Origin: Luteolibacter flavescens
Lineage (GTDB): Bacteria > Verrucomicrobiota > Verrucomicrobiia > Verrucomicrobiales > Akkermansiaceae
Assembly (NCBI RefSeq): GCF_025950085.1
Contig: NZ_JAPDDS010000008.1
Coordinates: 62,001-126,000 of the forward strand
Direction of reading: 5' to 3'
DNA: 64,000 bases
Below, piece after piece: positions 1 through 64,000 of the stretch. Within the stretch, counting starts at the first letter, position 1. The number at the start of each line of letters is the position of its first letter. The notes beneath the pieces are model-generated. The model was not told the origin of the DNA, made no database searches, and was given only the letters and a program-made list of their open reading frames with translations. Both the position numbers and the translations under genes were made by a program.

Positions 1-67
1 TCCGGTGGCCGTTGCCGAGCCTGCGCTCGCCTGAGCTTCCGGTTAAATTCGCTTCCCGCCTCTTTTC

Positions 68-1006
68 ATGAAGTCCCCTCGCCTCTCCCGCGCGGCCGGT
101 TGGTCACTGGTCGAGTTGCTCGTCGTGGTGACGGTCATGGGCTTCGTCGCCTCCGCCATGGCGGGTGCGATGCACTGGCTGTCGGGCAGGCATCAGGCGC
201 GGGAGGCCGCGCTGGAGTTCCAGTCCATGGTGCGGGAGGCAAGTGCGCTTGCCCGGCGGGAAATGGCACCGGTGCGCCTCGCCTTCCTCCTGCCCGGCAG
301 CGGGGATGCGCTGGAAAGAGCGGGTGTCGGAGACGGGGATGATGCCCCGGAGACGGGATGCCGCCTGCTTGTCTTCCGCGTGCCCGGCCGTCACCTACCG
401 GTGCAGTCGCTGCTCGCGCCCGAGGATGACATCGTGCCCGCGCTTCCCGTCGCCCGCACGCCGCGCTTTTCCTCCACCACGGGCGGATGGACCGCCGCGC
501 CGAATCGCCGCACCTGGACCCGCTGGCAGAAGGTGGATCTCGGCGGAGACTTCGTGCGCGCCTACACGGAGCAGGGCTTCGAGGCCGTCACGGGGAAATA
601 TCAATGCAGGCCGGAGACCACCTGGTCCGAGGTGGATGATGGCCGCGGCTCGCAGGCGGACGCGTATTCCATCTACCCGGAGGACTTTGCCCTCAGCCCC
701 TTCCGAGACCTGCGCGGCATCGTCACCGCGGTGCTGCCCGGGGACGAGAGCGTCACGCTGTCCGGCACTGGCCGCGTCAGCGCTGGGGATGTCTTCGGCG
801 GCCAAGAGGTGCCGCACTGGTCGGAGCGCAGCGGGGAAAGCCGGGCGGACCGCGTCGAGTTGCCCGCCATTGATTTCATGCCGGACGGCGGCCTGGCCTG
901 CCGTGAGGACGAGGAGGAATTGGAGTTCCACTTCGGCGACCAGGGGAAGGATTCCCACTGGATCGTGAAGATAAGAACCTCCGACGGGGAGGTATGGCAG
1001 GAATGA
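68..1006 (+). CDS. Verru_Chthon cassette protein D-like pseudopilin (GspH-like)
   Basis: A 312-residue type IV pilin-like protein. The N-terminus has a short basic leader ending in Gly11, then WSLVE, so a prepilin peptidase would leave a mature protein with the conserved Glu at +5, followed by a hydrophobic helix to about residue 34. The rest is soluble and has no motif I can name. Length, position and N-terminus match the Verru_Chthon cassette D family (TIGR02596-like), assigned from memory. It is the first gene of the operon, and its stop overlaps the next ATG as ATGA at 1003-1006. By position and E5 motif it corresponds to GspH of type II secretion; that role is inferred. No ribosome site or promoter is clear in the 67 bases before it. 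Confidence 0.8.
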   Translation: MKSPRLSRAAGWSLVELLVVVTVMGFVASAMAGAMHWLSGRHQAREAALEFQSMVREASALARREMAPVRLAFLLPGSGDALERAGVGDGDDAPETGCRLLVFRVPGRHLPVQSLLAPEDDIVPALPVARTPRFSSTTGGWTAAPNRRTWTRWQKVDLGGDFVRAYTEQGFEAVTGKYQCRPETTWSEVDDGRGSQADAYSIYPEDFALSPFRDLRGIVTAVLPGDESVTLSGTGRVSAGDVFGGQEVPHWSERSGESRADRVELPAIDFMPDGGLACREDEEELEFHFGDQGKDSHWIVKIRTSDGEVWQE

Positions 1007-1452
1007 AACATCACCCTCGCACTCGCCGCCGCCGTCTCCGCCATGCGCGCGGCTTCACGCTCATCGATACCTCCATGGCCATCGGGCTCATGGCCGTGAT
1101 GGTGCTGCCCATCCTGGGCCTGCTGACGGTGGGCACCGTGGAGGCGGGCCGGGCGCGCGGATTGCGAGAGACCGCCGGCCTGCGCGATGAGCTGCGGCTG
1201 CGGCTCCAGGATCGCTCGTGGCCGGAGGAGTCGCAGGGTGGCCGCGAGTGGAGGGCGAGCGTGGACTTCGACCGCAAGTGCCGCCTCATCGCGGGCGAGG
1301 ACATGATCCCCTGGGTGAAGGTCGAACTGGAGGGCATGGCTGCCCCGGGATTTCAGAGCGAGCGCTTCGAGGCAGTGAAAATCCGCATCACCGCCGCGCG
1401 CTCAGGCAAGCTCCTGGACGAGGCGGTCGTGCAGCGCGTGAAGGGATCGTGA
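1003..1452 (+). CDS. Verru_Chthon cassette protein B-like pseudopilin (GspI-like)
   Basis: A 149-residue pilin-like protein. I chose ATG 1003, which overlaps the previous stop, over the in-frame ATG at 994. A very basic leader (RTRRRRLRHARG) precedes FTLID at residues 18-22, so the usual +5 Glu is Asp. A hydrophobic helix runs to about residue 42 and a short, mostly polar domain follows. Small size and second place in the set match GspI and the cassette B family (TIGR02598-like). The end overlaps the next start as GTGA at 1449-1452. The Glu-to-Asp change at +5 is conservative but unusual, since that residue helps recruit a pilin into the fibre. Its role as a minor pseudopilin is inferred. Confidence 0.78.
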   Translation: MKHHPRTRRRRLRHARGFTLIDTSMAIGLMAVMVLPILGLLTVGTVEAGRARGLRETAGLRDELRLRLQDRSWPEESQGGREWRASVDFDRKCRLIAGEDMIPWVKVELEGMAAPGFQSERFEAVKIRITAARSGKLLDEAVVQRVKGS

Positions 1453-2060
1453 AAAGGCGGCATCATTCATTCTCCGGCTTCACGATCCTCGAGATGGTCG
1501 TGAATCTTTCGCTGCTTTCCGGGCTGCTGATCTGCATCGGCGGGCTCGTCACGCGCACCTCGGACACGGTCAAGGACTCCGCAGGAAAGCTCGCCGCCGC
1601 GGAGAAGTCTGAGTCCATCCGACGCCTGCTGGCTGCGGATCTGGCCGCGCTGCCTGCCACCTCGGAGGGCGCGCTGGAGTGCTCTTCCTCCGCGGATGCC
1701 TGGTCGCTCGACCTGCGCCTGCCATCCCGCGAGGGCGGGTGGAAGGACGTGCGCTACCGCTGGAAGCAGGAGAAGGGAACGCTGGTCCGCTCGCTGCGGG
1801 AGGGCCGCGAGACCACATCGAATGTCGTCGGCACCGGCTTCTCTTCCATCTCGTCACATTGGCTCAAGCGTGCCGCGCAGGATCGCGAGGATGCGCCGCA
1901 GTCATGGAGCCGCGCGGAGGCACCCGCGCTGTTGCACCTGGAGTTGGCCACCTCGCGGTTGCGTGAGGAGGGTCGGCGCGATCGTCTGGAGAAGTCCCGC
2001 GGCGAGACCTCCGATTTCCGTTTCCTCATGCCGGTGGGAGGCGGTCCGGCGGAGCGATGA
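1449..2060 (+). CDS. Verru_Chthon cassette protein C-like pseudopilin (GspJ-like)
   Basis: A 203-residue pilin-like protein with a GTG start that overlaps the previous stop. I chose it because the prepilin motif follows directly: Gly10, then FTILE with Glu at +5, and a hydrophobic helix to about residue 35. Residues near 40-70 form an amphipathic Glu/Lys/Arg-rich stretch typical of the pilin spine. The rest is a soluble domain of unknown fold. Place and size match GspJ and the cassette C family (TIGR02599-like). The end overlaps the next gene as ATGA at 2057-2060, so the four pilin-like genes are probably made in fixed proportion by coupled translation. Reading frames open further upstream only because of GC bias. 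Confidence 0.78.
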   Translation: MKRRHHSFSGFTILEMVVNLSLLSGLLICIGGLVTRTSDTVKDSAGKLAAAEKSESIRRLLAADLAALPATSEGALECSSSADAWSLDLRLPSREGGWKDVRYRWKQEKGTLVRSLREGRETTSNVVGTGFSSISSHWLKRAAQDREDAPQSWSRAEAPALLHLELATSRLREEGRRDRLEKSRGETSDFRFLMPVGGGPAER

Positions 2061-5000
2061 AGCGCGTTGTCCGCCGCGATGCGCCCGGCGCCGCCCTGCT
2101 ATGGGTCGTGCTGCTCGGTGGCTTCATGTCCGTCCTGTGCCTGTATTTTCTCACCACCGGTCACGAGGCGAGGTTGCGTGCGGACTTCGACCACGCGGAG
2201 GTGACGGCGGATGACCTGCTGGCATCCGCGAAGGGCGAGATCCTGGCGAAGCTCGACGAGGGATTCTCCGTCGGAGCCGGTGAAGGGAGCGTGGCTGCCA
2301 TGCCCGGCCTGCTGGAGGTGAAGCGCTACGACGAGCCGCTGAACCGGGGCGGCGAGACGGGCGAGGCGGCATTCGAGAACGACGCCTTCTTCGCCAAGCC
2401 CTTCGCCGCGGAATACGGCGGCAAGCCCGCGAACCCGCGCTGGATCCCGATGTTCTCGTGGAAGGACTTCGCGCCACGGCTGAAGCACCTCTCCGTGGAT
2501 GGCGGTGCGCCCGCGAAGGAGAACCCGGACTACAATCCCTACGCGGCCTTCAACATCAATACCGCCGACAATCCCTGGCAGCCCGGCACCACGTGGATCA
2601 CCGGCGTGCCCGAGGCCAGCGGTGCCACCGTGCGCACGTCGCTCGCGGGCCAAGGGAAGGAGATCGCCCCGGGCTCGACCTCCGCCGAGCGCCCCATCTG
2701 GGTGCAGTGGATCCCCGTGCTGAAGGACCCCTCGCAGCCGCCGTCGGCGAAGAACCCGATGATCGGGCGCTATGCCTACTGGGTGGATCTGGAGAATACC
2801 AAGCTGAGGGCCGATCTGCCGCTGCGCTCCATCCGCGGCGAGGCAGCCTACGGACGCCTCGTCGGTGAGTCCGGTGCGGTGGATGGTGGCCGCTCGCCCT
2901 ACGATCAGGACGGCCACAATTCCGCCCGCGGCCTGCTGGCGAAGCTCGAGCAGGTCGTCCCGGGGAAGGATATCGAGGGCCAGCCCGCCACGCGCGGCGG
3001 ACGCCCCGGTCCCGGCCTCTCCGCGCTCCATGCTCGAGATGCCCGCGAGGCATGGCTCGGCCCGGATGCCCCGGCAAGTACTACGGATCTGGTAGATTGG
3101 GCGTTCTTCGAGAGCCCGCGACGCTCCCGCGCGGAGGGGATGACCGCGGGGAAGGATCTCGCGGACCAGCTCGCGAATGCCGGATCGCGCGCGAGGCCTG
3201 CCCATCCGTGGTTCTCCGATCTGCGTGCTGCCGTGGGGAATGACGCCGAGCGCGTGAAGCTCGCCCGCCAGGTCGGCACCGCACTCACTTTCCAGGGCGA
3301 GGAAGAACAGCTCGATCCGCTCGGCCGCCCGCGCATCGACCTGCAGGAGTTCCAGAAGCAGGCCACGGGCAATCGCGGTACCACCGTCTCCCTCGCGGCC
3401 ATCACCGGCAGCGAGCTGTGGAGCCGCCTCGGCGATGGTGCCTACCAGCGGGCCTACCAGCCGGGCGCCAAGGCGAAGTCCTTCTTCGATTCGCTCGCGC
3501 CCTTCGCCCCCAGCGGCCAGTCCGCCGCCCTCCAGATGCTGGTGAATGTCGCGGAGGCCGCCCAGCCGGACAGCGTGCCGCCGCTCATCGACACCGCCGC
3601 TGGCATCGTCGGCGCGCGCTCCATGCCCTACGTCGCGGAGGTTAGCACCCGCGCCCGCAGCGCCTACTGGCTGCTGCCAAAGGAAGATCGCGAGGATCGC
3701 ACGAAGCTCCTCCAAACGACCGGCACCGGCTCCTACGGTTACACCTACAAGCAGAAGCGACTGCACCACTACGCCACCCACGCCGTGGTCGATCTCTGCA
3801 TCGGCCTGGTGAATCCGGACCCTTTCGAGACCGAGCCTTTCACCGGCGAGATCGAGTTCGACATCACCTGGGGCACGCTGCCCGCGGGCGCGACCGTCGA
3901 GAAGACCTTCAAGGCACCCCTGCACGGCCACTTCACCGCGAACTCGCTGCCCGGCAAGGACGCGAAGGAACTCCAGCCGCTGGGCCACACCGTGAACATC
4001 CGCCTCGGCGTCTTCCCGGTGGCGGCGCTGAATGACGACAAGTTCGCGAGCTGCCTGCGCATCCGCGGCTGGAAGATTCGCCGGGGTGGCCAGGTCTGGC
4101 ACCAGGTGCCCGTGAAGCACCCCGGGGCCGCAGGCTCCATCGACTGGTGGCGCATGTCCCAGGCCGGGACGAATGCCGGTAGCGCGGACGACGACTCGTC
4201 GCTCGCCGCCTATCGCGATGGCGGCGGCCGCTCGGTCGGCTGGTTTTGCATGAAGACGCTCGACGCCCTCATCCCCGAGAGCCTCGGCGTCAGCGGGTGG
4301 ACGGATGCAAATGCCACCGATACCGCGATGAAGTCCCGCGTTGCCACGTGGCTCGACCTCACGCCGAAGACCTCCGTGATGGAGCGCGTCGTCTGCCTGG
4401 ATCCCACCCTCGGCCATCGCACCGGGAATCCCATGCTGCCCGGTCTCTTCGGCCGCGGGCACTTCTACGGCGCGCAGGGTCACTTCTGGCGCAGGCAGCC
4501 GGTCATCAAGCCGCAGCCCGTGGTGTATGTCGGCCAGACCTTGCCAAAGATCGATCATCTCGCGGACACCCGCTGGGAGGTCAGTGCCATGGCGGGCGGC
4601 TCGGCCAGCGTCACCGTGCAGCGCGAGAGCGGGGGTCGCCTCTCCGCGGCGAATGCCTCGTGGCCGGTGGCGGACTCCACTGCCACGCGCCTTGCGGACT
4701 ACTCGGGCGAATGCCTCACCCACGAGTTGATCGTGCCGGGCACGGAGGGCGAGCCCGGCGGTGGCAAGCGCGCCGACTCTCTCACCGCCATCTACCGCAT
4801 CCCCTCCGTGGAGGGCGAGGCCGCACCGGGCCGACTCGGCCTGCCTGCGCTGCCCACCACCGTGAAGATCGACGCCGCCACCGCAGTGAAGAACACCGAC
4901 CTCGAGGTGGCTGCTTCCCCCGTGGACGAGGACAAGTTCACGAAACTGCCCGATGGCAAGAAGGGCGCGCGCGGCTTCCACTGCTCCGCCCCGGCGAAGC

Positions 5001-6229
5001 GCTACTTCACCTCGCCCGGCGAGATCGGCTTCTGCCACTCCGGCTTCCCGCTCACGCCCATCCAGATCGGCCCGGACGAAGGCCGCACGCCGAACCAGCT
5101 CAACAGCCCGCTGAATGGCCCGCCGATGCGGATGCTGCTGGACCTCCTGCGGATGCCGTCTTCCGGCCCGGCGTGGAACGTGAATACCTCCGTCGCCCAT
5201 GACGAATACCTCGCACTGCGCGAAGGAGGCGAAACCACCCAGGAGCTGAAGGACTCTTCGGACGTGGGCAAGGACCCGCTGCATGCCGTGTGGCTGCCCG
5301 CGGCGCAGGGTTTCCTCCCGCGAGAAACCGGCTCTGAATCCTATCGCGGCAAGGAGGCGAAGAATCTCGCCGAGAAGTCTCCCGGCAGCCTGCTCGACCG
5401 GAATCTCAGCCCCTTCCCGCAACTCCGCCGCCCGTGGGACATGTGGCTCGGCGTGGTGGGCGGGGACTTCTCGCGCAGTGGCGAAAGCCTGCGTTGGGGC
5501 GTGGGAAATGCGGCTTTCGATTTCTTCGGTCCCGGTTTCTTCACGTGGCGTCCAGGAGATGGCGCAGGTGGTGACCCGTGGATCGACTTCGGCTCGGATC
5601 TCCCCGGCCAGGGCCGCCTGCTCGCCTACGGCGTGGATGGACGGAAGGACGACAAGAACGACGGCAAGGGAACGCTGAAAGGCCGCCACGCTGCGGACCA
5701 GAATCTCGATCTCATCAATGGCGGTGCCGGCTTTCACATGCCCGCCCACTTCGCCACGCGCTTCAGCCTCCTGCCCGTGCGCCACTTCCGCAGCGATCTC
5801 GCGATCGACTATCACCAGGAGAGTCACGAGAGCGGGTGGCTGCGTTTCAAGACGGCGCTCAATCCCGGCCTGGGTGCCGCCTCGTCGGCGGGCGACATGG
5901 CGGGGGATAAGGAACTCGGCGAGTCCATGGACGGCGCGTCCTTCCCCGGAGGCCACCATTCGTCCGGCATTTTTTACCAGGCACCCATGGCCCTGCTGGT
6001 GAATCAGGCGGGCGTCTCGGCGAATGCCTTCTCCGCCTACGTCGTCGTCGAGTCCGTCCGCGACCGCGGCAAGAAGCGCGAGGGCGTGGCGAATTCCGGT
6101 CGCGGCCATTGCGATCCCGATGACGAGGTGGTCGCCCGCCGCTGGGCCCGTATCCTGATTTTGAAAGAACGCGACGCCTCCGGCGCGGCGCGATTCCGCA
6201 CTGTCCTGACCGACACCGCCGGCCACTGA
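2057..6229 (+). CDS. Verru_Chthon cassette protein A, giant GspK-like pseudopilin
   Basis: A 1390-residue protein anchored by a pilin-like N-terminus. After a basic leader ending in Gly11 come AALLW and a hydrophobic helix to about residue 32, then GHEARLRADFDHAEVTAD. GspK subunits look the same: no Glu at +5 and an EARL-type stretch after the helix. The remaining roughly 1350 residues are predicted to be outside the membrane, with many Gly/Pro/Trp-rich loops and no catalytic motif I recognise. GspK is usually 300-350 residues, so this is greatly enlarged. Family assignment (TIGR02600-like) rests on size, N-terminus and operon. Function is unknown; I infer a tip or cap subunit of a pseudopilus or secretion device. 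Confidence 0.8.
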   Translation: MKRVVRRDAPGAALLWVVLLGGFMSVLCLYFLTTGHEARLRADFDHAEVTADDLLASAKGEILAKLDEGFSVGAGEGSVAAMPGLLEVKRYDEPLNRGGETGEAAFENDAFFAKPFAAEYGGKPANPRWIPMFSWKDFAPRLKHLSVDGGAPAKENPDYNPYAAFNINTADNPWQPGTTWITGVPEASGATVRTSLAGQGKEIAPGSTSAERPIWVQWIPVLKDPSQPPSAKNPMIGRYAYWVDLENTKLRADLPLRSIRGEAAYGRLVGESGAVDGGRSPYDQDGHNSARGLLAKLEQVVPGKDIEGQPATRGGRPGPGLSALHARDAREAWLGPDAPASTTDLVDWAFFESPRRSRAEGMTAGKDLADQLANAGSRARPAHPWFSDLRAAVGNDAERVKLARQVGTALTFQGEEEQLDPLGRPRIDLQEFQKQATGNRGTTVSLAAITGSELWSRLGDGAYQRAYQPGAKAKSFFDSLAPFAPSGQSAALQMLVNVAEAAQPDSVPPLIDTAAGIVGARSMPYVAEVSTRARSAYWLLPKEDREDRTKLLQTTGTGSYGYTYKQKRLHHYATHAVVDLCIGLVNPDPFETEPFTGEIEFDITWGTLPAGATVEKTFKAPLHGHFTANSLPGKDAKELQPLGHTVNIRLGVFPVAALNDDKFASCLRIRGWKIRRGGQVWHQVPVKHPGAAGSIDWWRMSQAGTNAGSADDDSSLAAYRDGGGRSVGWFCMKTLDALIPESLGVSGWTDANATDTAMKSRVATWLDLTPKTSVMERVVCLDPTLGHRTGNPMLPGLFGRGHFYGAQGHFWRRQPVIKPQPVVYVGQTLPKIDHLADTRWEVSAMAGGSASVTVQRESGGRLSAANASWPVADSTATRLADYSGECLTHELIVPGTEGEPGGGKRADSLTAIYRIPSVEGEAAPGRLGLPALPTTVKIDAATAVKNTDLEVAASPVDEDKFTKLPDGKKGARGFHCSAPAKRYFTSPGEIGFCHSGFPLTPIQIGPDEGRTPNQLNSPLNGPPMRMLLDLLRMPSSGPAWNVNTSVAHDEYLALREGGETTQELKDSSDVGKDPLHAVWLPAAQGFLPRETGSESYRGKEAKNLAEKSPGSLLDRNLSPFPQLRRPWDMWLGVVGGDFSRSGESLRWGVGNAAFDFFGPGFFTWRPGDGAGGDPWIDFGSDLPGQGRLLAYGVDGRKDDKNDGKGTLKGRHAADQNLDLINGGAGFHMPAHFATRFSLLPVRHFRSDLAIDYHQESHESGWLRFKTALNPGLGAASSAGDMAGDKELGESMDGASFPGGHHSSGIFYQAPMALLVNQAGVSANAFSAYVVVESVRDRGKKREGVANSGRGHCDPDDEVVARRWARILILKERDASGAARFRTVLTDTAGH

Positions 6230-6230
6230 A

Positions 6231-9200
6231 ATGAAACGACTGATCCTAGCCCTCAGCACCCTCGCGGCCTCCCACGCCGCCACGGTGCCCTTCGAATCCG
6301 AGCCGGACCTCGCGGCCTACACGGTCACGAACCTCAATGGTGCGCTCACCCGCGAGAACGGCATCGGTGCCGGCAATCCCGTCACCGGCGGCCTTCGCTA
6401 CCAAGGCAACTCCGGCGGCAACGACCGCGGCGCGGTGGCCCGCAAGCTGGTCCCCGTGGCCCAGGCGGACGGTGTGTGGACCTCGTCCATCCTGCTCAGC
6501 CCGCGCGAGATCGACAGTTCCACTTCGGACAAGGCCGAGGTGCGCATGGGCTTCGCCGCCACCGACACGACGAATGCCTCCAAGCCGTGGGAATACTTCC
6601 ACAAGAACAACGACTCGATCAGCCTGACGCTGAAGGCCGAGCACAAGCCCTCCGACAGCAAGACGAGGCAGATCGAGTGCGAGATCACGAACCGCGTCAC
6701 CTCCGAGGCGAACTCGATGAAGCTGGCGGTGAACAACAGCGCCCACTTCGATGACTGGCTCCGCCTGACCTTGAAGATGGTCCGCTCCGGCGGAAATGAT
6801 TTTTCCGTGAGCTACACGCTCGAGAGCCTCGGCGCGGACGGCACCGCCGCTCCTGTCGCCATCCTGAGCTCCACGCCGGTCACTCTGGCGAATGCGCCGC
6901 TCGCCACCGCCGCCAGCGTTTACGAGGGCTTCGCGGTGAAGACGGAGAAGTCGAAGACGACCTCGGTGTTCTTCGACGATCACGAGACGGTGTTCTCCGC
7001 CGTGGCGCCACAGTCACCCGTCGCCGCGGCTGCCACCGCCGTCGCCGCACAGGGCTTCACCGCAGGATGGCAGGCACCCGCCGCCGGCGTCTATCCCGCC
7101 TCCTACGTGCTGGAAGTGACCACCGCCGCGAACAACTTCGCGCCGGGCTCCTTCCTCGCCGCGGACGGCACCCCCGGCCAGGCAGCAGGCATCCCGGTCA
7201 GCGGTCTTTCCCAAGCCATCACCGGCCTCTCGCCACAGACCGCCTACGTCTATCGCGTCCGCTCCGTGAACGTGGTGGGCCAGAGCGATCCCTCCGCCGT
7301 CACGAACGTCCAGACGCTCTCGCTCACCCAGAATTCCCCTCCGACGCTGGATGCGATCGGAAACGTGGGACCCTTCTCCCTTTCGCAAAGCACGGTGGTC
7401 ATCCCGCTCACCGGCATTTCCGCAGGTGGCGAGACCGACCAGACCGTCACCGTCTCGGCCACCTCCAGCAATCCCGCGATCGCGACGGCCAGCGTGAGCC
7501 ACACCTCGCCCGCGGACACCGGGTCCCTCACGCTCACAATGGGAGACACCGAGGGCACGGCCACCATCACCGTCACCGCGAATGACGGCCAGGCCGCCGA
7601 CCACACCACCACCCGCACCTTCACCGTCACGCTGCGGAATCCTCCCGCGGTGCTCGGCTTTGAAAGCGCGGCGGATCTCGACGACCTCGCCGTCACCACG
7701 AATGCAAACCTCGTCCACACGTGGCAGGCAGGTGCCGGTGCGGGAGATCCCGCCTCCGGCGGCATCGTCGTTTCCAGCAGTTCCACCTCCGGCGACCATG
7801 GCTTCGTGGGCTGGCGAAAGCAGGGCCACCCGCTCGCCGGGTCCTCGCTGCTGCGCACGTCCATCCTCTTCAATCCCTCGCAGGTGGATGACGCCACCTC
7901 GGATGAGGCGAAGCTCGAGCTCCGCGTGGGCTTCATCCCCACGCTCACGCTGAATGCCAGCAAGCCCCACGAGTTTCTCCACAAGTCGAACCAGGCCATC
8001 AGCGTGGTCATCAAGGCCGAGCACAAGCCCAGTGACGCCTCCAAATCCCGCAAGATCGAAGCCGAGATCGGCAATGCCGACGGCAGCGGCGACGAGACGA
8101 AGGCGGGCAAGCTCACGCTGCTCAACAGCGCCTCGATGAACAACTGGCTGCGCGTGTCCCTCACACTCGTCCCCGCAGGCGGCTCCACCTTCCTCGCCTC
8201 CTACCAACTGGAAGACCTCGGCGAACACGGCACGTCCACGCCGGTCGTGATCATGGAGTCCGGGCCGTTCTCCTTCACGAATGCCGCGATGGGCTCCGCC
8301 GCCGACCTCTACGCCGCTTACGCGGGCAAGCTGGACAAGCAGCTCACCTACCTGCGGCTGGATGACCACCGCTCCGTCGCGCAGACCGACCCGCCGTCCG
8401 CGCCGCAGGCCGCCGCGGCCACGCAGGTGACCGCCTCCAGCTTCCAGGCAAACTGGCAACCTGCCGGTGAAGTCTATCCCGCCGGATGGATTGTCGAGGT
8501 CGTGCCGGACGGTGCTTCCTTCACTGCAGGCAATTTCATCTCGGCCACCGGATCCACGGGGCAGGCCGCAGGCATCATTCTCACGGAAAGCACCGCACGC
8601 ACGCTGCGCATCTCCGGTCTCGCCGCGGGCACCGGCTACCGCTACCGCGTCATTGGCACGAATCCGAATGGGTCCAGCGATGCCTCCGGCGAGATCGCCG
8701 TGACCACCCTGGCCGCCGGCATGAATGCTAGGCCGACGCTCGCCGCGATCGCGAATCCCGCACCCATCGCCATCAATGGCGCCCAGCAGACCGTCGCGCT
8801 CTCGGGCATCACCAGCGGTGGTGAGGAAGGCCAGACGCTCAGCGTCACCGCCACCTCGTCAAATCCCGGGCTCATCCCGAATCCCGTCGCAAGCTACACG
8901 TCTCCGGCCACCACCGGCAGCCTCGCCTTCACCCCGGTTCCGGGCGTCGTGGGCAACGCCGTCATCACCGTGACCGTCAGCGACGGCGCTTCCAACAACG
9001 CGACCTACCAGCGCACCTTCACCGTCATCGTCGTCGATCCGGATCCGGTCATCGACTTCGATGATCCCGCGGACCTGAATGCCATCGCGATCACCACGTC
9101 GAATGCCACGCTGACCCACGCGCCTGCCGGTGGCACGTCTTCCAGCGGCGGCCTCGCCTTCGTCGGCAGCACCAGCAATGACCGCGTGGCCTTCGCCGTT

Positions 9201-10523
9201 CGGCCCACGGCCTTCGATGCGGCCTCGGCGTCGTATCTGATGACCTCCATCGACTTCAATGCCGCCGAGGTGCTCAATGTGACCAGCGGCAAGGACAAGG
9301 GCGAGATCCGCCTCGGCTTCCTCGGCAATGCCACGCCGAATGCGAACAACCCGAAGGACACGATGAACAAGACCCACCCCTCGCTCGGGGTGAAGTTCAG
9401 CATCGAGGAAGACACCACCAGCTCCGACAAGCGCCGCAAGGTGGAGGCGGAGGTCTTCTCCTGGAACGGTTCCACGGAAAACAAGGGCGAGAAGCTCTCC
9501 CTGAACAACGTCGCGCAGGCCGGAAACTGGTTCCGCATCACCTTGCTCGCCGTGCGTTCCGGTGCCAGCCAGTTTGCCGTGAGCTACACCGTGGACGACA
9601 TGGGCGTGGATGGTGCGGGCTTCGTCTCCCGCCTCATCGAGAGCACGCCGATGACCATCGCCGCCGCATCGCTTGCGGCGGATTCGTCGGTCTTCTCTGC
9701 ATTCACCGTCATGGATGAAAAGGGCAGCACCAGCACCATCAAGCTGGACCGCTTCGCCAGCGTGGTGAGCACCACCGCGCCGGAAGCCCCCGCCACCCTC
9801 ACCGCCACCGACATTACCGAGGAAGGCTTCACAGTGAACTGGAGTGCTCCGCTCACCGGAGCCTTCGCCGAAGGCTACATCGTTGAGATCGTCGATGCGA
9901 ATGCTGCTTTCCTCCCAGGGAACTTCTACGGAGAGGACGGCAAAAACGATCATGATGAGGGCATCCTGGTGACAAATCCCTTTGCCGAGGATCTCCCGGT
10001 CTACGTGCTGGATAACATGACGAGCTACCGCGTGCGCGTCCGTTCCTACGGCGAGGCACCCGCCTACGAGGAGAGCATGGCGCTGAACTCCACCCGCGTG
10101 ACCACCACTTTCGGCCCCGGTCTCGAATACGCGGCGTGGCGGGAGCAGGCCTTCGGCGCGAATGCCTCGGATCCCCTCATCGCGGGACCTGATGCCGACC
10201 CGGACCACGATGGCATGAGCAACCTGCTGGAGTATGCGCTCGGCTTCGACCCGAATGCCTCCGACGCCCACCTGATGCCGAAGGCAAACATCAACGGCCC
10301 ATATCTCAGCATCACCTACAAGCGCCGCCACAATGTCACCGGAGTGATCTACCAGGCCGCAGCCACCGGCGATCTCGCCGACTGGCATCCCGAGCAGACC
10401 GTGGAGAAATCCGTGTCCGCCCCGGACGCGGACGGCATGGAAACCGTCGTCGTGGAAGACCTCTATCCCAAGGGCAACTTCCCAAAACGCTTCCTCCGCG
10501 TCTCCGTGAATCTCGCCGATTGA
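6231..10523 (+). CDS. large exported modular protein with three LamG-like/FN3 repeats
   Basis: A 1430-residue secreted protein starting one base after the pseudopilin A stop, with a short signal peptide (cleavage near residue 16). It is built from three repeats of about 462 residues. Each has a LamG-like beta-sandwich (starting near 20, 474 and 940; the second and third open with GFESAADL and DFDDPADL) and an FN3 domain (starting near 260, 721 and 1183). The first two also have a cadherin/Ig-like domain with the signature PTL.AI. The last 130 residues hold a calcium-type DADPDHDGMSNLLEYALG motif near 1321 and a Trp-containing beta module. It has no enzyme motif. An adhesin, surface-layer or carbohydrate-binding role is likely. 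Operon position suggests it is a partner or cargo of the pseudopilus (inference). Confidence 0.75.
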   Translation: MKRLILALSTLAASHAATVPFESEPDLAAYTVTNLNGALTRENGIGAGNPVTGGLRYQGNSGGNDRGAVARKLVPVAQADGVWTSSILLSPREIDSSTSDKAEVRMGFAATDTTNASKPWEYFHKNNDSISLTLKAEHKPSDSKTRQIECEITNRVTSEANSMKLAVNNSAHFDDWLRLTLKMVRSGGNDFSVSYTLESLGADGTAAPVAILSSTPVTLANAPLATAASVYEGFAVKTEKSKTTSVFFDDHETVFSAVAPQSPVAAAATAVAAQGFTAGWQAPAAGVYPASYVLEVTTAANNFAPGSFLAADGTPGQAAGIPVSGLSQAITGLSPQTAYVYRVRSVNVVGQSDPSAVTNVQTLSLTQNSPPTLDAIGNVGPFSLSQSTVVIPLTGISAGGETDQTVTVSATSSNPAIATASVSHTSPADTGSLTLTMGDTEGTATITVTANDGQAADHTTTRTFTVTLRNPPAVLGFESAADLDDLAVTTNANLVHTWQAGAGAGDPASGGIVVSSSSTSGDHGFVGWRKQGHPLAGSSLLRTSILFNPSQVDDATSDEAKLELRVGFIPTLTLNASKPHEFLHKSNQAISVVIKAEHKPSDASKSRKIEAEIGNADGSGDETKAGKLTLLNSASMNNWLRVSLTLVPAGGSTFLASYQLEDLGEHGTSTPVVIMESGPFSFTNAAMGSAADLYAAYAGKLDKQLTYLRLDDHRSVAQTDPPSAPQAAAATQVTASSFQANWQPAGEVYPAGWIVEVVPDGASFTAGNFISATGSTGQAAGIILTESTARTLRISGLAAGTGYRYRVIGTNPNGSSDASGEIAVTTLAAGMNARPTLAAIANPAPIAINGAQQTVALSGITSGGEEGQTLSVTATSSNPGLIPNPVASYTSPATTGSLAFTPVPGVVGNAVITVTVSDGASNNATYQRTFTVIVVDPDPVIDFDDPADLNAIAITTSNATLTHAPAGGTSSSGGLAFVGSTSNDRVAFAVRPTAFDAASASYLMTSIDFNAAEVLNVTSGKDKGEIRLGFLGNATPNANNPKDTMNKTHPSLGVKFSIEEDTTSSDKRRKVEAEVFSWNGSTENKGEKLSLNNVAQAGNWFRITLLAVRSGASQFAVSYTVDDMGVDGAGFVSRLIESTPMTIAAASLAADSSVFSAFTVMDEKGSTSTIKLDRFASVVSTTAPEAPATLTATDITEEGFTVNWSAPLTGAFAEGYIVEIVDANAAFLPGNFYGEDGKNDHDEGILVTNPFAEDLPVYVLDNMTSYRVRVRSYGEAPAYEESMALNSTRVTTTFGPGLEYAAWREQAFGANASDPLIAGPDADPDHDGMSNLLEYALGFDPNASDAHLMPKANINGPYLSITYKRRHNVTGVIYQAAATGDLADWHPEQTVEKSVSAPDADGMETVVVEDLYPKGNFPKRFLRVSVNLAD

Positions 10524-10557
10524 TCGGCCCGGACTCACAGTAAAACCCGCCCCATCA

Positions 10558-10594
10558 AGAAGGCCCGCCGGCATCACCGGCGGGCCTTTGTTTT
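10558..10594 (+). terminator. rho-independent terminator of the pseudopilin operon
   Basis: A GC-rich hairpin with arms gcccgccgg / ccggcgggc and a short loop lies 35 bases after the stop of the last operon gene and is followed by a T-rich run (tttgtttt). It is the only strong terminator between 68 and 10600, which supports one transcript for all five genes. Confidence 0.88.
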
Positions 10595-10685
10595 ATCGAA
10601 GGAGGCATCCTCCCAACGGTCCGGCCATCGGTGCCGACCGAGGAACGAAGTCGTCCATCCCCTCCCCTAACCTCGGCCACAGCAC

Positions 10686-10722
10686 AAAAAAATCCCGAGG
10701 CCACCTCTCGGCAGCCCCGGGA
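10686..10722 (-). terminator. terminator of the alpha/beta hydrolase gene
   Basis: Arms tcccgaggc (10693-10701) and gccccggga (10714-10722) pair with a single G-U on the minus strand and are followed there by seven T residues (10686-10692). It ends the convergent hydrolase transcript. Confidence 0.8.
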
Positions 10723-10738
10723 CGACCTTCCGGGGAAT

Positions 10739-11965
10739 TTACTCGGCGGGCTTTGTATCGGAAGTAGCCCCCACTTCTTCCTTGTCCGCCGGCTTCCCGG
10801 CAAAAGCTTGCTTCAGGTTCTCCGCGGCGAAGCTCACGGCGGCATTCGCCTTGTCCACGACGGCACCCATGCCGAAGAATTCGTGGGTCACCCCGTCGTA
10901 GTTCCGGTGGGCAACGGACACTCCGTCTTGCTCCAGCTTCTTCGCGAGGGCCTCGCCGTCGGAGCGTAGCGGGTCGATCTCCGCGGTGATGATGGTGGTC
11001 GATGGCAAGCCCTTCAGCGTCTTTGCGGAGAGGAGGTTGATCTGGTGATTGTCCCAGTCCTCCTTGTTCGCGAGCGTCTGCTCGAAGAACCACTTCATCA
11101 TCGGAGCATTCAGCGGTTTCGCGCCCGGGTACTGGCGGTAGGAGTCGCTGGACATCGACGTGGTGGCAACCGGATAGACCAGCACCTGGTGCACGGGCAT
11201 TTGGGCTCCCTGAGCCTGTGCCATCATGGCAAGCGACACTGCCATGTTCCCGCCGGCGCTCTCGCCTACCACGGCCGTGCGCTTCGTGTCGCCGCCCCAT
11301 TGGCCCGCATTCGCCAGCACCCACTGGTAGGCTCCATAGACGTCCTCGTGCGCGGCCGGGAACTTGTGCTCCGGCGCATGGCGGTAGTCGGTGGAGATCA
11401 CCAGCGCCTGCGTCGCATTGCTCAGCGCACGTGGCGTGGAGTCATAGGTATCGAGGTCCGCGAGCACCCAACCGCCGCCGTGGATGTAGAGGATCACGGG
11501 AAAAGGACCCGGACCCTCCGGCTGATAGACACGGCCCTTGAGATCGTGCCCTGACAGCTTGATGTCGATGTCCTCGACTTTGAAGACCTCTTGCGGTCCC
11601 TTCTTGTCGAGCTTGTCCATCACCTTCTTCACGGCATCCGCGGGCGTTGGCTGATCGCGTGCATCTTCCGGCTTCAATTGCGTGACGGGCTTGCCGCCCA
11701 GTGCATCAAGCTCGTCGAGCACTGCCTGCATCTGCGCGTCCGGCTTGGAGGCCTCGGTCACGTTTGATTTCTTGGTAGATCCGTCGGGGCCGACCGGGGC
11801 TTCCACGATTGCACCTTCGCGTTCGAGCTTCTTCGCCGCGCTTGAAGAATCCGGCACCGGTTGCTGGTGATCCTCCTGCGCCATCGCTGCGGAGCTGAGG
11901 GCAAGAGTAGCGGCCACGGCAGGAGCGAAGGCCGTGAACATAAGAGTCTGACGTGTGGTTTTCAT
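10739..11965 (-). CDS. secreted alpha/beta hydrolase, hormone-sensitive lipase type
   Basis: A 408-residue carboxylesterase-like enzyme. A signal peptide ends near AMA-Q at residue 29, and a charged, low-complexity stretch follows to about residue 110. The catalytic domain has the oxyanion-hole motif HGGGW, the nucleophile elbow GESAGG, a late acid in ITAEIDPLRSDG and a His in DGVTHEF, which together give the HSL-family Ser-Asp-His triad. Enzymes of this family hydrolyse short acyl esters or lactones; the substrate here is not predictable. The C-terminal 25 residues are a charged tail. It is a single gene, convergent with the pseudopilin operon and ended by its own terminator. The Tat/Sec choice and final location (periplasm or outside) are unclear. 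Confidence 0.88.
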   Translation of the reverse strand: MKTTRQTLMFTAFAPAVAATLALSSAAMAQEDHQQPVPDSSSAAKKLEREGAIVEAPVGPDGSTKKSNVTEASKPDAQMQAVLDELDALGGKPVTQLKPEDARDQPTPADAVKKVMDKLDKKGPQEVFKVEDIDIKLSGHDLKGRVYQPEGPGPFPVILYIHGGGWVLADLDTYDSTPRALSNATQALVISTDYRHAPEHKFPAAHEDVYGAYQWVLANAGQWGGDTKRTAVVGESAGGNMAVSLAMMAQAQGAQMPVHQVLVYPVATTSMSSDSYRQYPGAKPLNAPMMKWFFEQTLANKEDWDNHQINLLSAKTLKGLPSTTIITAEIDPLRSDGEALAKKLEQDGVSVAHRNYDGVTHEFFGMGAVVDKANAAVSFAAENLKQAFAGKPADKEEVGATSDTKPAE

Positions 11966-12009
11966 GATCGGGTTGCGGGTTGGATATTGATGCTGCCTCG
12001 CGATGGCTT

Positions 12010-12465
12010 CTAGGAGTGGCTGGAAACGGTGGCGGGCGCGCCGAAGGCCTCGCGAACTTCTGCTGGCGAGGCATTCACGAGGTCCTTCTTTACCTTGGAA
12101 GAGAGCCTTTCGAGGGTGTCACGGGACACCTGTTCCAAAATCGCGCCATGGATCTGAGACGGTGCGCACAGGCCCCAACTCGTCACGCCGGGCATCGCCA
12201 GCCATTCTTCGATCATGCTGGCGATCTGCCGGATGCAGCGCGCTTCCAGTTCTTCCTTCAAGGGCAGCCGTTCTGCGGAGCTGGTGCCGTGACCACCCGG
12301 AGTGGGAAAGGCTCCCGCCTGATCCGTGACGAGATCCGAGATCTTCTCCGTCCCCTCTTTGAAGGTGGTGGTGGCATGAAGCCGTGGCACGTCGTCCTCA
12401 CCGGTGAGATAAGCGAGCACCTTGCCGCGATCGGCAACGACGAGGATTGATGGAAGCGGTCTCAT
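12010..12465 (-). CDS. host-attachment family protein (PF10116-like)
   Basis: A 151-residue soluble protein that begins by a beta strand and the ADRGKVLAYL motif typical of the family named after a protein required for attachment to host cells. Members resemble an archaeal release factor eRF1-like fold and are often found with stress and hibernation genes; the biochemical role is not established. The mid-region carries HGTSSAERLPLKEELEARC, and the C-terminus holds a helix with KKDLVNASPAEVREAF, also typical. It is divergent from a short ribosome hibernation factor 244 bases away, which suggests joint induction under stress. The family name should not be read as evidence for a host. Confidence 0.75.
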   Translation of the reverse strand: MRPLPSILVVADRGKVLAYLTGEDDVPRLHATTTFKEGTEKISDLVTDQAGAFPTPGGHGTSSAERLPLKEELEARCIRQIASMIEEWLAMPGVTSWGLCAPSQIHGAILEQVSRDTLERLSSKVKKDLVNASPAEVREAFGAPATVSSHS

Positions 12466-12709
12466 GAATGACTTGGTTCTTGGATTTGGATTTCAGAGCA
12501 GGCGAATCCCCGTTGGATCCGGCGCTTGGGCTTCCCGCAGATCCCGTTCCTTTACCGCTTGCCGCTGCGAGGCTGGGCAGGACGCCGGATGATAACTTCA
12601 CCGCCATGCTCTTTGCGCGGATCATATGCAGATTGCGCAGGCTGATTTTCTAACAGCATATCGTCATCGTCCCTTTACACCGGTCGAGCCCGGCGGAAAT
12701 TGGATCACC

Positions 12710-13027
12710 ATGTTTATCCAAGTTCACACCGACCACCACCTGCGCGGCGGCGCGGAAATGAAGGAAGAAGTCATCTCCGTGGTGGAGCCAGCACTCTCGC
12801 GTTTCAGCTCGAGGATCACCGACCTGGAAGTCCATCTCAGTGATCAGAATGGTGAAAAAGGCGGCGAGAAGGACATGCGCTGCGCGATGGAGGCCCGTCT
12901 CGCCGGGCTGCCTCCTCTCGGAGTGAGCCACTCGGACAACTCGCTCTCCGAGGCCATCGAAGGCGCTGCGGAACGTTTGGAGCGCCTCATCGAACACCAC
13001 CTAGGCAAGATCGCGGCGCGTCACTGA
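12710..13027 (+). CDS. short HPF/RaiA-family ribosome hibernation factor
   Basis: A 105-residue protein of the sigma-54 modulation / ribosome-associated inhibitor family. I chose ATG 12710 because MFIQVHTDHHLRGG matches the family's opening strand; the frame stays open to 12626 but that part is not family-like. The beta-alpha-beta-beta-beta-alpha pattern is visible, with ITDLEVHLSD in the core and a basic C-terminal helix. It lacks the C-terminal dimerisation domain of long HPF, so it would act like YfiA or short HPF by binding the 30S decoding site in resting cells. Residues 50-70 are rich in charged residues, and the family's Arg/Lys face is only partly conserved, so a diverged role is possible. 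Confidence 0.72.
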   Translation: MFIQVHTDHHLRGGAEMKEEVISVVEPALSRFSSRITDLEVHLSDQNGEKGGEKDMRCAMEARLAGLPPLGVSHSDNSLSEAIEGAAERLERLIEHHLGKIAARH

Positions 13028-13358
13028 AAGGACGCGAAAACTCCGTTTGCAAACCTACGGGGCAGCAGCATGATGGATGCTGTCTCGGAAGATCTGGCGC
13101 GCACTGTCACCGGCTTGAAAAACCCAATTCGCCGATAGTCAGCAGCGGGCTGGGCACCTCCACCCCACACGGGCAGGTGCTCCTTCCGGGAACTTATCCG
13201 CGATAAAGCACTCGCACAGTGGTCTCGCGGAGCGATATGCAGATGCCCCGGGAGCATGATGCAACTTCTCTGACTCCGCCTTCCATATCTTCGCCTGTAG
13301 CTGCCGTCGTATCATCCAGAAAGGCGGCCTTGGCATCGCTGCTGCGTAAGATTGGCAC
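13028..13358. other. 331-bp intergenic stretch
   Basis: Short open frames on the minus strand have no family-like features. I see no RNA gene, repeat or clear terminator here. It presumably carries the promoter for the small membrane protein at 13359. Confidence 0.5.
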
Positions 13359-13562
13359 ATGAACCACTCGCCCCGATCCCATCCGCTGCACGAACCGACC
13401 GGTAATTCATTCACCGACCCTTCGGCTTCTGACGACCTTGCCATCCCGGCGATGAAGGCAGTGAAGCAATACGTCCGTCAGAATCCCTTCGTCACCCTCG
13501 GCCTGGCATGCGGCATCGGGGTGATCGTCGCCTCCGGCTTCTGCTCCGAGAGCGGATCGTAA
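13359..13562 (+). CDS. small membrane protein, YqjD/ElaB (DUF883)-like
   Basis: A 67-residue protein. Residues 1-35 are polar and 36-60 read KQYVRQNPFVTLGLACGIGV, the typical C-terminal signature of YqjD/ElaB-type proteins: a short amphipathic helix, an N-P-F motif and one membrane span. In Escherichia coli such tail-anchored proteins bind ribosomes at the membrane in stationary phase. The N-terminal part is shorter than usual, so only the anchor is convincing. It sits close to the hibernation factor and DUF4235 genes, which fits a resting-cell or stress group. Confidence 0.6.
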   Translation: MNHSPRSHPLHEPTGNSFTDPSASDDLAIPAMKAVKQYVRQNPFVTLGLACGIGVIVASGFCSESGS

Positions 13563-13647
13563 AAGTTTGAGCGAGGCAGCCAGCTATATGACCGGCGAGG
13601 AGATCATCGAATGGATGATCTCATGACGATTCAGATTTCTCGCAGCC

Positions 13648-13908
13648 TCAAGTCTCCACCGGCAGCTTCCCGGCCAGAGCCTTGCGCGAGGCCATGCGGG
13701 CAACGCCGCCCATCGCACCGGCGATCGCGGTCCAGAGGATCGCCTCCTTCCACGTGACGAAGGGCACGGCGGGATTGCGCGGAGGCTGCTGGCCGGTCAC
13801 TCCGGTGAATCCGCGCGCGGCCAGCCTGCGTGTGAGGCGGTCCGCCAGGGCGGGCAGTGCGAGAGCGGCGATCTTCAATGCGAGATGTTTCGTGGATCGG
13901 GGTTTCAT
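13648..13908 (-). CDS. DUF4235-like small membrane protein
   Basis: An 86-residue protein starting at ATG 13908; the frame is open further upstream, but that is shadow sequence of the neighbouring oxidoreductase. The N-terminus is basic and hydrophobic (LALKIAALALPALADRLTRR), followed by NPAVPFVTWKEAILWTAIAGAMGG. Two membrane-associated helices around a W-K-E-A motif characterise DUF4235 proteins, whose function is unknown. It lies 50 bases downstream of the Rieske oxidoreductase on the same strand and may share its transcript. Confidence 0.65.
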   Translation of the reverse strand: MKPRSTKHLALKIAALALPALADRLTRRLAARGFTGVTGQQPPRNPAVPFVTWKEAILWTAIAGAMGGVARMASRKALAGKLPVET

Positions 13909-13958
13909 GGTTCGGTGGGGTTTGGATTCAGGAAGGTCGTTCTCATTCCCTTTCGCTG

Positions 13959-15518
13959 TTAGAGTGCCACTCCGGTCAGGTCCTTGAGGTCCTTCTCGGC
14001 GGGTCCTGCGATCACCTTGCCTGTCGCGCCGAAGCGCGAGCCATGGCAGGGGCAGTCCCACGTGCGCTCCGCCGCATTCCACGCCACGACACAGCCGAGA
14101 TGCGGGCATACCGCACTGCACAGGTGCAGCTCGCCCTCCGGATCCCGATAGGCGGCCACCCGCTCGCCATTGTGCTCCATCACCCGGCCCTCGTCGGGCT
14201 CCAGGAGCTGGGGGTGACCGTCGGGCGTTTTCAGCCAATCGCGGATCATGCGCAGCGTGGCGTCCGCGTTCTCCTTTAGATACTCTTTCAGCGACAGCGG
14301 CGTCTTGCGTCCGGGAGCGAAGAGCTTCGACCACGCATGCTCCTCACCGCGCACCCAAGCCAGCGCCATCATCGCCGCCGCCGTGCCGTAGGTGAAGCCA
14401 TTCCCGGAAAAGCCTGTCGCGACGAACTGATCCTGCACCGTCTCGCCGATATAGGGCAGCCCGTCCACCGTCTCGATCACCTGGCCGCTCCAGCGATGCG
14501 TCACTTCCGCATCCGGAATCCATTTCGTGAGCCACTCCTCCAGCCGAGCGAAGCACTCGTCCGGATCACTCTCCTGGCCGGTCTTGTGATCCTCGCCACC
14601 GAGGATGACCTGAGCCTCGCCGCCTTCTCCCGCCTCCATGCGGACATATCGGAAGGGCTCCGCGGTGTCCGACCAGATCAGCTCCTTCACCCCGTCCGCC
14701 GGGATGCGCACGCAGACCGCATAGCTGGAGTAGGGAAAGAGCTTCGACTGGAAGAGCGCGGCACCCATCGTCTGAGCCGTGCCCTGCAGCGGCACGTGGG
14801 TGGCGATGATCACCTTGTCATAGCGGACCTCGTGGCCGCCGGCGATCACCCGCTTCGGATCATCGTGAAATTCATCCACGGAAGTATGCTCGTGGATCTT
14901 CGCGCCGTGCTTCACCGCGTCCGCGGCCAGTGCGCGGAGATACTTCAGCGGGTGGAATTTCATCTGCTCCCGGAAGCGGATCGCCGCGGTGCCGGTGACG
15001 GGATTCACGCCGTCCATCACCACATCGAATCCGAGCTCCAGCATCAGCTCCTCCTCCCGCCGCAGCGCGATGCCGCCCATGCTCTGGTCCTCCTCGTCAT
15101 CCAGCGCCAGATAGCCCGGCACAACAGCGAATCCGCACCCGATGCCCAGCGACTCCACCGCGCTGCGGATCATCGCCATCGCATCGCGACCGGCTTCCCA
15201 CGCGAGGCGGGCATCATCCTTTCCCAGCGTGTCCACCAGCTTCGGCAGGCGCGTGTCCGTCAGGTAGGTGAGGTGCGCCGTGGTGTGGCCCGAGTCGCGT
15301 GCGCCGATGGTCTCCCGCTCCAGCAGCGTGACCCGCCGTCCTTCCCGCGCGAGAAGCCACGCCGCCGTGACCCCCGTGATGCCCCCGCCGATGACCAGCA
15401 CCCCGGTCTCCGTGTCCTCTGCGAGCGTGGGGAATGCCGGACCATCCGGCAGATCCAGCCACAGGGGCAGGTTCTGCAGTTCCACCTCCATCTCGCGCGC
15501 ATCAGTGTCTCCAGCCAT
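13959..15518 (-). CDS. FAD-dependent oxidoreductase with C-terminal Rieske domain
   Basis: A 519-residue fusion. ATG 15518 is chosen because the dinucleotide-binding fold starts soon after it; the frame is open to 15767. Residues 40-70 hold the FAD motif [21 protein letters not shown], followed by the DAO-type sequence [17 protein letters not shown]. The middle is a glycine-oxidase-like domain ending in [16 protein letters not shown]. The last 90 residues contain a Rieske [2Fe-2S] site: CPHLGC and CPCHGSRF supply the two Cys and two His. Similar fusions (YhfW type) occur in many bacteria and probably move electrons from an amine or sugar-like substrate to a quinone; the substrate is unknown. 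There is no signal peptide, so it should be cytoplasmic. Confidence 0.85.
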
Positions 15519-15756
15519 GACCTTCCGCTCTCGCAAACCGCGTACCAGCGGAATACCAGCAGGTGATGTGGAAATCCCATTCCCGGCGTGATTGCATATT
15601 TGCTCGGAATGGAGTGCGGATCGCTTTGCATCCGCCCGGCAATCTTCAATCGCACGTAGATACCCGGCCTGCGGGTAGTTTGCAGTTTCTGGAAATTGCA
15701 GGATGGTGCAGTTCGCAGACTTGCGTCCGTCACACCGGCATTCCCAGCACCCAGCC

Positions 15757-15987
15757 ATGCACGACATCGAACGAATCCTGCTTCAGGACGGCCCTGAGGA
15801 TGGCCGCATCCTATCGATGGATGCCCTCCGGTCGCTCATTTCCGACCCCGTGGACCGGCCGGAGGAAATCTGCCTCTACATGGAGTCGGAGTCGCCGGAG
15901 TCGCGCTTCGTGCCGGTGCTCATCGGACGCTATCAACTGCGGGAAGTGCGCGGGAAGCAGGCGTCCTACCGCTGGCAGACGGCCTGA
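15757..15987 (+). CDS. small hypothetical protein
   Basis: A 76-residue acidic protein starting at ATG 15757. Residues 1-40 are rich in Asp/Glu/Leu, and the end ([19 protein letters not shown]) is basic and strand-like. I recognise no family. It ends 112 bases before the first hybrid kinase on the same strand and could be co-transcribed with it. Codon use resembles the neighbours, and no competing frame is more convincing, but a chance frame cannot be excluded. Confidence 0.45.
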
Positions 15988-16099
15988 GCTGCTAGGCCGA
16001 CGCTTCCCCGTGGCGATTTCGATTTGCCCGCGCCCGGTGTCTTGGCGAAATTCCGCCCGGCACTCCTTCCCAACCTCTCCCGATAGAAAACCCACCCCT

Positions 16100-18106
16100 T
16101 TGGCATCTTCCGATCAGCCCGTCGAAAGCATCCACCCAGGCGAACTGGAAAAGGCGCTCCGCGACGCCCGGTCACGGCTGGATACCACCCTGGCCGCCGC
16201 CGAGATCGGGACCTGGGAATACGATGTGGTGAACAACCTCGTCACCGCGGACCCGAACATGGCCCGCATCTTCGGCATCGACGAGTCCATCGCCACCACC
16301 GGCGCGCCCATCGAGGAGTACATACGCTCCATCCATCCGGACGATGTCGAGGGCGTGCTCTCGGAGATCGGCCGTGGCATCGACTCCGGGGACCGCTACG
16401 AGGCGGAATACCGTCTCATCGGCAGCGACGGCACCATCCGCTGGGTGGTCGCCCGCGGGAGGATCACGCGGGATGATGCCGGCCGCGCCATACGCCTGCC
16501 CGGCGTGGTGGTGGACATCACGCCGCAGCGTCTCGCGGAGCTGGAGCTGCGCGCCACCCACTCGCGCTGGCACCTCGCACTGGAGTCCGCAGGGCTCGGG
16601 GCATGGAACATCGACCCCGCCACCATGACCATGCGGACGGACAACCGCTTCCGCATGATCTTCCACGGTTCGATCGCGCCCATCAGCTATGAGCAGAGCT
16701 TTGCCGCCCTGCACCCCGACGATGCCGCGCGGGTGCGGGATGCTGTTGCCGCCTCGGTGGACCCGGAGTCCGCGGTGCCCTATTCGGAGGAATACCGTGT
16801 CATCCACCCCGATGGCTCCGTGCATTGGGTGGCGTCGAAGGGGCGGGCGAATTTCGAGGGGACCGGCGCGTCACGCAGGCTCGTCAGCTTCGACGGCACG
16901 GTGAGCGACATCACCGAGCGGAAGAATGCGGAGGCCGAGCATCGCAAGACCGAGACCGCCCTGCGCGAACTCGCGGCGAAGCTATCCGAAGCGGATCGCC
17001 GCAAGGATGAATTCCTCGCCACCCTCGCCCACGAGCTCCGCAACCCGCTCGCGCCGATCCGCACCGGCCTGGAGGTGATGCGCATGTCGGGCGACAAGCC
17101 GGAGGTGGTGGAAAGGCTCCGTCGCATGATGGAGCAGCAGACCACCCAGCTCGTCCGTCTCATCGATGACCTCATGGACATGTCCCGCATCACCAGCGGG
17201 AAGATCCAGCTCAGCTCCGGGAGCATCCTGCTGGCCCCGGTGATTCACTCGGCCATCGATGCGGTGCAGTCGGCCATCGATCAGGCGGGCCACCGCCTGG
17301 AGATCGATCTGCCCGCTTCCACCCCGCCCGTCACCGGCGATCCCGCGCGGATCGCCCAAGTGGTGTCGAATCTCCTGACGAATGCCGTGCGCTACACGAA
17401 TCCCGGAGGCACCATCTCGCTCTCGGTGGCCGCCGCGGACGGACAGGCCGTCATCCGCGTGAAGGACAATGGCATCGGCATCTCGCCGGACATGCTGGAG
17501 GCCGTTTTCGAGATGTTCCGTCAGACGGACCAGGTGGGACAACGCAGCCGCGGCGGGCTTGGCATCGGCCTCACGCTGGTGCAGCGCCTCGTGGATCTCC
17601 ATGGCGGCTCCGTCCAGGCCTTGAGCGACGGCCTCGGGCACGGCAGCGAATTCGTCGTCCGCCTGCCGCTTTGCACCCGGGAGGATAGCGGCGAAGCTTC
17701 CATTGCCGGGCCTGAGATGCCGCCTCCGGCACCACGGCGCATCCTCGTCGTGGACGACAATCTGGATGCGGCGGAGACGCTCTCGCTTTCCCTCACCATC
17801 GGCGGGAACGAAGTCCGCACTGCCCATGATGGCGAGGACTGCATCGCTGCCGCCGCTGCCTTCCTGCCGGACATCATCCTCATGGACATCGGCATGCCGC
17901 GCATGGACGGCTACGAGGCCGCCCGGGAGATCCGCCGCCAGCCCTGGAGCACCGGCATGGTGCTCGTCGCCCTCACCGGCTGGGGCCAGGAAAGCGACCG
18001 CGACAAGACGCGCGACGCCGGTTTCGATCATCATCTGGTGAAGCCCGTGGAGCCCGCCGCGCTGATGGACCTGATGCGCAGCCTTGAGAAGGAGACGCCG
18101 CTCTAA
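16100..18106 (+). CDS. PAS-PAS hybrid sensor histidine kinase with receiver domain
   Basis: A 668-residue soluble kinase. No ATG precedes the first PAS domain in a sensible place, so TTG 16100 is the likely start. Two PAS domains of the PAS_3 type (about 15-140 and 145-275; each ends in a V-V-D-I-T-like strand) are followed by a HisKA helix with KDEFLATLAHELRNP, where His311 is the phospho-acceptor. A HATPase domain follows with N and G boxes (NLLTNAVRYT, DNGIGIS, GGLGIGLTL). The C-terminal receiver carries the acidic pair in VVDDN and phospho-acceptor Asp596 in LMDIGMP. There are no membrane segments, so it senses a cytoplasmic cue. It probably passes phosphate to an unlinked Hpt or response regulator. 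It precedes a larger kinase of the same type. Confidence 0.88.
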   Translation: MASSDQPVESIHPGELEKALRDARSRLDTTLAAAEIGTWEYDVVNNLVTADPNMARIFGIDESIATTGAPIEEYIRSIHPDDVEGVLSEIGRGIDSGDRYEAEYRLIGSDGTIRWVVARGRITRDDAGRAIRLPGVVVDITPQRLAELELRATHSRWHLALESAGLGAWNIDPATMTMRTDNRFRMIFHGSIAPISYEQSFAALHPDDAARVRDAVAASVDPESAVPYSEEYRVIHPDGSVHWVASKGRANFEGTGASRRLVSFDGTVSDITERKNAEAEHRKTETALRELAAKLSEADRRKDEFLATLAHELRNPLAPIRTGLEVMRMSGDKPEVVERLRRMMEQQTTQLVRLIDDLMDMSRITSGKIQLSSGSILLAPVIHSAIDAVQSAIDQAGHRLEIDLPASTPPVTGDPARIAQVVSNLLTNAVRYTNPGGTISLSVAAADGQAVIRVKDNGIGISPDMLEAVFEMFRQTDQVGQRSRGGLGIGLTLVQRLVDLHGGSVQALSDGLGHGSEFVVRLPLCTREDSGEASIAGPEMPPPAPRRILVVDDNLDAAETLSLSLTIGGNEVRTAHDGEDCIAAAAAFLPDIILMDIGMPRMDGYEAAREIRRQPWSTGMVLVALTGWGQESDRDKTRDAGFDHHLVKPVEPAALMDLMRSLEKETPL

Positions 18107-18248
18107 CAGGCTCCCCCAGACCGGGCAAACTGCCCGACATGGTAACCCGCCAGCCTTCCTCTCAAGCAGATCTTAGGGACACGGGAGTTCATTTACAGCG
18201 TGGACTTTGCGGCTATTGGTTGGGTCTCCTGCCATTCCCGCCCCACGC

Positions 18249-21200
18249 ATGCCTTCCGAAGCCCCATCTCCCGGACACGATCGACCGGAAACTGCCTCCA
18301 CGTCCGGCGATGCGGGCACCCTCGATTTCCTCAATCGCCTGACGAATTCCATCCTCGGCATTTCGGATCCCGAGCAGATCATCGCCATCTCGCAGCGCAT
18401 GCTCGGCGAGCACATGGACGTCTCCCGGGTGCTGGTGGGCGAGGCGATGGAGGATGGCGAGCGGGTGAATGTCCATCATACGTGGGCCAAGCCCGGCATG
18501 CCGGATGCGAAGGGCATCCACCTGCTGAGGGACTACGGCGAGGAGCTTGCCAAGGACTACCGCGCCGGCAGGATGCACATCCGCCGGGATGCCGCGCAGG
18601 AAAACCCGCCCGGCCCGGAGCTGGATGCCCTGCGCACCATCGGTGCCGTGGCAGCGATCGATGTGCCCGTCCTCATCGAGGGCGTCTTCCGCGTGCTCGT
18701 CGTCGTCCATCAGGACACGCCGCGGGATTGGACGGATGGCGAGATCTCGCTCGTCCGCCAAGTGGCCGACCGCACCGCTGCGGAGGTGCGACGAGCCCGC
18801 GCACTGGAAGAACTGCGGGAGAGCGAGGTCCATTTTCGTCAGATGGCGGACTCCATGCCGCAGATCGTGTGGGCCGCGGATTCCCAGGGCATCCCGTATT
18901 GGTTCAATCGCCGCTGGCACGACTACACCGGCCTGCCGGAGGGCCACCTCACCGCAAGGGAGTGGCATGGTGCCTTCGTCGCGGAAGACCTGCCGCCCAT
19001 GCTGAGGGCGTGGGACGAGGCGCAGAAAAAGGGACAGCCCAGCAGCGTGGAGGTCCGCCTGCTCCGCGCGACCGATGGGGCCATCCGCTGGCACCTCGCC
19101 CGCGCGAATCCCGTGCCGGGCTCCGATGGAAAGGTCGTGCGCTGGTTTGGCACGCTCACCGACATTCATGACCAGAAGCTCGCCGCGGAGGCGGAGCGCG
19201 AGAGTGAATTCGAGGCTGCCACTGCGCTCCGCATGGCATCGCTCGGGCGCGTCGATTGGGACCTGAAGACCCATCAGGTGGAGATGGATGCCCGCGTGCG
19301 GGAGTTCTTCGGCTTCGCCCCGGAGGAGAAGGTGACGGTTCAAGATATCTTCCAGCGCATCGATCCCGCGGACCGTGCCCGTGTCGAGGGTGCGGCCGGG
19401 GCTTCCGCGGAGCACGGGACGCTGCTGGAGATCGAATACGGAGTCATCGCCCCGGGGAAGGAGCGTCGCCTCATCTCCAGCATCAGCCAGGTGGCTGCCG
19501 GTGCGGACGGGAAGCCGGCCCGCGTCTATGGCGTGCTGGGCGACGTGACCGCACGCCGCCGTGCCGAGGCCGAGCGCGAGGCATTCGTCCGCGCGATCGA
19601 GACGGAGAAGGCGAACCTCGCTGCCATCATCGAGAGAGCCCCGGCCTTCATCTGCGTCCTCCGTGGCCCGGACCACGTGCTGGAGATGGCGAATGAGAAA
19701 TACTCCGAGCTCATCGGCCGGCCCGCCACCCCCGGCAAGCCGATCCGCGAGATCCTCCCGGAAGTCGAGGGCCAGGGATTCTTCAAGATGCTGGACAGCG
19801 TCTATCTCACCGGTGAATCCATTGGTGGAACCGAGGTTCCCGCCGTGCTCGGACCGGACGACTCGTCCCGCCGCACGCGATACATCAGCTTCAACTATCA
19901 GGCGCTTCTGGACCCGGACAAAAAGCCGACCGGCGTCTTCGTCCACGGGGTGGACGTCACCGAGTCGGTGCTGGCGCGCGAGGCCGTGGAGACCAGCGAG
20001 CGCCGCCGCCGCATGGCGCTGGAGGCCGCTCAGATCGGCTCCTTCAATATCAATCTACTCACGCAGGAAGTCGTCACGAACGAGCGCTTCCGCCAGCTCA
20101 TCGGCTTCACCGGTGACCAGTTGCGCTTCGAGGATGGCCTGGCCACCGTGCATCCGGACGATATCGGTCGCGTGGTCGAGGCGATCAATGCCGCCACGCG
20201 TCCCATCGATCCCGTGCCCTACGCCGCGGAGTATCGCGTGATCCACCCGGACGGCTCCGTCCATTGGATGGCCGCGCGCGGCGGCGTCACCTTCGGCGAG
20301 GGGCCGCAAGGTCGGCAGCCCGTCAGCTTCGACGGGACCATGGGCGACATCACCCAAAGAAAACTGTCCGAGGAGGAGCTGCAGTTCCAGCGCCATCTGC
20401 TGGAGCTGATCTTCCGCGAGTCCCCTGCCGAGATGGCACTGTGGAAGGGCGACGACCTGATCTTCGACCGGGTGAATCCGCTCTATCAGGCGCTCTTCGG
20501 GGATCGCCAGCTCATCGGGCTCCCCATCCTCGAGGCCATCCCGGAGCTGACGGGCCAGGGCTTCGACGACAAGCTGAGGAAGGTGATGCTCACCGGTACG
20601 CCCATCATCGGCCGCGAGGTGCTTGCCCGCATCGCCAGGGCGGACGGAGCCCCGCCCGAAGACCGCTACTTCGACTTCACCTACCTCCAGGTGCGGGACC
20701 CGGAGGGAAAGCCCTACGGCGTGTACGATCACTCCGTGGATGTGACCGACCGTGTGCGATCCCGCCAGGCGCTGGAGCGCAGCGAGGAGCAACTCCGCGC
20801 CGCACTCGCCGACCGGCAGTCGCTCCTCGATGCCGAGCGCGCCGCCCGTGGTGAAGCGGAGATCGCCGGGAGGATGAAGGATGAATTCCTCGCCACCCTT
20901 TCCCACGAGCTGCGCACGCCGCTGAATGCCATCGTCGGCTGGACCCAGCTCCTCCAGATGATGCCGGACCAGACTCGTCTCGCCGAGGGACTCGCCATCA
21001 TCTCGCGCAATGCGAAGGCGCAGACGCAGATCATCGAGGACATCCTCGACATGAGCCGCATCGTCAGCGGCAAGCTGCGGCTGGACGTCCAGTCCATCGA
21101 GCTGGAGTCACTCGTGCGCGCCGGCGTGGAGACGGTGCAGCAGGCCGCGGATGCGAAGGGCGTGCGCCTTCAGGTGATCGTCGATCCCGCCGCCCATGCG

Positions 21201-22022
21201 ATGTTCGGCGATCCGCACCGCCTGCACCAGGTCTTCTGGAACCTGTTGTCGAATGCGGTGAAATTCACGCCGAAGGAAGGACGCATCCAGGTCACGCTCA
21301 AGCGCATCAACAGCCACGTAGAAGTCAGCGTGATGGACACCGGCGCGGGCATCGAGCCCGCCTTCCTCCCCCATGTCTTCGACCGCTTCCGCCAAGCAGA
21401 CGCCAGCATTACCCGCCACTATGGCGGCCTGGGTCTTGGTCTCGCCATCGTGAAGCAGATCGTGGAACTCCACGGCGGCTCCGTGAAGGCTTACAGCCCC
21501 GGGAAAGGCGAAGGCTCCACCTTCACCGTCAGCCTTCCCGTGGCCATCCATCACCCCGCCAGTATTCATGCGGACACCACGCGTGTACACCCGAGGACCA
21601 CGGCAGAGGATGGACCGCCGACGCCGCTCATTCCAGGCCAGCTCGACGGCATCTCCATCGTCGCGCTGGATGACGAAGTGGACGCCGTCACCTTCGTCGA
21701 GCGCCTGCTGGTCGGCTGCGGAGCCACCGTCCACACCGCCACCTCCACCGCGCAAGCGTATGAACTGGTGAAGCGTCACTTGCCCGACGTCATCGTCAGC
21801 GACATCGGCATGCCCGGCGAAGACGGCTACTCCTTCATGCGCCGCGTCCGCGAACTACCGCCTGCCGAAGGAGGCCGGGCACGCGCCCTCGCCGTCACCG
21901 CCTACGCCCGCAGCATCGACCGCGTCCGCGCGCTCGAGTCCGGCTTCCAGATGCACATCGCCAAGCCCGTCGATCCCGCCGAACTCATCGCCAGCGTCGC
22001 CGCCCTTGCCGCGAAGGTGTGA
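18249..22022 (+). CDS. GAF and multi-PAS hybrid sensor histidine kinase
   Basis: A 1257-residue soluble kinase. ATG 18249 is preferred over the in-frame TTG at 18207. A GAF domain (about 20-195) is followed by five PAS-like units (about 200-315, 320-445, 455-575, 580-710 and 715-840). The HisKA helix carries FLATLSHELRTPLNAI with His886, and the HATPase domain shows NLLSNAVKFT and GGLGLGLAIV. The receiver starts near 1130 with LDDE, and its phospho-acceptor is Asp1185 in VSDIGMPGEDG. There are no membrane spans. The third and fifth PAS units resemble the SpoIIE-like PAS_4 type (ILPEVEGQGF, AIPELTGQGF) and are probably related by internal duplication. No partner regulator is in the window. Confidence 0.88.
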   Translation: MPSEAPSPGHDRPETASTSGDAGTLDFLNRLTNSILGISDPEQIIAISQRMLGEHMDVSRVLVGEAMEDGERVNVHHTWAKPGMPDAKGIHLLRDYGEELAKDYRAGRMHIRRDAAQENPPGPELDALRTIGAVAAIDVPVLIEGVFRVLVVVHQDTPRDWTDGEISLVRQVADRTAAEVRRARALEELRESEVHFRQMADSMPQIVWAADSQGIPYWFNRRWHDYTGLPEGHLTAREWHGAFVAEDLPPMLRAWDEAQKKGQPSSVEVRLLRATDGAIRWHLARANPVPGSDGKVVRWFGTLTDIHDQKLAAEAERESEFEAATALRMASLGRVDWDLKTHQVEMDARVREFFGFAPEEKVTVQDIFQRIDPADRARVEGAAGASAEHGTLLEIEYGVIAPGKERRLISSISQVAAGADGKPARVYGVLGDVTARRRAEAEREAFVRAIETEKANLAAIIERAPAFICVLRGPDHVLEMANEKYSELIGRPATPGKPIREILPEVEGQGFFKMLDSVYLTGESIGGTEVPAVLGPDDSSRRTRYISFNYQALLDPDKKPTGVFVHGVDVTESVLAREAVETSERRRRMALEAAQIGSFNINLLTQEVVTNERFRQLIGFTGDQLRFEDGLATVHPDDIGRVVEAINAATRPIDPVPYAAEYRVIHPDGSVHWMAARGGVTFGEGPQGRQPVSFDGTMGDITQRKLSEEELQFQRHLLELIFRESPAEMALWKGDDLIFDRVNPLYQALFGDRQLIGLPILEAIPELTGQGFDDKLRKVMLTGTPIIGREVLARIARADGAPPEDRYFDFTYLQVRDPEGKPYGVYDHSVDVTDRVRSRQALERSEEQLRAALADRQSLLDAERAARGEAEIAGRMKDEFLATLSHELRTPLNAIVGWTQLLQMMPDQTRLAEGLAIISRNAKAQTQIIEDILDMSRIVSGKLRLDVQSIELESLVRAGVETVQQAADAKGVRLQVIVDPAAHAMFGDPHRLHQVFWNLLSNAVKFTPKEGRIQVTLKRINSHVEVSVMDTGAGIEPAFLPHVFDRFRQADASITRHYGGLGLGLAIVKQIVELHGGSVKAYSPGKGEGSTFTVSLPVAIHHPASIHADTTRVHPRTTAEDGPPTPLIPGQLDGISIVALDDEVDAVTFVERLLVGCGATVHTATSTAQAYELVKRHLPDVIVSDIGMPGEDGYSFMRRVRELPPAEGGRARALAVTAYARSIDRVRALESGFQMHIAKPVDPAELIASVAALAAKV

Positions 22023-22088
22023 CTTTCAGCCATGGCGGTGCCGGTCATTGGACTGGCACGAATGCTCCCCGTAACGCGGCCTTCATCA

Positions 22089-22117
22089 GGTGCCATGGCA
22101 ACAAATGCCATGACACC
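22089..22117. terminator. hairpin between convergent genes
   Basis: Arms ggtgccatggca and tgccatgacacc pair over 12 bases with one mismatch around a 5-base loop. No T-run follows on either side, so it could be a weak terminator or a 3'-end stabiliser between the kinase and the small helical protein gene. Confidence 0.5.
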
Positions 22118-22133
22118 CGGTGAATGATAGGAG

Positions 22134-22706
22134 TCAGGCCGAAGGAGCTTCCGACCACGCCTCACGGATCGTCGCCAAAGCGGTCTGCGCCGCCGCAGGA
22201 TTCGCCAGCGGCGCGTCTTCCGCCAACTCACTCGCGACGATCTCCGGCAGCTCAGACGTGAGAAGCGTCACCGTGGGCGCACATGCCCGCAGCCCGTCTT
22301 CCGCGAGGCGGGCACATTCCACGTGCGAGGCGGAAAGACCCAATGTGAGCAGCATCCCGTAGCTGGTGGCCGCCGTGGTTTGCGCAACGATGTCGTCCCG
22401 CACCATGCGCGATACCGGATGCTCGCGCATCTTTCCATAGAGTCCGGCCAACACTCCCGTGGCAGTCATCACGCCCTCCTTGATCGCGCCACCGAGGGCT
22501 CCGCCTTCGTCCTTCGAGATGGCCTTCAGGCGTTCCAGCCTGGACTCGCTCTGCACCGCGATTCGCTCCAACAAGGCGGCCAATCTTGAATGCCTCTTCA
22601 CACGATCGTCTTCAAGCTGGCCGCGGATCGCCTTGGAGACATCGGCCTCGAGACCGATCATGTCATTCACATACTGCTTCAGATTGCTGGCGTGGGTATC
22701 ACTCAT
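22134..22706 (-). CDS. helical protein of unknown function, ferritin-like in outline
   Basis: A 190-residue protein starting at ATG 22706, which has a strong ribosome site (ggaggtgg) six bases upstream; the longer frame to 22859 lacks one. The sequence is almost entirely helical: residues 5-60 (VNDMIGLEADVSKAI, then ALLERIAVQSESRLERL), a Gly/Ala-rich turn and two further long helices ending in AQTALATIREAW. The outline resembles four-helix ferritin-like stress proteins such as YciE/YciF, but I see no clear metal-binding E-x-x-H set, so metal binding is not supported. It is a single gene. Function is unknown; a stress role is only suggested by the other small genes at 12-14 kb. Confidence 0.6.
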   Translation of the reverse strand: MSDTHASNLKQYVNDMIGLEADVSKAIRGQLEDDRVKRHSRLAALLERIAVQSESRLERLKAISKDEGGALGGAIKEGVMTATGVLAGLYGKMREHPVSRMVRDDIVAQTTAATSYGMLLTLGLSASHVECARLAEDGLRACAPTVTLLTSELPEIVASELAEDAPLANPAAAQTALATIREAWSEAPSA

Positions 22707-23034
22707 GGTCCCACCTCCTCGCAACCCGCGTGCCTGTCGTCCGGCAGGGCATCCCCGAGACCTCTTTCTCCGCAGGGACAACATCTCAGTGCAGCAACAC
22801 ATTCGAACTCCCTGACAGGGGCCATGCATAAAGCGCCGAACGAATGGGAACCGTTGCAACTTCCAAAGCTTGGCTCATTCCGTCGAGCTTCCCAACGGAA
22901 ACCGGTCGCCTCTCCCTTTGAATCAACTCTACGACTTCTGTCTTAAAATCGCCTGCAAAGGCTCAAGTTGCTTCGTCTGGAAACTCAACCGACTTCAAGG
23001 CGATGGCCAATCTCCGATCGAGCCCAACAAAAGC

Positions 23035-23058
23035 GGCCGGAACCCATGGGGTCCGGCC
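23035..23058 (-). terminator. terminator of the GH106 gene
   Basis: Arms ggccgga-a-ccc and ggg-g-tccggcc pair around atg with one internal mismatch. On the minus strand the hairpin is followed by gcttttgttg, a T-rich tail. It lies 40 bases after the end of the glycoside hydrolase gene. Confidence 0.7.
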
Positions 23059-23097
23059 GGTCGGGCAGGTCTTGATGAAAGGTGCGGGTGTCCGGCG

Positions 23098-26000
23098 TCA
23101 GCCTTGCACCACGACGACCCGGACGAAGAGCTCCGGGAGGACTTCGCTGGGAGTTGCGGTGACGTGGCAGACACCGCCACTGATGCGGGACCTGAAACTG
23201 ACGGTGGGGCCGCCGGTTGGCCCTGCGCCGTCGGGATACCAGTCAATGAGGTCCTGCGACCACTCGTAGGAGCCTAACAGATCGGCAGGCGGGTATTCAT
23301 TCATCGGATGACTGAAGGTGAAGGTACCTCCACTTGCGGCAATGCCGGACAGGCTCGGGCCGGGCTGGTTCGGGTGGGTGCCGAACCACGCTTCGAGGCC
23401 GTTCGTCAGGTTGTCGGAGTCCGGGTCCAGCAGGAAGCCTTGGGCCGATGGAGGCAGGCCGAAGGCGGGATCTGACATGTAGGACGCGAAGTCACTCCCG
23501 CGGATCGTCCCCTGCTTCGTGAGGCGGACGGCGTCGTAATTCGTCTGCACTCCGTAGCCGCGCAGCCGGATCTCGAGTGGCTGGCCGAGCTGCGGATGAC
23601 TTTCGCCCGTGGTGAATGCGGCGAGGACATCCTTCCACCGTCCGGCAGCAGGTGCGCTGCCGGTGCCGCCGCGATTCGCGCTGTAGTCAGAAGCCAGCAG
23701 GCTGCCACCGGCCCAGAGCTCAATGCCGTAGCCCGGGTAGGTGGGATACGGTCCCGCAGCCAGATCCGCGCGCCACCCGGTCGCCACGGCGAGGGAGTAG
23801 GTCGTGCCGGCCTGTAGCGTCTCGGCGAGCGTCTGGCGGATGCTGTCACCACCGTTTGCATAGGCGTAGATGTCACCATCCGGCATGGGGTCGCTGTATT
23901 GGCCCGCACCAATCCAGCCGTAGCCGGCACCGGTGCCGACCTTCGTCCACGAGGCGAGCGCGGATGCCGTGCTGATGCCCGGGCCCGGGATGCCGCCGGG
24001 CACCCAGCCGCCGAGCGCGCGTGCGCCTTCGAAGCCCGGTTCGGTGATGTGGATCGACGTCCTCTCATGCGTGGAGAAGCTCCACGTCGCCTTGTCCGCA
24101 ATGCCGCCGAATGCCTCGCCAGAGGCCCCGGTGATCGCACCGCCATCAACCAGCACGTGATAGGTCTGCTCGTCCGCCAGATCAGCCGTGGGATCGATCA
24201 CCAGGGTGCTGCCGGTGAACCGGAGCCTCGCCGAAGACGTGACGTCGAAGGCCTCCACCTCCACACCATCGCCGGAGCGCACCAGGACGATCCTGCCGCT
24301 TCCGGCGACGATCTTCCGGTCAAATCTCATCACCAGGTTTCCGCCCCGGGGCACTCCCGTCGCATCGCGTTGCGGAGACAGGCTGTTCAAGCGCATCGCG
24401 GCATCGTCCACCACCGTGCGCACCGAGGTCCTCAGCGTCACCTCCTGACCCATGGAGGCGGTGCCCCCAGCGGTGCCGGTCAGCAACACCTGCACTTCAT
24501 TCGCCCCGGGCTGGAGCGCATCGGTGACATCGAGCGAATACGGCGGCATCCACAGCGTGTCGTAGGTGTGGCCATTCAGCGTCACCTTCGCCATCACCGA
24601 CACGGCTCCGAGGTCCAGGGTCACCCGCTTGCCGGTGCCAAATCCGGCGGGCAGCGTGAAGGTATTCTGCTTCACCACGGACGAGGCCTTGCCATTCTGC
24701 AAGGTGCTCTGCCAAGCGCCGGGAATCGTGAAGCTCTGCGAGCCCTGGCCGATATTCACCTGGCGATCCGTGCCATCGCTCATGGCGAGATTGTAGATGC
24801 CGGCGCTGCCGCTCTCCGCGACAAGCCGGTCCTCAGCGTCGTAGGACAGCTTCAGCGGTGAGACCGGGCCGCTGACCGCGGTCACGGAGGGCTGCTCCGC
24901 TGCCTTGCGGAAGACGAGGAAGAACGCGTCCGCACGATCCCTCACGTCGAAGGTCACGCGCGTGCCGCCATCCACCGCCTCGTATCTCGCGAGAGGAGTC
25001 ACCTCGCCCGTCACCGGATTGAATAGCTCCGGAACTTTCCCCGTCACCCGGAAAGTGGCCGTGAAGGGACCCGTGGTGCCGAAGTTGCAGACGAAGTACT
25101 GCATCCCCTCGTCCAGCTTGCGAGCCTTCCAGCGGAGCGTGGCCGAGGCATCCGAGAGCATCGGCTTCACCCCGGCGGCGGCGAGGGTATTCGCGGAAAG
25201 CGGCACGCCGGTGAAGATCTTGCCTCCCTGCTGGATCAGCTCGTCGAGACGCTGACGGATCTGCGGGCGCATGTGACCGAGCCCGGCAGGCAGAGCGAGG
25301 AACTTCCATCGTGCGGAGATGCGGGCCGGATCGCTCTCGTCATAGACCACCCAGTCGCCATCCACGATGTGGAGCTTCCGCAGGATCGCGTCCGAGCCCA
25401 TGTAGTCGAAGTCATAGCCGGCGGGCACCGGATTCGCAGGGCCCGTCATCTGCGGCGCGTGGTCGCCGATGTAGACGGCGACGTCCGCGGCGGGCTCGCC
25501 TTCCTGCAGCATGTAGTGGCAGCGCTGCAGGTACTTCACCCAGTCGCGGCCCTGGACGAACCACGGGGTATTCCGGTGAAAGGCAGTGCCAAACCACGGG
25601 TTGTTCCCCGGCTCGCCATCCGCAGGCTGCTGGACATAGACGTGCAGGACGAAGTGATTGATGCCATGGGTGAACATCTCCTCGCCGCGCGCCTTGATCG
25701 TGTAGGGATGGTGCTCGGTGCTGAAGCTGCTGGTGAAGGCCTCCGCATACACTCGCTGCTTCCCATAGATGTGCGCTGCCGAGCTGGCGGCGCGGCACTC
25801 CAGTGGTCCCAGGTCATTGCCTGAAGTCCAGAACTCACCGGCGATCGCGTCCGCGTGTCCGCCGTAAACGAGGAACTCACCGGGATAGCCCCAGTGCCCG
25901 TAATTTTCGCACCACAAGGTGAGGCCGTTCTCGCGGGCGACCTCGCTGAGACCGCCGACGAAATTTTCCGCGATCATGTCGGCCACCGTGCGCCGCATGT

Positions 26001-27816
26001 CCCACAGGAATTGATCGGAAGCACCCGCGCTATCGAGCACACGGCCCGTGAGGATGGGGAGCATGCGGATGGGATCGTAGCCATTGCGCTCCAGGAACTC
26101 GGCGTCGAAGCCATCGGTCCAGTTCTGCGAGCCGCGCTCGTAGCTGTCCATGGTGATGCTCTTGAAGACGGACTTTTGGTCCGGCGTCATGCGGTCGAGC
26201 AACTGCCCCATCATCGAGTCGAAGTGATGGCGCGCGTGCGTGCGGTTCATCTTGTCCACCTCCAGGCCGGTGCCTTCCGGCGGAGCGGGGCCGTTCTTCG
26301 TGCCGGTGGTGACCATGCCGAAGTACATGAGCGTCCAGTCGCCGGGCGGCACGGTGCAGGTCAGCACGCCATCGCTGCCGAGATGCTCCGTCAGATCGAG
26401 GATGCCCTCGCTCTTGATCACGGAGTCCGGATCGCCGGGCTCCACGGAGTCCGGGAAGATGTAGGATTCCCACGAGGGATTCGGCGTCGGGTGCATGCGG
26501 CCCATCTGCTTCTCCACGACCTGCGCCACGGTGGGCGAGGAGGTCAGCTCGACCGGGATGCCGGGATCGGGATCGAGCTGGAAGCGGTCCGCGGTAACAT
26601 CCGGGAAGCTGAAGGTCTCGGCACCATTTGGCAGGAAGTCCGTTTGCGCGCTGCCGCCATTCGCATTGATGCTGGCGACCACCTGGCGCTGGCCGTTCTT
26701 CACCGCGTAGAGCGTCGTATTGCCCGTGCCATGCACGATCAATCCGCGCGCGGTGAATGGCTCGGTGCGGGCGAACTCCAGCACGCCGCCGGCCGTGGTG
26801 GGAAGACGCCACGGGGCGATGCCCATGGTACCCAGCACATTCGCAGGCAGCCATTCGCCAGCCGTAGTCTTCGCGCTCTCCCAGGAGGAGCCGCTGTCAT
26901 GGCGGGCGACCGTGGCACCGCTGGCGTTTTTCAACACCACGCTCGCGATGAGTCCGGCGGGACTCGCAGCCGCATTGTTCACCGCGACGGTGACCGTATT
27001 GGTCCCGGCACGCAGGTGAGTCAGGATCGAATACTTCTCGATGGAGGTCCAGACACCGTCCTGACCCACCGGGGTGCCATTGACGGAGACGGTATAGCTA
27101 TCGTCCGCGGTGAGATCCACCGTGGCCGAGCCGAGCGAGCCCGGGGTGGCCTCGAAGGACACCCGGAAATAGCGGATAGCCGCAGGGACCGAGGTGAGCG
27201 CGGCGCTGCCGTCCTCCGGATGCCAGATCCATCGGGCCGACGCCAGCGGCGCGCGCTGCGGATTCTCACCGGTGAGCGTCACTGACTCCACCCGCGGCAC
27301 CGCGAGGACGGCGATGTCTTGCCCCGCTGGCACATCCACAGGCCGCACGAGCTGGCTGAAGCTGCCACCCTGGATCTCCTTCTCGCTCCACGTCACCCGT
27401 CGCATCGATTGCTCCGGTGTGATCCACGGTCCGCCTGCCTGGCTCCATCCAGGGCTATTGAAAGCACCGAGCTCGACGGAAAGCCGCTTCGCTTCGCTGA
27501 AGGCATGCAATGTCAGCTCGTACCACTCCTCGGTGAACATGTCCACCGACCCCGATGCGCCGCCCTCGCCATCGATGTAGGCGATCATTGCGCGGCGGAT
27601 CCCGACCGAAGCCATCGCCTCGAGATCCTTGGTGATGCCTTCCTTGGTATAGCTGCCATTCAGCCAGTACCAGAAGGTCCACGGCTTCGTCTCCTCCGGC
27701 GGATTCTTGAAGCCCTCCACCATTCCGTCCGCCGCACCCGCGGTCGGCATCGGCACGGTGCAGAGCATGCACAGGGCTAGGGCCAGAATGGGGCTTTTGA
27801 AGAAGTCATTCATCAT
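23098..27816 (-). CDS. secreted GH106-type alpha-L-rhamnosidase, multidomain
   Basis: A 1572-residue exported glycoside hydrolase. The signal peptide ends near residue 28. The mature protein opens with GFKNPPEETKPWTFWYWLNG, a hallmark of the GH106 rhamnosidase family, and a catalytic domain extends to about residue 970. It is interrupted near 190-290 by an inserted beta-sandwich (ARWIWHPEDG onward). A further beta-sandwich ends in SLDVTDALQPGANEVQV (about 1090-1130). A Big_5-like Ig domain (about 1144-1250), a carbohydrate-binding-like domain and a C-terminal module with DPDSDNLTNGLEAW near 1461 follow. It should release terminal alpha-L-rhamnose from plant or microbial polysaccharides outside the cell. 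It is divergent from an AraC gene that probably controls it. Confidence 0.85.
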   Translation of the reverse strand: MMNDFFKSPILALALCMLCTVPMPTAGAADGMVEGFKNPPEETKPWTFWYWLNGSYTKEGITKDLEAMASVGIRRAMIAYIDGEGGASGSVDMFTEEWYELTLHAFSEAKRLSVELGAFNSPGWSQAGGPWITPEQSMRRVTWSEKEIQGGSFSQLVRPVDVPAGQDIAVLAVPRVESVTLTGENPQRAPLASARWIWHPEDGSAALTSVPAAIRYFRVSFEATPGSLGSATVDLTADDSYTVSVNGTPVGQDGVWTSIEKYSILTHLRAGTNTVTVAVNNAAASPAGLIASVVLKNASGATVARHDSGSSWESAKTTAGEWLPANVLGTMGIAPWRLPTTAGGVLEFARTEPFTARGLIVHGTGNTTLYAVKNGQRQVVASINANGGSAQTDFLPNGAETFSFPDVTADRFQLDPDPGIPVELTSSPTVAQVVEKQMGRMHPTPNPSWESYIFPDSVEPGDPDSVIKSEGILDLTEHLGSDGVLTCTVPPGDWTLMYFGMVTTGTKNGPAPPEGTGLEVDKMNRTHARHHFDSMMGQLLDRMTPDQKSVFKSITMDSYERGSQNWTDGFDAEFLERNGYDPIRMLPILTGRVLDSAGASDQFLWDMRRTVADMIAENFVGGLSEVARENGLTLWCENYGHWGYPGEFLVYGGHADAIAGEFWTSGNDLGPLECRAASSAAHIYGKQRVYAEAFTSSFSTEHHPYTIKARGEEMFTHGINHFVLHVYVQQPADGEPGNNPWFGTAFHRNTPWFVQGRDWVKYLQRCHYMLQEGEPAADVAVYIGDHAPQMTGPANPVPAGYDFDYMGSDAILRKLHIVDGDWVVYDESDPARISARWKFLALPAGLGHMRPQIRQRLDELIQQGGKIFTGVPLSANTLAAAGVKPMLSDASATLRWKARKLDEGMQYFVCNFGTTGPFTATFRVTGKVPELFNPVTGEVTPLARYEAVDGGTRVTFDVRDRADAFFLVFRKAAEQPSVTAVSGPVSPLKLSYDAEDRLVAESGSAGIYNLAMSDGTDRQVNIGQGSQSFTIPGAWQSTLQNGKASSVVKQNTFTLPAGFGTGKRVTLDLGAVSVMAKVTLNGHTYDTLWMPPYSLDVTDALQPGANEVQVLLTGTAGGTASMGQEVTLRTSVRTVVDDAAMRLNSLSPQRDATGVPRGGNLVMRFDRKIVAGSGRIVLVRSGDGVEVEAFDVTSSARLRFTGSTLVIDPTADLADEQTYHVLVDGGAITGASGEAFGGIADKATWSFSTHERTSIHITEPGFEGARALGGWVPGGIPGPGISTASALASWTKVGTGAGYGWIGAGQYSDPMPDGDIYAYANGGDSIRQTLAETLQAGTTYSLAVATGWRADLAAGPYPTYPGYGIELWAGGSLLASDYSANRGGTGSAPAAGRWKDVLAAFTTGESHPQLGQPLEIRLRGYGVQTNYDAVRLTKQGTIRGSDFASYMSDPAFGLPPSAQGFLLDPDSDNLTNGLEAWFGTHPNQPGPSLSGIAASGGTFTFSHPMNEYPPADLLGSYEWSQDLIDWYPDGAGPTGGPTVSFRSRISGGVCHVTATPSEVLPELFVRVVVVQG

Positions 27817-28109
27817 GATGTCGAAGGGATCACATTATCCATTGGTATGCTCCGATACTAGGAATCATCATGATCTCGTTCAAAGCGTTTCACGCCAGAT
27901 TCCACGCCACCCCTCAAAGCTTTGCGACAAGGTCGATAGCTGCCTTTGAATCAACATCTACATGAATATTACGGGAAATTTTTCGATTCCAGCTCGATTC
28001 CTCACTCCAGATTTTGCGACACATTCCGTATGACTCACCTGTGATCGTTTTCCCGGCATCGCGAATGCTTGGGGCTTCCCGAAAGGATAAATTTCGACAG
28101 CACCGCTCC
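27817..28109. promoter_or_regulatory. divergent promoter region, rhamnosidase and AraC regulator
   Basis: About 290 bases, more AT-rich than the surroundings, separate two divergent starts. A short palindrome atcat-c-atgat lies at 27864-27874. AraC proteins usually bind direct repeats, and I could not pick out a convincing pair, so the operator is not assigned. Confidence 0.45.
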
Positions 28110-29096
28110 ATGAAAGGACGCAACCGTTATCACTACCTGCCCGTCGATGATTCGGCGGTGGATTGGGGATTCTACGTGACCACGGCGGGCCGCACGCTGG
28201 ACCCGGCGGGTGCGGACGCGGACCTGCCCTACGGGGAGCATCCCAGCATGTATCTCTTCGACCAGCACTCCGAGTCGCGCGAGTCGGCGCTGCAGGCATC
28301 CGCGCGGGAATCCGGGCGCGTGCTCCCCGAATTCGCCATCGTCTTCACGAACCGGACGCACGGGGTCTTCGAGTCCGACGAGACCGGGATCGTGGAGTTC
28401 AAGTCCCCCACCCTCATCTTCCTCTTCCCCGGAGTGTGGCACCGCTATCGCTCGATCCTCGGCCCTCAACAATGGCTGGACCAGCGGTGGATCTGCTACA
28501 ATGGGACCGGCGCCTACCGGCTGCTGCGCCAGGGATTTGTCACGCCGAAGACCGCCATCCGCCCGGCGGCCCGCCCGCGCCAACTGGCGTCCGCCTTCGA
28601 CCAGTTCATCGATCACATCACGGCAAATCCGCTGGAGAATCCGATCCTGCTATCGATGCACGCCATGAAGCTCGTGGCGCTCAGCATCGAATCCGCAAGA
28701 CACCCCGCCCCGGAGAAACCGGGCGACACCATCGCCCCGCCACCCGCGAACGACGACCTCGTCACCCGCACCATGAACCTGATCTGGACGGTCAGCCACC
28801 GCGGAATGTCCGTGGACCAACTGTGCGAGCTGGCCGACGTGAACCGCCGCACGCTGGAGCGGCGCTTCCGCGCGGCACGCGGCCACACGCTGCTCGATGA
28901 GATCCACCTCTGTCGCTGCTCGCGTGCCCGTCACTTCCTCGAGCGCACCGACCTGCCCGTGAAGAACATCTGCTGGCTCGTCGGCTTCACCAATGTCGAA
29001 CAAATGCGCCTCGTCTTCCACCGCATCACCGGCGTGACCCCCGGCGAATACCGGACCAAACTCCAACGAGCCAAAGGCCCGCCCACTGGAAGCTGA
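28110..29096 (+). CDS. AraC-family transcriptional regulator
   Basis: A 328-residue regulator. ATG 28110 is chosen because the N-terminal sensor fold starts just after it (MKGRNRYHYLPVDD); the frame extends to 28014. The N-terminal 160 residues form a cupin-like ligand-binding domain with FVFTN-like strands and FLFPGVWHRY. The last 100 residues hold the double helix-turn-helix: SVDQLCELADVNRRTLERRF and NICWLVGFTNVEQMRLVFHR, ending in the family signature GVTPGEYR. Such proteins usually activate sugar-degradation genes when the sugar is present. The adjacent divergent rhamnosidase is the obvious target, and rhamnose or a rhamnoside the likely inducer (inference). Confidence 0.87.
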   Translation: MKGRNRYHYLPVDDSAVDWGFYVTTAGRTLDPAGADADLPYGEHPSMYLFDQHSESRESALQASARESGRVLPEFAIVFTNRTHGVFESDETGIVEFKSPTLIFLFPGVWHRYRSILGPQQWLDQRWICYNGTGAYRLLRQGFVTPKTAIRPAARPRQLASAFDQFIDHITANPLENPILLSMHAMKLVALSIESARHPAPEKPGDTIAPPPANDDLVTRTMNLIWTVSHRGMSVDQLCELADVNRRTLERRFRAARGHTLLDEIHLCRCSRARHFLERTDLPVKNICWLVGFTNVEQMRLVFHRITGVTPGEYRTKLQRAKGPPTGS

Positions 29097-29148
29097 GCAA
29101 GGCGACCCGCTCTAACAGCACCGCCGACGCCTGGGGAATCCGCTTTTT

Positions 29149-31842
29149 TCAGCGCAGGCCGATGGTCTTCCCGCCGAAGGCGGAGTAGTCCACGGGGGTG
29201 CAGGTGAGGACGATGACCTGGAGGCCGCGCAGGGCGGCGAGGTCGAGCATGCGCTGGAGGGACTGGATGCGCGCGGGGTCGGTGTAGGCGAAGGCATCGT
29301 CGAAGAGCACCGGCAGGCAACCGTCGTGATCCGCGGCCAGGATCTCGGCGAGCGCGAGGCGGACGGCGGCGGCCACCTGCTCGCGTGCGCCGCCACTGAG
29401 GACGGAGAAGCCGAAGGTGGAGTCGTCGGAGCGGATGATTTCCAAGCCTTCGATGCCGGTGTCGGAGACATTCACACGCGCCTGCGCGGCCGGACCGAAG
29501 AGGCACTGCAAGTAGCCGGTGATGCGATCCGCAAGCGGCTGGACGAGCGCGCGGTCGATGCCTTCCCGGCAGGAGGAAAAGAGCTGGTGAAGCTGCTCGA
29601 TCGCCCTCGCCCGGCGCTGCTGCGAGGCATGGATCTCAAGCGCGGCCACGTGACGGGCCAGCGCATGGCTCAGCTCTGCCTGTGGGTCCGTGCTGCCGTC
29701 GAGGGTGAGGCGTTCGCGGGCGATCAGCCGGAGATTTTCAGCTTCCCGACGACGGGCTTCCTGCTGGGCGATGGCGCGGACGAAGCGGTCGAGATCCGCG
29801 GCCAATGCATCGGGCGAAAGCGCGACCAGCGCCGCCTTCGTCGCGGCGAGCGATCCGGTGGCTGCCTGCTCAGCATCGCGGGCCTTCACGAGCGCTGCTT
29901 CCCGCGCGGTGGCATCGCCATGGGTTTCCTGAAGGATCCGGAGCTTGGTTTCGAGGTCGCGCAGGGATTGGCGGGCCTGAGCTGCCTGATCTCCATGGGC
30001 CTGGAGCTTGGCGGCTGCCGCTTCAAAGCGCTCGCGAAGCTGGGCCGCATGATGACGGGTGACGGCCTCGGCCTTCTCCGCCTCATCAAGGGTTTGCTGG
30101 AGAGTGGCGCGGAGCTGCTGCGCGGCGTCGTGGCTGCCGGGCAAGTCCGGTGAACCGGCAGCGGCGTGGCGACGCTCGAGCTCCGACTTCGCCGCCTCAT
30201 GCGCGGTCCCCGCTGCGGTGAGTTCCGCCGACAGTACTTCGCCGCCAAGGGCCTTCCAGCGGATCTCGAGCTGGGCGATCTGCTGGGTGAGGGTCTGACG
30301 CAGTTGGAGCACGGCGGTCGCCTGATCGAGATCCCGCAACGTGTGGCGATCCAGCGCATCCTTCAGCGAGCGCCGCGAGGCCTCCAGCCGGAGGCGTGCA
30401 TCGGCGAGTGAAATGCCGCCGCCGGGATGGATGCGCAGTCGAGTACCGGGACCGATTTTCAGCTCGCCGGTATCGGTCAGCGTGCGCGCTTCACCGGGCA
30501 CGAGCGCTTGCCCGTCGAGGCTCACGGCGACATCCGAGGCGATGAGTTCGATGCCCGTGGCCATCGCGCTGAGGCTGGCCTCGGCCTGGCTGGCGGCGCG
30601 ATCCAGTTGGCGCAAGACTTCAAGATCCTTGGCGGTGATCGCCGGGAGTTGGGAAAGCGCTTCCTCCTGACCGCGGATGTCCGTGCGAAGCTGGCTCGCC
30701 TCCGCGGCGCGTGCAGTCAGCCGTGCAAGGTCGGCCGCCTTCTCGAGAACGGCGATGGACGCGACGGCGCAGTCATGCCGGAGACGGGCCGTCCGGATCG
30801 CGTCGGCGCTCTGGCGCTGGGACGTCTCCGCGGACTGGCTCAGTTCGCGGGCTTCCTTTTCCCCGGCGACAAGCGACGCCTCCATGCGCTCCGCCGGACC
30901 CAGCGAATCGCGCGACTGGTCCGCCTGCTCGTGGAGCTTGCGAATGGCGGCGTCCTGCTCTGCAAGCTGGCGCGCCAATGTGGCGGCAGTCTGCCAAGCG
31001 TGCTGCCGCGCCTCTTCCTGGCGACGGAGTTCGGCGACCTCTAACAGCTTGGCATCCGTGACGACCTTTTGCTCGCGGAGGCCGGGCAAGATGAGATCGA
31101 TCTCGGCGAGTTCCCGCTCGGATCGCTCATGCTCGGCGGCCGCCTGCTCCAGCCGCCCGGCGATCTCACGGGCGCGACTCAGGGAAGCCTCCGCCTCGGC
31201 AAGCCGCGCGCGTGCAAGCTCGGGCGGCGATCCCGCCTTCAGCTTCCCGGTCGCCGTGAAAAGTTCGTCGTAACGGGCGGCGACGTGTTCTCGAACGCGT
31301 TGGTCGGTGGCGGACTGCATCACGGCGGCCAGCCCGTCCTGCTGGAGGCGATGGACGAGCGTGTCCTTGTGATCGCTGGCGTGGCCCGAGGGGTCATCGC
31401 CGGAGCTGCCCTGCCACACCCAGAGATGGGCCCAGAGGGTCGGCAGGAGTTTCGCCGCACCGCCGCCGCTCGCGGTCTCGGATTTGAGAAGCTCGGCCAG
31501 CCGTGTCTCGGCCTCGTCGTCCTTCAGCGGGGTCGCGCCACTGGCGGTCAGGCGGGTGCTGCCCTTCGCTCCTGCGAATCGCTTCTCCAGCTCCCACGTG
31601 CTGCCTGCCGCCTCGAATGTCAGGTAAATCTCCGGCTCACCGAGGTGGCGGGTGGACACCATTTCCTTCTGCGTCCGCCCGCCGGTCTTTGCCCGCAGGA
31701 AGAGCGCGCGGTGAATCGCCTCGGCCAGCGTGCTCTTGCCGGTCTCATTGGCACCGCCGATGAGATTGCGCGAGCGATCGAAGGCGACCGTGAGTTCCTG
31801 ATGAACCCGGTAGTTGCGGAGAGTGAGCGAGATGAGGCGCAT
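29149..31842 (-). CDS. SMC-like AAA ATPase, YhaN/SbcC type
   Basis: An 897-residue coiled-coil ATPase. ATG 31842 is chosen since MRLISLTLRNYRVH is the usual first strand; a GTG directly after the upstream stop (31884) is the alternative. Walker A is GANETGKST near residue 32. Long Ala/Glu/Arg-rich coiled coils fill about 190-720, and the C-terminus has the ABC-type signature LSGGAREQ and Walker B LPVLFDDAFAY. I see no CxxC zinc hook, which separates it from Rad50/SbcC and favours YhaN (AAA_27). It pairs with the upstream phosphoesterase gene and probably forms a DNA end-processing complex in the cytoplasm. Confidence 0.85.
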   Translation of the reverse strand: MRLISLTLRNYRVHQELTVAFDRSRNLIGGANETGKSTLAEAIHRALFLRAKTGGRTQKEMVSTRHLGEPEIYLTFEAAGSTWELEKRFAGAKGSTRLTASGATPLKDDEAETRLAELLKSETASGGGAAKLLPTLWAHLWVWQGSSGDDPSGHASDHKDTLVHRLQQDGLAAVMQSATDQRVREHVAARYDELFTATGKLKAGSPPELARARLAEAEASLSRAREIAGRLEQAAAEHERSERELAEIDLILPGLREQKVVTDAKLLEVAELRRQEEARQHAWQTAATLARQLAEQDAAIRKLHEQADQSRDSLGPAERMEASLVAGEKEARELSQSAETSQRQSADAIRTARLRHDCAVASIAVLEKAADLARLTARAAEASQLRTDIRGQEEALSQLPAITAKDLEVLRQLDRAASQAEASLSAMATGIELIASDVAVSLDGQALVPGEARTLTDTGELKIGPGTRLRIHPGGGISLADARLRLEASRRSLKDALDRHTLRDLDQATAVLQLRQTLTQQIAQLEIRWKALGGEVLSAELTAAGTAHEAAKSELERRHAAAGSPDLPGSHDAAQQLRATLQQTLDEAEKAEAVTRHHAAQLRERFEAAAAKLQAHGDQAAQARQSLRDLETKLRILQETHGDATAREAALVKARDAEQAATGSLAATKAALVALSPDALAADLDRFVRAIAQQEARRREAENLRLIARERLTLDGSTDPQAELSHALARHVAALEIHASQQRRARAIEQLHQLFSSCREGIDRALVQPLADRITGYLQCLFGPAAQARVNVSDTGIEGLEIIRSDDSTFGFSVLSGGAREQVAAAVRLALAEILAADHDGCLPVLFDDAFAYTDPARIQSLQRMLDLAALRGLQVIVLTCTPVDYSAFGGKTIGLR

Positions 31843-31884
31843 CCGAGGGCTGGGGAGTGAGTCGTTTCTTCCGGTGCCGCGCAC

Positions 31885-33066
31885 TCAAGAAAGCGCCGCG
31901 TGGAGTTCGCGCAGCGCTAGCCGGGCGATGGCCGCGTCTTCGTCATCCCCATCCATGCGTGCGACCAATTGCGCGGCGACATTCGCGATGAGCGGGTCCG
32001 AGACGCGCTGGGTAAGTTCGCCGATCTCCCCGGCGGAGGGTGCCACCGTCACGCGGTTATCAAGCTTCAGCCGCACCAGCCGCGAATCCCATGACTCGAG
32101 GATCTCCTCCAGCCGGCTCGCCGCGGCGATGCCGAGTGAACCCTCTACGAGGAGCGAGAGAAGGTGAGCATCGCCACGGGTGCCGATCTCTTCATCGAGC
32201 GCCGCCACGAAGCGATCGAGATCGCCATCCTCGCCAAACCGGAAGTCCATCGCCTTCCACGAGAAGCCGGTGGTCCGCAGCGTCTCGACCTGCGGGGTGG
32301 CTCCCCTCGACAAGGTGACGCGGAGGACGTGTCCGGGGTCGTTTCCCACGCCCTTCGGAAAGCGGTCGATCTCGGGCGTCCCGCTGTACCAGGCGCGCGG
32401 CCCGACCTGCTTCGTGCCATGCCAATCGCCCAGCGCGATGTAGTCGATACCGTCATCCGCAAGCCGCGTGAGATCGATCCAGTTTGCCACGGACGCCACC
32501 TCGTCCTCGTCATCCTGCGAGGAGCCGAAGCCTTGGATGGTCCCGTGTGCCAACACGATGCGCGGAAGCCCAGCAGGCAAGGCCGGGTCATCGATGGCGG
32601 AGCGGATCCATGCGGTGGGGTCGCCGGGCTCATGACGCCGGAGCAGCGGCGCGGGGAAGATCACCGCACCCTGCATGACCACTGGCGAAGGTGACGTCAG
32701 CACCTGGAGATTTGGCGCGAGCTGCTGCCACTCCCGCTTGAAGAATTCCTGCTCCCAGATGCTCCCCGCACCACCGTGGTCGTGATTCCCCGGGATCACC
32801 AGCACCGGCACGCCGATGCTCCCGATGGCGGCACAAGCGGCGGACACGGTGGCCTTCGTCGCCTGCGGTGAGTCGAAGACATCCCCCGCGACCAGGACGA
32901 ATGCCGCGCCGGCCTCCTGCACCAGACCCGCGAGCCGCTGGACGGCATGAAGCCTCTCCTGCTGGAGCCGGTGGCGCTTGCCATCGTCGCGAACCGACGA
33001 GAAGGGCTTCCCGAGCTGCCAATCGGCCGTATGGAGAAATGTCAGGGGCATGGGAGGGGTTCGCAT
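31885..33066 (-). CDS. SbcD/YhaO-type metallophosphoesterase nuclease
   Basis: A 393-residue DNA exonuclease-like protein. The phosphoesterase motifs are in order: HTADWQLG (D-x-H type), GDVFD, GNHDHGG, VLAHGTIQG and GDWHGTKQVG, giving the two-metal site. The C-terminal 130 residues form a capping domain of mixed strands and helices. ATG 33066 is used; MPLTFLHTAD at 33051 is equally possible and fits the family start better. It is the first gene of the pair, 42 bases before the ATPase start. The pair likely resects or opens blocked DNA ends, as Mre11-Rad50 does (family knowledge). Confidence 0.87.
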   Translation of the reverse strand: MRTPPMPLTFLHTADWQLGKPFSSVRDDGKRHRLQQERLHAVQRLAGLVQEAGAAFVLVAGDVFDSPQATKATVSAACAAIGSIGVPVLVIPGNHDHGGAGSIWEQEFFKREWQQLAPNLQVLTSPSPVVMQGAVIFPAPLLRRHEPGDPTAWIRSAIDDPALPAGLPRIVLAHGTIQGFGSSQDDEDEVASVANWIDLTRLADDGIDYIALGDWHGTKQVGPRAWYSGTPEIDRFPKGVGNDPGHVLRVTLSRGATPQVETLRTTGFSWKAMDFRFGEDGDLDRFVAALDEEIGTRGDAHLLSLLVEGSLGIAAASRLEEILESWDSRLVRLKLDNRVTVAPSAGEIGELTQRVSDPLIANVAAQLVARMDGDDEDAAIARLALRELHAALS

Positions 33067-33142
33067 TCCCTAGCCGCCGCCAGGGATCGAGTCCACTTGG
33101 AATTCCCGGCCTTCCTCGTGCTGATGCCTTCCCATCCCGCAC

Positions 33143-33178
33143 GAAAAAACCCGCGGGAGTGAATCCCGCGGGTTTTTC
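33143..33178. terminator. bidirectional terminator
   Basis: A perfect inverted repeat: aaaaacccgcggga, a 5-base loop (gtgaa), then tcccgcgggttttt. A-run and T-run flank the stem, so it works on both strands. It ends the FKBP gene and insulates the nuclease pair. Confidence 0.93.
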
Positions 33179-33202
33179 AAATCGGTCTGATCCGGCTGGC
33201 GA

Positions 33203-34024
33203 TTACTCGCCTTGGCCAGGCATCGGGAAGGGCAGGCCGCCGTGCGGGTTTTGCGGGGCGTCCTGGATCTTCACGAGCTCGAGTTCGAAGATCAGCACGC
33301 TGTTCGGTGCGATCTCGGCGCTGCGGCGCTGGTCGCCGTAGGCCATGGCGCTCGGGATGAAGAGCTTCCACTTCGAGCCCACCGGCATGGTGGTGAGGGC
33401 TTCCTTGAAGCCTTCGATGACCTGCATGCCCATCGGCACCGGGCTGCCTTCCGGGGAGGCGTCGAATTCGGTGCCGTCGATCAGGGTGCCCTTGTAGTTC
33501 ACCATGAATTGCTTCTCCGGCTCGCCTTCCTTCGGCGCGACATACTTCTCTTCGCCACCCTTCGCGAGCACTTCGTATTGAAGGCCGCTCTTGGTGGTGA
33601 TCACGCCTTCGCGCTTGCCGTTCTCTTCGAGGAACTTCTTGCCGGCTTCGAGATTCTTCTCGGCACCTTCCTTTTCGCGGGTCTGGAGCAGCTCGCCGAG
33701 CGCCTGCATCGCACCCTGGAGGTCCGCCTCGGAGACTTCCGGCTTGTCGCCCTTGAAGGCGGCCATGAAGCCCTTCACGAAAGACTCGGTCTCGATGTCG
33801 CCGGGCGTGATGCCGAACTGGCCATACTGCTGGCCGAATTCACCGCCAGCGCGGAAGCCCAGACCGTAGGAGGACTGGGTCTTCACCTTTGCGGGGTCGA
33901 TCGGCGCGGCCGGTGCGGCCGGAGCCTCGGCGGGTTTCTCCGCGGGCGCTTCGTTCTGGGCGGCCGCCGGGATCAGGGTGGCGAGGCCGAAAGCCAGCAC
34001 GCCGGGAGTGAGGTGGAATTTCAT
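33203..34024 (-). CDS. exported FKBP-type peptidyl-prolyl isomerase, Mip/FkpA-like
   Basis: A 273-residue isomerase beginning at ATG 34024. The signal peptide ends near AAAQ at residue 22, followed by an Ala/Pro/Glu linker. Residues 50-150 form the helical FKBP_N dimerisation domain (GLGFRAGGEFG, then a long Lys/Glu helix). The FKBP domain (about 165-255) shows VNYKGTLIDGTEFDAS, GWKEAL-like GFKEALTTMPVGSKW, IPSAMAYGDQR and FELELVKI, containing the usual active-site positions. It should speed proline isomerisation in folding envelope proteins in the periplasm. A divergent GH25-like lipoprotein starts 100 bases away. A strong terminator follows. Confidence 0.92.
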   Translation of the reverse strand: MKFHLTPGVLAFGLATLIPAAAQNEAPAEKPAEAPAAPAAPIDPAKVKTQSSYGLGFRAGGEFGQQYGQFGITPGDIETESFVKGFMAAFKGDKPEVSEADLQGAMQALGELLQTREKEGAEKNLEAGKKFLEENGKREGVITTKSGLQYEVLAKGGEEKYVAPKEGEPEKQFMVNYKGTLIDGTEFDASPEGSPVPMGMQVIEGFKEALTTMPVGSKWKLFIPSAMAYGDQRRSAEIAPNSVLIFELELVKIQDAPQNPHGGLPFPMPGQGE

Positions 34025-34124
34025 TGCGGCGCGGACGCTAGGGGCGGAATTCCGACTTGTCGAGCGACGCCTTTGCGGCGAGTGCCCCCTCGACACGGCC
34101 CGCCGCGGCATGCTTCGCTGCGGC

Positions 34125-34991
34125 ATGAAAACCCCTGCCCTTTTCCTGCTGGCGGCCCTCCTTCTCTCCTCCTGCGGGGGTGGCGGCTTCGGCGGCACCA
34201 GCGTCTCCGACTCGCCCGCCGTGCTGAATGTCTCCGGCTGGGACCCGAAGGAACGCCAGCGCGGCGGCGAGGGCTATTCTCAGCACGACGTCTCCGCACT
34301 GAAACGGAATGGCGCCCACGGCCTGATCGCCCGCTCGGCGAAGGGACCGCTGCTGGACGACAAATTCGGCGATTTCCTGCAATCCACCGACCGTCAGGGC
34401 ATGCTGCTCGGGGCCTACCACTTCGTCACCATGGATCAGGACCCGGCTTTCCAGGCGGATTCCTTTGTGGATCGAGTGCGTGCCACCGCCCGCAGCCGCG
34501 GCATTTCCTCGCGGAAGATCCTGCTCGTCGGGGATTTCGACACCGCCTCCTCACCGGACCGGCTGGTGAAATTCATCCGCCGCGTGGAGCAGCGCACCGG
34601 CGTGACGCCCGTGACTTATCTGGAAAACAGCGCGAAGCTCCGCGCCAGCCTCAGCAATGCCACCCCGGCGCAGAAGTCCATCATCCGCCGCTCCCCGTAT
34701 TGGATCGCCCTCTACAGTCCGGCTGGCACCGAGCGCTCCATGGGATCGAACAACCTCACGCCTGACGGCCTGATGGAGCAATACGGCATCTGGGACCAGT
34801 GGGCGATGTGGCAATACGGCGGAGTGATCTGGCAAAACGGCCACTCCGCGCCGAAACACTACAACACCGGCTCATGGAGCAGCCCGCGCTACTTCGGCAA
34901 CATGGCGCACCCGATGGAGCGGAATGTTTTCAAAGGCGACGTCGGCGACCTCCACGCCTTCTGGAACCGCCACGGCTGGGCGTGGTGGTGA
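34125..34991 (+). CDS. GH25-like lysozyme lipoprotein
   Basis: A 288-residue lipoprotein starting at ATG 34125. The lipobox LLLSSC puts the lipidated Cys at residue 17, followed by a Gly-rich spacer. The rest resembles GH25 muramidases: LNVSGWD at the first strand, LIARSAKGP, LGAYHFVTMDQ (the G-x-Y-H-F motif), and LLVGDFDTAS where GH25 has D-x-E. The catalytic Glu of that motif therefore appears as Asp. The end (QWAMWQYGG, FWNRHGW) matches the family's closing W-Q-Y strand. It may cleave or only bind peptidoglycan. It is a single gene, divergent from the FKBP gene. Confidence 0.72.
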   Translation: MKTPALFLLAALLLSSCGGGGFGGTSVSDSPAVLNVSGWDPKERQRGGEGYSQHDVSALKRNGAHGLIARSAKGPLLDDKFGDFLQSTDRQGMLLGAYHFVTMDQDPAFQADSFVDRVRATARSRGISSRKILLVGDFDTASSPDRLVKFIRRVEQRTGVTPVTYLENSAKLRASLSNATPAQKSIIRRSPYWIALYSPAGTERSMGSNNLTPDGLMEQYGIWDQWAMWQYGGVIWQNGHSAPKHYNTGSWSSPRYFGNMAHPMERNVFKGDVGDLHAFWNRHGWAWW

Positions 34992-34998
34992 AGGAGGA

Positions 34999-35033
34999 AA
35001 GTTCCAAGTGGGGAAGTCCCAAGTGCCAAGTGG
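34999..35033. repeat. dispersed short repeat, 'aagttccaagt' family
   Basis: A 30-base word (aagttccaagt, then gaagtcccaagtgcca) directly follows the GH25 gene. The same word occurs in inverted orientation at 38597-38625 before thrC, with one base difference in length and few mismatches. Confidence 0.7.
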
Positions 35034-35099
35034 AGGCACTTTGGAGGTGGCGTCTTCGTCGGGAGGCGGGTGCCGGGGTGGCGGATCACCCGGGTCTGC

Positions 35100-36254
35100 T
35101 CACCGCCCGCCTCTCAGGAGATCCGCCTTGATGGCCTCCGCGCGAGCGAGGGCGTCATCGACATTTGCCCCGAGGAAATTCGCGTGGCCCATTTTCCGGC
35201 GGCCGATGGCGCGGCGCTTGCCGTAGAGGTGGAGGAATGCGGAGCCATCGGCGAAGAGCGGCGTCCAGTCCGGTGCCTCCAGTTCGTCCGGCCACATGTC
35301 GCCGAGGAGATTCAGCATCACCACCGGAGACAGCAGCTTCGGCGAGCCTGCGGGCAGGCCGCAGATGACGCGCACCTGCTGCTCGAATTGCGAAGTCGCG
35401 CATGCATCCAGCGTGTGGTGGCCGGAATTGTGCGGGCGTGGGGCCATTTCATTCACCAGCAGCGAGCCATCGGGCAGGTGGAAGAATTCCACACCCATGA
35501 TGCCATGATAGCCCAGCGCCTCGGCCACCTGACAGGCGATCACCTTTGCCTCCGCCGACACCGCCGGACTCACGCGGGCCGGGACGATGGAGACATCGAG
35601 GATATGATGGCGATGGCGGTTCTCCGCCGGATCGTAGGCGACCACGGAGCCGTTCGACGAGCGGGCGACCATCACGGAGAGCTCGCGCTCGAAGGGGATG
35701 AAGGCTTCCAGGACCGCGCGGTCGGTGCCGAAATTCGCCCACACTTCCGCAAGATCCTCCTCGCCGGTGAGCTTTTGCTGGCCTTTGCCATCGTAGCCGA
35801 ATGCCGCGGTCTTCAAGACGGCGGGCGTGCCGATCTCGGCGACCGCTGCGGACAATTCATCGGCGGAAGCCACCACGGCGAAGGGCGCGCACGGGATGCC
35901 GTGCTGCTTCAGGAAATTCTTCTCGCGCTCGCGATGCTGGCAGATCGCCACGGCATTTGGCGAGGGGTGCAGGGCGATCTTCGCCGCCACGGCTTCCATC
36001 GTCTCGCGCGGGATATTCTCGAACTCCACGGTTGCGACGGCGGCCTTTGAAACGAACTGCTCCAGCGCCTCCGCGGAGTCGAAGGGCAGGTCGATCGCCT
36101 CGTCCGCCACGACCATGGCCGGAGCCTCCAGACCGCCGGTCCAGACCAGCGTCCGGTAGCCCATCCGGCGCGCGGACATGCAGAACATGCGGCCAAGCTG
36201 GCCGCCGCCGAGGATGCCGAGCACCGAGCCCGGGGGAATGATGGGAGCAGTCAC
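35100..36254 (-). CDS. purK: N5-carboxyaminoimidazole ribonucleotide synthase
   Basis: A 384-residue ATP-grasp enzyme that uses ATP and bicarbonate to convert AIR into N5-CAIR in purine synthesis. The start is GTG 36254. The N-terminus has GILGGGQLGRMFC, the PurK signature. The ATP-grasp core carries LKTAAFGYDGKGQ and ERELSVMVARSSNG, and the metal site lies in NEMAPRPHNSGHHT. Length and motifs are normal. It follows purE by 13 bases on the same strand, so the two consecutive steps are co-expressed. Possible purine riboswitch or PurR sites were not seen. Confidence 0.96.
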   Translation of the reverse strand: MTAPIIPPGSVLGILGGGQLGRMFCMSARRMGYRTLVWTGGLEAPAMVVADEAIDLPFDSAEALEQFVSKAAVATVEFENIPRETMEAVAAKIALHPSPNAVAICQHREREKNFLKQHGIPCAPFAVVASADELSAAVAEIGTPAVLKTAAFGYDGKGQQKLTGEEDLAEVWANFGTDRAVLEAFIPFERELSVMVARSSNGSVVAYDPAENRHRHHILDVSIVPARVSPAVSAEAKVIACQVAEALGYHGIMGVEFFHLPDGSLLVNEMAPRPHNSGHHTLDACATSQFEQQVRVICGLPAGSPKLLSPVVMLNLLGDMWPDELEAPDWTPLFADGSAFLHLYGKRRAIGRRKMGHANFLGANVDDALARAEAIKADLLRGGR

Positions 36255-36267
36255 TGCGGGGATAAGA

Positions 36268-36768
36268 TCATCCGTGGTTCAGGTCTGCCAATGCGGGAAG
36301 TTCCGCAGCCTTCACCGTCTCGTTCTGCTTCTTGCGGAAGGCCTGCAGCTTCTCCAGCAGCGCGGCGTCCTCTCCGGCAAGCATGGCGATGGCGAAGAGC
36401 GCGGCATTGATCGCCCCGGCCTTGCCGATGGCGAAGGTGGCCGTGGGAATTCCGCCGGGCATCTGCACGATGGAAAGCAGCGAATCCATGCCCTTCAGCG
36501 CATGCGACTCCACCGGCACGCCGAGCACCGGCAGATCCGTGATGGCCGCGGTCATGCCGGGCAGGTGGGCCGCACCGCCAGCCCCGGCGATGATGCACTT
36601 CAGGCCGCGTCCACGGGCCTCGGTCGCGTAGGAGAAAAGCTTGTCCGGGGTGCGGTGGGCGCTGACGACCTCCGCTTCCCACGCCACGCCGAAGTCCTCC
36701 AACGTGCGCGCGGCGTGCTCCATCGTCGGCCAATCCGACGTGCTCCCCATGATGATGCCGACCTGCAT
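36268..36768 (-). CDS. purE: N5-CAIR mutase
   Basis: A 166-residue class I PurE, which moves the carboxyl group of N5-CAIR to C4 to give CAIR. ATG 36768 is used ([13 protein letters not shown]); the frame is open to 36822, but that extension runs into a repeat. Motifs are [15 protein letters not shown] (with the catalytic His), [13 protein letters not shown] and [14 protein letters not shown]. It is the first gene of the purEK pair, and its promoter must lie in the repeat-bearing interval shared with thrB. Confidence 0.96.
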
Positions 36769-36780
36769 GGGCGAGAGACT

Positions 36781-36894
36781 CAAGACTGGAAGACACAAGA
36801 CGCAAGACTTGATTCCCTGCAAAACAGCCTCCGTTGGAACTCACCGGCCCTCTGCGGGTGCTGCGGGTCTTGTGTCCTGCGTCTTCCAATCTTG
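36781..36894. repeat. inverted repeat of the 'caagac' family
   Basis: Left arm 36781-36808 (caagactggaagacacaaga onward) and right arm 36867-36894 match as inverted repeats at about 24 of 28 positions, separated by 58 bases. It fills most of the purE-thrB divergent promoter interval. Confidence 0.75.
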
Positions 36895-36961
36895 GGTCTT
36901 TCGCTGCTGACCCGATTCACCCTCGCCCTGCCCGCCCTGCGCTGCTACCTCCGCCCCGCTC

Positions 36962-37924
36962 ATGCTGAAGGAAGCCATCCAGGAAGTCCGCGTTTTCGCG
37001 CCCGCCACCGTCGCCAATGTCGCCTGCGGCTACGACGTGCTCGGATTCGCCATCGACGCCCCCGGGGACGAAATCGTCGTCCGTCACTGCGACAAGCCCG
37101 GCCTTCACATTACCGCCATTACCGGTGACGACGGCAAGCTGCCGAAGAATCCGGAGAAAAACACCGCTGGCGTGGCCGCGCTCGACCTGCTCCGCCACCT
37201 CGGCATGACCGACCGCGGCATCGAGATGGAGATCCACAAGAAGATGCCCTTCGGCTCCGGCCTCGGCTCCTCCGCCGCGTCCGCGGTGGCCGGGGCGTAT
37301 GCGGTGAACTACCTCATCGGCGAACCTCTTTCGAAGAAGCAGCTTCTCCCCTTCGCCATGGCCGGCGAGGCCTCGGCGGACGGCGCGTGGCACGCGGACA
37401 ATGTCGGCCCCTGTCTGCTCGGCGGCATCGTCTTCATCCGCAGCAATGACGAGCTCGACGTCGCCCAGCTCCCCGCGCCGAAAAACCTCTGGGCAGCAGT
37501 GGTGCATCCGGACATCGAGGTGCTGACGAAGGTCGCGCGCGAGATCCTGCCAAAGGACATCCCGCTCGTGAATGCCACCCAGCAGATCGGGAATCTCGGC
37601 GGCCTGCTCTGCGGTATCATCCAGGAAGACTACGGCCTGATTTCCCGGTCGATCCACGACGTGATCGCCGAGCCGCGCCGCCAGAAGCTCATCCCGGAAT
37701 TCTACAAGGCAAAGCGCGCCGCCCTCGCCGCCGGAGCCCTCGGCTTCTCCATCTCCGGAGCCGGTCCCAGCGTCTTCGCCCTCTGCGAAGGCGAGGAATC
37801 CGCGAAGAAAGTCGGCGACGCGATCTCGAAGGTCTTCTCCGCCATCCCGCTCGGCAACCAGGTCTACATCTCGAAGATCAACCCCCACGGCGTGCACGTG
37901 GTGAGCGAGAAGAAGCCGAAGTGA
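36962..37924 (+). CDS. thrB: homoserine kinase
   Basis: A 320-residue GHMP kinase that phosphorylates L-homoserine for threonine synthesis. The ATP-binding motif PFGSGLGSSAASAVAG lies near residue 97, and the N-terminal strand RVFAPATVANVACGYDVLG is typical of ThrB. The third motif is in the C-terminal part, FSISGAGPSVFAL. Length is normal. The order thrB then thrC on one strand is common, but here a toxin-antitoxin pair on the other strand separates them. Confidence 0.95.
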   Translation: MLKEAIQEVRVFAPATVANVACGYDVLGFAIDAPGDEIVVRHCDKPGLHITAITGDDGKLPKNPEKNTAGVAALDLLRHLGMTDRGIEMEIHKKMPFGSGLGSSAASAVAGAYAVNYLIGEPLSKKQLLPFAMAGEASADGAWHADNVGPCLLGGIVFIRSNDELDVAQLPAPKNLWAAVVHPDIEVLTKVAREILPKDIPLVNATQQIGNLGGLLCGIIQEDYGLISRSIHDVIAEPRRQKLIPEFYKAKRAALAAGALGFSISGAGPSVFALCEGEESAKKVGDAISKVFSAIPLGNQVYISKINPHGVHVVSEKKPK

Positions 37925-37930
37925 GCCAAA

Positions 37931-38245
37931 TCACCCTTCGCGATCCCGCCCGCTGAGATCATCGCGCCGGAATAGCCTTTCCGTCCGCATCACGTACACG
38001 ATGAAAACAAGATCCCCCGCCACCCGGTAGAACAACCGGAGCGGAGGAATCACCAAGTGTCGGTAATCGGTGCCACGCAATTCCATCGGGCACGCCCCCA
38101 TCTCAGGAAACTTCTCGAGATGATCGACGCGCTCGAACACGCGCCGCACCAAACGCTTCGCTGCCGCCGGATCATCCAGCGAAATGTAATCCGCGATCTC
38201 GTCCAGATCCTCCAAGGCGGGATCCGTCCAGATCACTCGAGCCAT
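37931..38245 (-). CDS. RelE/ParE-family toxin
   Basis: A 104-residue toxin of the RelE/ParE superfamily. The fold's first helix is in PALEDLDEIADYI, the second in AAKRLVRRVFERVDHLEKFP, and the strands end in YRHLVIPPLRLFYRVAGDLVFIVYVMRTER. Family members cut mRNA on the ribosome (RelE) or poison gyrase (ParE); which applies here cannot be told. It overlaps the upstream antitoxin gene by 13 bases. Its stop is only 6 bases from the convergent thrB stop. Confidence 0.88.
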   Translation of the reverse strand: MARVIWTDPALEDLDEIADYISLDDPAAAKRLVRRVFERVDHLEKFPEMGACPMELRGTDYRHLVIPPLRLFYRVAGDLVFIVYVMRTERLFRRDDLSGRDREG

Positions 38246-38490
38246 CTAGCCATCCTCCGCTTTGCATCCTGGTGGGGGACTACCCGGCCTTCCAGAATCG
38301 ACTTCTCTCCCCTCGCGATCCCTTCGAGGATCTCCATCTTCTTCTGCATGCGGGAGAAGGACTCAACACTCATCAGATAGGCCGCAGGCTGGCCGTGCTG
38401 GGTAATCAGGACCGGCTCCTGGTGCTCGCCCAAGTCATCGATGATCTCTGTCGCCCGACGTTTCAAGGTCGTAACCAGTTCACTCCTCAT
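38233..38490 (-). CDS. Phd/YefM-family antitoxin
   Basis: An 85-residue antitoxin. The N-terminal part (LKRRATEIIDDLGEHQEPVLITQHGQPAAYLMS) is the DNA-binding Phd/YefM fold; the C-terminal helix (KMEILEGIARGEKSIL) would wrap the toxin. It comes first in the pair and overlaps the toxin gene, as usual for type II systems. The start abuts a perfect palindrome, so autoregulation is expected. Confidence 0.9.
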   Translation of the reverse strand: MRSELVTTLKRRATEIIDDLGEHQEPVLITQHGQPAAYLMSVESFSRMQKKMEILEGIARGEKSILEGRVVPHQDAKRRMARWLE

Positions 38491-38491
38491 G

Positions 38492-38513
38492 AAGTGATAC
38501 TAAAGTATCACTT
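38492..38513. promoter_or_regulatory. operator palindrome of the toxin-antitoxin pair
   Basis: Perfect 10-base arms aagtgatact / agtatcactt with a 2-base centre end one base upstream of the antitoxin ATG. There is no room for a separate ribosome site, so the mRNA may be leaderless or the site is embedded in the palindrome. Binding of the antitoxin-toxin complex here is inferred. Confidence 0.8.
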
Positions 38514-38596
38514 GGCCGCGGTCAATTCTCCCGTTGTCGGGATTTCGCATCGACTCTCCGGCCTCCATTCAAAAGCCTTTGCCCGGGGCAGATCCC

Positions 38597-38625
38597 TGGC
38601 ACTTGGAACTTCTTACTTGGAACTT
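38597..38625. repeat. dispersed short repeat before thrC, 'aagttccaagt' family
   Basis: The inverted partner of the word at 34999-35033. It ends two bases before the thrC ATG, so it occupies the thrC leader and leaves no clear ribosome site. Confidence 0.7.
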
Positions 38626-38627
38626 CG

Positions 38628-39920
38628 ATGCTCTACCACTCCACCAACAATCCCGCCCACCGGGTGGATCTGAAGGAAGCGATCCTGCGCTCGCTGCCGC
38701 CGGACAATGGCCTGTACATGCCGGACGTGCTGCCGGTGCTGGGCTCGGACTTCTGGTCGATCTGGCGCGAGCTGACCTTCCAAGAAATCGGCTATGCCGT
38801 GGCGCACGCGTTCTTCCATGAGGACGTGCCGGCCCCGGCGCTGCGCGAGATCGTGGAGGGCACCGTCACCTTCGATGCCCCCGTCATCCCGCTCGCACCT
38901 GGCGATCACATCCTCGAGCTTTTCCACGGGCCGACGCTTGCCTTCAAGGACTTCGGCGCTCGCTTCATGGCCCGCCTGATGGGTTGGCTGGTCCGCGGGG
39001 AGGATCGCAAGCTCACCGTGCTCGTCGCCACCTCCGGCGATACCGGCGGCGCGGTCGCCTCCGCCTTCCATCGCGTGCCGGGCACACGGGTGATCATCCT
39101 CTACCCGAAGGGCAAGGTCTCCGGCCTGCAGGAAAAGCAGCTCACCACGCTCGGCGACAATATCACCGCGCTGGAAATCGACGGCACCTTCGATGATTGC
39201 CAGCGGCTGGTGAAGTCCGCCTTCCTTGATCGCGAGCTGTCCGAGCGCCTGAATCTCACCTCGGCCAACTCCATCAATCTCTCCCGCCTCGTCCCGCAGA
39301 GCTTCTACTACATTCACGGTGCGCGGCAGCTTCCGGAAGGAGTCGATCCGGTCTTCGTCATTCCGTCCGGGAACTTCGGCAACCTCACCGCCGGCCTGCT
39401 CGCCGTGCAACTCGGCCTGCCGGTGAAGAAATTCGTCGCCGCCACCAATCTCAACGACGTGGTGCCCGCCTACCTGAAGAGCGGCAATTACCAGCCCCGC
39501 CCCAGCACGGCCACCATCTCGAATGCGATGGACGTCGGCGCGCCGTCGAATTTCGCCCGCATGCAGGCGCTCTTCGGCAACTCGTGGGAAGGCATGCGCG
39601 GGAAGATCGACGGCCTGTCCTTCACCGACGATCAGACGCGCGCGGCGATCCGCGAGGTGAAGTCGCTTCACCAGTATGAGATCGACCCGCACGGCGCGGT
39701 CGGCTGGCTCGCAGCCCGCAAGTGGCGCGCGGCGAATCCCGGCAATGCAACGATCACGCTGGAGACCGCGCACCCCGCGAAATTCCTCGATGTGATGGAG
39801 CAGGAAATCGGCAAGGGCTCCGTGGAGATCCCCGAGCGCCTCGCCATCCTCGCCGACCGTGAGAAAGTGGCCGTGCAACTCCCCGCCGACGAGGCCGCCT
39901 TCAAGCAGTGGCTGTCATAG
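38628..39920 (+). CDS. thrC: threonine synthase
   Basis: A 430-residue PLP enzyme that makes L-threonine from O-phosphohomoserine. The Lys that binds PLP is in GPTLAFKDFGARF, and the phosphate-cradle loop is in ATSGDTGGAVASAF. The N-terminus YHSTNNPAHRVDLKEAIL is typical of the long, fungal-like ThrC class. The end of the gene is intact. A repeat lies directly before the start, and the 3' neighbour is an exported DUF2264 protein. Confidence 0.95.
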   Translation: MLYHSTNNPAHRVDLKEAILRSLPPDNGLYMPDVLPVLGSDFWSIWRELTFQEIGYAVAHAFFHEDVPAPALREIVEGTVTFDAPVIPLAPGDHILELFHGPTLAFKDFGARFMARLMGWLVRGEDRKLTVLVATSGDTGGAVASAFHRVPGTRVIILYPKGKVSGLQEKQLTTLGDNITALEIDGTFDDCQRLVKSAFLDRELSERLNLTSANSINLSRLVPQSFYYIHGARQLPEGVDPVFVIPSGNFGNLTAGLLAVQLGLPVKKFVAATNLNDVVPAYLKSGNYQPRPSTATISNAMDVGAPSNFARMQALFGNSWEGMRGKIDGLSFTDDQTRAAIREVKSLHQYEIDPHGAVGWLAARKWRAANPGNATITLETAHPAKFLDVMEQEIGKGSVEIPERLAILADREKVAVQLPADEAAFKQWLS

Positions 39921-39979
39921 GCCCGGGCATCCGGGCGCTTTTTCGCGACAAACGAGGTGCGGCACCGCAGGCTCCGGCC

Positions 39980-41170
39980 ATGCGCTGCCTCCTCCTGATC
40001 GTTGCCATGGCTCTGCCTGCTATCGCCCGGACGGGCCAGCAGGACCGGGAGTTCACGGTGAAGACACTCGACCGGATCGCCCGGCCCGTCCTGGAGTCCC
40101 TCTCGGAAGGGAGGCTCCGGAAGGAGCTCCCGCTCGGCCCGGGCGAGGCGGACCGCGCCCGGTGGACCTACCTCGAGGCCTTCGGCCGCACCATGGCGGG
40201 CATCGCCCCGTGGCTGGCACTCGGACCGGACGAGACCCCTGAGGGAAAGCTGCGCGCCCGCTACATCGCACTCTCCCGCAAGTCCCTCGTCATGGCCACC
40301 GATCCCGCGTCGCCGGACCGGATGAATTTCTCCGATGGCGGGCAACCGCTGGTCGATGCCGCCTTCCTTTCCCAGGCCCTGCTCCATGCGCCGGAAGTAC
40401 TATGGGCACCGTTGACGGACGCGGAGAAGGCGAACGTCGCCGCGGCACTGAAGGAGACCCGCAAGATCAAGCCCTACGAGAGCAACTGGCTCCTTTTCTC
40501 CGCGCTGGTGGAGGCCGCGCTCTGGGAGCTGACGGGCGAATGCGAGATGGCCCCGATCCAGCGCGCGCTCGACAAGCACGAGGAGTGGTACGTCGGCGAT
40601 GGCACCTACGGCGACGGGCCGGACTACCACTGGGACTACTACAACAGCTTCGTGATCCAGCCCGCGATGCTCACCGTGCTGGACACCTGCCAGGCGGAGA
40701 AGCATCCGCTCGCCGGACGCCTGCCAAAGGTGACCGAGCGGGCGAAGCGCTTCGCAGCCGTGCAAGAGCGGCTCGTTTCCCCGGAGGGCACCTACCCGGT
40801 CATGGGCCGGTCCAGCGCCTATCGCTTCGGGGCCTTCCAGCACCTCTCGATGATGGCGCTGCGAAAGGAGCTGCCGTCCGAGGTCTCCCCTGCCGCTGCA
40901 CGCGGGGCGCTCACCGCCGTGATCCACCGCACCATCGAGGCACCCGGCACCTTTGACAAAAAGGGCTGGCTGCAGGTCGGCGCGGTCGGCCATCAGCCGT
41001 CGATCCGCGAGGGCTACATCTCCACCGGCAGCCTCTACCTGTGTCTCGCCGGACTCCAGCACCTCGGCCTGCCGGCCACCGATCCCTTCTGGACAGCCCC
41101 TGCCGAGCCATGGACGCAGAAGCGCATCTGGGCCGGTGAGGACGTGAAGGCGGACAAGGCCATGAAGTAA
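39980..41170 (+). CDS. exported DUF2264-family protein
   Basis: A 396-residue protein. ATG 39980 gives a signal peptide (MRCLLLIVAMALPAIA); the frame opens earlier but overlaps thrC. The body has family motifs such as SNWLLFSALVEAALW, YGDGPDYHWDYYNSFVIQPAML and VMGRSSAYRFGAFQHLS. DUF2264 proteins look like alpha/alpha-barrel enzymes and often sit with glycoside hydrolases or polysaccharide lyases. The activity is unproven; a role on rhamnogalacturonan-like sugars is one possibility. It starts 60 bases after thrC but is probably not functionally linked to it. Confidence 0.82.
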   Translation: MRCLLLIVAMALPAIARTGQQDREFTVKTLDRIARPVLESLSEGRLRKELPLGPGEADRARWTYLEAFGRTMAGIAPWLALGPDETPEGKLRARYIALSRKSLVMATDPASPDRMNFSDGGQPLVDAAFLSQALLHAPEVLWAPLTDAEKANVAAALKETRKIKPYESNWLLFSALVEAALWELTGECEMAPIQRALDKHEEWYVGDGTYGDGPDYHWDYYNSFVIQPAMLTVLDTCQAEKHPLAGRLPKVTERAKRFAAVQERLVSPEGTYPVMGRSSAYRFGAFQHLSMMALRKELPSEVSPAAARGALTAVIHRTIEAPGTFDKKGWLQVGAVGHQPSIREGYISTGSLYLCLAGLQHLGLPATDPFWTAPAEPWTQKRIWAGEDVKADKAMK

Positions 41171-41176
41171 AAAAGA

Positions 41177-41200
41177 AAGCCCGGAGATCTCTCCGGGCTT
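41177..41200. terminator. terminator between DUF2264 gene and ftsZ
   Basis: Arms aagcccggag / ctccgggctt with an atct loop. On the minus strand a T-rich run (tttctttttt) follows, so it mainly ends the ftsZ transcript; it may also serve the plus strand. Confidence 0.85.
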
Positions 41201-41268
41201 CCGTGATTTCCATCATCGCCGCGCGGCCTCTCGTGGAAGGCGACGCGGCTTGAAAAGATTCGCTTTCC

Positions 41269-43104
41269 TCAGCTCTTCTTGCGGAGGAATGCAGGGACAT
41301 CGAGGTCCTCGCCTTCGAAGAGACTTGGCGAGCCACCTTCGAACTTGCCGCGCGGACCGCCTTCGAAGCTGAGTTCACCCTGTCCCTTGCCACCGGCGCG
41401 GGCCTTCACGGGCACCACCGGCTTGTCCGGAGCCACCTCTTCCATCCCGGCGAAGACATCGTCGAGATCGTCGAAGACACCCGGCAAGATCACCGGCTTC
41501 TCTTCCTTCGCGGCGACGGGCTGATGAACCGGCTCTTCCGGAGCAGGTGCTTCCTCTTCCTCAATCGAGAAGAAAGCGGGAGCTTCTTCCTCCGGCTCAT
41601 CGTTGATGTCCGGGAAATCATTCTCCACCTGTGGCTGGGGCTTCAGGCTCACGACTTCCTCCATCGACCCGCCGAACGCTTCCGGTGCGGAGGTCCGCTG
41701 TGGAGCGGCGCGATCAATGGTGAAGGGCGATTGCTCGGGCTCGGCGAAAGGGGTCGATTCCTCTTCAACCGGCAAAGGTGCAGGCTTCGGCTTCGTGGTG
41801 AACTCGGCCACCACCGGCTTCGACTCTTCGAAAAGCGTGGCGGCGGCGATTGCCTTGGCCACGGAGGCCGGCGGCTCGGCCTTCTGCACCGGGAGGGGCT
41901 CCACCACGGGTGCGGGAGCAGGCTCGGCGACGACGCGGACCGGTTCCGGCGCACGCACCGGCTCGGGCTCGCGGACGGCTTCACGCACGGGCTCCGGAGC
42001 GCGGGCTGGCGGCGGCGGGGCCACGGCTACAGGCTCGGGTTCCGGCTCTTCCTCCGGCTCATCCATGGAAAAACCCACGGTGGGCTCCAGCAGGGCGGGC
42101 CTCTCCATCGGAGCGGTGCGCGTGGCGTGCAGGCGATCTTCCGGCAGCGAGCTCACCATCGTGATGCTCAGGCTCTCGCCCATGCTCGGATCGACTGCCG
42201 CGCCGAAGAGCACGTGAGCCTTGTCCGGCACGTACTTCGAGAGGCTCTGCATCAGCAGCTCGATCTCATACAGCGTGAGATCCTGGCCACCACAGAGGTG
42301 GACGAGCACCGTCTCGGTGTCGCGGAGCAGCGCGCCCTGGTCGAGCAGCGGGCTGTTGAGGGCATTGCGCAGCGCCTTCTGCGCGCGGTCCTTGCCGCTG
42401 GCGATGCCGGAGCCGAAGAGACAACGCGAGCGCGTGGTGCGCAGCGCGGTCATCAGGTCATCGAGGCCGACATTGATCAGACCCGGACGGATCACCAGGC
42501 GGATCACCGCCTTGATGCTCTCGGAGATCATGCGGTCCGCGGCGGCGAAGGCCTCGTGGATGCCCTGCTTCGCCAGCACGAGATCGCCCATGCGGGTGTT
42601 GTCGAAGGTGACGAGCGCGTTCGAAAGCACCGCCAGCTCGTTGAGCGCGGTGTCCGCCTGGTCGCGGCGACGGCGGCCTTCGAAGCTGAAGGGCATGGTG
42701 GCGAAGACCACGACGAAAGCGCCCTCTTCCCGCGCGATGCGGCAGATGATGGGAGCCGCGCCGGAGCCCGTGCCACCGCCGAGACCCACGCAGAGGAAGA
42801 CGATCTTGCGGCCCTTCAGTGCGGCGCGGATCTCGCTCTCCGCCTCGAGGATCGCCTGCTGGCCGAGCTCGGGATCGCCACCGCAGCCGAGGCCCTTGGT
42901 GAGATTCCGGCCGAGCTGGATGCGCTCGCGGGCGACCGAGCCGGAGAGCGTGCGGATGTCGGTATTCACCGCCAGCATCTCGGCTCCGTCCATGCCATCG
43001 AGGACCACCCGGTCGAGCATGTTGGTCCCCGCACCGCCGAGGCCGACGATCTTCACGGAGGACGAGGGAATGGTGTTCTGGGGGTCGCGTGGGAATTCGA
43101 TCAT
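41269..43104 (-). CDS. ftsZ: cell division protein FtsZ with very long linker
   Basis: A 611-residue tubulin homologue that assembles the division ring with GTP. The GTPase domain has VGLGGAGTNML and the tubulin signature GGGTGSG at 109-115; the T7-loop region near 210 reads NVGLDDLMTAL. The core ends near residue 325. About 270 Pro/Glu/Ala/Val-rich residues follow (EPEPEPVAVAPPPPA and similar), then the C-terminal peptide LDVPAFLRKKS that would bind FtsA. Typical FtsZ is 350-450 residues, so the linker is several times longer than usual. It is the last gene of the cluster, 33 bases after ftsA. Confidence 0.96.
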   Translation of the reverse strand: MIEFPRDPQNTIPSSSVKIVGLGGAGTNMLDRVVLDGMDGAEMLAVNTDIRTLSGSVARERIQLGRNLTKGLGCGGDPELGQQAILEAESEIRAALKGRKIVFLCVGLGGGTGSGAAPIICRIAREEGAFVVVFATMPFSFEGRRRRDQADTALNELAVLSNALVTFDNTRMGDLVLAKQGIHEAFAAADRMISESIKAVIRLVIRPGLINVGLDDLMTALRTTRSRCLFGSGIASGKDRAQKALRNALNSPLLDQGALLRDTETVLVHLCGGQDLTLYEIELLMQSLSKYVPDKAHVLFGAAVDPSMGESLSITMVSSLPEDRLHATRTAPMERPALLEPTVGFSMDEPEEEPEPEPVAVAPPPPARAPEPVREAVREPEPVRAPEPVRVVAEPAPAPVVEPLPVQKAEPPASVAKAIAAATLFEESKPVVAEFTTKPKPAPLPVEEESTPFAEPEQSPFTIDRAAPQRTSAPEAFGGSMEEVVSLKPQPQVENDFPDINDEPEEEAPAFFSIEEEEAPAPEEPVHQPVAAKEEKPVILPGVFDDLDDVFAGMEEVAPDKPVVPVKARAGGKGQGELSFEGGPRGKFEGGSPSLFEGEDLDVPAFLRKKS

Positions 43105-43137
43105 GTCAGGGTTGGCGGCCGGGCCGCCGGAATGTGG

Positions 43138-44337
43138 TTATTTTGAGAAGGGCCAAAGACGACGCAGGAAACCGCGCTTCGGTTCGCGCTCGGCCTCGAT
43201 GATCTGCGCGTAGCGGATCAGGCCGATGGCGGTGGTGAACTGGGGGTCCTTGAAATTCGCTTGCACGCCGCTCAGCTCCGGCGGCTCGGGGCGGTAGATG
43301 TCCCGCTTGAAGATATCGTGCGCCAACTCGCCGAAGCCACGCATGAGGCTGCTGCCGCCGGACAGGAAGACACCCGTGCCGACGCGATCCATCGCCCCGT
43401 GCGGCAGGCGGCGCAGCAGGAGCTTCAGCGTCTCCTCCATGCGCTGGCGGATGATGTCGTTGAGAAGCTGGCGCTTCACCTCGGCCTCGGCGAAGCCCTT
43501 GTCGTCGGACACCTTGATGATGCCCACGGAGCGCGCGGGATCCGCGGAGGCATCCCCCTCGCGCACCTTCAGCGTCTCCGCCTTCGAGAAAGCGAGGCCG
43601 GTCACGAGGTGGATGTCGTTCGTGATGTGATCCCCGCCGACGGGGATGCAGCCGGAGGCCTCGATCGCACCGTCGAGGTAAAGTACGTAGTCCGTAGTAC
43701 CACCGCCGATGTCGATGACCAGCGCGCCGCGCTCCTTCGACTCGCGGTCGAGCGCCACCTGCGCGGAGGCGATGGGGGCGAAGACGAGGTCGTCGATGTC
43801 CAGCGGCATCTCGCGGACGCACTTGATCTGGTTCTCGATCCGCGAGCGGATGCCGTGGATCACGTGGAAATCCGCATCGACCGTCTTCCCCGACAGCCCG
43901 ACCGGCGAGGTCGCGTGCTCGAAGCCATCCACTCCGAAGCGGCGGATGATGTGATGGAGGTAAACGTGGTCCGCCGGGATCGCCACGGCACGGGCGATCT
44001 CCTTTGCCTCCTGCACGTGGGCTGGCGCGATGACCGATTCATCGTCCGGCAGGCGGAAGCTGCCACGATTGTTCACGCCATGGATGTGCGAGCCCGTGAC
44101 AGAGAGATAGACGCTGCCGATCTCGACATCGCTGGCATCCTCCGCCTTCACCAGCGCATCCTTCAGGCAGGTGCGGACCTGAGGGAAGTCGTAGATCTCG
44201 CCCTTCCGCACGCCGACGGACTTCGACTGGCCGACGCCGAGGATCTTGACGGAGCCATCCGACTTCACTTCTCCCACCACCATGCAGATCTTGCTGGTGC
44301 CGATTTCTAGTCCGACGTGGATCTTCGAGCGAGGCAT
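43138..44337 (-). CDS. ftsA: cell division protein FtsA
   Basis: A 399-residue actin-like protein that tethers FtsZ to the membrane. Motifs are GLEIGTSKICMVVGEV at the phosphate-1 loop, the SHIHGVN segment of subdomain 1C, VIDIGGGTTDYVLYLDG at phosphate-2 and GVFLSGGSSLMRGF near the adenosine site. The C-terminus (RGFLRRLWPFSK) is an amphipathic helix that would sit in the membrane. Length is normal. It lies between ftsQ and ftsZ with 8 and 33 base gaps. Confidence 0.95.
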   Translation of the reverse strand: MPRSKIHVGLEIGTSKICMVVGEVKSDGSVKILGVGQSKSVGVRKGEIYDFPQVRTCLKDALVKAEDASDVEIGSVYLSVTGSHIHGVNNRGSFRLPDDESVIAPAHVQEAKEIARAVAIPADHVYLHHIIRRFGVDGFEHATSPVGLSGKTVDADFHVIHGIRSRIENQIKCVREMPLDIDDLVFAPIASAQVALDRESKERGALVIDIGGGTTDYVLYLDGAIEASGCIPVGGDHITNDIHLVTGLAFSKAETLKVREGDASADPARSVGIIKVSDDKGFAEAEVKRQLLNDIIRQRMEETLKLLLRRLPHGAMDRVGTGVFLSGGSSLMRGFGELAHDIFKRDIYRPEPPELSGVQANFKDPQFTTAIGLIRYAQIIEAEREPKRGFLRRLWPFSK

Positions 44338-44345
44338 GGGGAGGT

Positions 44346-45317
44346 TCAGCGATTCAGGAGATTTTGGAGGTCGCGGGACCGGCGGTCCGGCGGGGCGACG
44401 GGTACGGGCTCGTCGATGAGGATGGCGCGGGGTGCACCTTCACCGTGAAGCACGACGGGGATATTCCGCTCGGGGATGAGCTCGATGGAAGCGATGTGCT
44501 GGTCCTGCTCGCGGGCATGCACCAGCGCGGCATGCAGGTCGCTCATCTGGCGCTCGTGATCGCCGAGGCCGAAGGAAGCGCGAGTCCCCTCGTGCGAGAC
44601 CAGCTCCAGCGACCACGCGCGGCTCTGGCGCAGCGTGTCGATCCACTGGTCGGCACGGTCGATGCGGCCGCAGGCGACCTGATAGAGACGATTGAGGCGG
44701 CTGAATTCCGGATGCTCCACCAGCTTCCCGGCGGCCGGGGCTTCACCACCCTCACCAAGCTCGAAGACCGGCAGCCCGGACACATCGTCCCGCATGTCCG
44801 GCGGGCAGTGGAAGGCGAAGCCCTTCTTGTCCACCAGCAGGCCGGCCTGAGGATCGCGGGCGGGAATGCCGTGCGACGGCGAGGAAACCCACACATGCGG
44901 GGTACGGGCGGTGACCTGCACGATCAGGGTGCCCGGGAACTCCCGGCGGACGCTGACGGTCGCAAGCTCGGGCAGCGCGCGGAGCTTTGCCTCGATCTCC
45001 TCGGCATCGCAGTCGAAGAGGCTGCCATTCAGATCGATGCCCGCCACCTGCACCAGGCGGCGCTCGTCGATGGCGGGATTTGGCGTCAGCTCGATCGCCT
45101 GGAGCTGGAATTTCTCGTTCTCCAGCAATCCACGATCAATGCCGTACTTCACCCCCCACGCCGCCGCACCGAGGAACGCGAGGAAGACGGCGAAACGCAC
45201 CATCTTCCGCAGGCTCTTCAGGACGCTATACCAAACGATGCGCGGCGACACGACCTTCGCCTGAAGCTCGATGACCTGGCGACGGTGATGGACTCGTGAA
45301 GTGCGGCGCTTGAACAT
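44346..45317 (-). CDS. ftsQ: cell division protein FtsQ
   Basis: A 323-residue single-span membrane protein. A basic cytoplasmic N-terminus is followed by a membrane helix near residues 40-58 (FAVFLAFLGAAAWGV). A POTRA domain (about 70-140; IELTPNPAIDERRLVQVAGI, then FPGTLIVQVTARTP) and a beta domain follow. The divisome role in linking FtsB/L to other proteins is family knowledge. It is recognised mostly by position and POTRA layout, since FtsQ diverges quickly. Confidence 0.88.
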   Translation of the reverse strand: MFKRRTSRVHHRRQVIELQAKVVSPRIVWYSVLKSLRKMVRFAVFLAFLGAAAWGVKYGIDRGLLENEKFQLQAIELTPNPAIDERRLVQVAGIDLNGSLFDCDAEEIEAKLRALPELATVSVRREFPGTLIVQVTARTPHVWVSSPSHGIPARDPQAGLLVDKKGFAFHCPPDMRDDVSGLPVFELGEGGEAPAAGKLVEHPEFSRLNRLYQVACGRIDRADQWIDTLRQSRAWSLELVSHEGTRASFGLGDHERQMSDLHAALVHAREQDQHIASIELIPERNIPVVLHGEGAPRAILIDEPVPVAPPDRRSRDLQNLLNR

Positions 45318-45335
45318 GGGATGAGGGAGGGTTCG

Positions 45336-46259
45336 TTATCGGGAACGAAGGGCCAGCGACAGTTCGGCGATCTTGAGGCAAAGCGCGGTGAAGTCGATCC
45401 CCTGGGCGGCGGCGGACTTCGGCAGCAGGCTCGTCTCAGTCATGCCGGGGATCGTGTTTGCCTCCAGCACGAAGGGATTTCCGGCAGCATCCAGCAGGAC
45501 ATCGACGCGCGAATAAACTTCCACGCCCAGCGAGCGGTGACCGGCGAGCGCGGCTTCCAGCACTCGGCGCGTGGTCTCGGCATCGAGATCGGCGGGGCAG
45601 TAGTAGTCGCTGCCCACTCCCCCGCTCAGCCAGGGATACTTGTTCGCCATGTCGTAGAAGCCATCGCGCGGGGCGATGTGGACGATGGGCATGGCGGTGT
45701 CCTCGAGGATACCGACGGTGAGTTCCTTGCCCTCGACGAAGGCTTCCACGAGGATGTCATTGCCATACTTCGCGGCGGTCTCCATCGCAGCCATGGCCTG
45801 GGCCTCGTCCTTCACGATGGTCACGCCGACGCTCGATCCCTCGCGCGGCGGCTTCACCACGAAGGGCACGGGAATGGTCGGCAGCTTCGGACCGGCGGAG
45901 ACGTCCACGATCTCCGACGCCGGAGTCGGCACGCCCGCGACGAGGAATTTCTCCTTCGCGAGATTCTTGTCGAAGGCGATGCGGCTGCTGGTCACGCCCG
46001 CGCCGGTGTAGGGCACGCCGCGGTCTTCCAGGATTTGCTGGAGCTGGCCGTCCTCGCCGAAGGTCCCGTGGATCACGTTGTAGGCCAGACCGGTGCCGGC
46101 AGGCAGCTCGAAATCCGGCCCGGAGACATCCACCGGCACCGCATTGTATCCGGCGGTCTGCAGCGCCTTGAGCACGGCATTGCCAGAGGCGAGCGAGACA
46201 TCGCGCTCGGAGCCGGGGCCGCCCATCAAGACGGCGATGAGGAGATCTTTCGCGATCAT
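45336..46259 (-). CDS. ddl: D-alanine--D-alanine ligase
   Basis: A 307-residue ATP-grasp ligase that makes D-Ala-D-Ala for peptidoglycan. ATG 46259 (MIAKDLLIAVLMGGPGSERDVS) is used; the frame extends to 46514 inside the upstream gene. Motifs are the N-terminal GGPGSERDVSL, VIHGTFGEDGQLQ, VKPPREGSSVGV and the metal-binding end FVLEANTIPGMTETSLLP. Length is normal for the DdlB type. It begins 5 bases after the murC-murB stop, indicating coupling. Confidence 0.95.
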   Translation of the reverse strand: MIAKDLLIAVLMGGPGSERDVSLASGNAVLKALQTAGYNAVPVDVSGPDFELPAGTGLAYNVIHGTFGEDGQLQQILEDRGVPYTGAGVTSSRIAFDKNLAKEKFLVAGVPTPASEIVDVSAGPKLPTIPVPFVVKPPREGSSVGVTIVKDEAQAMAAMETAAKYGNDILVEAFVEGKELTVGILEDTAMPIVHIAPRDGFYDMANKYPWLSGGVGSDYYCPADLDAETTRRVLEAALAGHRSLGVEVYSRVDVLLDAAGNPFVLEANTIPGMTETSLLPKSAAAQGIDFTALCLKIAELSLALRSR

Positions 46260-46264
46260 GGTCT

Positions 46265-48562
46265 TCAGAAAGTGTATTCGTCTTCGCCGAGGACCTTCAC
46301 CTCGGTTTCCAGCTCGATGCCGCGGCTTTCGCGGGCGGCAGCCTTGATGCGCTCGATGACGGCGAGCACCTCGCTTGCCGTCGCGCCGCCGCCATTGACG
46401 ATGAAGTTTCCGTGGACCTCGGAGACGCGGGCTTTGCCCTCGTTGCATCCCTTCAGCCCCAGCTCGTCCACCAGCTTGCCGGCCGGAGTCTCGGTGGGAT
46501 TCTTGAAGATGCAACCGGCACTGGCGGCGACGGGTTGGGAGGTGCGGCGCTTCGACCGCGACGCATCCCAGCGGCCCTGGATCGCCTCGGCGGTATCGGG
46601 CTTGCCCTCGAAGACGGCCTGCAGCGCGAAGTTCCGCCGCAGCTCCGGCACGTCGCGGTAGTTCGCCACGATCTCGTCTCGCGAGCGCACGCGGATCTCG
46701 CCGTCCTCGTCGAGGAAGGTCACGCTGGCCACCTGGTCAAAGGTCTCCGTGCCCATGGCGCCGGCATTCATGCGGAGGGCACCGCCGACATTCCCGGGAA
46801 TGCCTTCCATCCACTCGAAGCCGCCGATGCCCGCGGCCTGCGCGACGCTGGCGACCTTCTTCAGGCGCACTCCGGCTCCGGCGATGACCTTGCCATCCTC
46901 GACGCGGCACTCGGAGAAAACCCCGCCGCTTGGATGCACCACCGCACCGCGCATGCCACCGTCGCGCACCAGCAGGTTCGACCCGCGGCCGACGACACGC
47001 AGCGCGATGCCACGCTCGCGGCAATGATTCACCACCGCGGCAAAAGCCCCGAAGCTGTGCGGCTCGATCCAGAACTGCGCGGGACCGCCGACCAGCATCG
47101 TCGTGTGGCGGCGCATCGGCTCGTAGAGCTTTGCATCGATCTCATCGACCGGAGCGAGGCGCAGGATTTCCTCCAGCACCTTCAGGTCGTTCGCGATGCG
47201 CGTGCCCGCCTCGTGGACATTGCCCGCGCCGAGCGTGATGAGCAGGTCGCCCGGCTCCAGGAAATTTCCGACCACGTGATGGGCCGTGGCGAGATTCGGC
47301 AGCGAGACGACATCGCCGTCGCCATGCCGCTTCGCCGCTTCTACAAGAGTCGCGCCGCTCACGCCGGGGATGGGCAATTCGCTCGCAGGATAGACATCGG
47401 TCACGAAGACCTTGTCCGCCGCCTGCAGCACCTTTCCGAAATCATCGGCCAGCGCCTGCGTCCGCGTGTAGCGGTGCGGCTGGAAAAGCACGACCACGCG
47501 GCCCGGCTTCAGCGAGCGCGCCGTCTGCAGCGTCGCGGCCAGCTCCGTCGGGTGGTGGCCGTAGTCGTCCACGATGCGCAGGCGCTGCGAGAGGTACTTC
47601 GTTTCGAAGCGGCGTTTGGCACCGGCGAAGGTATTCAGCGCGCGGGATACCAGGCGGAAGTCCGCGCCGAGCTTGTCCGCCGTGGCGATTGCGGCGAGCG
47701 CATTGAGCACATTGTGACGGCCGGGGATGCCGAGCTCGACATCGCCGAGGATCTCGCCATTCCGCACCACGGTGAATGCGGTGGCACCACGCAGCTCGCG
47801 GATCTCAGCCGCGGTGTAGTCGGCACCGGACCAGCCGTAGCTGACCGCCTGAGCCGACTTCGTGGCCACCTCCGTGGCAACCGCGCATTCCTTGCAATAC
47901 ACGACGGGACCGGAGGTCTGGTTCACCAGCGTGGTGAAGACTTCCTTGATCTCGTCGAGGTCTTTGTAGTGATCGAGGTGCTCGGCCTCGATGTTGAGGA
48001 TGATCGAGCAGGCCGGGTGGTAGAGCGCCAGCGTGCCGTCGCTTTCATCGCCCTCGGCCACCATCCATTCGCCGTCTTCCGACCAGCGGGCGTTCGCGCC
48101 CAGCACGGGGATTTCCGCACCGACATAGTGGCTCGGTTGCAGCCCGGCCTCGCGCAGCGAGTGGGCGACCATTGAGGATGTCGTCGTCTTCCCGTGCGTG
48201 CCTGAGACCACGATGCCCTTCCGCGTGTGAAGGATGGCGGCGAGACAGACGGCGCGACGGATCACCGGGGTGCCGGCAGCGGTCGCCGCGGCGTAGGCGG
48301 AATTTTCCGGGCGGATCGCCGAGGAATACACCACCACGTCCGCACCCTGCACCGCCTCCGCCGTGTGCGGGGATGAGAATGCCAGGCCGAGCTTTTGCAG
48401 CCGCTCGGTCTCGCCCGAGGTCACGCGGTCCGAGCCGCTGACGCGATGCCCCATGCCCATGAGCAGCAGCGCCAGCCCGCTCATCCCCGAGCCTGCCACC
48501 CCGATGAGGTGGATGCGCAGCGGGTGGTCGCGGTCGGTCAGTCTGGCGCTCAGGTCGTTCAT
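46265..48562 (-). CDS. murC/murB: MurC-MurB fusion protein
   Basis: A 765-residue bifunctional cell wall enzyme. Residues 1-450 are MurC (adds L-Ala to UDP-MurNAc): HLIGVAGSGMSGLA, the ATP loop VSGTHGKTTTSSM, EADESD-like AEGDESDGTL and the DDYGHHPTEL motif. Residues 465-765 are MurB (reduces UDP-GlcNAc-enolpyruvate): FAD-binding VVGRGSNLLVRDGG, GIPGNVGGALRMNAGA, and AASAGCIFKNP with the catalytic Ser. EVHGNFIVN is typical of MurB type II. A single frame covers both, and both active sites look intact. The MurB reaction precedes the MurC reaction, although MurC is the N-terminal half. Confidence 0.96.
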   Translation of the reverse strand: MNDLSARLTDRDHPLRIHLIGVAGSGMSGLALLLMGMGHRVSGSDRVTSGETERLQKLGLAFSSPHTAEAVQGADVVVYSSAIRPENSAYAAATAAGTPVIRRAVCLAAILHTRKGIVVSGTHGKTTTSSMVAHSLREAGLQPSHYVGAEIPVLGANARWSEDGEWMVAEGDESDGTLALYHPACSIILNIEAEHLDHYKDLDEIKEVFTTLVNQTSGPVVYCKECAVATEVATKSAQAVSYGWSGADYTAAEIRELRGATAFTVVRNGEILGDVELGIPGRHNVLNALAAIATADKLGADFRLVSRALNTFAGAKRRFETKYLSQRLRIVDDYGHHPTELAATLQTARSLKPGRVVVLFQPHRYTRTQALADDFGKVLQAADKVFVTDVYPASELPIPGVSGATLVEAAKRHGDGDVVSLPNLATAHHVVGNFLEPGDLLITLGAGNVHEAGTRIANDLKVLEEILRLAPVDEIDAKLYEPMRRHTTMLVGGPAQFWIEPHSFGAFAAVVNHCRERGIALRVVGRGSNLLVRDGGMRGAVVHPSGGVFSECRVEDGKVIAGAGVRLKKVASVAQAAGIGGFEWMEGIPGNVGGALRMNAGAMGTETFDQVASVTFLDEDGEIRVRSRDEIVANYRDVPELRRNFALQAVFEGKPDTAEAIQGRWDASRSKRRTSQPVAASAGCIFKNPTETPAGKLVDELGLKGCNEGKARVSEVHGNFIVNGGGATASEVLAVIERIKAAARESRGIELETEVKVLGEDEYTF

Positions 48563-48566
48563 CTAT

Positions 48567-49673
48567 CTATTTCCGGGAAAGGGTCGCTTCGATCGCATCG
48601 CAGACCCGCGCGGCAGCGTCGGGCACGGCGAGCGAACGGGCCGCTTGTGCCATGCGTTCGCGGGTTTGCAAGTCGCTCATCAGCGAGGTGACACGCGCCG
48701 CCAGTTTCGCGGCATCCAGCGCACCTTCCGGTTCTAAAAACGCAGCACCCGCTTTTTCAAAAACTTCCGCATTCCGCGTCTGATGATCATCCGCCGCGTA
48801 GGGAAATGGCACGAGGATGGAAGGCAGCCCGAGGAACGATAGCTCCGTCATGCTCGATGCCCCGGAACGCGAGAGAACCGCATCAGATGCAGCATAGGCC
48901 GAGGGCATGTCATCGCAAAAACCGATCACGCGATAGCCGTGACGAGCGCCGGCCTCCTGCTCCACCCGCGCCTCGTCCAGAGGACCGGCGATGTGCAGCA
49001 CCTGCGTTCCTTTTGGAAAATCGGGGAATGCCATCGCCACGAGCGAATTCAGGCGGCGGGCTCCCTGGCTGCCGCCGGTGACGAGCAATGTCGGCTTCGA
49101 GGGATCTAGCCCGAACTTCGCCGCGGCGTCCTTCCGGCCAGGCAAGCTGCGCATCTCCGCGCGCACCGGGGTGCCGGTCTGGACGACATCCATGCCGGGG
49201 AAGAAGGCCTTCGCGGGATCCATGCCGATGAAAACCTTCCGGCAAAATTTCGAGGTCAGGCGGTTCGCCTTGCCGGGCAGCGCATTCGAGTCGTGGACGA
49301 AGGCAGGCAGGCCCGCCCGCTTCGCCGCCCAGCAGGGAGGCAGCGAGGTGAAGCCCCCCATGCCGAGCACGGCGTCCGCCTTGAATTCCTTCAGCAGCGC
49401 GCCGCAGCGGCCCTTCGTGCTCCAGAGCTTCGCGAGGAACGACAGCATCTTCGGCGAAAAGGTCGCGGGCTTGGCGATCGCCGGGACCGTCTCGAAGCGA
49501 TACTGCGGGTATTTCCGCTTCGCCTCCTGGTCGATCTTCTTCTCAGAGATGAGCAGCAGGACCTCGCCTCCGCGAGCCGTCCACTCCTCTGCCACCGCAA
49601 GTCCGGGGAAGAGATGCCCCCCCGTGCCGCCGCACGCGATTACCAACGACGATTTCCCGCCTGAGTGATCCAT
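48567..49673 (-). CDS. murG: lipid II-forming N-acetylglucosaminyltransferase
   Basis: A 368-residue GT28 enzyme at the inner face of the membrane that adds GlcNAc to lipid I. Motifs are ACGGTGGHLFPGLAVAEEW at the N-terminus, VTGGSQGARRLN, SRSGASSMTELSFLGLPSILVPFP in the donor site and AAFLEPEGALDA near the end. Length is normal. It ends 4 bases before murC-murB and is the first gene of this dcw segment, so the promoter must lie in the non-coding stretch upstream. murF, mraY, murD and ftsW, which usually precede it, are not in the window. Confidence 0.95.
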   Translation of the reverse strand: MDHSGGKSSLVIACGGTGGHLFPGLAVAEEWTARGGEVLLLISEKKIDQEAKRKYPQYRFETVPAIAKPATFSPKMLSFLAKLWSTKGRCGALLKEFKADAVLGMGGFTSLPPCWAAKRAGLPAFVHDSNALPGKANRLTSKFCRKVFIGMDPAKAFFPGMDVVQTGTPVRAEMRSLPGRKDAAAKFGLDPSKPTLLVTGGSQGARRLNSLVAMAFPDFPKGTQVLHIAGPLDEARVEQEAGARHGYRVIGFCDDMPSAYAASDAVLSRSGASSMTELSFLGLPSILVPFPYAADDHQTRNAEVFEKAGAAFLEPEGALDAAKLAARVTSLMSDLQTRERMAQAARSLAVPDAAARVCDAIEATLSRK

Positions 49674-50479
49674 AAATCCGGTGTCCCTACGCCCACGGCA
49701 AACGACACCGTTGGCAACGGCAAAGAATGCAACATTTCTTGATTATCAAGGCAATCGTCAAAACGGATTGGCGGTCGCTTTTGCGAGCACCTATTGGCGC
49801 GCCAGCTTTTCGCCGGAAAAACGGTCCGAATCTCCCCCTCCCGAATGCTGCGTGAGCACCGCCGTATACGTAGTAAATTGTCCGGTTTTGCGAAACATGT
49901 AGCAAAATCCTCTAGAACCACCAACCACGTGACTGAAATCATCCAGATCCAAATTATTAATACATCTTTACCAATTTCACCCCACCTCTAGCCACCAGCG
50001 ACTTACACCACCACCACGAAAAACACCCGCCATCGCCGAAAAACGGCAACATATCTCACCCTACGCAGACGCGTAATAAAAAAAGACCTTGAAGAGGCGT
50101 GCCATCCCAACTTCGATGGCCGCGTTCCCCCGAACCGGCCTGAGCCGAAAGACGCCCCCCGACCGGACGCTCAGCCGCCATCCGAAACGACCAGAGGAAT
50201 CCCCCCATCCGAAGTCGCTTCCCCTGAAAGATCCCCGTTCATCTCCCCCCAGACCCGAACCGGAATTTTTCCCCAGTTAGTGTGTGTGTTAGTGTGTGTT
50301 AGTTAACGTTGTCAGCCGCCCGGCGGGTCAGTTCCCCCGATCCGCCGGGCGGCTCGCTTCGAAAACCGGTAGGGCCGATTCCCCCTACCCGCTCACCGCA
50401 AGCCGGCCACTCCGCCCCTACTCTTCATATGCTCCAGCGGGGGCATGGACGCCACGGGAACCACACCCCGCCACGGAAC
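49674..50479. other. 806-bp stretch without convincing gene upstream of murG
   Basis: The stretch changes base composition: AT-rich from about 49720 to 50090, then C-rich. Short open frames are present on both strands, but none is family-like. It includes a gtgtgt run (50279-50300) and two hairpins at 50314-50354 and 50371-50391. It should hold the murG promoter. A small RNA is possible but not shown. Confidence 0.55.
50314..50354. terminator. strong hairpin downstream of the sigma factor gene
   Basis: Perfect 13-base arms agccgcccggcgg / ccgccgggcggct with a 15-base loop. No T-run follows, so it may be a terminator without a T-tail or an RNA structure. It lies 126 bases beyond the sigma factor stop. 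Confidence 0.6.
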
Positions 50480-52678
50480 TCACAAGCCTTGTGATCGCAG
50501 GATCTGCTGCGTGTGCTGCGGCATCGATTCGAAGTTGGTCTCCAGATAGGACTTCACCTCATCCGGTCGGACGTTGAGCCAAGCCAAGATGACCGCCGTA
50601 CGGGCTAGATCCTCAACACCTTCGCGCTCGAGGTAGCGGATAGCATAGTTCGGATCCAACTCCACCATTTCGGACACAACAGCGCCCATAGCAGCCGGGC
50701 TCATCCGGCCTGGATTTTCATCCATAAGAGCCGCCGCGGTGGACGGGCTGGTCTTGCTCAGGCCCTCCGCCAATGAACCCGAGATCCCGTAAGCCACGCT
50801 GTCGGGCAACTCCTTGAAATAGCCCGTGGCCGCCGAGGGATTCGTCTCCGCCCAGCGGGCCAGCACCTTGTTCATCGAGTGAAGCGGCAAAGTTTCTCGA
50901 GCGGTCAGGCGACCGATGATCCAGTCGGAGGATTCCGGGGTCAGCTCAGCCTCACACAGCCGCGACACCACGGCATACAGAGCGCTGTCCCGCGTCGCAC
51001 CCGCAGGCAGGGTGTCGAAGGAAGCAAGGGCTTCCCTTGCATCCTTCGCGACCCATTTTTGGAAAACGATATCCATGTTGCTGCGTTCGGCATCGGTGCC
51101 CATGCGCTGGAGTATCCACTCGACGGCGGCCCGCGGATCGGTATTCGCCATCTCCTTGGCGATGAGATTAGTGGCGCCCTTGCGCAGATTCTCGTCCGTG
51201 AGCCCGTCGAGCCACCGGATCATCGACTCCTCGCCTCGGGCGACGATCTGGGGAAGCATGCCCTCCAGAACGGCACGGCGACCCAAGCCGGAGGGCATCT
51301 TCGACATCAGGGATTCCGCGCGATTCAGGTCATCAGCGGCCATGCTGGATATCAGTCCACACATGAAGGGATCCACCACATCGGGATGACGGTCTCCGGA
51401 CCTCGCTGTCGCCCAGGCGATCGCGGCATCCGGATCTCTTGCACCCCAAACTTTGCCCACCATCTGTAGGACGGTCTCGCTCGGATCGGCTCCGCAGAAT
51501 TTGAGTACCGCGGCGGGATCGTAGTGGGCCCAAGCGGCGAGCAACACCTGCCCTGCGGAAGCAACTGCCTCCTCCTGGGAGGCCGTTTCCGGCTCTTGTC
51601 GCTTCAGGAAGATTGCGATCTCCTCAAACTCCTCCGGATTCATCTTCGCGATGAAGCGGTCGAGCGCCTGCGCACGGGAGAGAGGATCGGCGTTGCCGAG
51701 GATCGCGCGGAGCATCGCCAGACGACCCTCCTTCGTATTCGGAAAGGTGCCGGTGGACACCGTCTGGCGATCGATGGACCTCCTGGCTTTTCCATCGACG
51801 GATTGCCTGGAGGGCTCCGCCACATCGGCTACGGCGGCAATGCTTTCCCTCCCGGCGTCGAAGCCATTGCTGCGTCCGGCGAGGAAGGCGCTGGTACCGA
51901 TCGCGACGACGGCACCTGCGGTATAGAGTTGGGACTTGGTCATCAGGGTGAGGGTGGTGAGGGAAAAGGTGGGCGTGGCGGCGGCGGAAAGGCTGCCGGA
52001 GCAAATCGCGGCGACCTGCGAGCTCGTGGCGGCATTCGCCGCAGGGGCACTGAGATAGGCGGCCAGCGCCGTGACGGTGAGGGTGCCAGCTCCGGCTCCC
52101 ATACCGGGAAGCGGGCTGACCACGAGACGTTCGCGGAGCTTCGCAAGCGCGCGTTCCACCCGCTTGCGGACGGCAGCGCTGCTCAGCCCCAACCGGCGGG
52201 CCACCTCGTCCGAGCTGAGTCGTTCCATGAAACGCAACGCCAGCAATTGCCGGTCCTGCTCCGGCAGGCGTAGCATCTCGCGGTCGAGCAACGGGGCGAT
52301 GGCACTCCAAACGTCGCCGCCTCCCTCTTCCGAAGGGACCAACTCGGCGATCTCCTCGCGCTTTTCGCGACGGGATTCGGAACGCACCACATCCAGCGCG
52401 CGGCGGACCGTCTGGCGATGGAGCCAGGCCGACAAGACAATCTCCGGCGGAAGCTGCCGTCCCTTGCGGGCCAGCATCAGGAAAACTTCCTGCGCCACGT
52501 CATCGATCCACCCGGAGCGTCCGCCGAGCACCCGCCTGGCCGTCTCCTGCACCACCGGCAGATGGCGCTCCACCAGCCTGCGGAAAGCATCCGCATTCCC
52601 ATCCTCCACATACCGACGGAAGTCCGCTTCACCGCGGGCAGCATCGGAGGATCGGGAGAAGAGTCGGAAGGCAGGCAC
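50480..52678 (-). CDS. ECF sigma factor fused to membrane segment and helical repeat domain
   Basis: A 732-residue protein with a GTG start. Residues 22-95 form sigma region 2 (DAFRRLVERHLP, WIDDVAQEVFLMLA) and 130-185 region 4, with the helix-turn-helix SSDEVARRLGLSSAAVRKRVERAL. A Gly/Ala-rich hydrophobic stretch (195-235) and a probable membrane helix (250-267, LYTAGAVVAIGTSAFLAG) follow. The last 400 residues are helical repeats with a recurring W-x-x-x-D/N-P-x-A-A pattern, like TPR or HEAT repeats. The C-terminal part probably faces the periplasm and senses a signal or acts as its own anti-sigma. Its targets are unknown, and no anti-sigma gene is adjacent. Confidence 0.85.
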   Translation of the reverse strand: MPAFRLFSRSSDAARGEADFRRYVEDGNADAFRRLVERHLPVVQETARRVLGGRSGWIDDVAQEVFLMLARKGRQLPPEIVLSAWLHRQTVRRALDVVRSESRREKREEIAELVPSEEGGGDVWSAIAPLLDREMLRLPEQDRQLLALRFMERLSSDEVARRLGLSSAAVRKRVERALAKLRERLVVSPLPGMGAGAGTLTVTALAAYLSAPAANAATSSQVAAICSGSLSAAATPTFSLTTLTLMTKSQLYTAGAVVAIGTSAFLAGRSNGFDAGRESIAAVADVAEPSRQSVDGKARRSIDRQTVSTGTFPNTKEGRLAMLRAILGNADPLSRAQALDRFIAKMNPEEFEEIAIFLKRQEPETASQEEAVASAGQVLLAAWAHYDPAAVLKFCGADPSETVLQMVGKVWGARDPDAAIAWATARSGDRHPDVVDPFMCGLISSMAADDLNRAESLMSKMPSGLGRRAVLEGMLPQIVARGEESMIRWLDGLTDENLRKGATNLIAKEMANTDPRAAVEWILQRMGTDAERSNMDIVFQKWVAKDAREALASFDTLPAGATRDSALYAVVSRLCEAELTPESSDWIIGRLTARETLPLHSMNKVLARWAETNPSAATGYFKELPDSVAYGISGSLAEGLSKTSPSTAAALMDENPGRMSPAAMGAVVSEMVELDPNYAIRYLEREGVEDLARTAVILAWLNVRPDEVKSYLETNFESMPQHTQQILRSQGL

Positions 52679-52720
52679 GACGAAGGAAAGCGTTTCTACC
52701 TATGTATCGCCGCCATTTGC

Positions 52721-52735
52721 CAAATGTGACATTTG
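52721..52735. promoter_or_regulatory. palindrome upstream of the sigma factor gene
   Basis: Arms caaatgt / acatttg with one central base lie 43 bases upstream of the GTG start. The position fits an operator or an inverted promoter element; no regulator is identified. Confidence 0.4.
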
Positions 52736-52771
52736 CCGAGAATCGGGATCGGCCCGATGCGAGGGAGCCTT

Positions 52772-53605
52772 TCAGGAATCGTGCTCCTGATACGGCATGT
52801 TCGCTCGCGAACCGCCCAACAACTCTGCCCGGCGCTGCCTCTTCTCGAACAACTGCGTCTCGGTGTAGCCCGCCGACTTGGCCCACTCGATGGCCTTTGC
52901 AAAATCCCGCGCGACCTCGCCCGGTGCGTGTGAGTCGGAGGAAATCACCAGCGGAATGCCCGCCTGGTGCGCGAGTGCCAGAAATTGCGGATGCGGGTAG
53001 GCTTCCTCACAAGGCTTGTGCCAGCCCGCGGTATTCAGCTCGATCGTGCAGCCCGAGGCGGCGATGACCTCGATGGCCGGCTCGTAGAAGCGCGCGAGGT
53101 CACCCGCGGGGCGGTGGGAGAATTTCTTCACCAGATCCGGGTGGCCGAGGATGTCAAATAGGCGGCTCTTCGCCATCTCGGCGTAGGTTTGCCAGTAGCT
53201 CGTCCAGACGGCATCGACATCCGACTCCGCCCAGCGGCCGAGCCACTTCGGATTGTCGAAGTCCCAGACGCCCAGGTAGTGGACGGACCCGATGAGGTAG
53301 TCCCACGGGTAGCGTCCGGCCAGATCCTCGATCCAGCCCTCGCAGCCGGGCAGCCAGTCGCACTCCATCCCGGCGCGGACCGGCATGCTCCCGGCGGCGG
53401 CGCGGGCGCGCTCGATCCAGTCATAGTAGGCAGGCAGGTCGCTTTCCAGCATCCGCCAGTCGTCGAAGGGCTCCGGGCGGGCCGGGGCGTGGTCCGAGAC
53501 CCCGTATTCCGTGAGACCGGCGGCGAGCGCGGCGGCGATGTATTCCTCGGGCTCTCCCGTCGCGTGAAGGCAAAGGGGCGTGTGGGTGTGGTAATCGGCC
53601 GGCAC
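52772..53605 (-). CDS. hisK: PHP-family histidinol-phosphatase
   Basis: A 277-residue metal-dependent phosphatase that would make histidinol from histidinol phosphate in histidine synthesis. The PHP motifs are DYHTHTPLC at residues 4-12, GVSDHAPA, GMECDWLPG, GSVHYLG, ILGHPDLVKKF, ELNTAG and SSDSHAPGEV, giving the trinuclear metal site. Length matches HisK-type enzymes. No other his gene is nearby, so a related phosphoesterase role is possible. It is divergent from pta, 87 bases apart. Confidence 0.88.
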   Translation of the reverse strand: MPADYHTHTPLCLHATGEPEEYIAAALAAGLTEYGVSDHAPARPEPFDDWRMLESDLPAYYDWIERARAAAGSMPVRAGMECDWLPGCEGWIEDLAGRYPWDYLIGSVHYLGVWDFDNPKWLGRWAESDVDAVWTSYWQTYAEMAKSRLFDILGHPDLVKKFSHRPAGDLARFYEPAIEVIAASGCTIELNTAGWHKPCEEAYPHPQFLALAHQAGIPLVISSDSHAPGEVARDFAKAIEWAKSAGYTETQLFEKRQRRAELLGGSRANMPYQEHDS

Positions 53606-53692
53606 GTCGGAAATGTCGCAGGGATTCGGGTTGCTAGGCTTTCGTTAGGGATACTAAAGTGCCGCAGACACGCAAGTACTGCCGGGATTCCG

Positions 53693-54769
53693 ATGAGCCA
53701 AGACCCTTCCAGCGCCCTTTCCGCGAGCAATCCTTTCACCGACTACCTGATCGAAAAGCTCCGGAGTCACCCGAAGCGCGTCGTATTCACGGAGGGCGAG
53801 GACCTGCGGGTGCTGCGCGCCGCGGAGCGACTCGTGGCCGCCGAGGCCGCCGTGCCGGTGCTGCTGGGCTCGCGCGACAAGATCCGCGCGATGGCCGCCG
53901 ACAACGGGGTCAGCCTGAAGTTCATCAATGTCATCGAGCCCGCGAAGTCCTCGGACCTCGGGCTTTTCTGCCAGCGCTTTGCCAAGGTGGAGCGCTACCG
54001 GAACAACTCCGCCGCCGATCCGGTGGACACCGTTTCCCGTCCGCACTACTTCGGCGCGATGATGGTGCAGTATGGACAGGCGGACGCTCTCGTCGGTGGC
54101 AATCAGTCCCTGCCTGCCAGTCTTTTCCGCGCGCTGATCCACACGATCCAGCCGCTGCCCAGCGTGCCGAAGATGTTTGGCATGATGGTGCTGGTCGCCC
54201 CTCACCTGCAGCACTTCGGCAAGGAAGGCGTGCTCTTCTTAGCGGACTGCGGACTGCTGCCCCAGCCAACCGTCGATCAGCTCGCCGCGATTACCATCGA
54301 GACCGGCAAGCTCGCGAAGCACTTCCTCGGCCGCGAGCCGAATATCGCGCTGCTCAGCCACTCGACGAAGGGCTCCGCCGGCACCGATGACGCGCGCCGC
54401 ATGGCCGCCGCCGCCGCGCTGGCGATCGACAAGGCGAAGGAAGCGTATCTCGACTTCCACATCACCGGCGAGGTCCAGGCCGACGTCGCACTCGATCCCA
54501 CGGCATCCGAAATCAAGCTGCCCGACGCCCCGCACCGCGAACCCGCGGACGTGCTCGTCTTCCCGAATCTCGACGCCGCCCACATCTCGCTGAAGCTGCT
54601 CCAGCACTGCGCCGGGGCGATCAACTACGGCCAGATCCTCGGCGGCCTCGCCCGACCCTGCGCGCAGGTGCCACGGACCGCGTCCGAAGAAACCATCTTC
54701 GGCACCGCCGCTGCCGTCGGCGTCGAGGCGATCAAGTATCACCAGCTCTACCCGGACGGCGAAGTCTGA
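53693..54769 (+). CDS. pta: phosphate acetyltransferase
   Basis: A 358-residue phosphotransacetylase, interconverting acetyl-CoA and acetyl phosphate. ATG 53693 is used; the frame opens at 53189, but that part is antisense to the histidinol-phosphatase. It consists only of the PTA domain, without the N-terminal DRTGG regulatory domain of long Pta. Motifs are RVVFTEGEDLRVLRAA, QYGQADALVGG, ALLSHSTKGSAG and the end motif YGQILGGLARPCAQVPRT. No ackA is nearby. An ActP-type acetate transporter begins 10 kb downstream. Confidence 0.92.
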   Translation: MSQDPSSALSASNPFTDYLIEKLRSHPKRVVFTEGEDLRVLRAAERLVAAEAAVPVLLGSRDKIRAMAADNGVSLKFINVIEPAKSSDLGLFCQRFAKVERYRNNSAADPVDTVSRPHYFGAMMVQYGQADALVGGNQSLPASLFRALIHTIQPLPSVPKMFGMMVLVAPHLQHFGKEGVLFLADCGLLPQPTVDQLAAITIETGKLAKHFLGREPNIALLSHSTKGSAGTDDARRMAAAAALAIDKAKEAYLDFHITGEVQADVALDPTASEIKLPDAPHREPADVLVFPNLDAAHISLKLLQHCAGAINYGQILGGLARPCAQVPRTASEETIFGTAAAVGVEAIKYHQLYPDGEV

Positions 54770-54780
54770 GGGATTTTTGA

Positions 54781-55435
54781 GGAGTGTGGACGTTCCGTCC
54801 ACACAAGCCCGGGCGACCACCGCGGCCCGCCAAGCCAATCGTAGTCGCACTGGTGACAGTGCGCGAAATCAGCGTGTGCGGCTGACTTCCTTGAACAAGT
54901 CGGCTTCCAAGGATGAGGCCGGATTCTTCCGGTGGCTTCCGCGAAAACGCCACCGCCTCATCAGGGCCAAAGGCCCGGCCACCCCTCAGCCCGGGCCATC
55001 GGCCCGGGAACTGTGTCCGGAGATCAATGCGGCCTGAAGGGACGCGATACGGGCGCGGCATACTCGGGATTCCAGCGGTTGATACCGAACCTCGGAGTCC
55101 GACCGACAAATTTCGCTAAGGGATCGCACTTCCCGCGACCGGTGAGGCGGATCGTTACTCCTATCGCGGCCCTTCAGGCCGCCATCTTCACGGCAAACCG
55201 TTTCCCGGGCCGATGGCCCGGGCTGAGGGATCGCCGGGCCTTTGGCCCTGAAGAGAAAGAGGCCGCCTGAGAAGCCTGCTCTTCCCTTTCTCCGTAGTCG
55301 TGGTGGTGACGCCACGGAAGCTACGGGAGAAGCCCGCCGCTGGGAACCCTTCCGCACTGTTACCAGTGCGACCGCTGCTAGTTTTGCGGGCCGGTATGGT
55401 TGTCCGGGCTTGTGTGGACGGAACGTCCACACTCC
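54781..55435. repeat. 655-bp nested inverted repeat
   Basis: Four matched arm pairs fold one inside another: 54781-54833 with 55383-55435 (ggagtgtggacgttccgtcc onward), 54845-54863 with 55353-55371 (cgcactggtgacagtgcg type), 54962-55012 with 55199-55250 (cagggccaaaggcccggc onward) and 55029-55050 with 55162-55182 (gcggcctgaaggg). Several arms are themselves palindromes. It fills the interval between pta and the exonuclease-family gene, and I see no gene in it. Confidence 0.88.
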
Positions 55436-55510
55436 TTGCTTCGACGACGTCACCACCACGACTAAGGAATGAGACGCGCCGCCCAACCAACGCGACCCGC
55501 CCAATCCCCC

Positions 55511-56272
55511 TCACTCCCCGTCCCCAAATCTCACCGTCATCACCAGCGGGCGATGATCCGAGGCGACCGCTTCCGGCAGCACTGTGACCCGCGACACCGC
55601 CGTCATCCCGCGCAGGAAAAAGTGGTCGATCTCCACCTTCGGCTTGTCCGCAGGGCAGGTCAGCCGCGGCTCGCTCTTCTCCACGGAGGTCAGCGCCTTG
55701 CCAAAGAGCTTCATCACCGCCGAGTCCGGCACGTCATTGAAGTCGCCGCCCAGAATCAGCGGTCCCTTCGATGAAGAAAGCGCCGCTACCAGCGTCTCCG
55801 CCTGCTTCAGCCGCCGGGCGTCCTGCTGGTGATCCAGATGCACGCCCACCAACCGCAGCGACTGCTCCCCGACCTTCACCTCCGCTTCAAAGGCAATCCG
55901 CGGCTCACCCTCGCCCGGCAGGCGGTGCACCGTCGTCTCGCCCAGCGGATGCTTGGAAAGAATCGCTTGGCCGTACTCGCCGCCGTCGTGATCCATCGCC
56001 TTCCCAAAGGCGCTCGTCATGCCGGCCAGCTTACCCAACTCCGCAGCCTGGTCCACCGATTGGCTGCGGCGGCACTTGTTATCCACCTCCTGCAGCACCA
56101 CCAGGTCGGGCTTTTGCTCACGGATACGGGCAGCGATCCGCTCCAGATCCAGCTTTCCATCCTCTCCCACCCCGTGGTGCAGGTTCCAGCACATCACCCG
56201 CAGCTCCCGGGCGGACTCGGCAATGGCAGGCAGGGATGACAGAAGAAGCAGTGGCAGAAGGCGGCTTATCAT
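55511..56272 (-). CDS. exported endonuclease/exonuclease/phosphatase-family protein
   Basis: A 253-residue protein with a signal peptide (cleavage near AIA-ES, residue 18). The EEP fold motifs are present: MCWNLHHGVG, DLVVLQEVDN, GVHLDHQQ, GGDFNDVPDS, KVEIDHFFLRG and SDHRPLVMT, giving metal and catalytic residues (Glu, Asp, Asn, His). The family covers DNases, phospholipid and sugar phosphatases. Being exported, it may degrade extracellular DNA or lipids; the substrate is not certain. It lies next to the nested repeat and is divergent from doxX. Confidence 0.88.
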   Translation of the reverse strand: MISRLLPLLLLSSLPAIAESARELRVMCWNLHHGVGEDGKLDLERIAARIREQKPDLVVLQEVDNKCRRSQSVDQAAELGKLAGMTSAFGKAMDHDGGEYGQAILSKHPLGETTVHRLPGEGEPRIAFEAEVKVGEQSLRLVGVHLDHQQDARRLKQAETLVAALSSSKGPLILGGDFNDVPDSAVMKLFGKALTSVEKSEPRLTCPADKPKVEIDHFFLRGMTAVSRVTVLPEAVASDHRPLVMTVRFGDGE

Positions 56273-56450
56273 CGGATCGAATACGCAGGAAACCCACCAC
56301 TTGATCTCATTTCACGCCAGAATTTCCCTCCAACGATTCCGACCCATTCGATTCGCGTCTGCACTTGAAACGTGGTTTGCGCACCGGCAAGCCACCTGCT
56401 CTTATCTATCGGTCCGGTCGAGATATCCTCTCGCCCGTCTTCAGCCTCCC

Positions 56451-56840
56451 ATGAAGCAACCCATCCCTTATGTCGTGGCACGCATTCTCCTCGCCAGCGT
56501 CTTCGTTGGCCTCGGGGGTGAGCGCCTGCTGGTGAAGGTCGGCGCGCTCACCGGCCGGACCGCGCCTGGGGCTGCCGGGGTCGCGCTGTCCGCCTTCGAG
56601 GTGCTCGCGGGTATCGCCATCATGCTCGGCTGGCAGGTGGGCCGATTGTCCCTGCTGCTGGCGGTCTTCCTCATCGTGGATGCGTTCATTGCCCATCCCT
56701 TCTGGAATTTTTCCGGACCGGAGCAACGCGGGGAACTGCTGCACTTCCTGAAGAACCTCTCGATCATCGGCGGCCTGCTGCTGCTCTCGTGGACCGAGGC
56801 CCATCGGCCCGATACGAAAGCACCGGGCGAACTCCGCTGA
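56451..56840 (+). CDS. DoxX-family membrane protein
   Basis: A 129-residue integral membrane protein starting at ATG 56451. Four hydrophobic helices are visible: about 5-22, 45-65, 72-90 and 105-120. VARILLASVFVGLGGERL and AFEVLAGIAIMLGWQVGR, then HPFWNFSGPEQRGELLHFLKNLSIIGGLLLL, match DoxX/YphA proteins. Some relatives work in oxidative stress or quinone-linked electron flow. Role here is unknown. Confidence 0.8.
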   Translation: MKQPIPYVVARILLASVFVGLGGERLLVKVGALTGRTAPGAAGVALSAFEVLAGIAIMLGWQVGRLSLLLAVFLIVDAFIAHPFWNFSGPEQRGELLHFLKNLSIIGGLLLLSWTEAHRPDTKAPGELR

Positions 56841-56907
56841 CCGGGCGCGAGATCGGATCATCGTTCCGGTTCGCAAAAAGTCGTCGCCCGTGCCACAGTG
56901 GCGGCGG

Positions 56908-57495
56908 ATGACCCACGCCAGCAAGATCACGCTCGCCCGCATCGCCCTGGTGCCGGTGTTTGCCGTATACGTGGCGCGCTACGGGGTGACCGTGGCCGAC
57001 GGGAGCCCGCAGGAGCACCTGCGCTGGACCGCGCTGGCGCTCTTCATCTTCGCCTCCGCCACGGACGGCGTGGACGGCTGGGTCGCCCGGCGCTTCAACC
57101 AGAAGTCGAAGTTCGGAGCCTTCATCGATCCCCTCGCGGACAAGTTCCTGCTCATCACCGCCATCGTCTTCCTCAGCGCCTTCCCGTGGGGCGCGGGCGA
57201 CTGGCGCATGCCACCGTGGTTCGCCTGGCTGGTCATCACGCGCGACACGCTGATCGTGATCGGCATCATCCTCGTGAAGCGCGCCGCCCATGACGTCCGC
57301 TACTCGCCCCACTGGACCGGCAAGGTCTGCACCGTCACGCAGATGGTCGCGATCGGCTGGGTGATGCTGAAGGTGGACATCCTCCCGCCGCTCTACCCGT
57401 GCCTCATCGCCGCGCTTTTCACCCTCTGGTCCGCGGTGAACTATTACCTGGAAGCCTCTCGCCAAATCCGCAGGCGGGCGATAAAACTTCAATGA
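56908..57495 (+). CDS. pgsA: CDP-diacylglycerol--glycerol-3-phosphate phosphatidyltransferase
   Basis: A 195-residue membrane enzyme starting at ATG 56908. The CDP-alcohol phosphatidyltransferase motif is DGVDGWVAR, eight residues, GAFIDPLADK, with the four metal-binding Asp. N-terminal KITLARIALVPVFAVYVARY is typical of PgsA, and five or six membrane helices follow. It would make phosphatidylglycerophosphate from CDP-DAG and glycerol-3-phosphate. Other family members (PssA, Cls-like) are less likely given the start. Confidence 0.87.
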   Translation: MTHASKITLARIALVPVFAVYVARYGVTVADGSPQEHLRWTALALFIFASATDGVDGWVARRFNQKSKFGAFIDPLADKFLLITAIVFLSAFPWGAGDWRMPPWFAWLVITRDTLIVIGIILVKRAAHDVRYSPHWTGKVCTVTQMVAIGWVMLKVDILPPLYPCLIAALFTLWSAVNYYLEASRQIRRRAIKLQ

Positions 57496-57504
57496 TTCAC
57501 CATC

Positions 57505-58044
57505 ATGAAGCAGCTCATCCTCGCAGCGACCATCTTCCTATCCGCTTCCGCGACAGGCTGGAGTGAGGAGAAGGATGCGGAACCCGACGACTCACTCGAA
57601 TCTCTGTATGAGCGCGCGCTTCCAATCTACCAGGAGGAATTCAACCGATGGGTAGAAGCCGGAAAACTGGATCCGGATCCCGTGCCCGAACGGTGGAAAG
57701 AAGGAAGCCTGCCGCACAAGCTGTGGATGGCTGGCTACTATTCGGCCGTCATGTCCTACATGGAACCGTCGATCTTAAAGGATAAAGCCAGAGCCGGGGG
57801 GATCGTAGAACCACAGGGCTTCGGAGTGAAACTGTCCTACTCCTTCGGATGGTGGGCTGGCATCAATCGGGTGGACCCCATCGCAAGGAAACTCCACCTC
57901 GAGATCCTGGCCGGGCTACTCTCGGAGGACGACAAGACTGCGGGACAAGCCCAACCGGGCCTGAGTGTAGCCCCTCAGCCCGACAAGGAGCCAGACAGCG
58001 CAGCCGGACAACCCTCCGACGACCGCAAGGAACCTGCTGAGTAG
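57505..58044 (+). CDS. exported hypothetical protein
   Basis: A 179-residue protein with a signal peptide (MKQLILAATIFLSASATGWS). The mature part is acidic at the start, followed by SLPHKLWMAGYYSAVMSYME and GVKLSYSFGWWAGINRVD, which are aromatic-rich and probably helical. The C-terminal 35 residues are low-complexity. I recognise no family. It begins 9 bases after pgsA and may be co-transcribed with it. Confidence 0.6.
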   Translation: MKQLILAATIFLSASATGWSEEKDAEPDDSLESLYERALPIYQEEFNRWVEAGKLDPDPVPERWKEGSLPHKLWMAGYYSAVMSYMEPSILKDKARAGGIVEPQGFGVKLSYSFGWWAGINRVDPIARKLHLEILAGLLSEDDKTAGQAQPGLSVAPQPDKEPDSAAGQPSDDRKEPAE

Positions 58045-58152
58045 AAGGGTCGCTCCGCTCGCCATCGCGTTTCGCCAATTTCCACAGTTCCTCCGTCCAT
58101 TCCTCACCGTAAAGCCCTTGCCCCGGGCGGATTGCTGCCCTAAGCCCCTCCC

Positions 58153-59652
58153 ATGCCCACCGTCGCTATCGTCGGCCGTCCGAATGTCGGGAAGTCCGCG
58201 CTCTTCAACCGCTTGGCCAAGCGGAAGATCGCGATCGTCCACGACCAGCCCGGCGTGACCCGCGACCGGATCTCCGCACCCTGCCTGGCGACCGCCATCC
58301 CGTGCACCATCATCGATACCGGCGGCATCGGTGCCACGCTGGACGATGGCTTCGGTGCCCAGGTCTCGCTGGAGGCGGACATCGCGATGGAGACTGCGGA
58401 CCTCATCCTTTTCATCGTGGATGCCCACGAAGGACTCACCCCCATCGACCAGGACCTCGCCCAGAGGCTCCGCAAGGCGAAGCCGCCGGTGATGCTGGTG
58501 GCGAACAAGGTGGACGAGGACAAGCACATCCGCGGCACCGATGAATTCGCCCGCCTCGGCTTCGGCACTCCCGTCGGCGTCTCCGCCGAGCACGGCCGCG
58601 GCATGACGGGGCTGACCGAGAAGATCGACGAGATCCTCAAGCCGCTCGTCGGCGAGATCGAGGAACTCGTCGCCCAAGCCGAGGAAGCAGGCATCAAGCT
58701 CGCCATCGTCGGCCGGCCGAATGCCGGCAAGTCCTCGCTGGTGAATGCCATCCTACAGGACCAGCGCACCATCGTCTCTGACATCGCCGGCACCACCCGC
58801 GACGCGATCGACCTGCCCTGCGAATACGCCGGGGAGAAATTCACGCTCATCGATACCGCCGGCCTCCGCCCGCGCTCGAAGCGTGACACCTCGGTGGAGG
58901 TCTTTTCCGCCATGCGGACGGATCGCTCCGTGCGCCGCGCCGACCTGTGCATCCTGGTCATCGACCTCGCCGCGGGCATCACCGCGCAGGACCGCAAGAT
59001 CGCGCAAAAGATCCTGGAGGAAAAGAAGCCCTGCCTGATCGTCCTGAACAAATTCGACCTCTATCACCCGGACGCGCCGATGAGAGCACGCAAGGAAGAG
59101 GCGAAGGAACACGTGGATCGCGAGCTCTTCTTCCTCTCCTACGCACCGGCCCTCACCGTCTCCGCAAAGAGCGGCCAGGCCGTGGAAACCGTGCTGAAGG
59201 AAGTGCTGAAGGTCCGCAAGGCCGCCCAGAACGTGCCGAGCACCGGCAAGCTGAACCGCATGCTCCACGATGCCTTCCAGCTCAATCCGCCACCGACCGA
59301 CAAGCGCTCCGCCAAGCGCCTGAAGCTCTACTACGGCACCGCCGCGGTGGATGAGAAGTATCGCACCATCCCGGTGCCGACCTTCGTGCTCTTCGTGAAT
59401 GACAAGGCGCTGATGCCCGCGAGCTACGAGAGCTACCTTTCCAATCGCCTGCGCGAATTCAATCCCGTGCCCGCGGTCCCCGTCGTCTTCTCCGTCCGCT
59501 CCCGCGACCGCCGCGAGTGGGAAGAACGCGACACCGGAACTGGCCGGCCAGGCAAGAAGCCCGCGGGCAAACCCGCCGCGAAAAGGGCCGTGAAAAAGCC
59601 CGCAGGCAAAAGAGCCACCGCGAAGAAATCCGCCGGACGGAGGAAGAAGTAG
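58153..59652 (+). CDS. der: ribosome-associated GTPase Der (EngA)
   Basis: A 499-residue protein with two tandem GTPase domains needed for 50S ribosome assembly. The first has GRPNVGKSALFNRL at residue 7, DTGGIG and NKVD. The second starts near residue 180 with GRPNAGKSSLVNAIL, DTAGLRPRSKR and LNKFDLY. A KH-like domain follows (about 350-450). A Lys/Ala/Pro-rich tail of about 40 residues is an addition to the usual length. The gene ends one base before the first palindromic repeat unit. Confidence 0.96.
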   Translation: MPTVAIVGRPNVGKSALFNRLAKRKIAIVHDQPGVTRDRISAPCLATAIPCTIIDTGGIGATLDDGFGAQVSLEADIAMETADLILFIVDAHEGLTPIDQDLAQRLRKAKPPVMLVANKVDEDKHIRGTDEFARLGFGTPVGVSAEHGRGMTGLTEKIDEILKPLVGEIEELVAQAEEAGIKLAIVGRPNAGKSSLVNAILQDQRTIVSDIAGTTRDAIDLPCEYAGEKFTLIDTAGLRPRSKRDTSVEVFSAMRTDRSVRRADLCILVIDLAAGITAQDRKIAQKILEEKKPCLIVLNKFDLYHPDAPMRARKEEAKEHVDRELFFLSYAPALTVSAKSGQAVETVLKEVLKVRKAAQNVPSTGKLNRMLHDAFQLNPPPTDKRSAKRLKLYYGTAAVDEKYRTIPVPTFVLFVNDKALMPASYESYLSNRLREFNPVPAVPVVFSVRSRDRREWEERDTGTGRPGKKPAGKPAAKRAVKKPAGKRATAKKSAGRRKK

Positions 59653-59653
59653 G

Positions 59654-59760
59654 ACCACAGATGAACACGGATGGACACAGATAAAGACCCCGTTTGCAGC
59701 CTCACAAATTGTTCATCATCCCCTGCTTTTCATCTGTGTTCCTCAGTGTCTTCTGTGGTT
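59654..59760. repeat. palindromic repeat unit 1 of the 'ccacagatg' type
   Basis: About 107 bases. The left end (accacagatgaacacggatg) and the right end (catctgtgttcctcagtgtc, then ttctgtggt) are imperfect inverted copies. Each arm is built of the words 'cacagatg' and 'gaacac/gacac'. It begins at the der stop. Confidence 0.82.
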
Positions 59761-59807
59761 TGAAATTTCCTCAGCATTGGCAGCCTGCGCGGAAAAAAGC
59801 CAAGAGG

Positions 59808-59916
59808 ACCACTGATGGACACGGATAGACACAGATAAAGGCCCTCCGACCGCGGCCTCGCAGGTTTGCTTCAAATCCTGTCTTTCATCTGTGTCCCTCA
59901 GTGTCCATCTGTGGTT
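59808..59916. repeat. palindromic repeat unit 2 of the 'ccacagatg' type
   Basis: A second copy of the same 107-109-base element in the same orientation (accactgatggacacggata onward, ending in gtgtccatctgtggtt), 47 bases after the first. Loop sequences differ, but flanking words are shared. It ends 53 bases before the GxxExxY start. Confidence 0.82.
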
Positions 59917-59969
59917 CAATCACCGAGGAAGATCGACAAGCTGTCTCACCTTCTGAAAGCCTTCTCTCG

Positions 59970-60353
59970 ATGGAATTCGAAGACCCTCCCTACCTCTACG
60001 CGGAAGAATCTCGAAGGATCATCTCGTCCGCAATGGCGGTTCACAATGAGGTCGGCCATGGCTTTCGCGAGAAAACCTATGAGAACTCCCTCGTAGTCGC
60101 ATTCCGGCAGGACGGCATCGAGTTCTCCCAACAGCCCCGCTTCCCCGTTTTCTTTCGTGGGGTGAAGGTAGACGACTTCGTCCCTGACCTCATCGCGTTC
60201 GGAAAAATCATCGTCGATGCCAAAACGGTGGACCGGATCTCCGCCGCTGAAATCGGACAAATGATCAATTATCTGCGGGTTACGAAGCTGAAACTGGCTC
60301 TCCTCCTCAATTTCAAAAATCCGAAGTTGGAAATCCGCCGCGTGGTCCTTTAG
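59970..60353 (+). CDS. GxxExxY family protein
   Basis: A 127-residue protein starting at ATG 59970; upstream codons belong to the repeat. The name motif is present as GFREKTY near residue 30 (in VGHGFREKTYENSL). Downstream are FPVFFRGVKVDDFVPDL and the PD-(D/E)xK-like pattern IIVDAKTV, then MINYLRVTKLKLALLLNF. The fold resembles a nuclease, though no activity is established for the family. Such genes are common in Verrucomicrobia and Planctomycetes. Two palindromic repeats precede it, so it could be part of a mobile unit (inference). Confidence 0.82.
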   Translation: MEFEDPPYLYAEESRRIISSAMAVHNEVGHGFREKTYENSLVVAFRQDGIEFSQQPRFPVFFRGVKVDDFVPDLIAFGKIIVDAKTVDRISAAEIGQMINYLRVTKLKLALLLNFKNPKLEIRRVVL

Positions 60354-60389
60354 CTCACGGCAAGGCTCATTTCCTGCTAGTTCGCCGCC

Positions 60390-61370
<981 letters not shown>

Positions 61371-61551
61371 GCACGCTGCGGGTCTTTGCTTCTTCGTAGC
61401 GGAAGGACTGCGTCCTTCCGGCGGGGGGCGGCATGCAGATGATCCCCGGCCCCATTTACCTACCCGTGAATGGCCCGGAGATGACTCGCGGGCGGCGATT
61501 CTCGAGCGGTACGCGAGACGCCGGAAGGACGAAGTCCTTCCGCTACAATAG

Positions 61552-61609
61552 CCAGCACGGCTCCGCGCACTACGTGCAAGATTGCCCCGGCTGCCTCGCG
61601 ACGAAGTAA
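61552..61609 (+). pseudogene. duplicated 3' end of the ABC transporter gene
   Basis: This stretch encodes HGSAHYVQDCPGCLATK followed by a stop, the same as the real gene's last 17 codons except Ala to Ser. Other base differences are synonymous, and the stop changes from TGA to TAA. There is no start, so it cannot be expressed on its own. Confidence 0.85.
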
Positions 61610-61821
61610 GCGTGCTGCGGGTCTTTGCTTCTTCGTAGCGGAAGGACTTCGTCCTTCCGGCTGGGGGGCGGCATGAAGATGAATCCCCGGTCCCATTCAC
61701 CTCTTCGTGAACGGCCCGGAGATGACTCGCGGGTGGCGATTCTCGAGCGGTACGCGAGAAGCCGGAAGGGCGCAGCCCTTCCGCTACGAGAACCAGGTCC
61801 TTCCGCTACATCGACCGCCCC

Positions 61822-62736
61822 TCACAATCCCCTGAACTCCGCCGCGAGCTTCTTCGCCGTCGCAACCGTATTCCGGTGGATCTTCGCGGTGAATTCCGGC
61901 TCGCGGTTGTAGCCGCCTCCGTAGAGGACGGCGACGGGCACGCGGTTCCGGATGAAGGCGCGGAGCAAGACGTCGTCGCGGCGTTGCAGATCCTTCACGG
62001 AAAGATGCATCTGCCCGAAGCGGTCATTGCGATGATTGTCCGCCCCGGCGATCCAGATGACGAGATCCGGCGCGAAGGTATCGAGCGCGGCGGCCAGCGT
62101 GCCGAAGAGCTGCTTGAGATACATCTCGCCCTCCACGTAGCGCACGGTCTCGACGTCCATCGAGCCCGCGACCTTCTTCGTCGGGTAGTTCCGCCCGACG
62201 TGGATCGAGTAGGTGAAGACGCGCGGGTCATTGCCGAGGATCGCGGCGGTACCATTTCCCTGATGCGCATCGGTATCCACCACCATCACCTTGATGCCGG
62301 GCTGCCTGCCCTGGAGATCGCGGATGGCGATGGCGACATCATTGAAAACACAATACCCCTCCCCGTGCTCGCGGAAGGCATGATGGGTGCCGCCGGCGAG
62401 GCACACGGCCACGCCCTCGGCGAGGGCGGCGTGGCAGGTCTGGCGGGTGGCTTCCACCTCGGTCGCGCTGCGGTGGTAGAGCTGCGGCGTCACTGGCAGA
62501 CCGAGCTGGATCTGCTCCTTCCGGTCCAGCATCCCGGAGTAGATCCGCTCGATGTAGCCGGTCTCGTGGACGGACTTGAGCAGGTGCGGATCCGCCACCT
62601 TCACCTCCACGATTTCCTCCGGGCGCAGGATGCCGCCATCCAGCAGCATGTCCTTGGAAACACGGAACTTCTCCATCGGAAACGGGTGTCCCGAGGGCAG
62701 CTTGAGTTCCAGATCCTGCGAGTAGAAGCAGCGCAT
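61822..62736 (-). CDS. histone deacetylase-family hydrolase
   Basis: A 304-residue zinc-dependent deacetylase of the HdaH/acetoin-utilisation group, ATG 62736 (MRCFYSQDLEL); the frame opens at 62748. Motifs are GGTHHAFREHGEGYCVFNDVAIA with the active-site His-His, VDTDAHQGNGT with zinc ligands Asp and His, and IWIAGADNHRNDR with the third zinc-binding Asp. The usual second His in D-x-D-x-H-H is Gln here. In bacteria these enzymes deacetylate polyamines or acetylated proteins; the substrate cannot be told. It lies between the duplicated repeat and the acetate permease genes. Confidence 0.88.
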   Translation of the reverse strand: MRCFYSQDLELKLPSGHPFPMEKFRVSKDMLLDGGILRPEEIVEVKVADPHLLKSVHETGYIERIYSGMLDRKEQIQLGLPVTPQLYHRSATEVEATRQTCHAALAEGVAVCLAGGTHHAFREHGEGYCVFNDVAIAIRDLQGRQPGIKVMVVDTDAHQGNGTAAILGNDPRVFTYSIHVGRNYPTKKVAGSMDVETVRYVEGEMYLKQLFGTLAAALDTFAPDLVIWIAGADNHRNDRFGQMHLSVKDLQRRDDVLLRAFIRNRVPVAVLYGGGYNREPEFTAKIHRNTVATAKKLAAEFRGL

Positions 62737-62748
62737 GGCGCAGGCCAC

Positions 62749-63167
62749 GCAACCACACCCCCGGGCTATTGCCCAATGGTTTTTCTGATCTCAGAAAGGA
62801 CTCGCGGCCCGGCCTCTCCATCCCCAGCTTCTACACGCGTGTATTCGTCTCACGCTTAACTACAAATGCCATCACGACCACAGTGGATCTTGGTTTGGCG
62901 CGTAGGTAGCTCGTTGGCCGCCTGCATGTTGTCTCATTGGGATCACATTGAAAACGGGACGATTCGGAAGGAAACGGTCGAGACTCCGTTCACCGACGAA
63001 TCATCAACACTTTCCGACGATGCCTTTTCGCATCTGGGCGTGGAGCGGGGGATCAGGTCCGCAGAGAATAAAGGTCCGGGCTCCGGCTGCCCGCTTGATT
63101 CCCCGTGACATCACACCGTTGGGATTTTGACAGCCTTCCGCGCCGCTGGTAGGGCTCACGGAATCCC
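62749..63167. other. 419-bp intergenic stretch before the DUF485-ActP pair
   Basis: No family-like open frame is present. I see no repeat or hairpin of note. A promoter-like pair lies at its end (63127-63155). Confidence 0.5.
63127..63155 (+). promoter_or_regulatory. possible sigma-70 promoter of the DUF485-ActP operon
   Basis: A perfect -35 hexamer ttgaca (63127-63132) and a 17-base spacer lead to tagggc (63150-63155), preceded by tg as in extended -10 elements. The -10 matches the consensus poorly, so this is tentative. Confidence 0.35.
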
Positions 63168-63497
63168 ATGGCAAACCCAACCCAACCCGACTGGGAAGCC
63201 CTCGCCAGGCTGCCCGCATTCCACGAGCTGCTCGCTGCCAAGCGGCGCTTCATCGTCCCGGCGACGATCTTTTTCCTGATCTACTACATGACCCTGCCGG
63301 TGCTGATCGGCTACTTCCCGGAAATGATGAAGCAGCCCCTGGTGGGCAAGGTGAACGGGGCCTACCTCTTCGCTTTCTCGCAGTTCCTCATGACCTTCGG
63401 CATGGCGTGGCTCTACATGCGGACGGCGCGGAAATGGGACGCCATGGAGCACGCGTTGCTCGCCTCGATCGAATCCAAGCCGAACGCCAACGCCTGA
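63168..63497 (+). CDS. DUF485 inner-membrane protein (YjcH-like)
   Basis: A 109-residue membrane protein with two helices (about 27-50 and 65-88) joined by YFPEMMKQPLVGKVNGAY. The pattern RRFIVPATIFFLIYYMTLPVLIGY and FAFSQFLMTFGMAWLYMRTARKWD is typical of DUF485/YjcH, almost always found before ActP-type symporters. It starts the operon, and the transporter follows after 4 bases. Its role in acetate uptake is family knowledge; how it acts is unknown. Confidence 0.9.
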   Translation: MANPTQPDWEALARLPAFHELLAAKRRFIVPATIFFLIYYMTLPVLIGYFPEMMKQPLVGKVNGAYLFAFSQFLMTFGMAWLYMRTARKWDAMEHALLASIESKPNANA

Positions 63498-63501
63498 ACC
63501 G

Positions 63502-64000
63502 ATGCCCTCCGCCATCACCCCGATGCTCTCCGCCATCCAGTTCACCCCGGCGCTGTGGATGTTCCTCGCCTTCGTGGCGCTCACGCTGGTCATCACCTAC
63601 TTCAGCGCGCGAAAGGCCACCGGCTCCGCCAGCTACTTCGCCGCCGGCCGCTCGATCAAGGGCTGGCAAAACGGCCTGGCCGTGGCCGGTGACTACATGA
63701 GCGCCGCCAGCTTCCTCGGCATCTCCGGCATGATCGCCTTCAAGGGCTACGACGGCTTCATGTACTCCGTCGGCTTCCTCGTCGCCTACCTCACCGTGCT
63801 GCTGCTGGTCGCGGAGCCGCTGCGGAATGCCGGGAAATACACCATGGCGGACCTGCTCGCCTACCGCATGAGCCCGCGGCCCGTGCGTGCGATGGCCTCG
63901 CTGAGCACCTTGGTCGTTTCCATCATCTACATGATCGCCCAGATGGTCGGCTCCGGCGTGATCATCAAGGAACTCATCCATGTGGAATTCGCCCCTGCCG
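63502..64000 (+). CDS. actP: ActP-like sodium:solute symporter, partial
   Basis: The first 166 codons of a solute:sodium symporter; the gene runs past the window end. At least four membrane helices are visible. GSASYFAAGRSIKGWQNGLA and GDYMSAASFLGISG match the N-terminal region of acetate/pyruvate permeases such as ActP, with the conserved Asp-Tyr-Met-Ser-Ala-Ala. With DUF485 it should import acetate or a similar short carboxylate. A family relation to other SSS members (proline, pantothenate) is less likely given the DUF485 partner. No stop is seen before 64000. Confidence 0.88.
   Translation, partial: MPSAITPMLSAIQFTPALWMFLAFVALTLVITYFSARKATGSASYFAAGRSIKGWQNGLAVAGDYMSAASFLGISGMIAFKGYDGFMYSVGFLVAYLTVLLLVAEPLRNAGKYTMADLLAYRMSPRPVRAMASLSTLVVSIIYMIAQMVGSGVIIKELIHVEFAPA

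Follow-up and report, generated by a model that had tools for sequence, protein, structure and literature searches.

Verru_Chthon cassette proteins A to D (TIGR02600, TIGR02598, TIGR02599 and TIGR02596) are encoded by four pilin-like genes including a giant A. Our literature search on these proteins yielded the family name and no paper. A second point of reference is the GspH-I-J-K set of minor pseudopilins of the type II secretion system (T2SS), in which the prepilin sites of H, I and J carry an acidic residue at position +5 and that of K carries none. To our knowledge, substrate choice by the T2SS and outer-membrane crossing of PEP-CTERM proteins are both open questions.

In Myxococcus xanthus, FimU-PilV-PilW-PilX-PilY1 clusters provide several H-I-J-K-type sets with large neighbors, and one machine is thought to be shared by them, according to the text consulted (PMC7541494). 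In Streptococcus sanguinis PilB and PilC, a large domain is grafted on a tip-type pilin, and no linked giant exoprotein is described for them in the consulted part of that report (PMC10191384). MYXO-CTERM and GlyGly-CTERM proteins are tail-tagged surface proteins that depend on the T2SS for outer-membrane crossing; the consulted part of the source describes no dedicated tip set for them (PMC11980579).

The locus considered here lies in the window, a 64,000-nucleotide stretch of the Luteolibacter flavescens genome. Its D-B-C-A genes share gene order and prepilin sites, including the +5 rule, with GspH-I-J-K; unlike that system, they are located off the contig of the canonical set and beside a gene for a giant exoprotein, P0005. 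The window's partner gene is of the P0005 type, not of the PATR type found at many Verru_Chthon cassettes. In contrast to the M. xanthus clusters, where the neighbor is PilY1, the neighbors here are P0005, PATR or PEP-CTERM proteins, and the K-type protein is itself giant. PilX is a small protein. The tag of the putative clients also differs from MYXO-CTERM and GlyGly-CTERM as these are presented in the consulted text, being PEP-CTERM or, in P0005, another C-terminal domain (PMC11980579).

The D-B-C-A operon and its kinship to Verru_Chthon families

Four overlapping pilin-like genes had been reported at 68-6229 in a preliminary description, and they are present on the + strand as D-B-C-A, with a 4-nt overlap at each of the D/B, B/C and C/A junctions of the window sequence. 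D (68..1006) encodes a GspH-like minor pseudopilin of 312 aa with the prepilin site G/WSLVE, B (1003..1452) a GspI-like one of 149 aa with G/FTLID, and C (1449..2060, GTG start) a GspJ-like one of 203 aa with G/FTILE. A, the product P0004 (2057..6229), is a giant K-like putative cap protein of 1390 aa with the site G/AALLW, which has no acid at +5. The earlier end point at 6229 falls short, as a fifth, previously overlooked gene belongs to the operon: P0005 (6231..10523, +), which encodes a 1430-aa secreted-type protein with fn3 domains, begins after a gap of 1 nt from the A stop.

The described pattern of a +5 acid in three genes and none in the last is borne out in the window and recurs in its relatives. 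In classic Verru_Chthon cassettes, Glu is found at +5 in B (30/30), C (30/31, the lone exception being a site misplaced by the script) and D (31/31), and an acid is absent there from all of the 32 classic and 7 window-type A proteins. In three window-type sets the acid is present in B (3/3), D (3/3) and C (2/3, with Gln in one). Thus D-B-C-A has the GspH-I-J-K pattern of prepilin sites. In A, the motif HEARLR follows the helix (residues 36-41), and the conserved stretch NPMIGRYAYWVDLENTKLRADLP (2753..2821, +) replaces NPIVGRIAFWTDDESxKVNINTA of classic A. This stretch resembles by eye the GspK strand after the helix, and the similarity is not significant (E = 0.17).

The name Verru_Chthon, given to this cassette previously, is not upheld by curated cut-offs, under which all four proteins remain, and is justified in part by profile comparison. 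With NCBIfam models, D gives E = 0.34 against TIGR02596 (10.9 of the required 70 bits), B gives E = 0.0022 against TIGR02598 (18.2 of 51.4 bits), C gives E = 0.023 against TIGR02599 (13.9 of 256.5 bits), and A matches no Verru_Chthon cassette model at E<=1. The best NCBIfam models for D and C are GspH (TIGR01708, E = 0.00067) and ComGF (E = 0.0073), respectively, both likewise under cut-off. HMMs built from classic cassettes reach window D (1e-7), B (1e-8) and C (3e-3) in the order D-B-C, and the classic A HMM reaches A of two window-type relatives (2e-6 and 2e-4), with P0004 itself unmatched at E 1e-3. When the helix is removed, window-type and classic A align in hhalign over 1063 columns (E = 1.3e-6, probability 90.7), the L188 row of the window-type set being a 361-residue N-terminal piece before an in-frame stop. 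A comparison restricted to the C-terminal part scores 32.3 against 17.2 for the best of 20 shuffles, with that same wrong piece as one of the seven window-type rows. B aligns with classic B over 130 columns (E = 2.7e-22) and, among B, C and D, is alone supported as classic-family kin beyond the helix; C and D are tied to the classic families through the N-terminal region only. As judged from these profiles, window A and B are divergent members of the Verru_Chthon families. The order D-B-C-A also occurs at 2 of the 32 classic loci.

P0004 as a single query has no match in the genome contigs searched, and none in phages; a three-sequence A query finds five loci in the genome contigs. The window's genome also carries 15 additional giants, with an A-like N-terminus and open frames of 1100-1276 aa. 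These solo giants were rejected as cassette members, as no B or C match was found in the fetched loci and a D-type match at one locus only (L030). Gene calls outside annotated records were made with our own codon-score script.

Likeness to GspH-I-J-K and the secretion core

The reading of D-B-C-A as H-I-J-K holds for gene order, the +5 rule, the predicted fold of B and the N-terminal profile of A; assignment of A to the GspK family does not hold. The predicted fold of window B (pLDDT 76) has GspI chains as its five best structural entries (Z 6.4-7.4, 71-86 aligned residues), which were identified as GspI by chain letter (3ci0_I and 5vtm_V) or by length and residue numbers (5bw0_F, 2ret_G and 6utu_D). 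The best Z of 7.4 counts as middling on the tool's own scale, with the next unrelated structure at 5.4, and Foldseek with the same fold gives no match at E<=1e-3 and unrelated top rows. By this model, the predicted fold of window B is that of an I subunit.

Among sequence profiles, window-type D has GspH as its best match (E = 2.5e-10), and window-type C is nearest to GspJ, over 171 columns (E = 1.3e-8, or 5.3e-6 with a three-sequence profile). The comparison of profiles was repeated at equal depth because the GspG, GspH and GspI profiles (3, 3 and 4 sequences) are far shallower than those of GspJ and GspK (26 and 33 sequences). At equal depth, classic D scores highest with H (72.5), with G close at 68.9; classic C is a near tie between J (51.7) and I (49.0), the E-value favoring I; classic B scores J (51.0) over I (44.0); and window-type B scores highest with GspG (48.9). 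GspI is therefore singled out for B by fold and not by sequence profiles. The N-terminus of classic A is nearest to GspK (45.0, compared with 14.8-27.9 for G, H, I and J), and that of window-type A likewise at equal depth, by a small margin (29.9 versus 26.9); A stays nearest to GspK with the K profile reduced to three sequences.

Past its N-terminus, A is not recognizable as GspK by sequence comparison. No T2SSK/GspK model matches window A at E<=1. With the helix removed, GspK reaches at best E = 0.14 with classic A, 0.23 with window-type A and 0.059 with the solo giants, and the C-terminal comparison of GspK with A is no better than column shuffles. Among solved structures searched by sequence, classic A has no match at E<=10, cassette B matches geopilin only (E = 0.8), and cassette C and D match mostly the pilin N-terminal helix, plus single unrelated rows. 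An AlphaFold2 model of P0004 residues 191-1390, based on five sequences, had a mean pLDDT of 33.5, and nothing was drawn from it.

The same genome encodes a canonical GspG-H-I-J-K set on a different contig; its GspK is 311 aa and matches NF037980 with E = 8e-21 (74.9 of 130 bits). At 1390 aa, A is about four times as large, as had been proposed for the putative K subunit. Because of this canonical set, D-B-C-A is better regarded as an extra set than, as previously proposed, as the tip of a divergent machine. GspK domains are also present in 58 of the 59 genomes of a cassette-rich family, with 1-4 ordinary GspK matches each. A PF03934 match in the window's genome was discarded as GspK; it lies in an 813-codon frame whose product is Tex-like by eye.

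The T2SS core, consisting of ATPase, platform, major pseudopilin, secretin and prepilin peptidase, is present in the window's genome. Four GspE-like ATPases are matched over nearly the full model and lie at three loci, each with GspF; four secretin matches are found, and contig 3 carries a GspE/GspF/secretin locus. A lack of prepilin peptidase and of GspE/F had been named beforehand as a finding that would speak against the secretion reading; a prepilin peptidase match was found in 8/8 genomes examined, and GspE and GspF in that of the window.

Giant neighbors of the cassettes

P0005 contains three repeat units at residues 21-263 (6291..7019, +), 477-725 (7659..8405, +) and 943-1187 (9057..9791, +), and a C-terminal domain at about residues 1286-1430 (10086..10520, +) that is common to many other large secreted-type proteins. 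Its domain matches are fn3, weaker fn3-like and weak cadherin-like, and no PEP-CTERM tail was matched. Among 77 genomes, long P0005 matches occur in three, which are exactly those with full-length A, and always beside the cassette. In Verrucomicrobium sp. BvORR106 a P0005 homolog adjoins A, and in a Chthoniobacteraceae MAG the start of D is overlapped by a gene whose product combines one P0005 unit with a PEP-CTERM tail (above cut-off); in two Opitutales relatives the neighbor differs from P0005. From its position and its co-occurrence with A, P0005 is probably a cargo or a tip-displayed partner of D-B-C-A.

Giant neighbors are also frequent at classic cassettes. At 32 classic loci, 25/37 adjacent same-strand genes encode at least 700 aa, compared with 7/118 controls (Fisher, 6.7e-14, a value that overstates independence, since the loci are a selection among the matches listed and include many paralogs). 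An arginine-rich tail occurs in 16/37 of these adjacent genes and 0/118 controls, and 3/17 adjacent opposite-strand genes reach 700 aa, a limit of our own choice. As controls we took complete genes from the third position outward, regardless of strand. Second genes fall in neither set, nor do adjacent genes more than 500 bp away. Ten of the 32 loci have no same-strand neighbor of at least 700 aa within 500 bp. The 27 large neighbors include 18 with a PATR match and 10 with PEP-CTERM, and some single ones look unrelated (an RND permease, an MFS-type protein, a histidine kinase and an S41/tricorn-type protease). Two partners (L190 and L085) carry PEP-CTERM above cut-off, and at L085 the partner and A form a single open frame with no stop between them.

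In one complete genome (G271), 8 cassettes were scored; a listed PATR cluster is no farther than 5 kb from 7 of them (5.2% expected) and no farther than 3 kb from 5 of them (4.0% expected), figures based on 76 listed repeats, from 150 of 503 candidates scored. Many of the listed PATR clusters in this genome have none of the 8 scored cassettes nearby.

A possible accessory tip set and alternative readings

We tentatively favor, at somewhat short of even confidence, the reading that D-B-C-A-P0005 is an accessory type 4 filament tip set with its own client that uses a shared core. D, B, C and A would take the roles of the minor pseudopilins H, I, J and K, cleaved by a prepilin peptidase encoded elsewhere in the genome, and their complex would start pseudopilus assembly. 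A, without a +5 acid, would be the outermost cap, and its approximately 1000 extra residues might provide a platform for binding the client. The client would be the neighbor, i.e., P0005 here and, at many classic cassettes, the giant PATR or PEP-CTERM proteins. GspE/F, GspG and secretin encoded elsewhere in the genome would build the pseudopilus; if this core is shared, each cassette would therefore serve as an exchangeable tip by which a single giant exoprotein is passed across the outer membrane.

More speculatively, Verrucomicrobiota might possess a rack of swappable tips, each with a giant K that recognizes a single giant cargo from the adjacent gene and all served by a shared core, and this could also supply the outer-membrane step of PEP-CTERM proteins; we regard this wider proposal as doubtful. 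For the favored tip-set reading, the consulted texts offer precedents in the MYXO-CTERM and GlyGly-CTERM proteins, which the T2SS carries (PMC11980579), and in the three minor-pilin and PilY1 clusters of Myxococcus, for which a common pilus machine is assumed (PMC7541494). Against it, PEP-CTERM proteins of Akkermansia were recovered more from intracellular fractions than from those of the outer membrane (PMC4960237), and in Pseudomonas aeruginosa mutation of the GspK gene xcpX left secretion in place in the assays used, suggesting that K need not select cargo (PMC6211770). If tip sets and giant clients are paired one to one, with many such pairs in a genome, substrate choice and PEP-CTERM crossing would become testable, and a family known by name only would gain a checkable function.

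An alternative that we consider unlikely, and still the most serious, is a pilus-tip adhesin module, in which the four minor pilins would initiate a type IV pilus instead of a secretion pseudopilus and the giant neighbor would stay at its tip as a PilY1-like adhesin. FimU/PilV/PilW/PilX with PilY1 are arranged alike, as H-I-J-K-type pilins next to one large protein; the consulted text describes three of these clusters for M. xanthus alongside a single major pilin, and PilX, like GspK, is without Glu5 (PMC7541494). PilX_N is moreover the sole Pfam model matched at E<=1 by two or more classic A proteins (5/29, best E = 0.043), the fn3 domains of P0005 are accompanied by a weak match to the CshA fibril repeat (E = 0.041), and a GspE/GspF/secretin locus is present on contig 3. 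However, P0005 has no PilC/PilY1-type domain at E<=1, PEP-CTERM in 10 of the 27 classic partners fits surface or matrix anchoring better, and the A N-terminus is nearest to GspK, in a comparison confined to T2SS pseudopilins and lacking a PilX profile.

Rather less probable is that A itself is the effector, its insert of about 1000 residues being an adhesin or enzyme and the neighbor just another surface protein under common regulation. Grafted domains are known from modular tip pilins (PMC10191384, consulted in part), and the solo giants have the A-like N-terminus with no B or C genes adjoining; this reading, however, leaves unexplained the tracking of A by P0005 over 77 genomes, the neighbor excess at classic loci and the frame joining partner and A. 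The tip-set reading can also be set against simple hitch-hiking, which appears improbable, in which cassettes and giant repeat proteins, both being widespread families that move or expand, come to lie next to each other, and the pilin-like genes encode structural surface proteins unrelated to secretion. Both are indeed multi-copy, and the window-type cassette is sporadic, with A matched in 0/17 same-genus genomes. Against this, linkage of cassette and partner survives a change of partner side, which is upstream in L082 and downstream in L083 and L188, and it holds across families.

Probable operon structure and relation to Verru_Chthon cassettes

The window covers positions 62001-126000 of contig 8 of the 5.9-Mb Luteolibacter flavescens genome. 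At its start are five consecutive genes on the forward strand: D (68-1006), B (1003-1452), C (1449-2060), A (P0004, 1390 aa; 2057-6229) and P0005 (1430 aa; 6231-10523). The D/B, B/C and C/A junctions are 4-nt overlaps and A and P0005 are separated by a 1-nt gap; D-B-C-A-P0005 is therefore likely a single operon. D, B and C are pilin-like, with an acid at +5 of the prepilin site (E, D and E, respectively), whereas the A site (G|AALLW) lacks one. Gene calls, junctions and prepilin sites thus bear out the four overlapping pilin-like genes of the preliminary description. The same rule prevails in classic cassettes (those matching the curated Verru_Chthon models), in which the +5 acid occurs in 0/32 A, 30/30 B, 30/31 C and 31/31 D proteins.

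The curated models themselves (TIGR02600, A; TIGR02598, B; TIGR02599, C; TIGR02596, D) do not accept the window genes as a cassette. Profiles built from 32 classic A loci of seven genomes, chosen among the matches listed, detect window D, B and C and the A proteins of two relatives of the window set (hereafter window-type); P0004 itself is undetected by the classic A profile. Removing the N-terminal helix leaves an alignment of 1063 columns between classic and window-type A (E = 1.3e-6) and one of 60 columns for B (E = 8.6e-9); for C (E = 0.37) and for D, where 32 columns align at E = 0.001, the corresponding comparisons are unconvincing. Because A and B still align to their classic counterparts past the helix, the window cassette can be securely placed by sequence as a divergent Verru_Chthon member for A and B only. 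The earlier assignment to Verru_Chthon accordingly stands for these two subunits, but not by the curated models, nor convincingly for C and D past the helix. The D-B-C-A order is found at two of the 32 classic loci, the others being A-B-C-D (19), B-C-A-D (4), B-C-D-A (4), A-C-D (2) and A alone (1). Among loci L093, L164 and L160, two are cassettes with no detected B gene and one is a lone A gene.

TIGR02600 scores above cut-off in at least 4 of 194 genomes sampled across the phylum (up to three candidates scored per genome) and in at least 54 of 59 genomes of one family (mostly up to eight). The proposed count of cassettes per genome reveals a cassette-rich family with up to at least nine matches in a genome, some being pieces of one gene. 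Window-type A is rare: among 77 relatives, full-length matches occur only in the L. flavescens genome and two genomes of another family (G053 and G066), with short matches in two more, and 17 same-genus genomes gave no match of any kind. A contig profile search added Verrucomicrobium sp. BvORR106, a Verrucomicrobiaceae MAG (its contig probably the same record as that of G066), a Chthoniobacteraceae MAG and two Opitutales MAGs. All five loci have the order D-B-C-A; at the Opitutales loci, only D and A were recognised by similarity, B and C being placed by position and prepilin site.

The Opitutales A proteins reach about 2000 and 1919 residues (L191 and L192). In BvORR106 (L188), the A gene (10001-14512) has one in-frame stop and D is called in two pieces; B, C and a P0005 homologue are present. 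Directly upstream of the window's D lies a small gene (L043, 9342-10034, ending at window 1-34). L188 and L189 have look-alikes of it, judged by eye, likewise upstream of D, and still further upstream at L189 is a TonB-dependent receptor. A wider conserved cluster around the cassette is possible.

Likeness to minor pseudopilins and the secretion core

The predicted model of window B (pLDDT 76) comprises one long helix and four strands. Structure comparison places five GspI chains from three species at the top (Z = 7.4, 7.2, 6.8, 6.4 and 6.4; identity was taken from the chain letter for two and judged from chain length and numbering for the other three), the best unrelated entry having Z = 5.4; Foldseek alone gave no significant match. 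Window-type D and C profiles score highest against GspH and GspJ, respectively, and single-sequence NCBIfam scans lean, below cut-off, toward GspH for D and ComGF for C. By profile, B is ambiguous (J or G above I), and classic C at equal profile depth has J and I nearly tied. The first 75 residues of classic A give a score of 45.0 with GspK, compared with 14.8-27.9 for G, H, I and J; with a K profile of only three sequences the score is 39.2 (others at most 27.7). For window-type A the margin is small (29.9 versus at most 26.9).

Past its N-terminus, A has no significant similarity to GspK, GspK models do not match it and fold prediction gave no usable model; the label "K-like cap" is therefore drawn from gene position, the +5 rule and N-terminal likeness, and does not assign A to the GspK family. 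Of the proposed H-I-J-K set with a giant GspK, gene order, +5 rule, B fold, the profile affinities of D and C and that of the A N-terminus are retained, but no significant GspK likeness was detected in the body of A.

The genome encodes four GspE-like ATPases, matched across nearly the whole model, at three loci, each with GspF and one with GspG, together with four secretin matches and one prepilin peptidase match, so that the secretion core sought in the full genome is present. Contig 10 also carries a canonical GspG-H-I-J-K set, with a 311-aa GspK (E = 1.4e-99 to a GspK profile). In the cassette-rich family, GspK domain PF21687 occurs in 58/59 genomes, with one to four matches each, in ORFs of at most 558 codons among the matches listed. 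Cassettes are consequently additional sets that do not replace GspK, at variance with the earlier idea of the tip of a divergent machine.

Large neighbours and a possible tip function

P0005 contains fn3 domains, three copies of a unit of about 245 residues and a C-terminal domain common in the host's order. Among the 77 relatives, long matches are confined to the three genomes with full-length A, and BvORR106 likewise has a homologue. P0005 directly follows A in L. flavescens and G066; in G066 the contig end truncates the gene, and another contig begins with more pieces of it. Its position in G053 is upstream of D, from which a single small called gene separates it. Remaining matches are nearly all to the C-terminal domain, besides short pieces of the repeat region in G048 and G066. 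The Chthoniobacteraceae MAG encodes a 320-aa protein that ends on the D start and combines one P0005 unit (E = 9e-23) with a PEP-CTERM tail scoring above cut-off; in a set of 715 proteins, the unit matches only this protein and P0005 homologues. At both Opitutales loci the downstream position is taken by a different gene (682 and 709 aa) that matches no Pfam family clearly.

Classic cassettes also adjoin large genes. Products of at least 700 aa are encoded by 25/37 directly adjacent same-strand genes (within 500 bp) versus 7/118 controls (complete genes three or more places out from the cassette; Fisher, 6.7e-14), and by 3/17 adjacent opposite-strand genes; such a same-strand neighbour is found at 22/32 loci. 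An arginine-rich tail occurs in 16/37 versus 0/118. Among the 27 neighbours of at least 550 aa there are matches to PATR (18), PEP-CTERM (10), GH5 cellulase (3) and Ig domains (2); an RND permease, an MFS-type protein, a histidine kinase and an S41/tricorn-type protease seem to be unrelated single members. In one complete genome (G271), a PATR cluster, of the 24 among the matches listed, is found within 5 kb of 7/8 scored cassettes (5.2% expected). At L085 (5961-12347, reverse strand), a PATR/PEP-CTERM protein and A are read in one uninterrupted frame of 2129 codons, and a purine-rich stretch precedes the A start; this is a fusion, re-initiation or a sequence error.

The H-I-J-K complex of T2SS and T4aP initiates the filament and occupies its tip, capped by a Glu5-less subunit; the sets are exchangeable for piliation, and that of T2SS contacts secreted effectors (PMC10191384). 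Three such sets of M. xanthus, each with a PilY1, appear to use one common machine, and PilY1 has been suggested as an analogue of T2SS substrates (PMC7541494). MYXO-CTERM and GlyGly-CTERM proteins cross the outer membrane via T2SS (PMC11980579). Taken together, the simplest reading would be that the cassette is an interchangeable tip serving one giant client, the adjoining large exoprotein. Against a one-client tip, secretion persisted in a P. aeruginosa xcpX (GspK) mutant under the assays of PMC6211770, and PEP-CTERM proteins of Akkermansia had a higher abundance in intracellular than in outer-membrane fractions (PMC4960237). The main rival is that the client would be displayed at a pilus tip.

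Solo giants and the shared C-terminal domain

In the literature searched (most subscription papers and preprints lying outside it), no paper was found for Verru_Chthon or its four TIGR accessions, nor for Verrucomicrobi*, autotransporter and "beta strand repeat" combined; the available part of Haft 2006 does not mention a Verru_Chthon-like cassette.

Fifteen further giants with an A-like N-terminus (L028-L042; open frames of 1100-1276 aa) lie on contigs 3, 4, 5, 9, 10, 11, 12, 17, 19 and 23 of the L. flavescens genome, with no B or C genes alongside. Twelve are followed by a gene of 201-311 aa, each resembling at least one other of the 12 and mostly having, by eye, a signal-peptide-like start. 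The solo giants read as another family of giant pilins, paired with a small partner of their own.

The P0005 C-terminal domain (window 10086-10520), which may serve in sorting or anchoring, is found again on large proteins of secreted type; P0005 matches occur in 43/77 relatives, nearly all through it. Four of the 15 solo-giant loci (L028, L029, L038 and L042) together include five called genes that carry it at E < 1e-40, and a 1572-aa gene in the window (23098-27816, reverse strand) matches it weakly (E = 2.4e-7).
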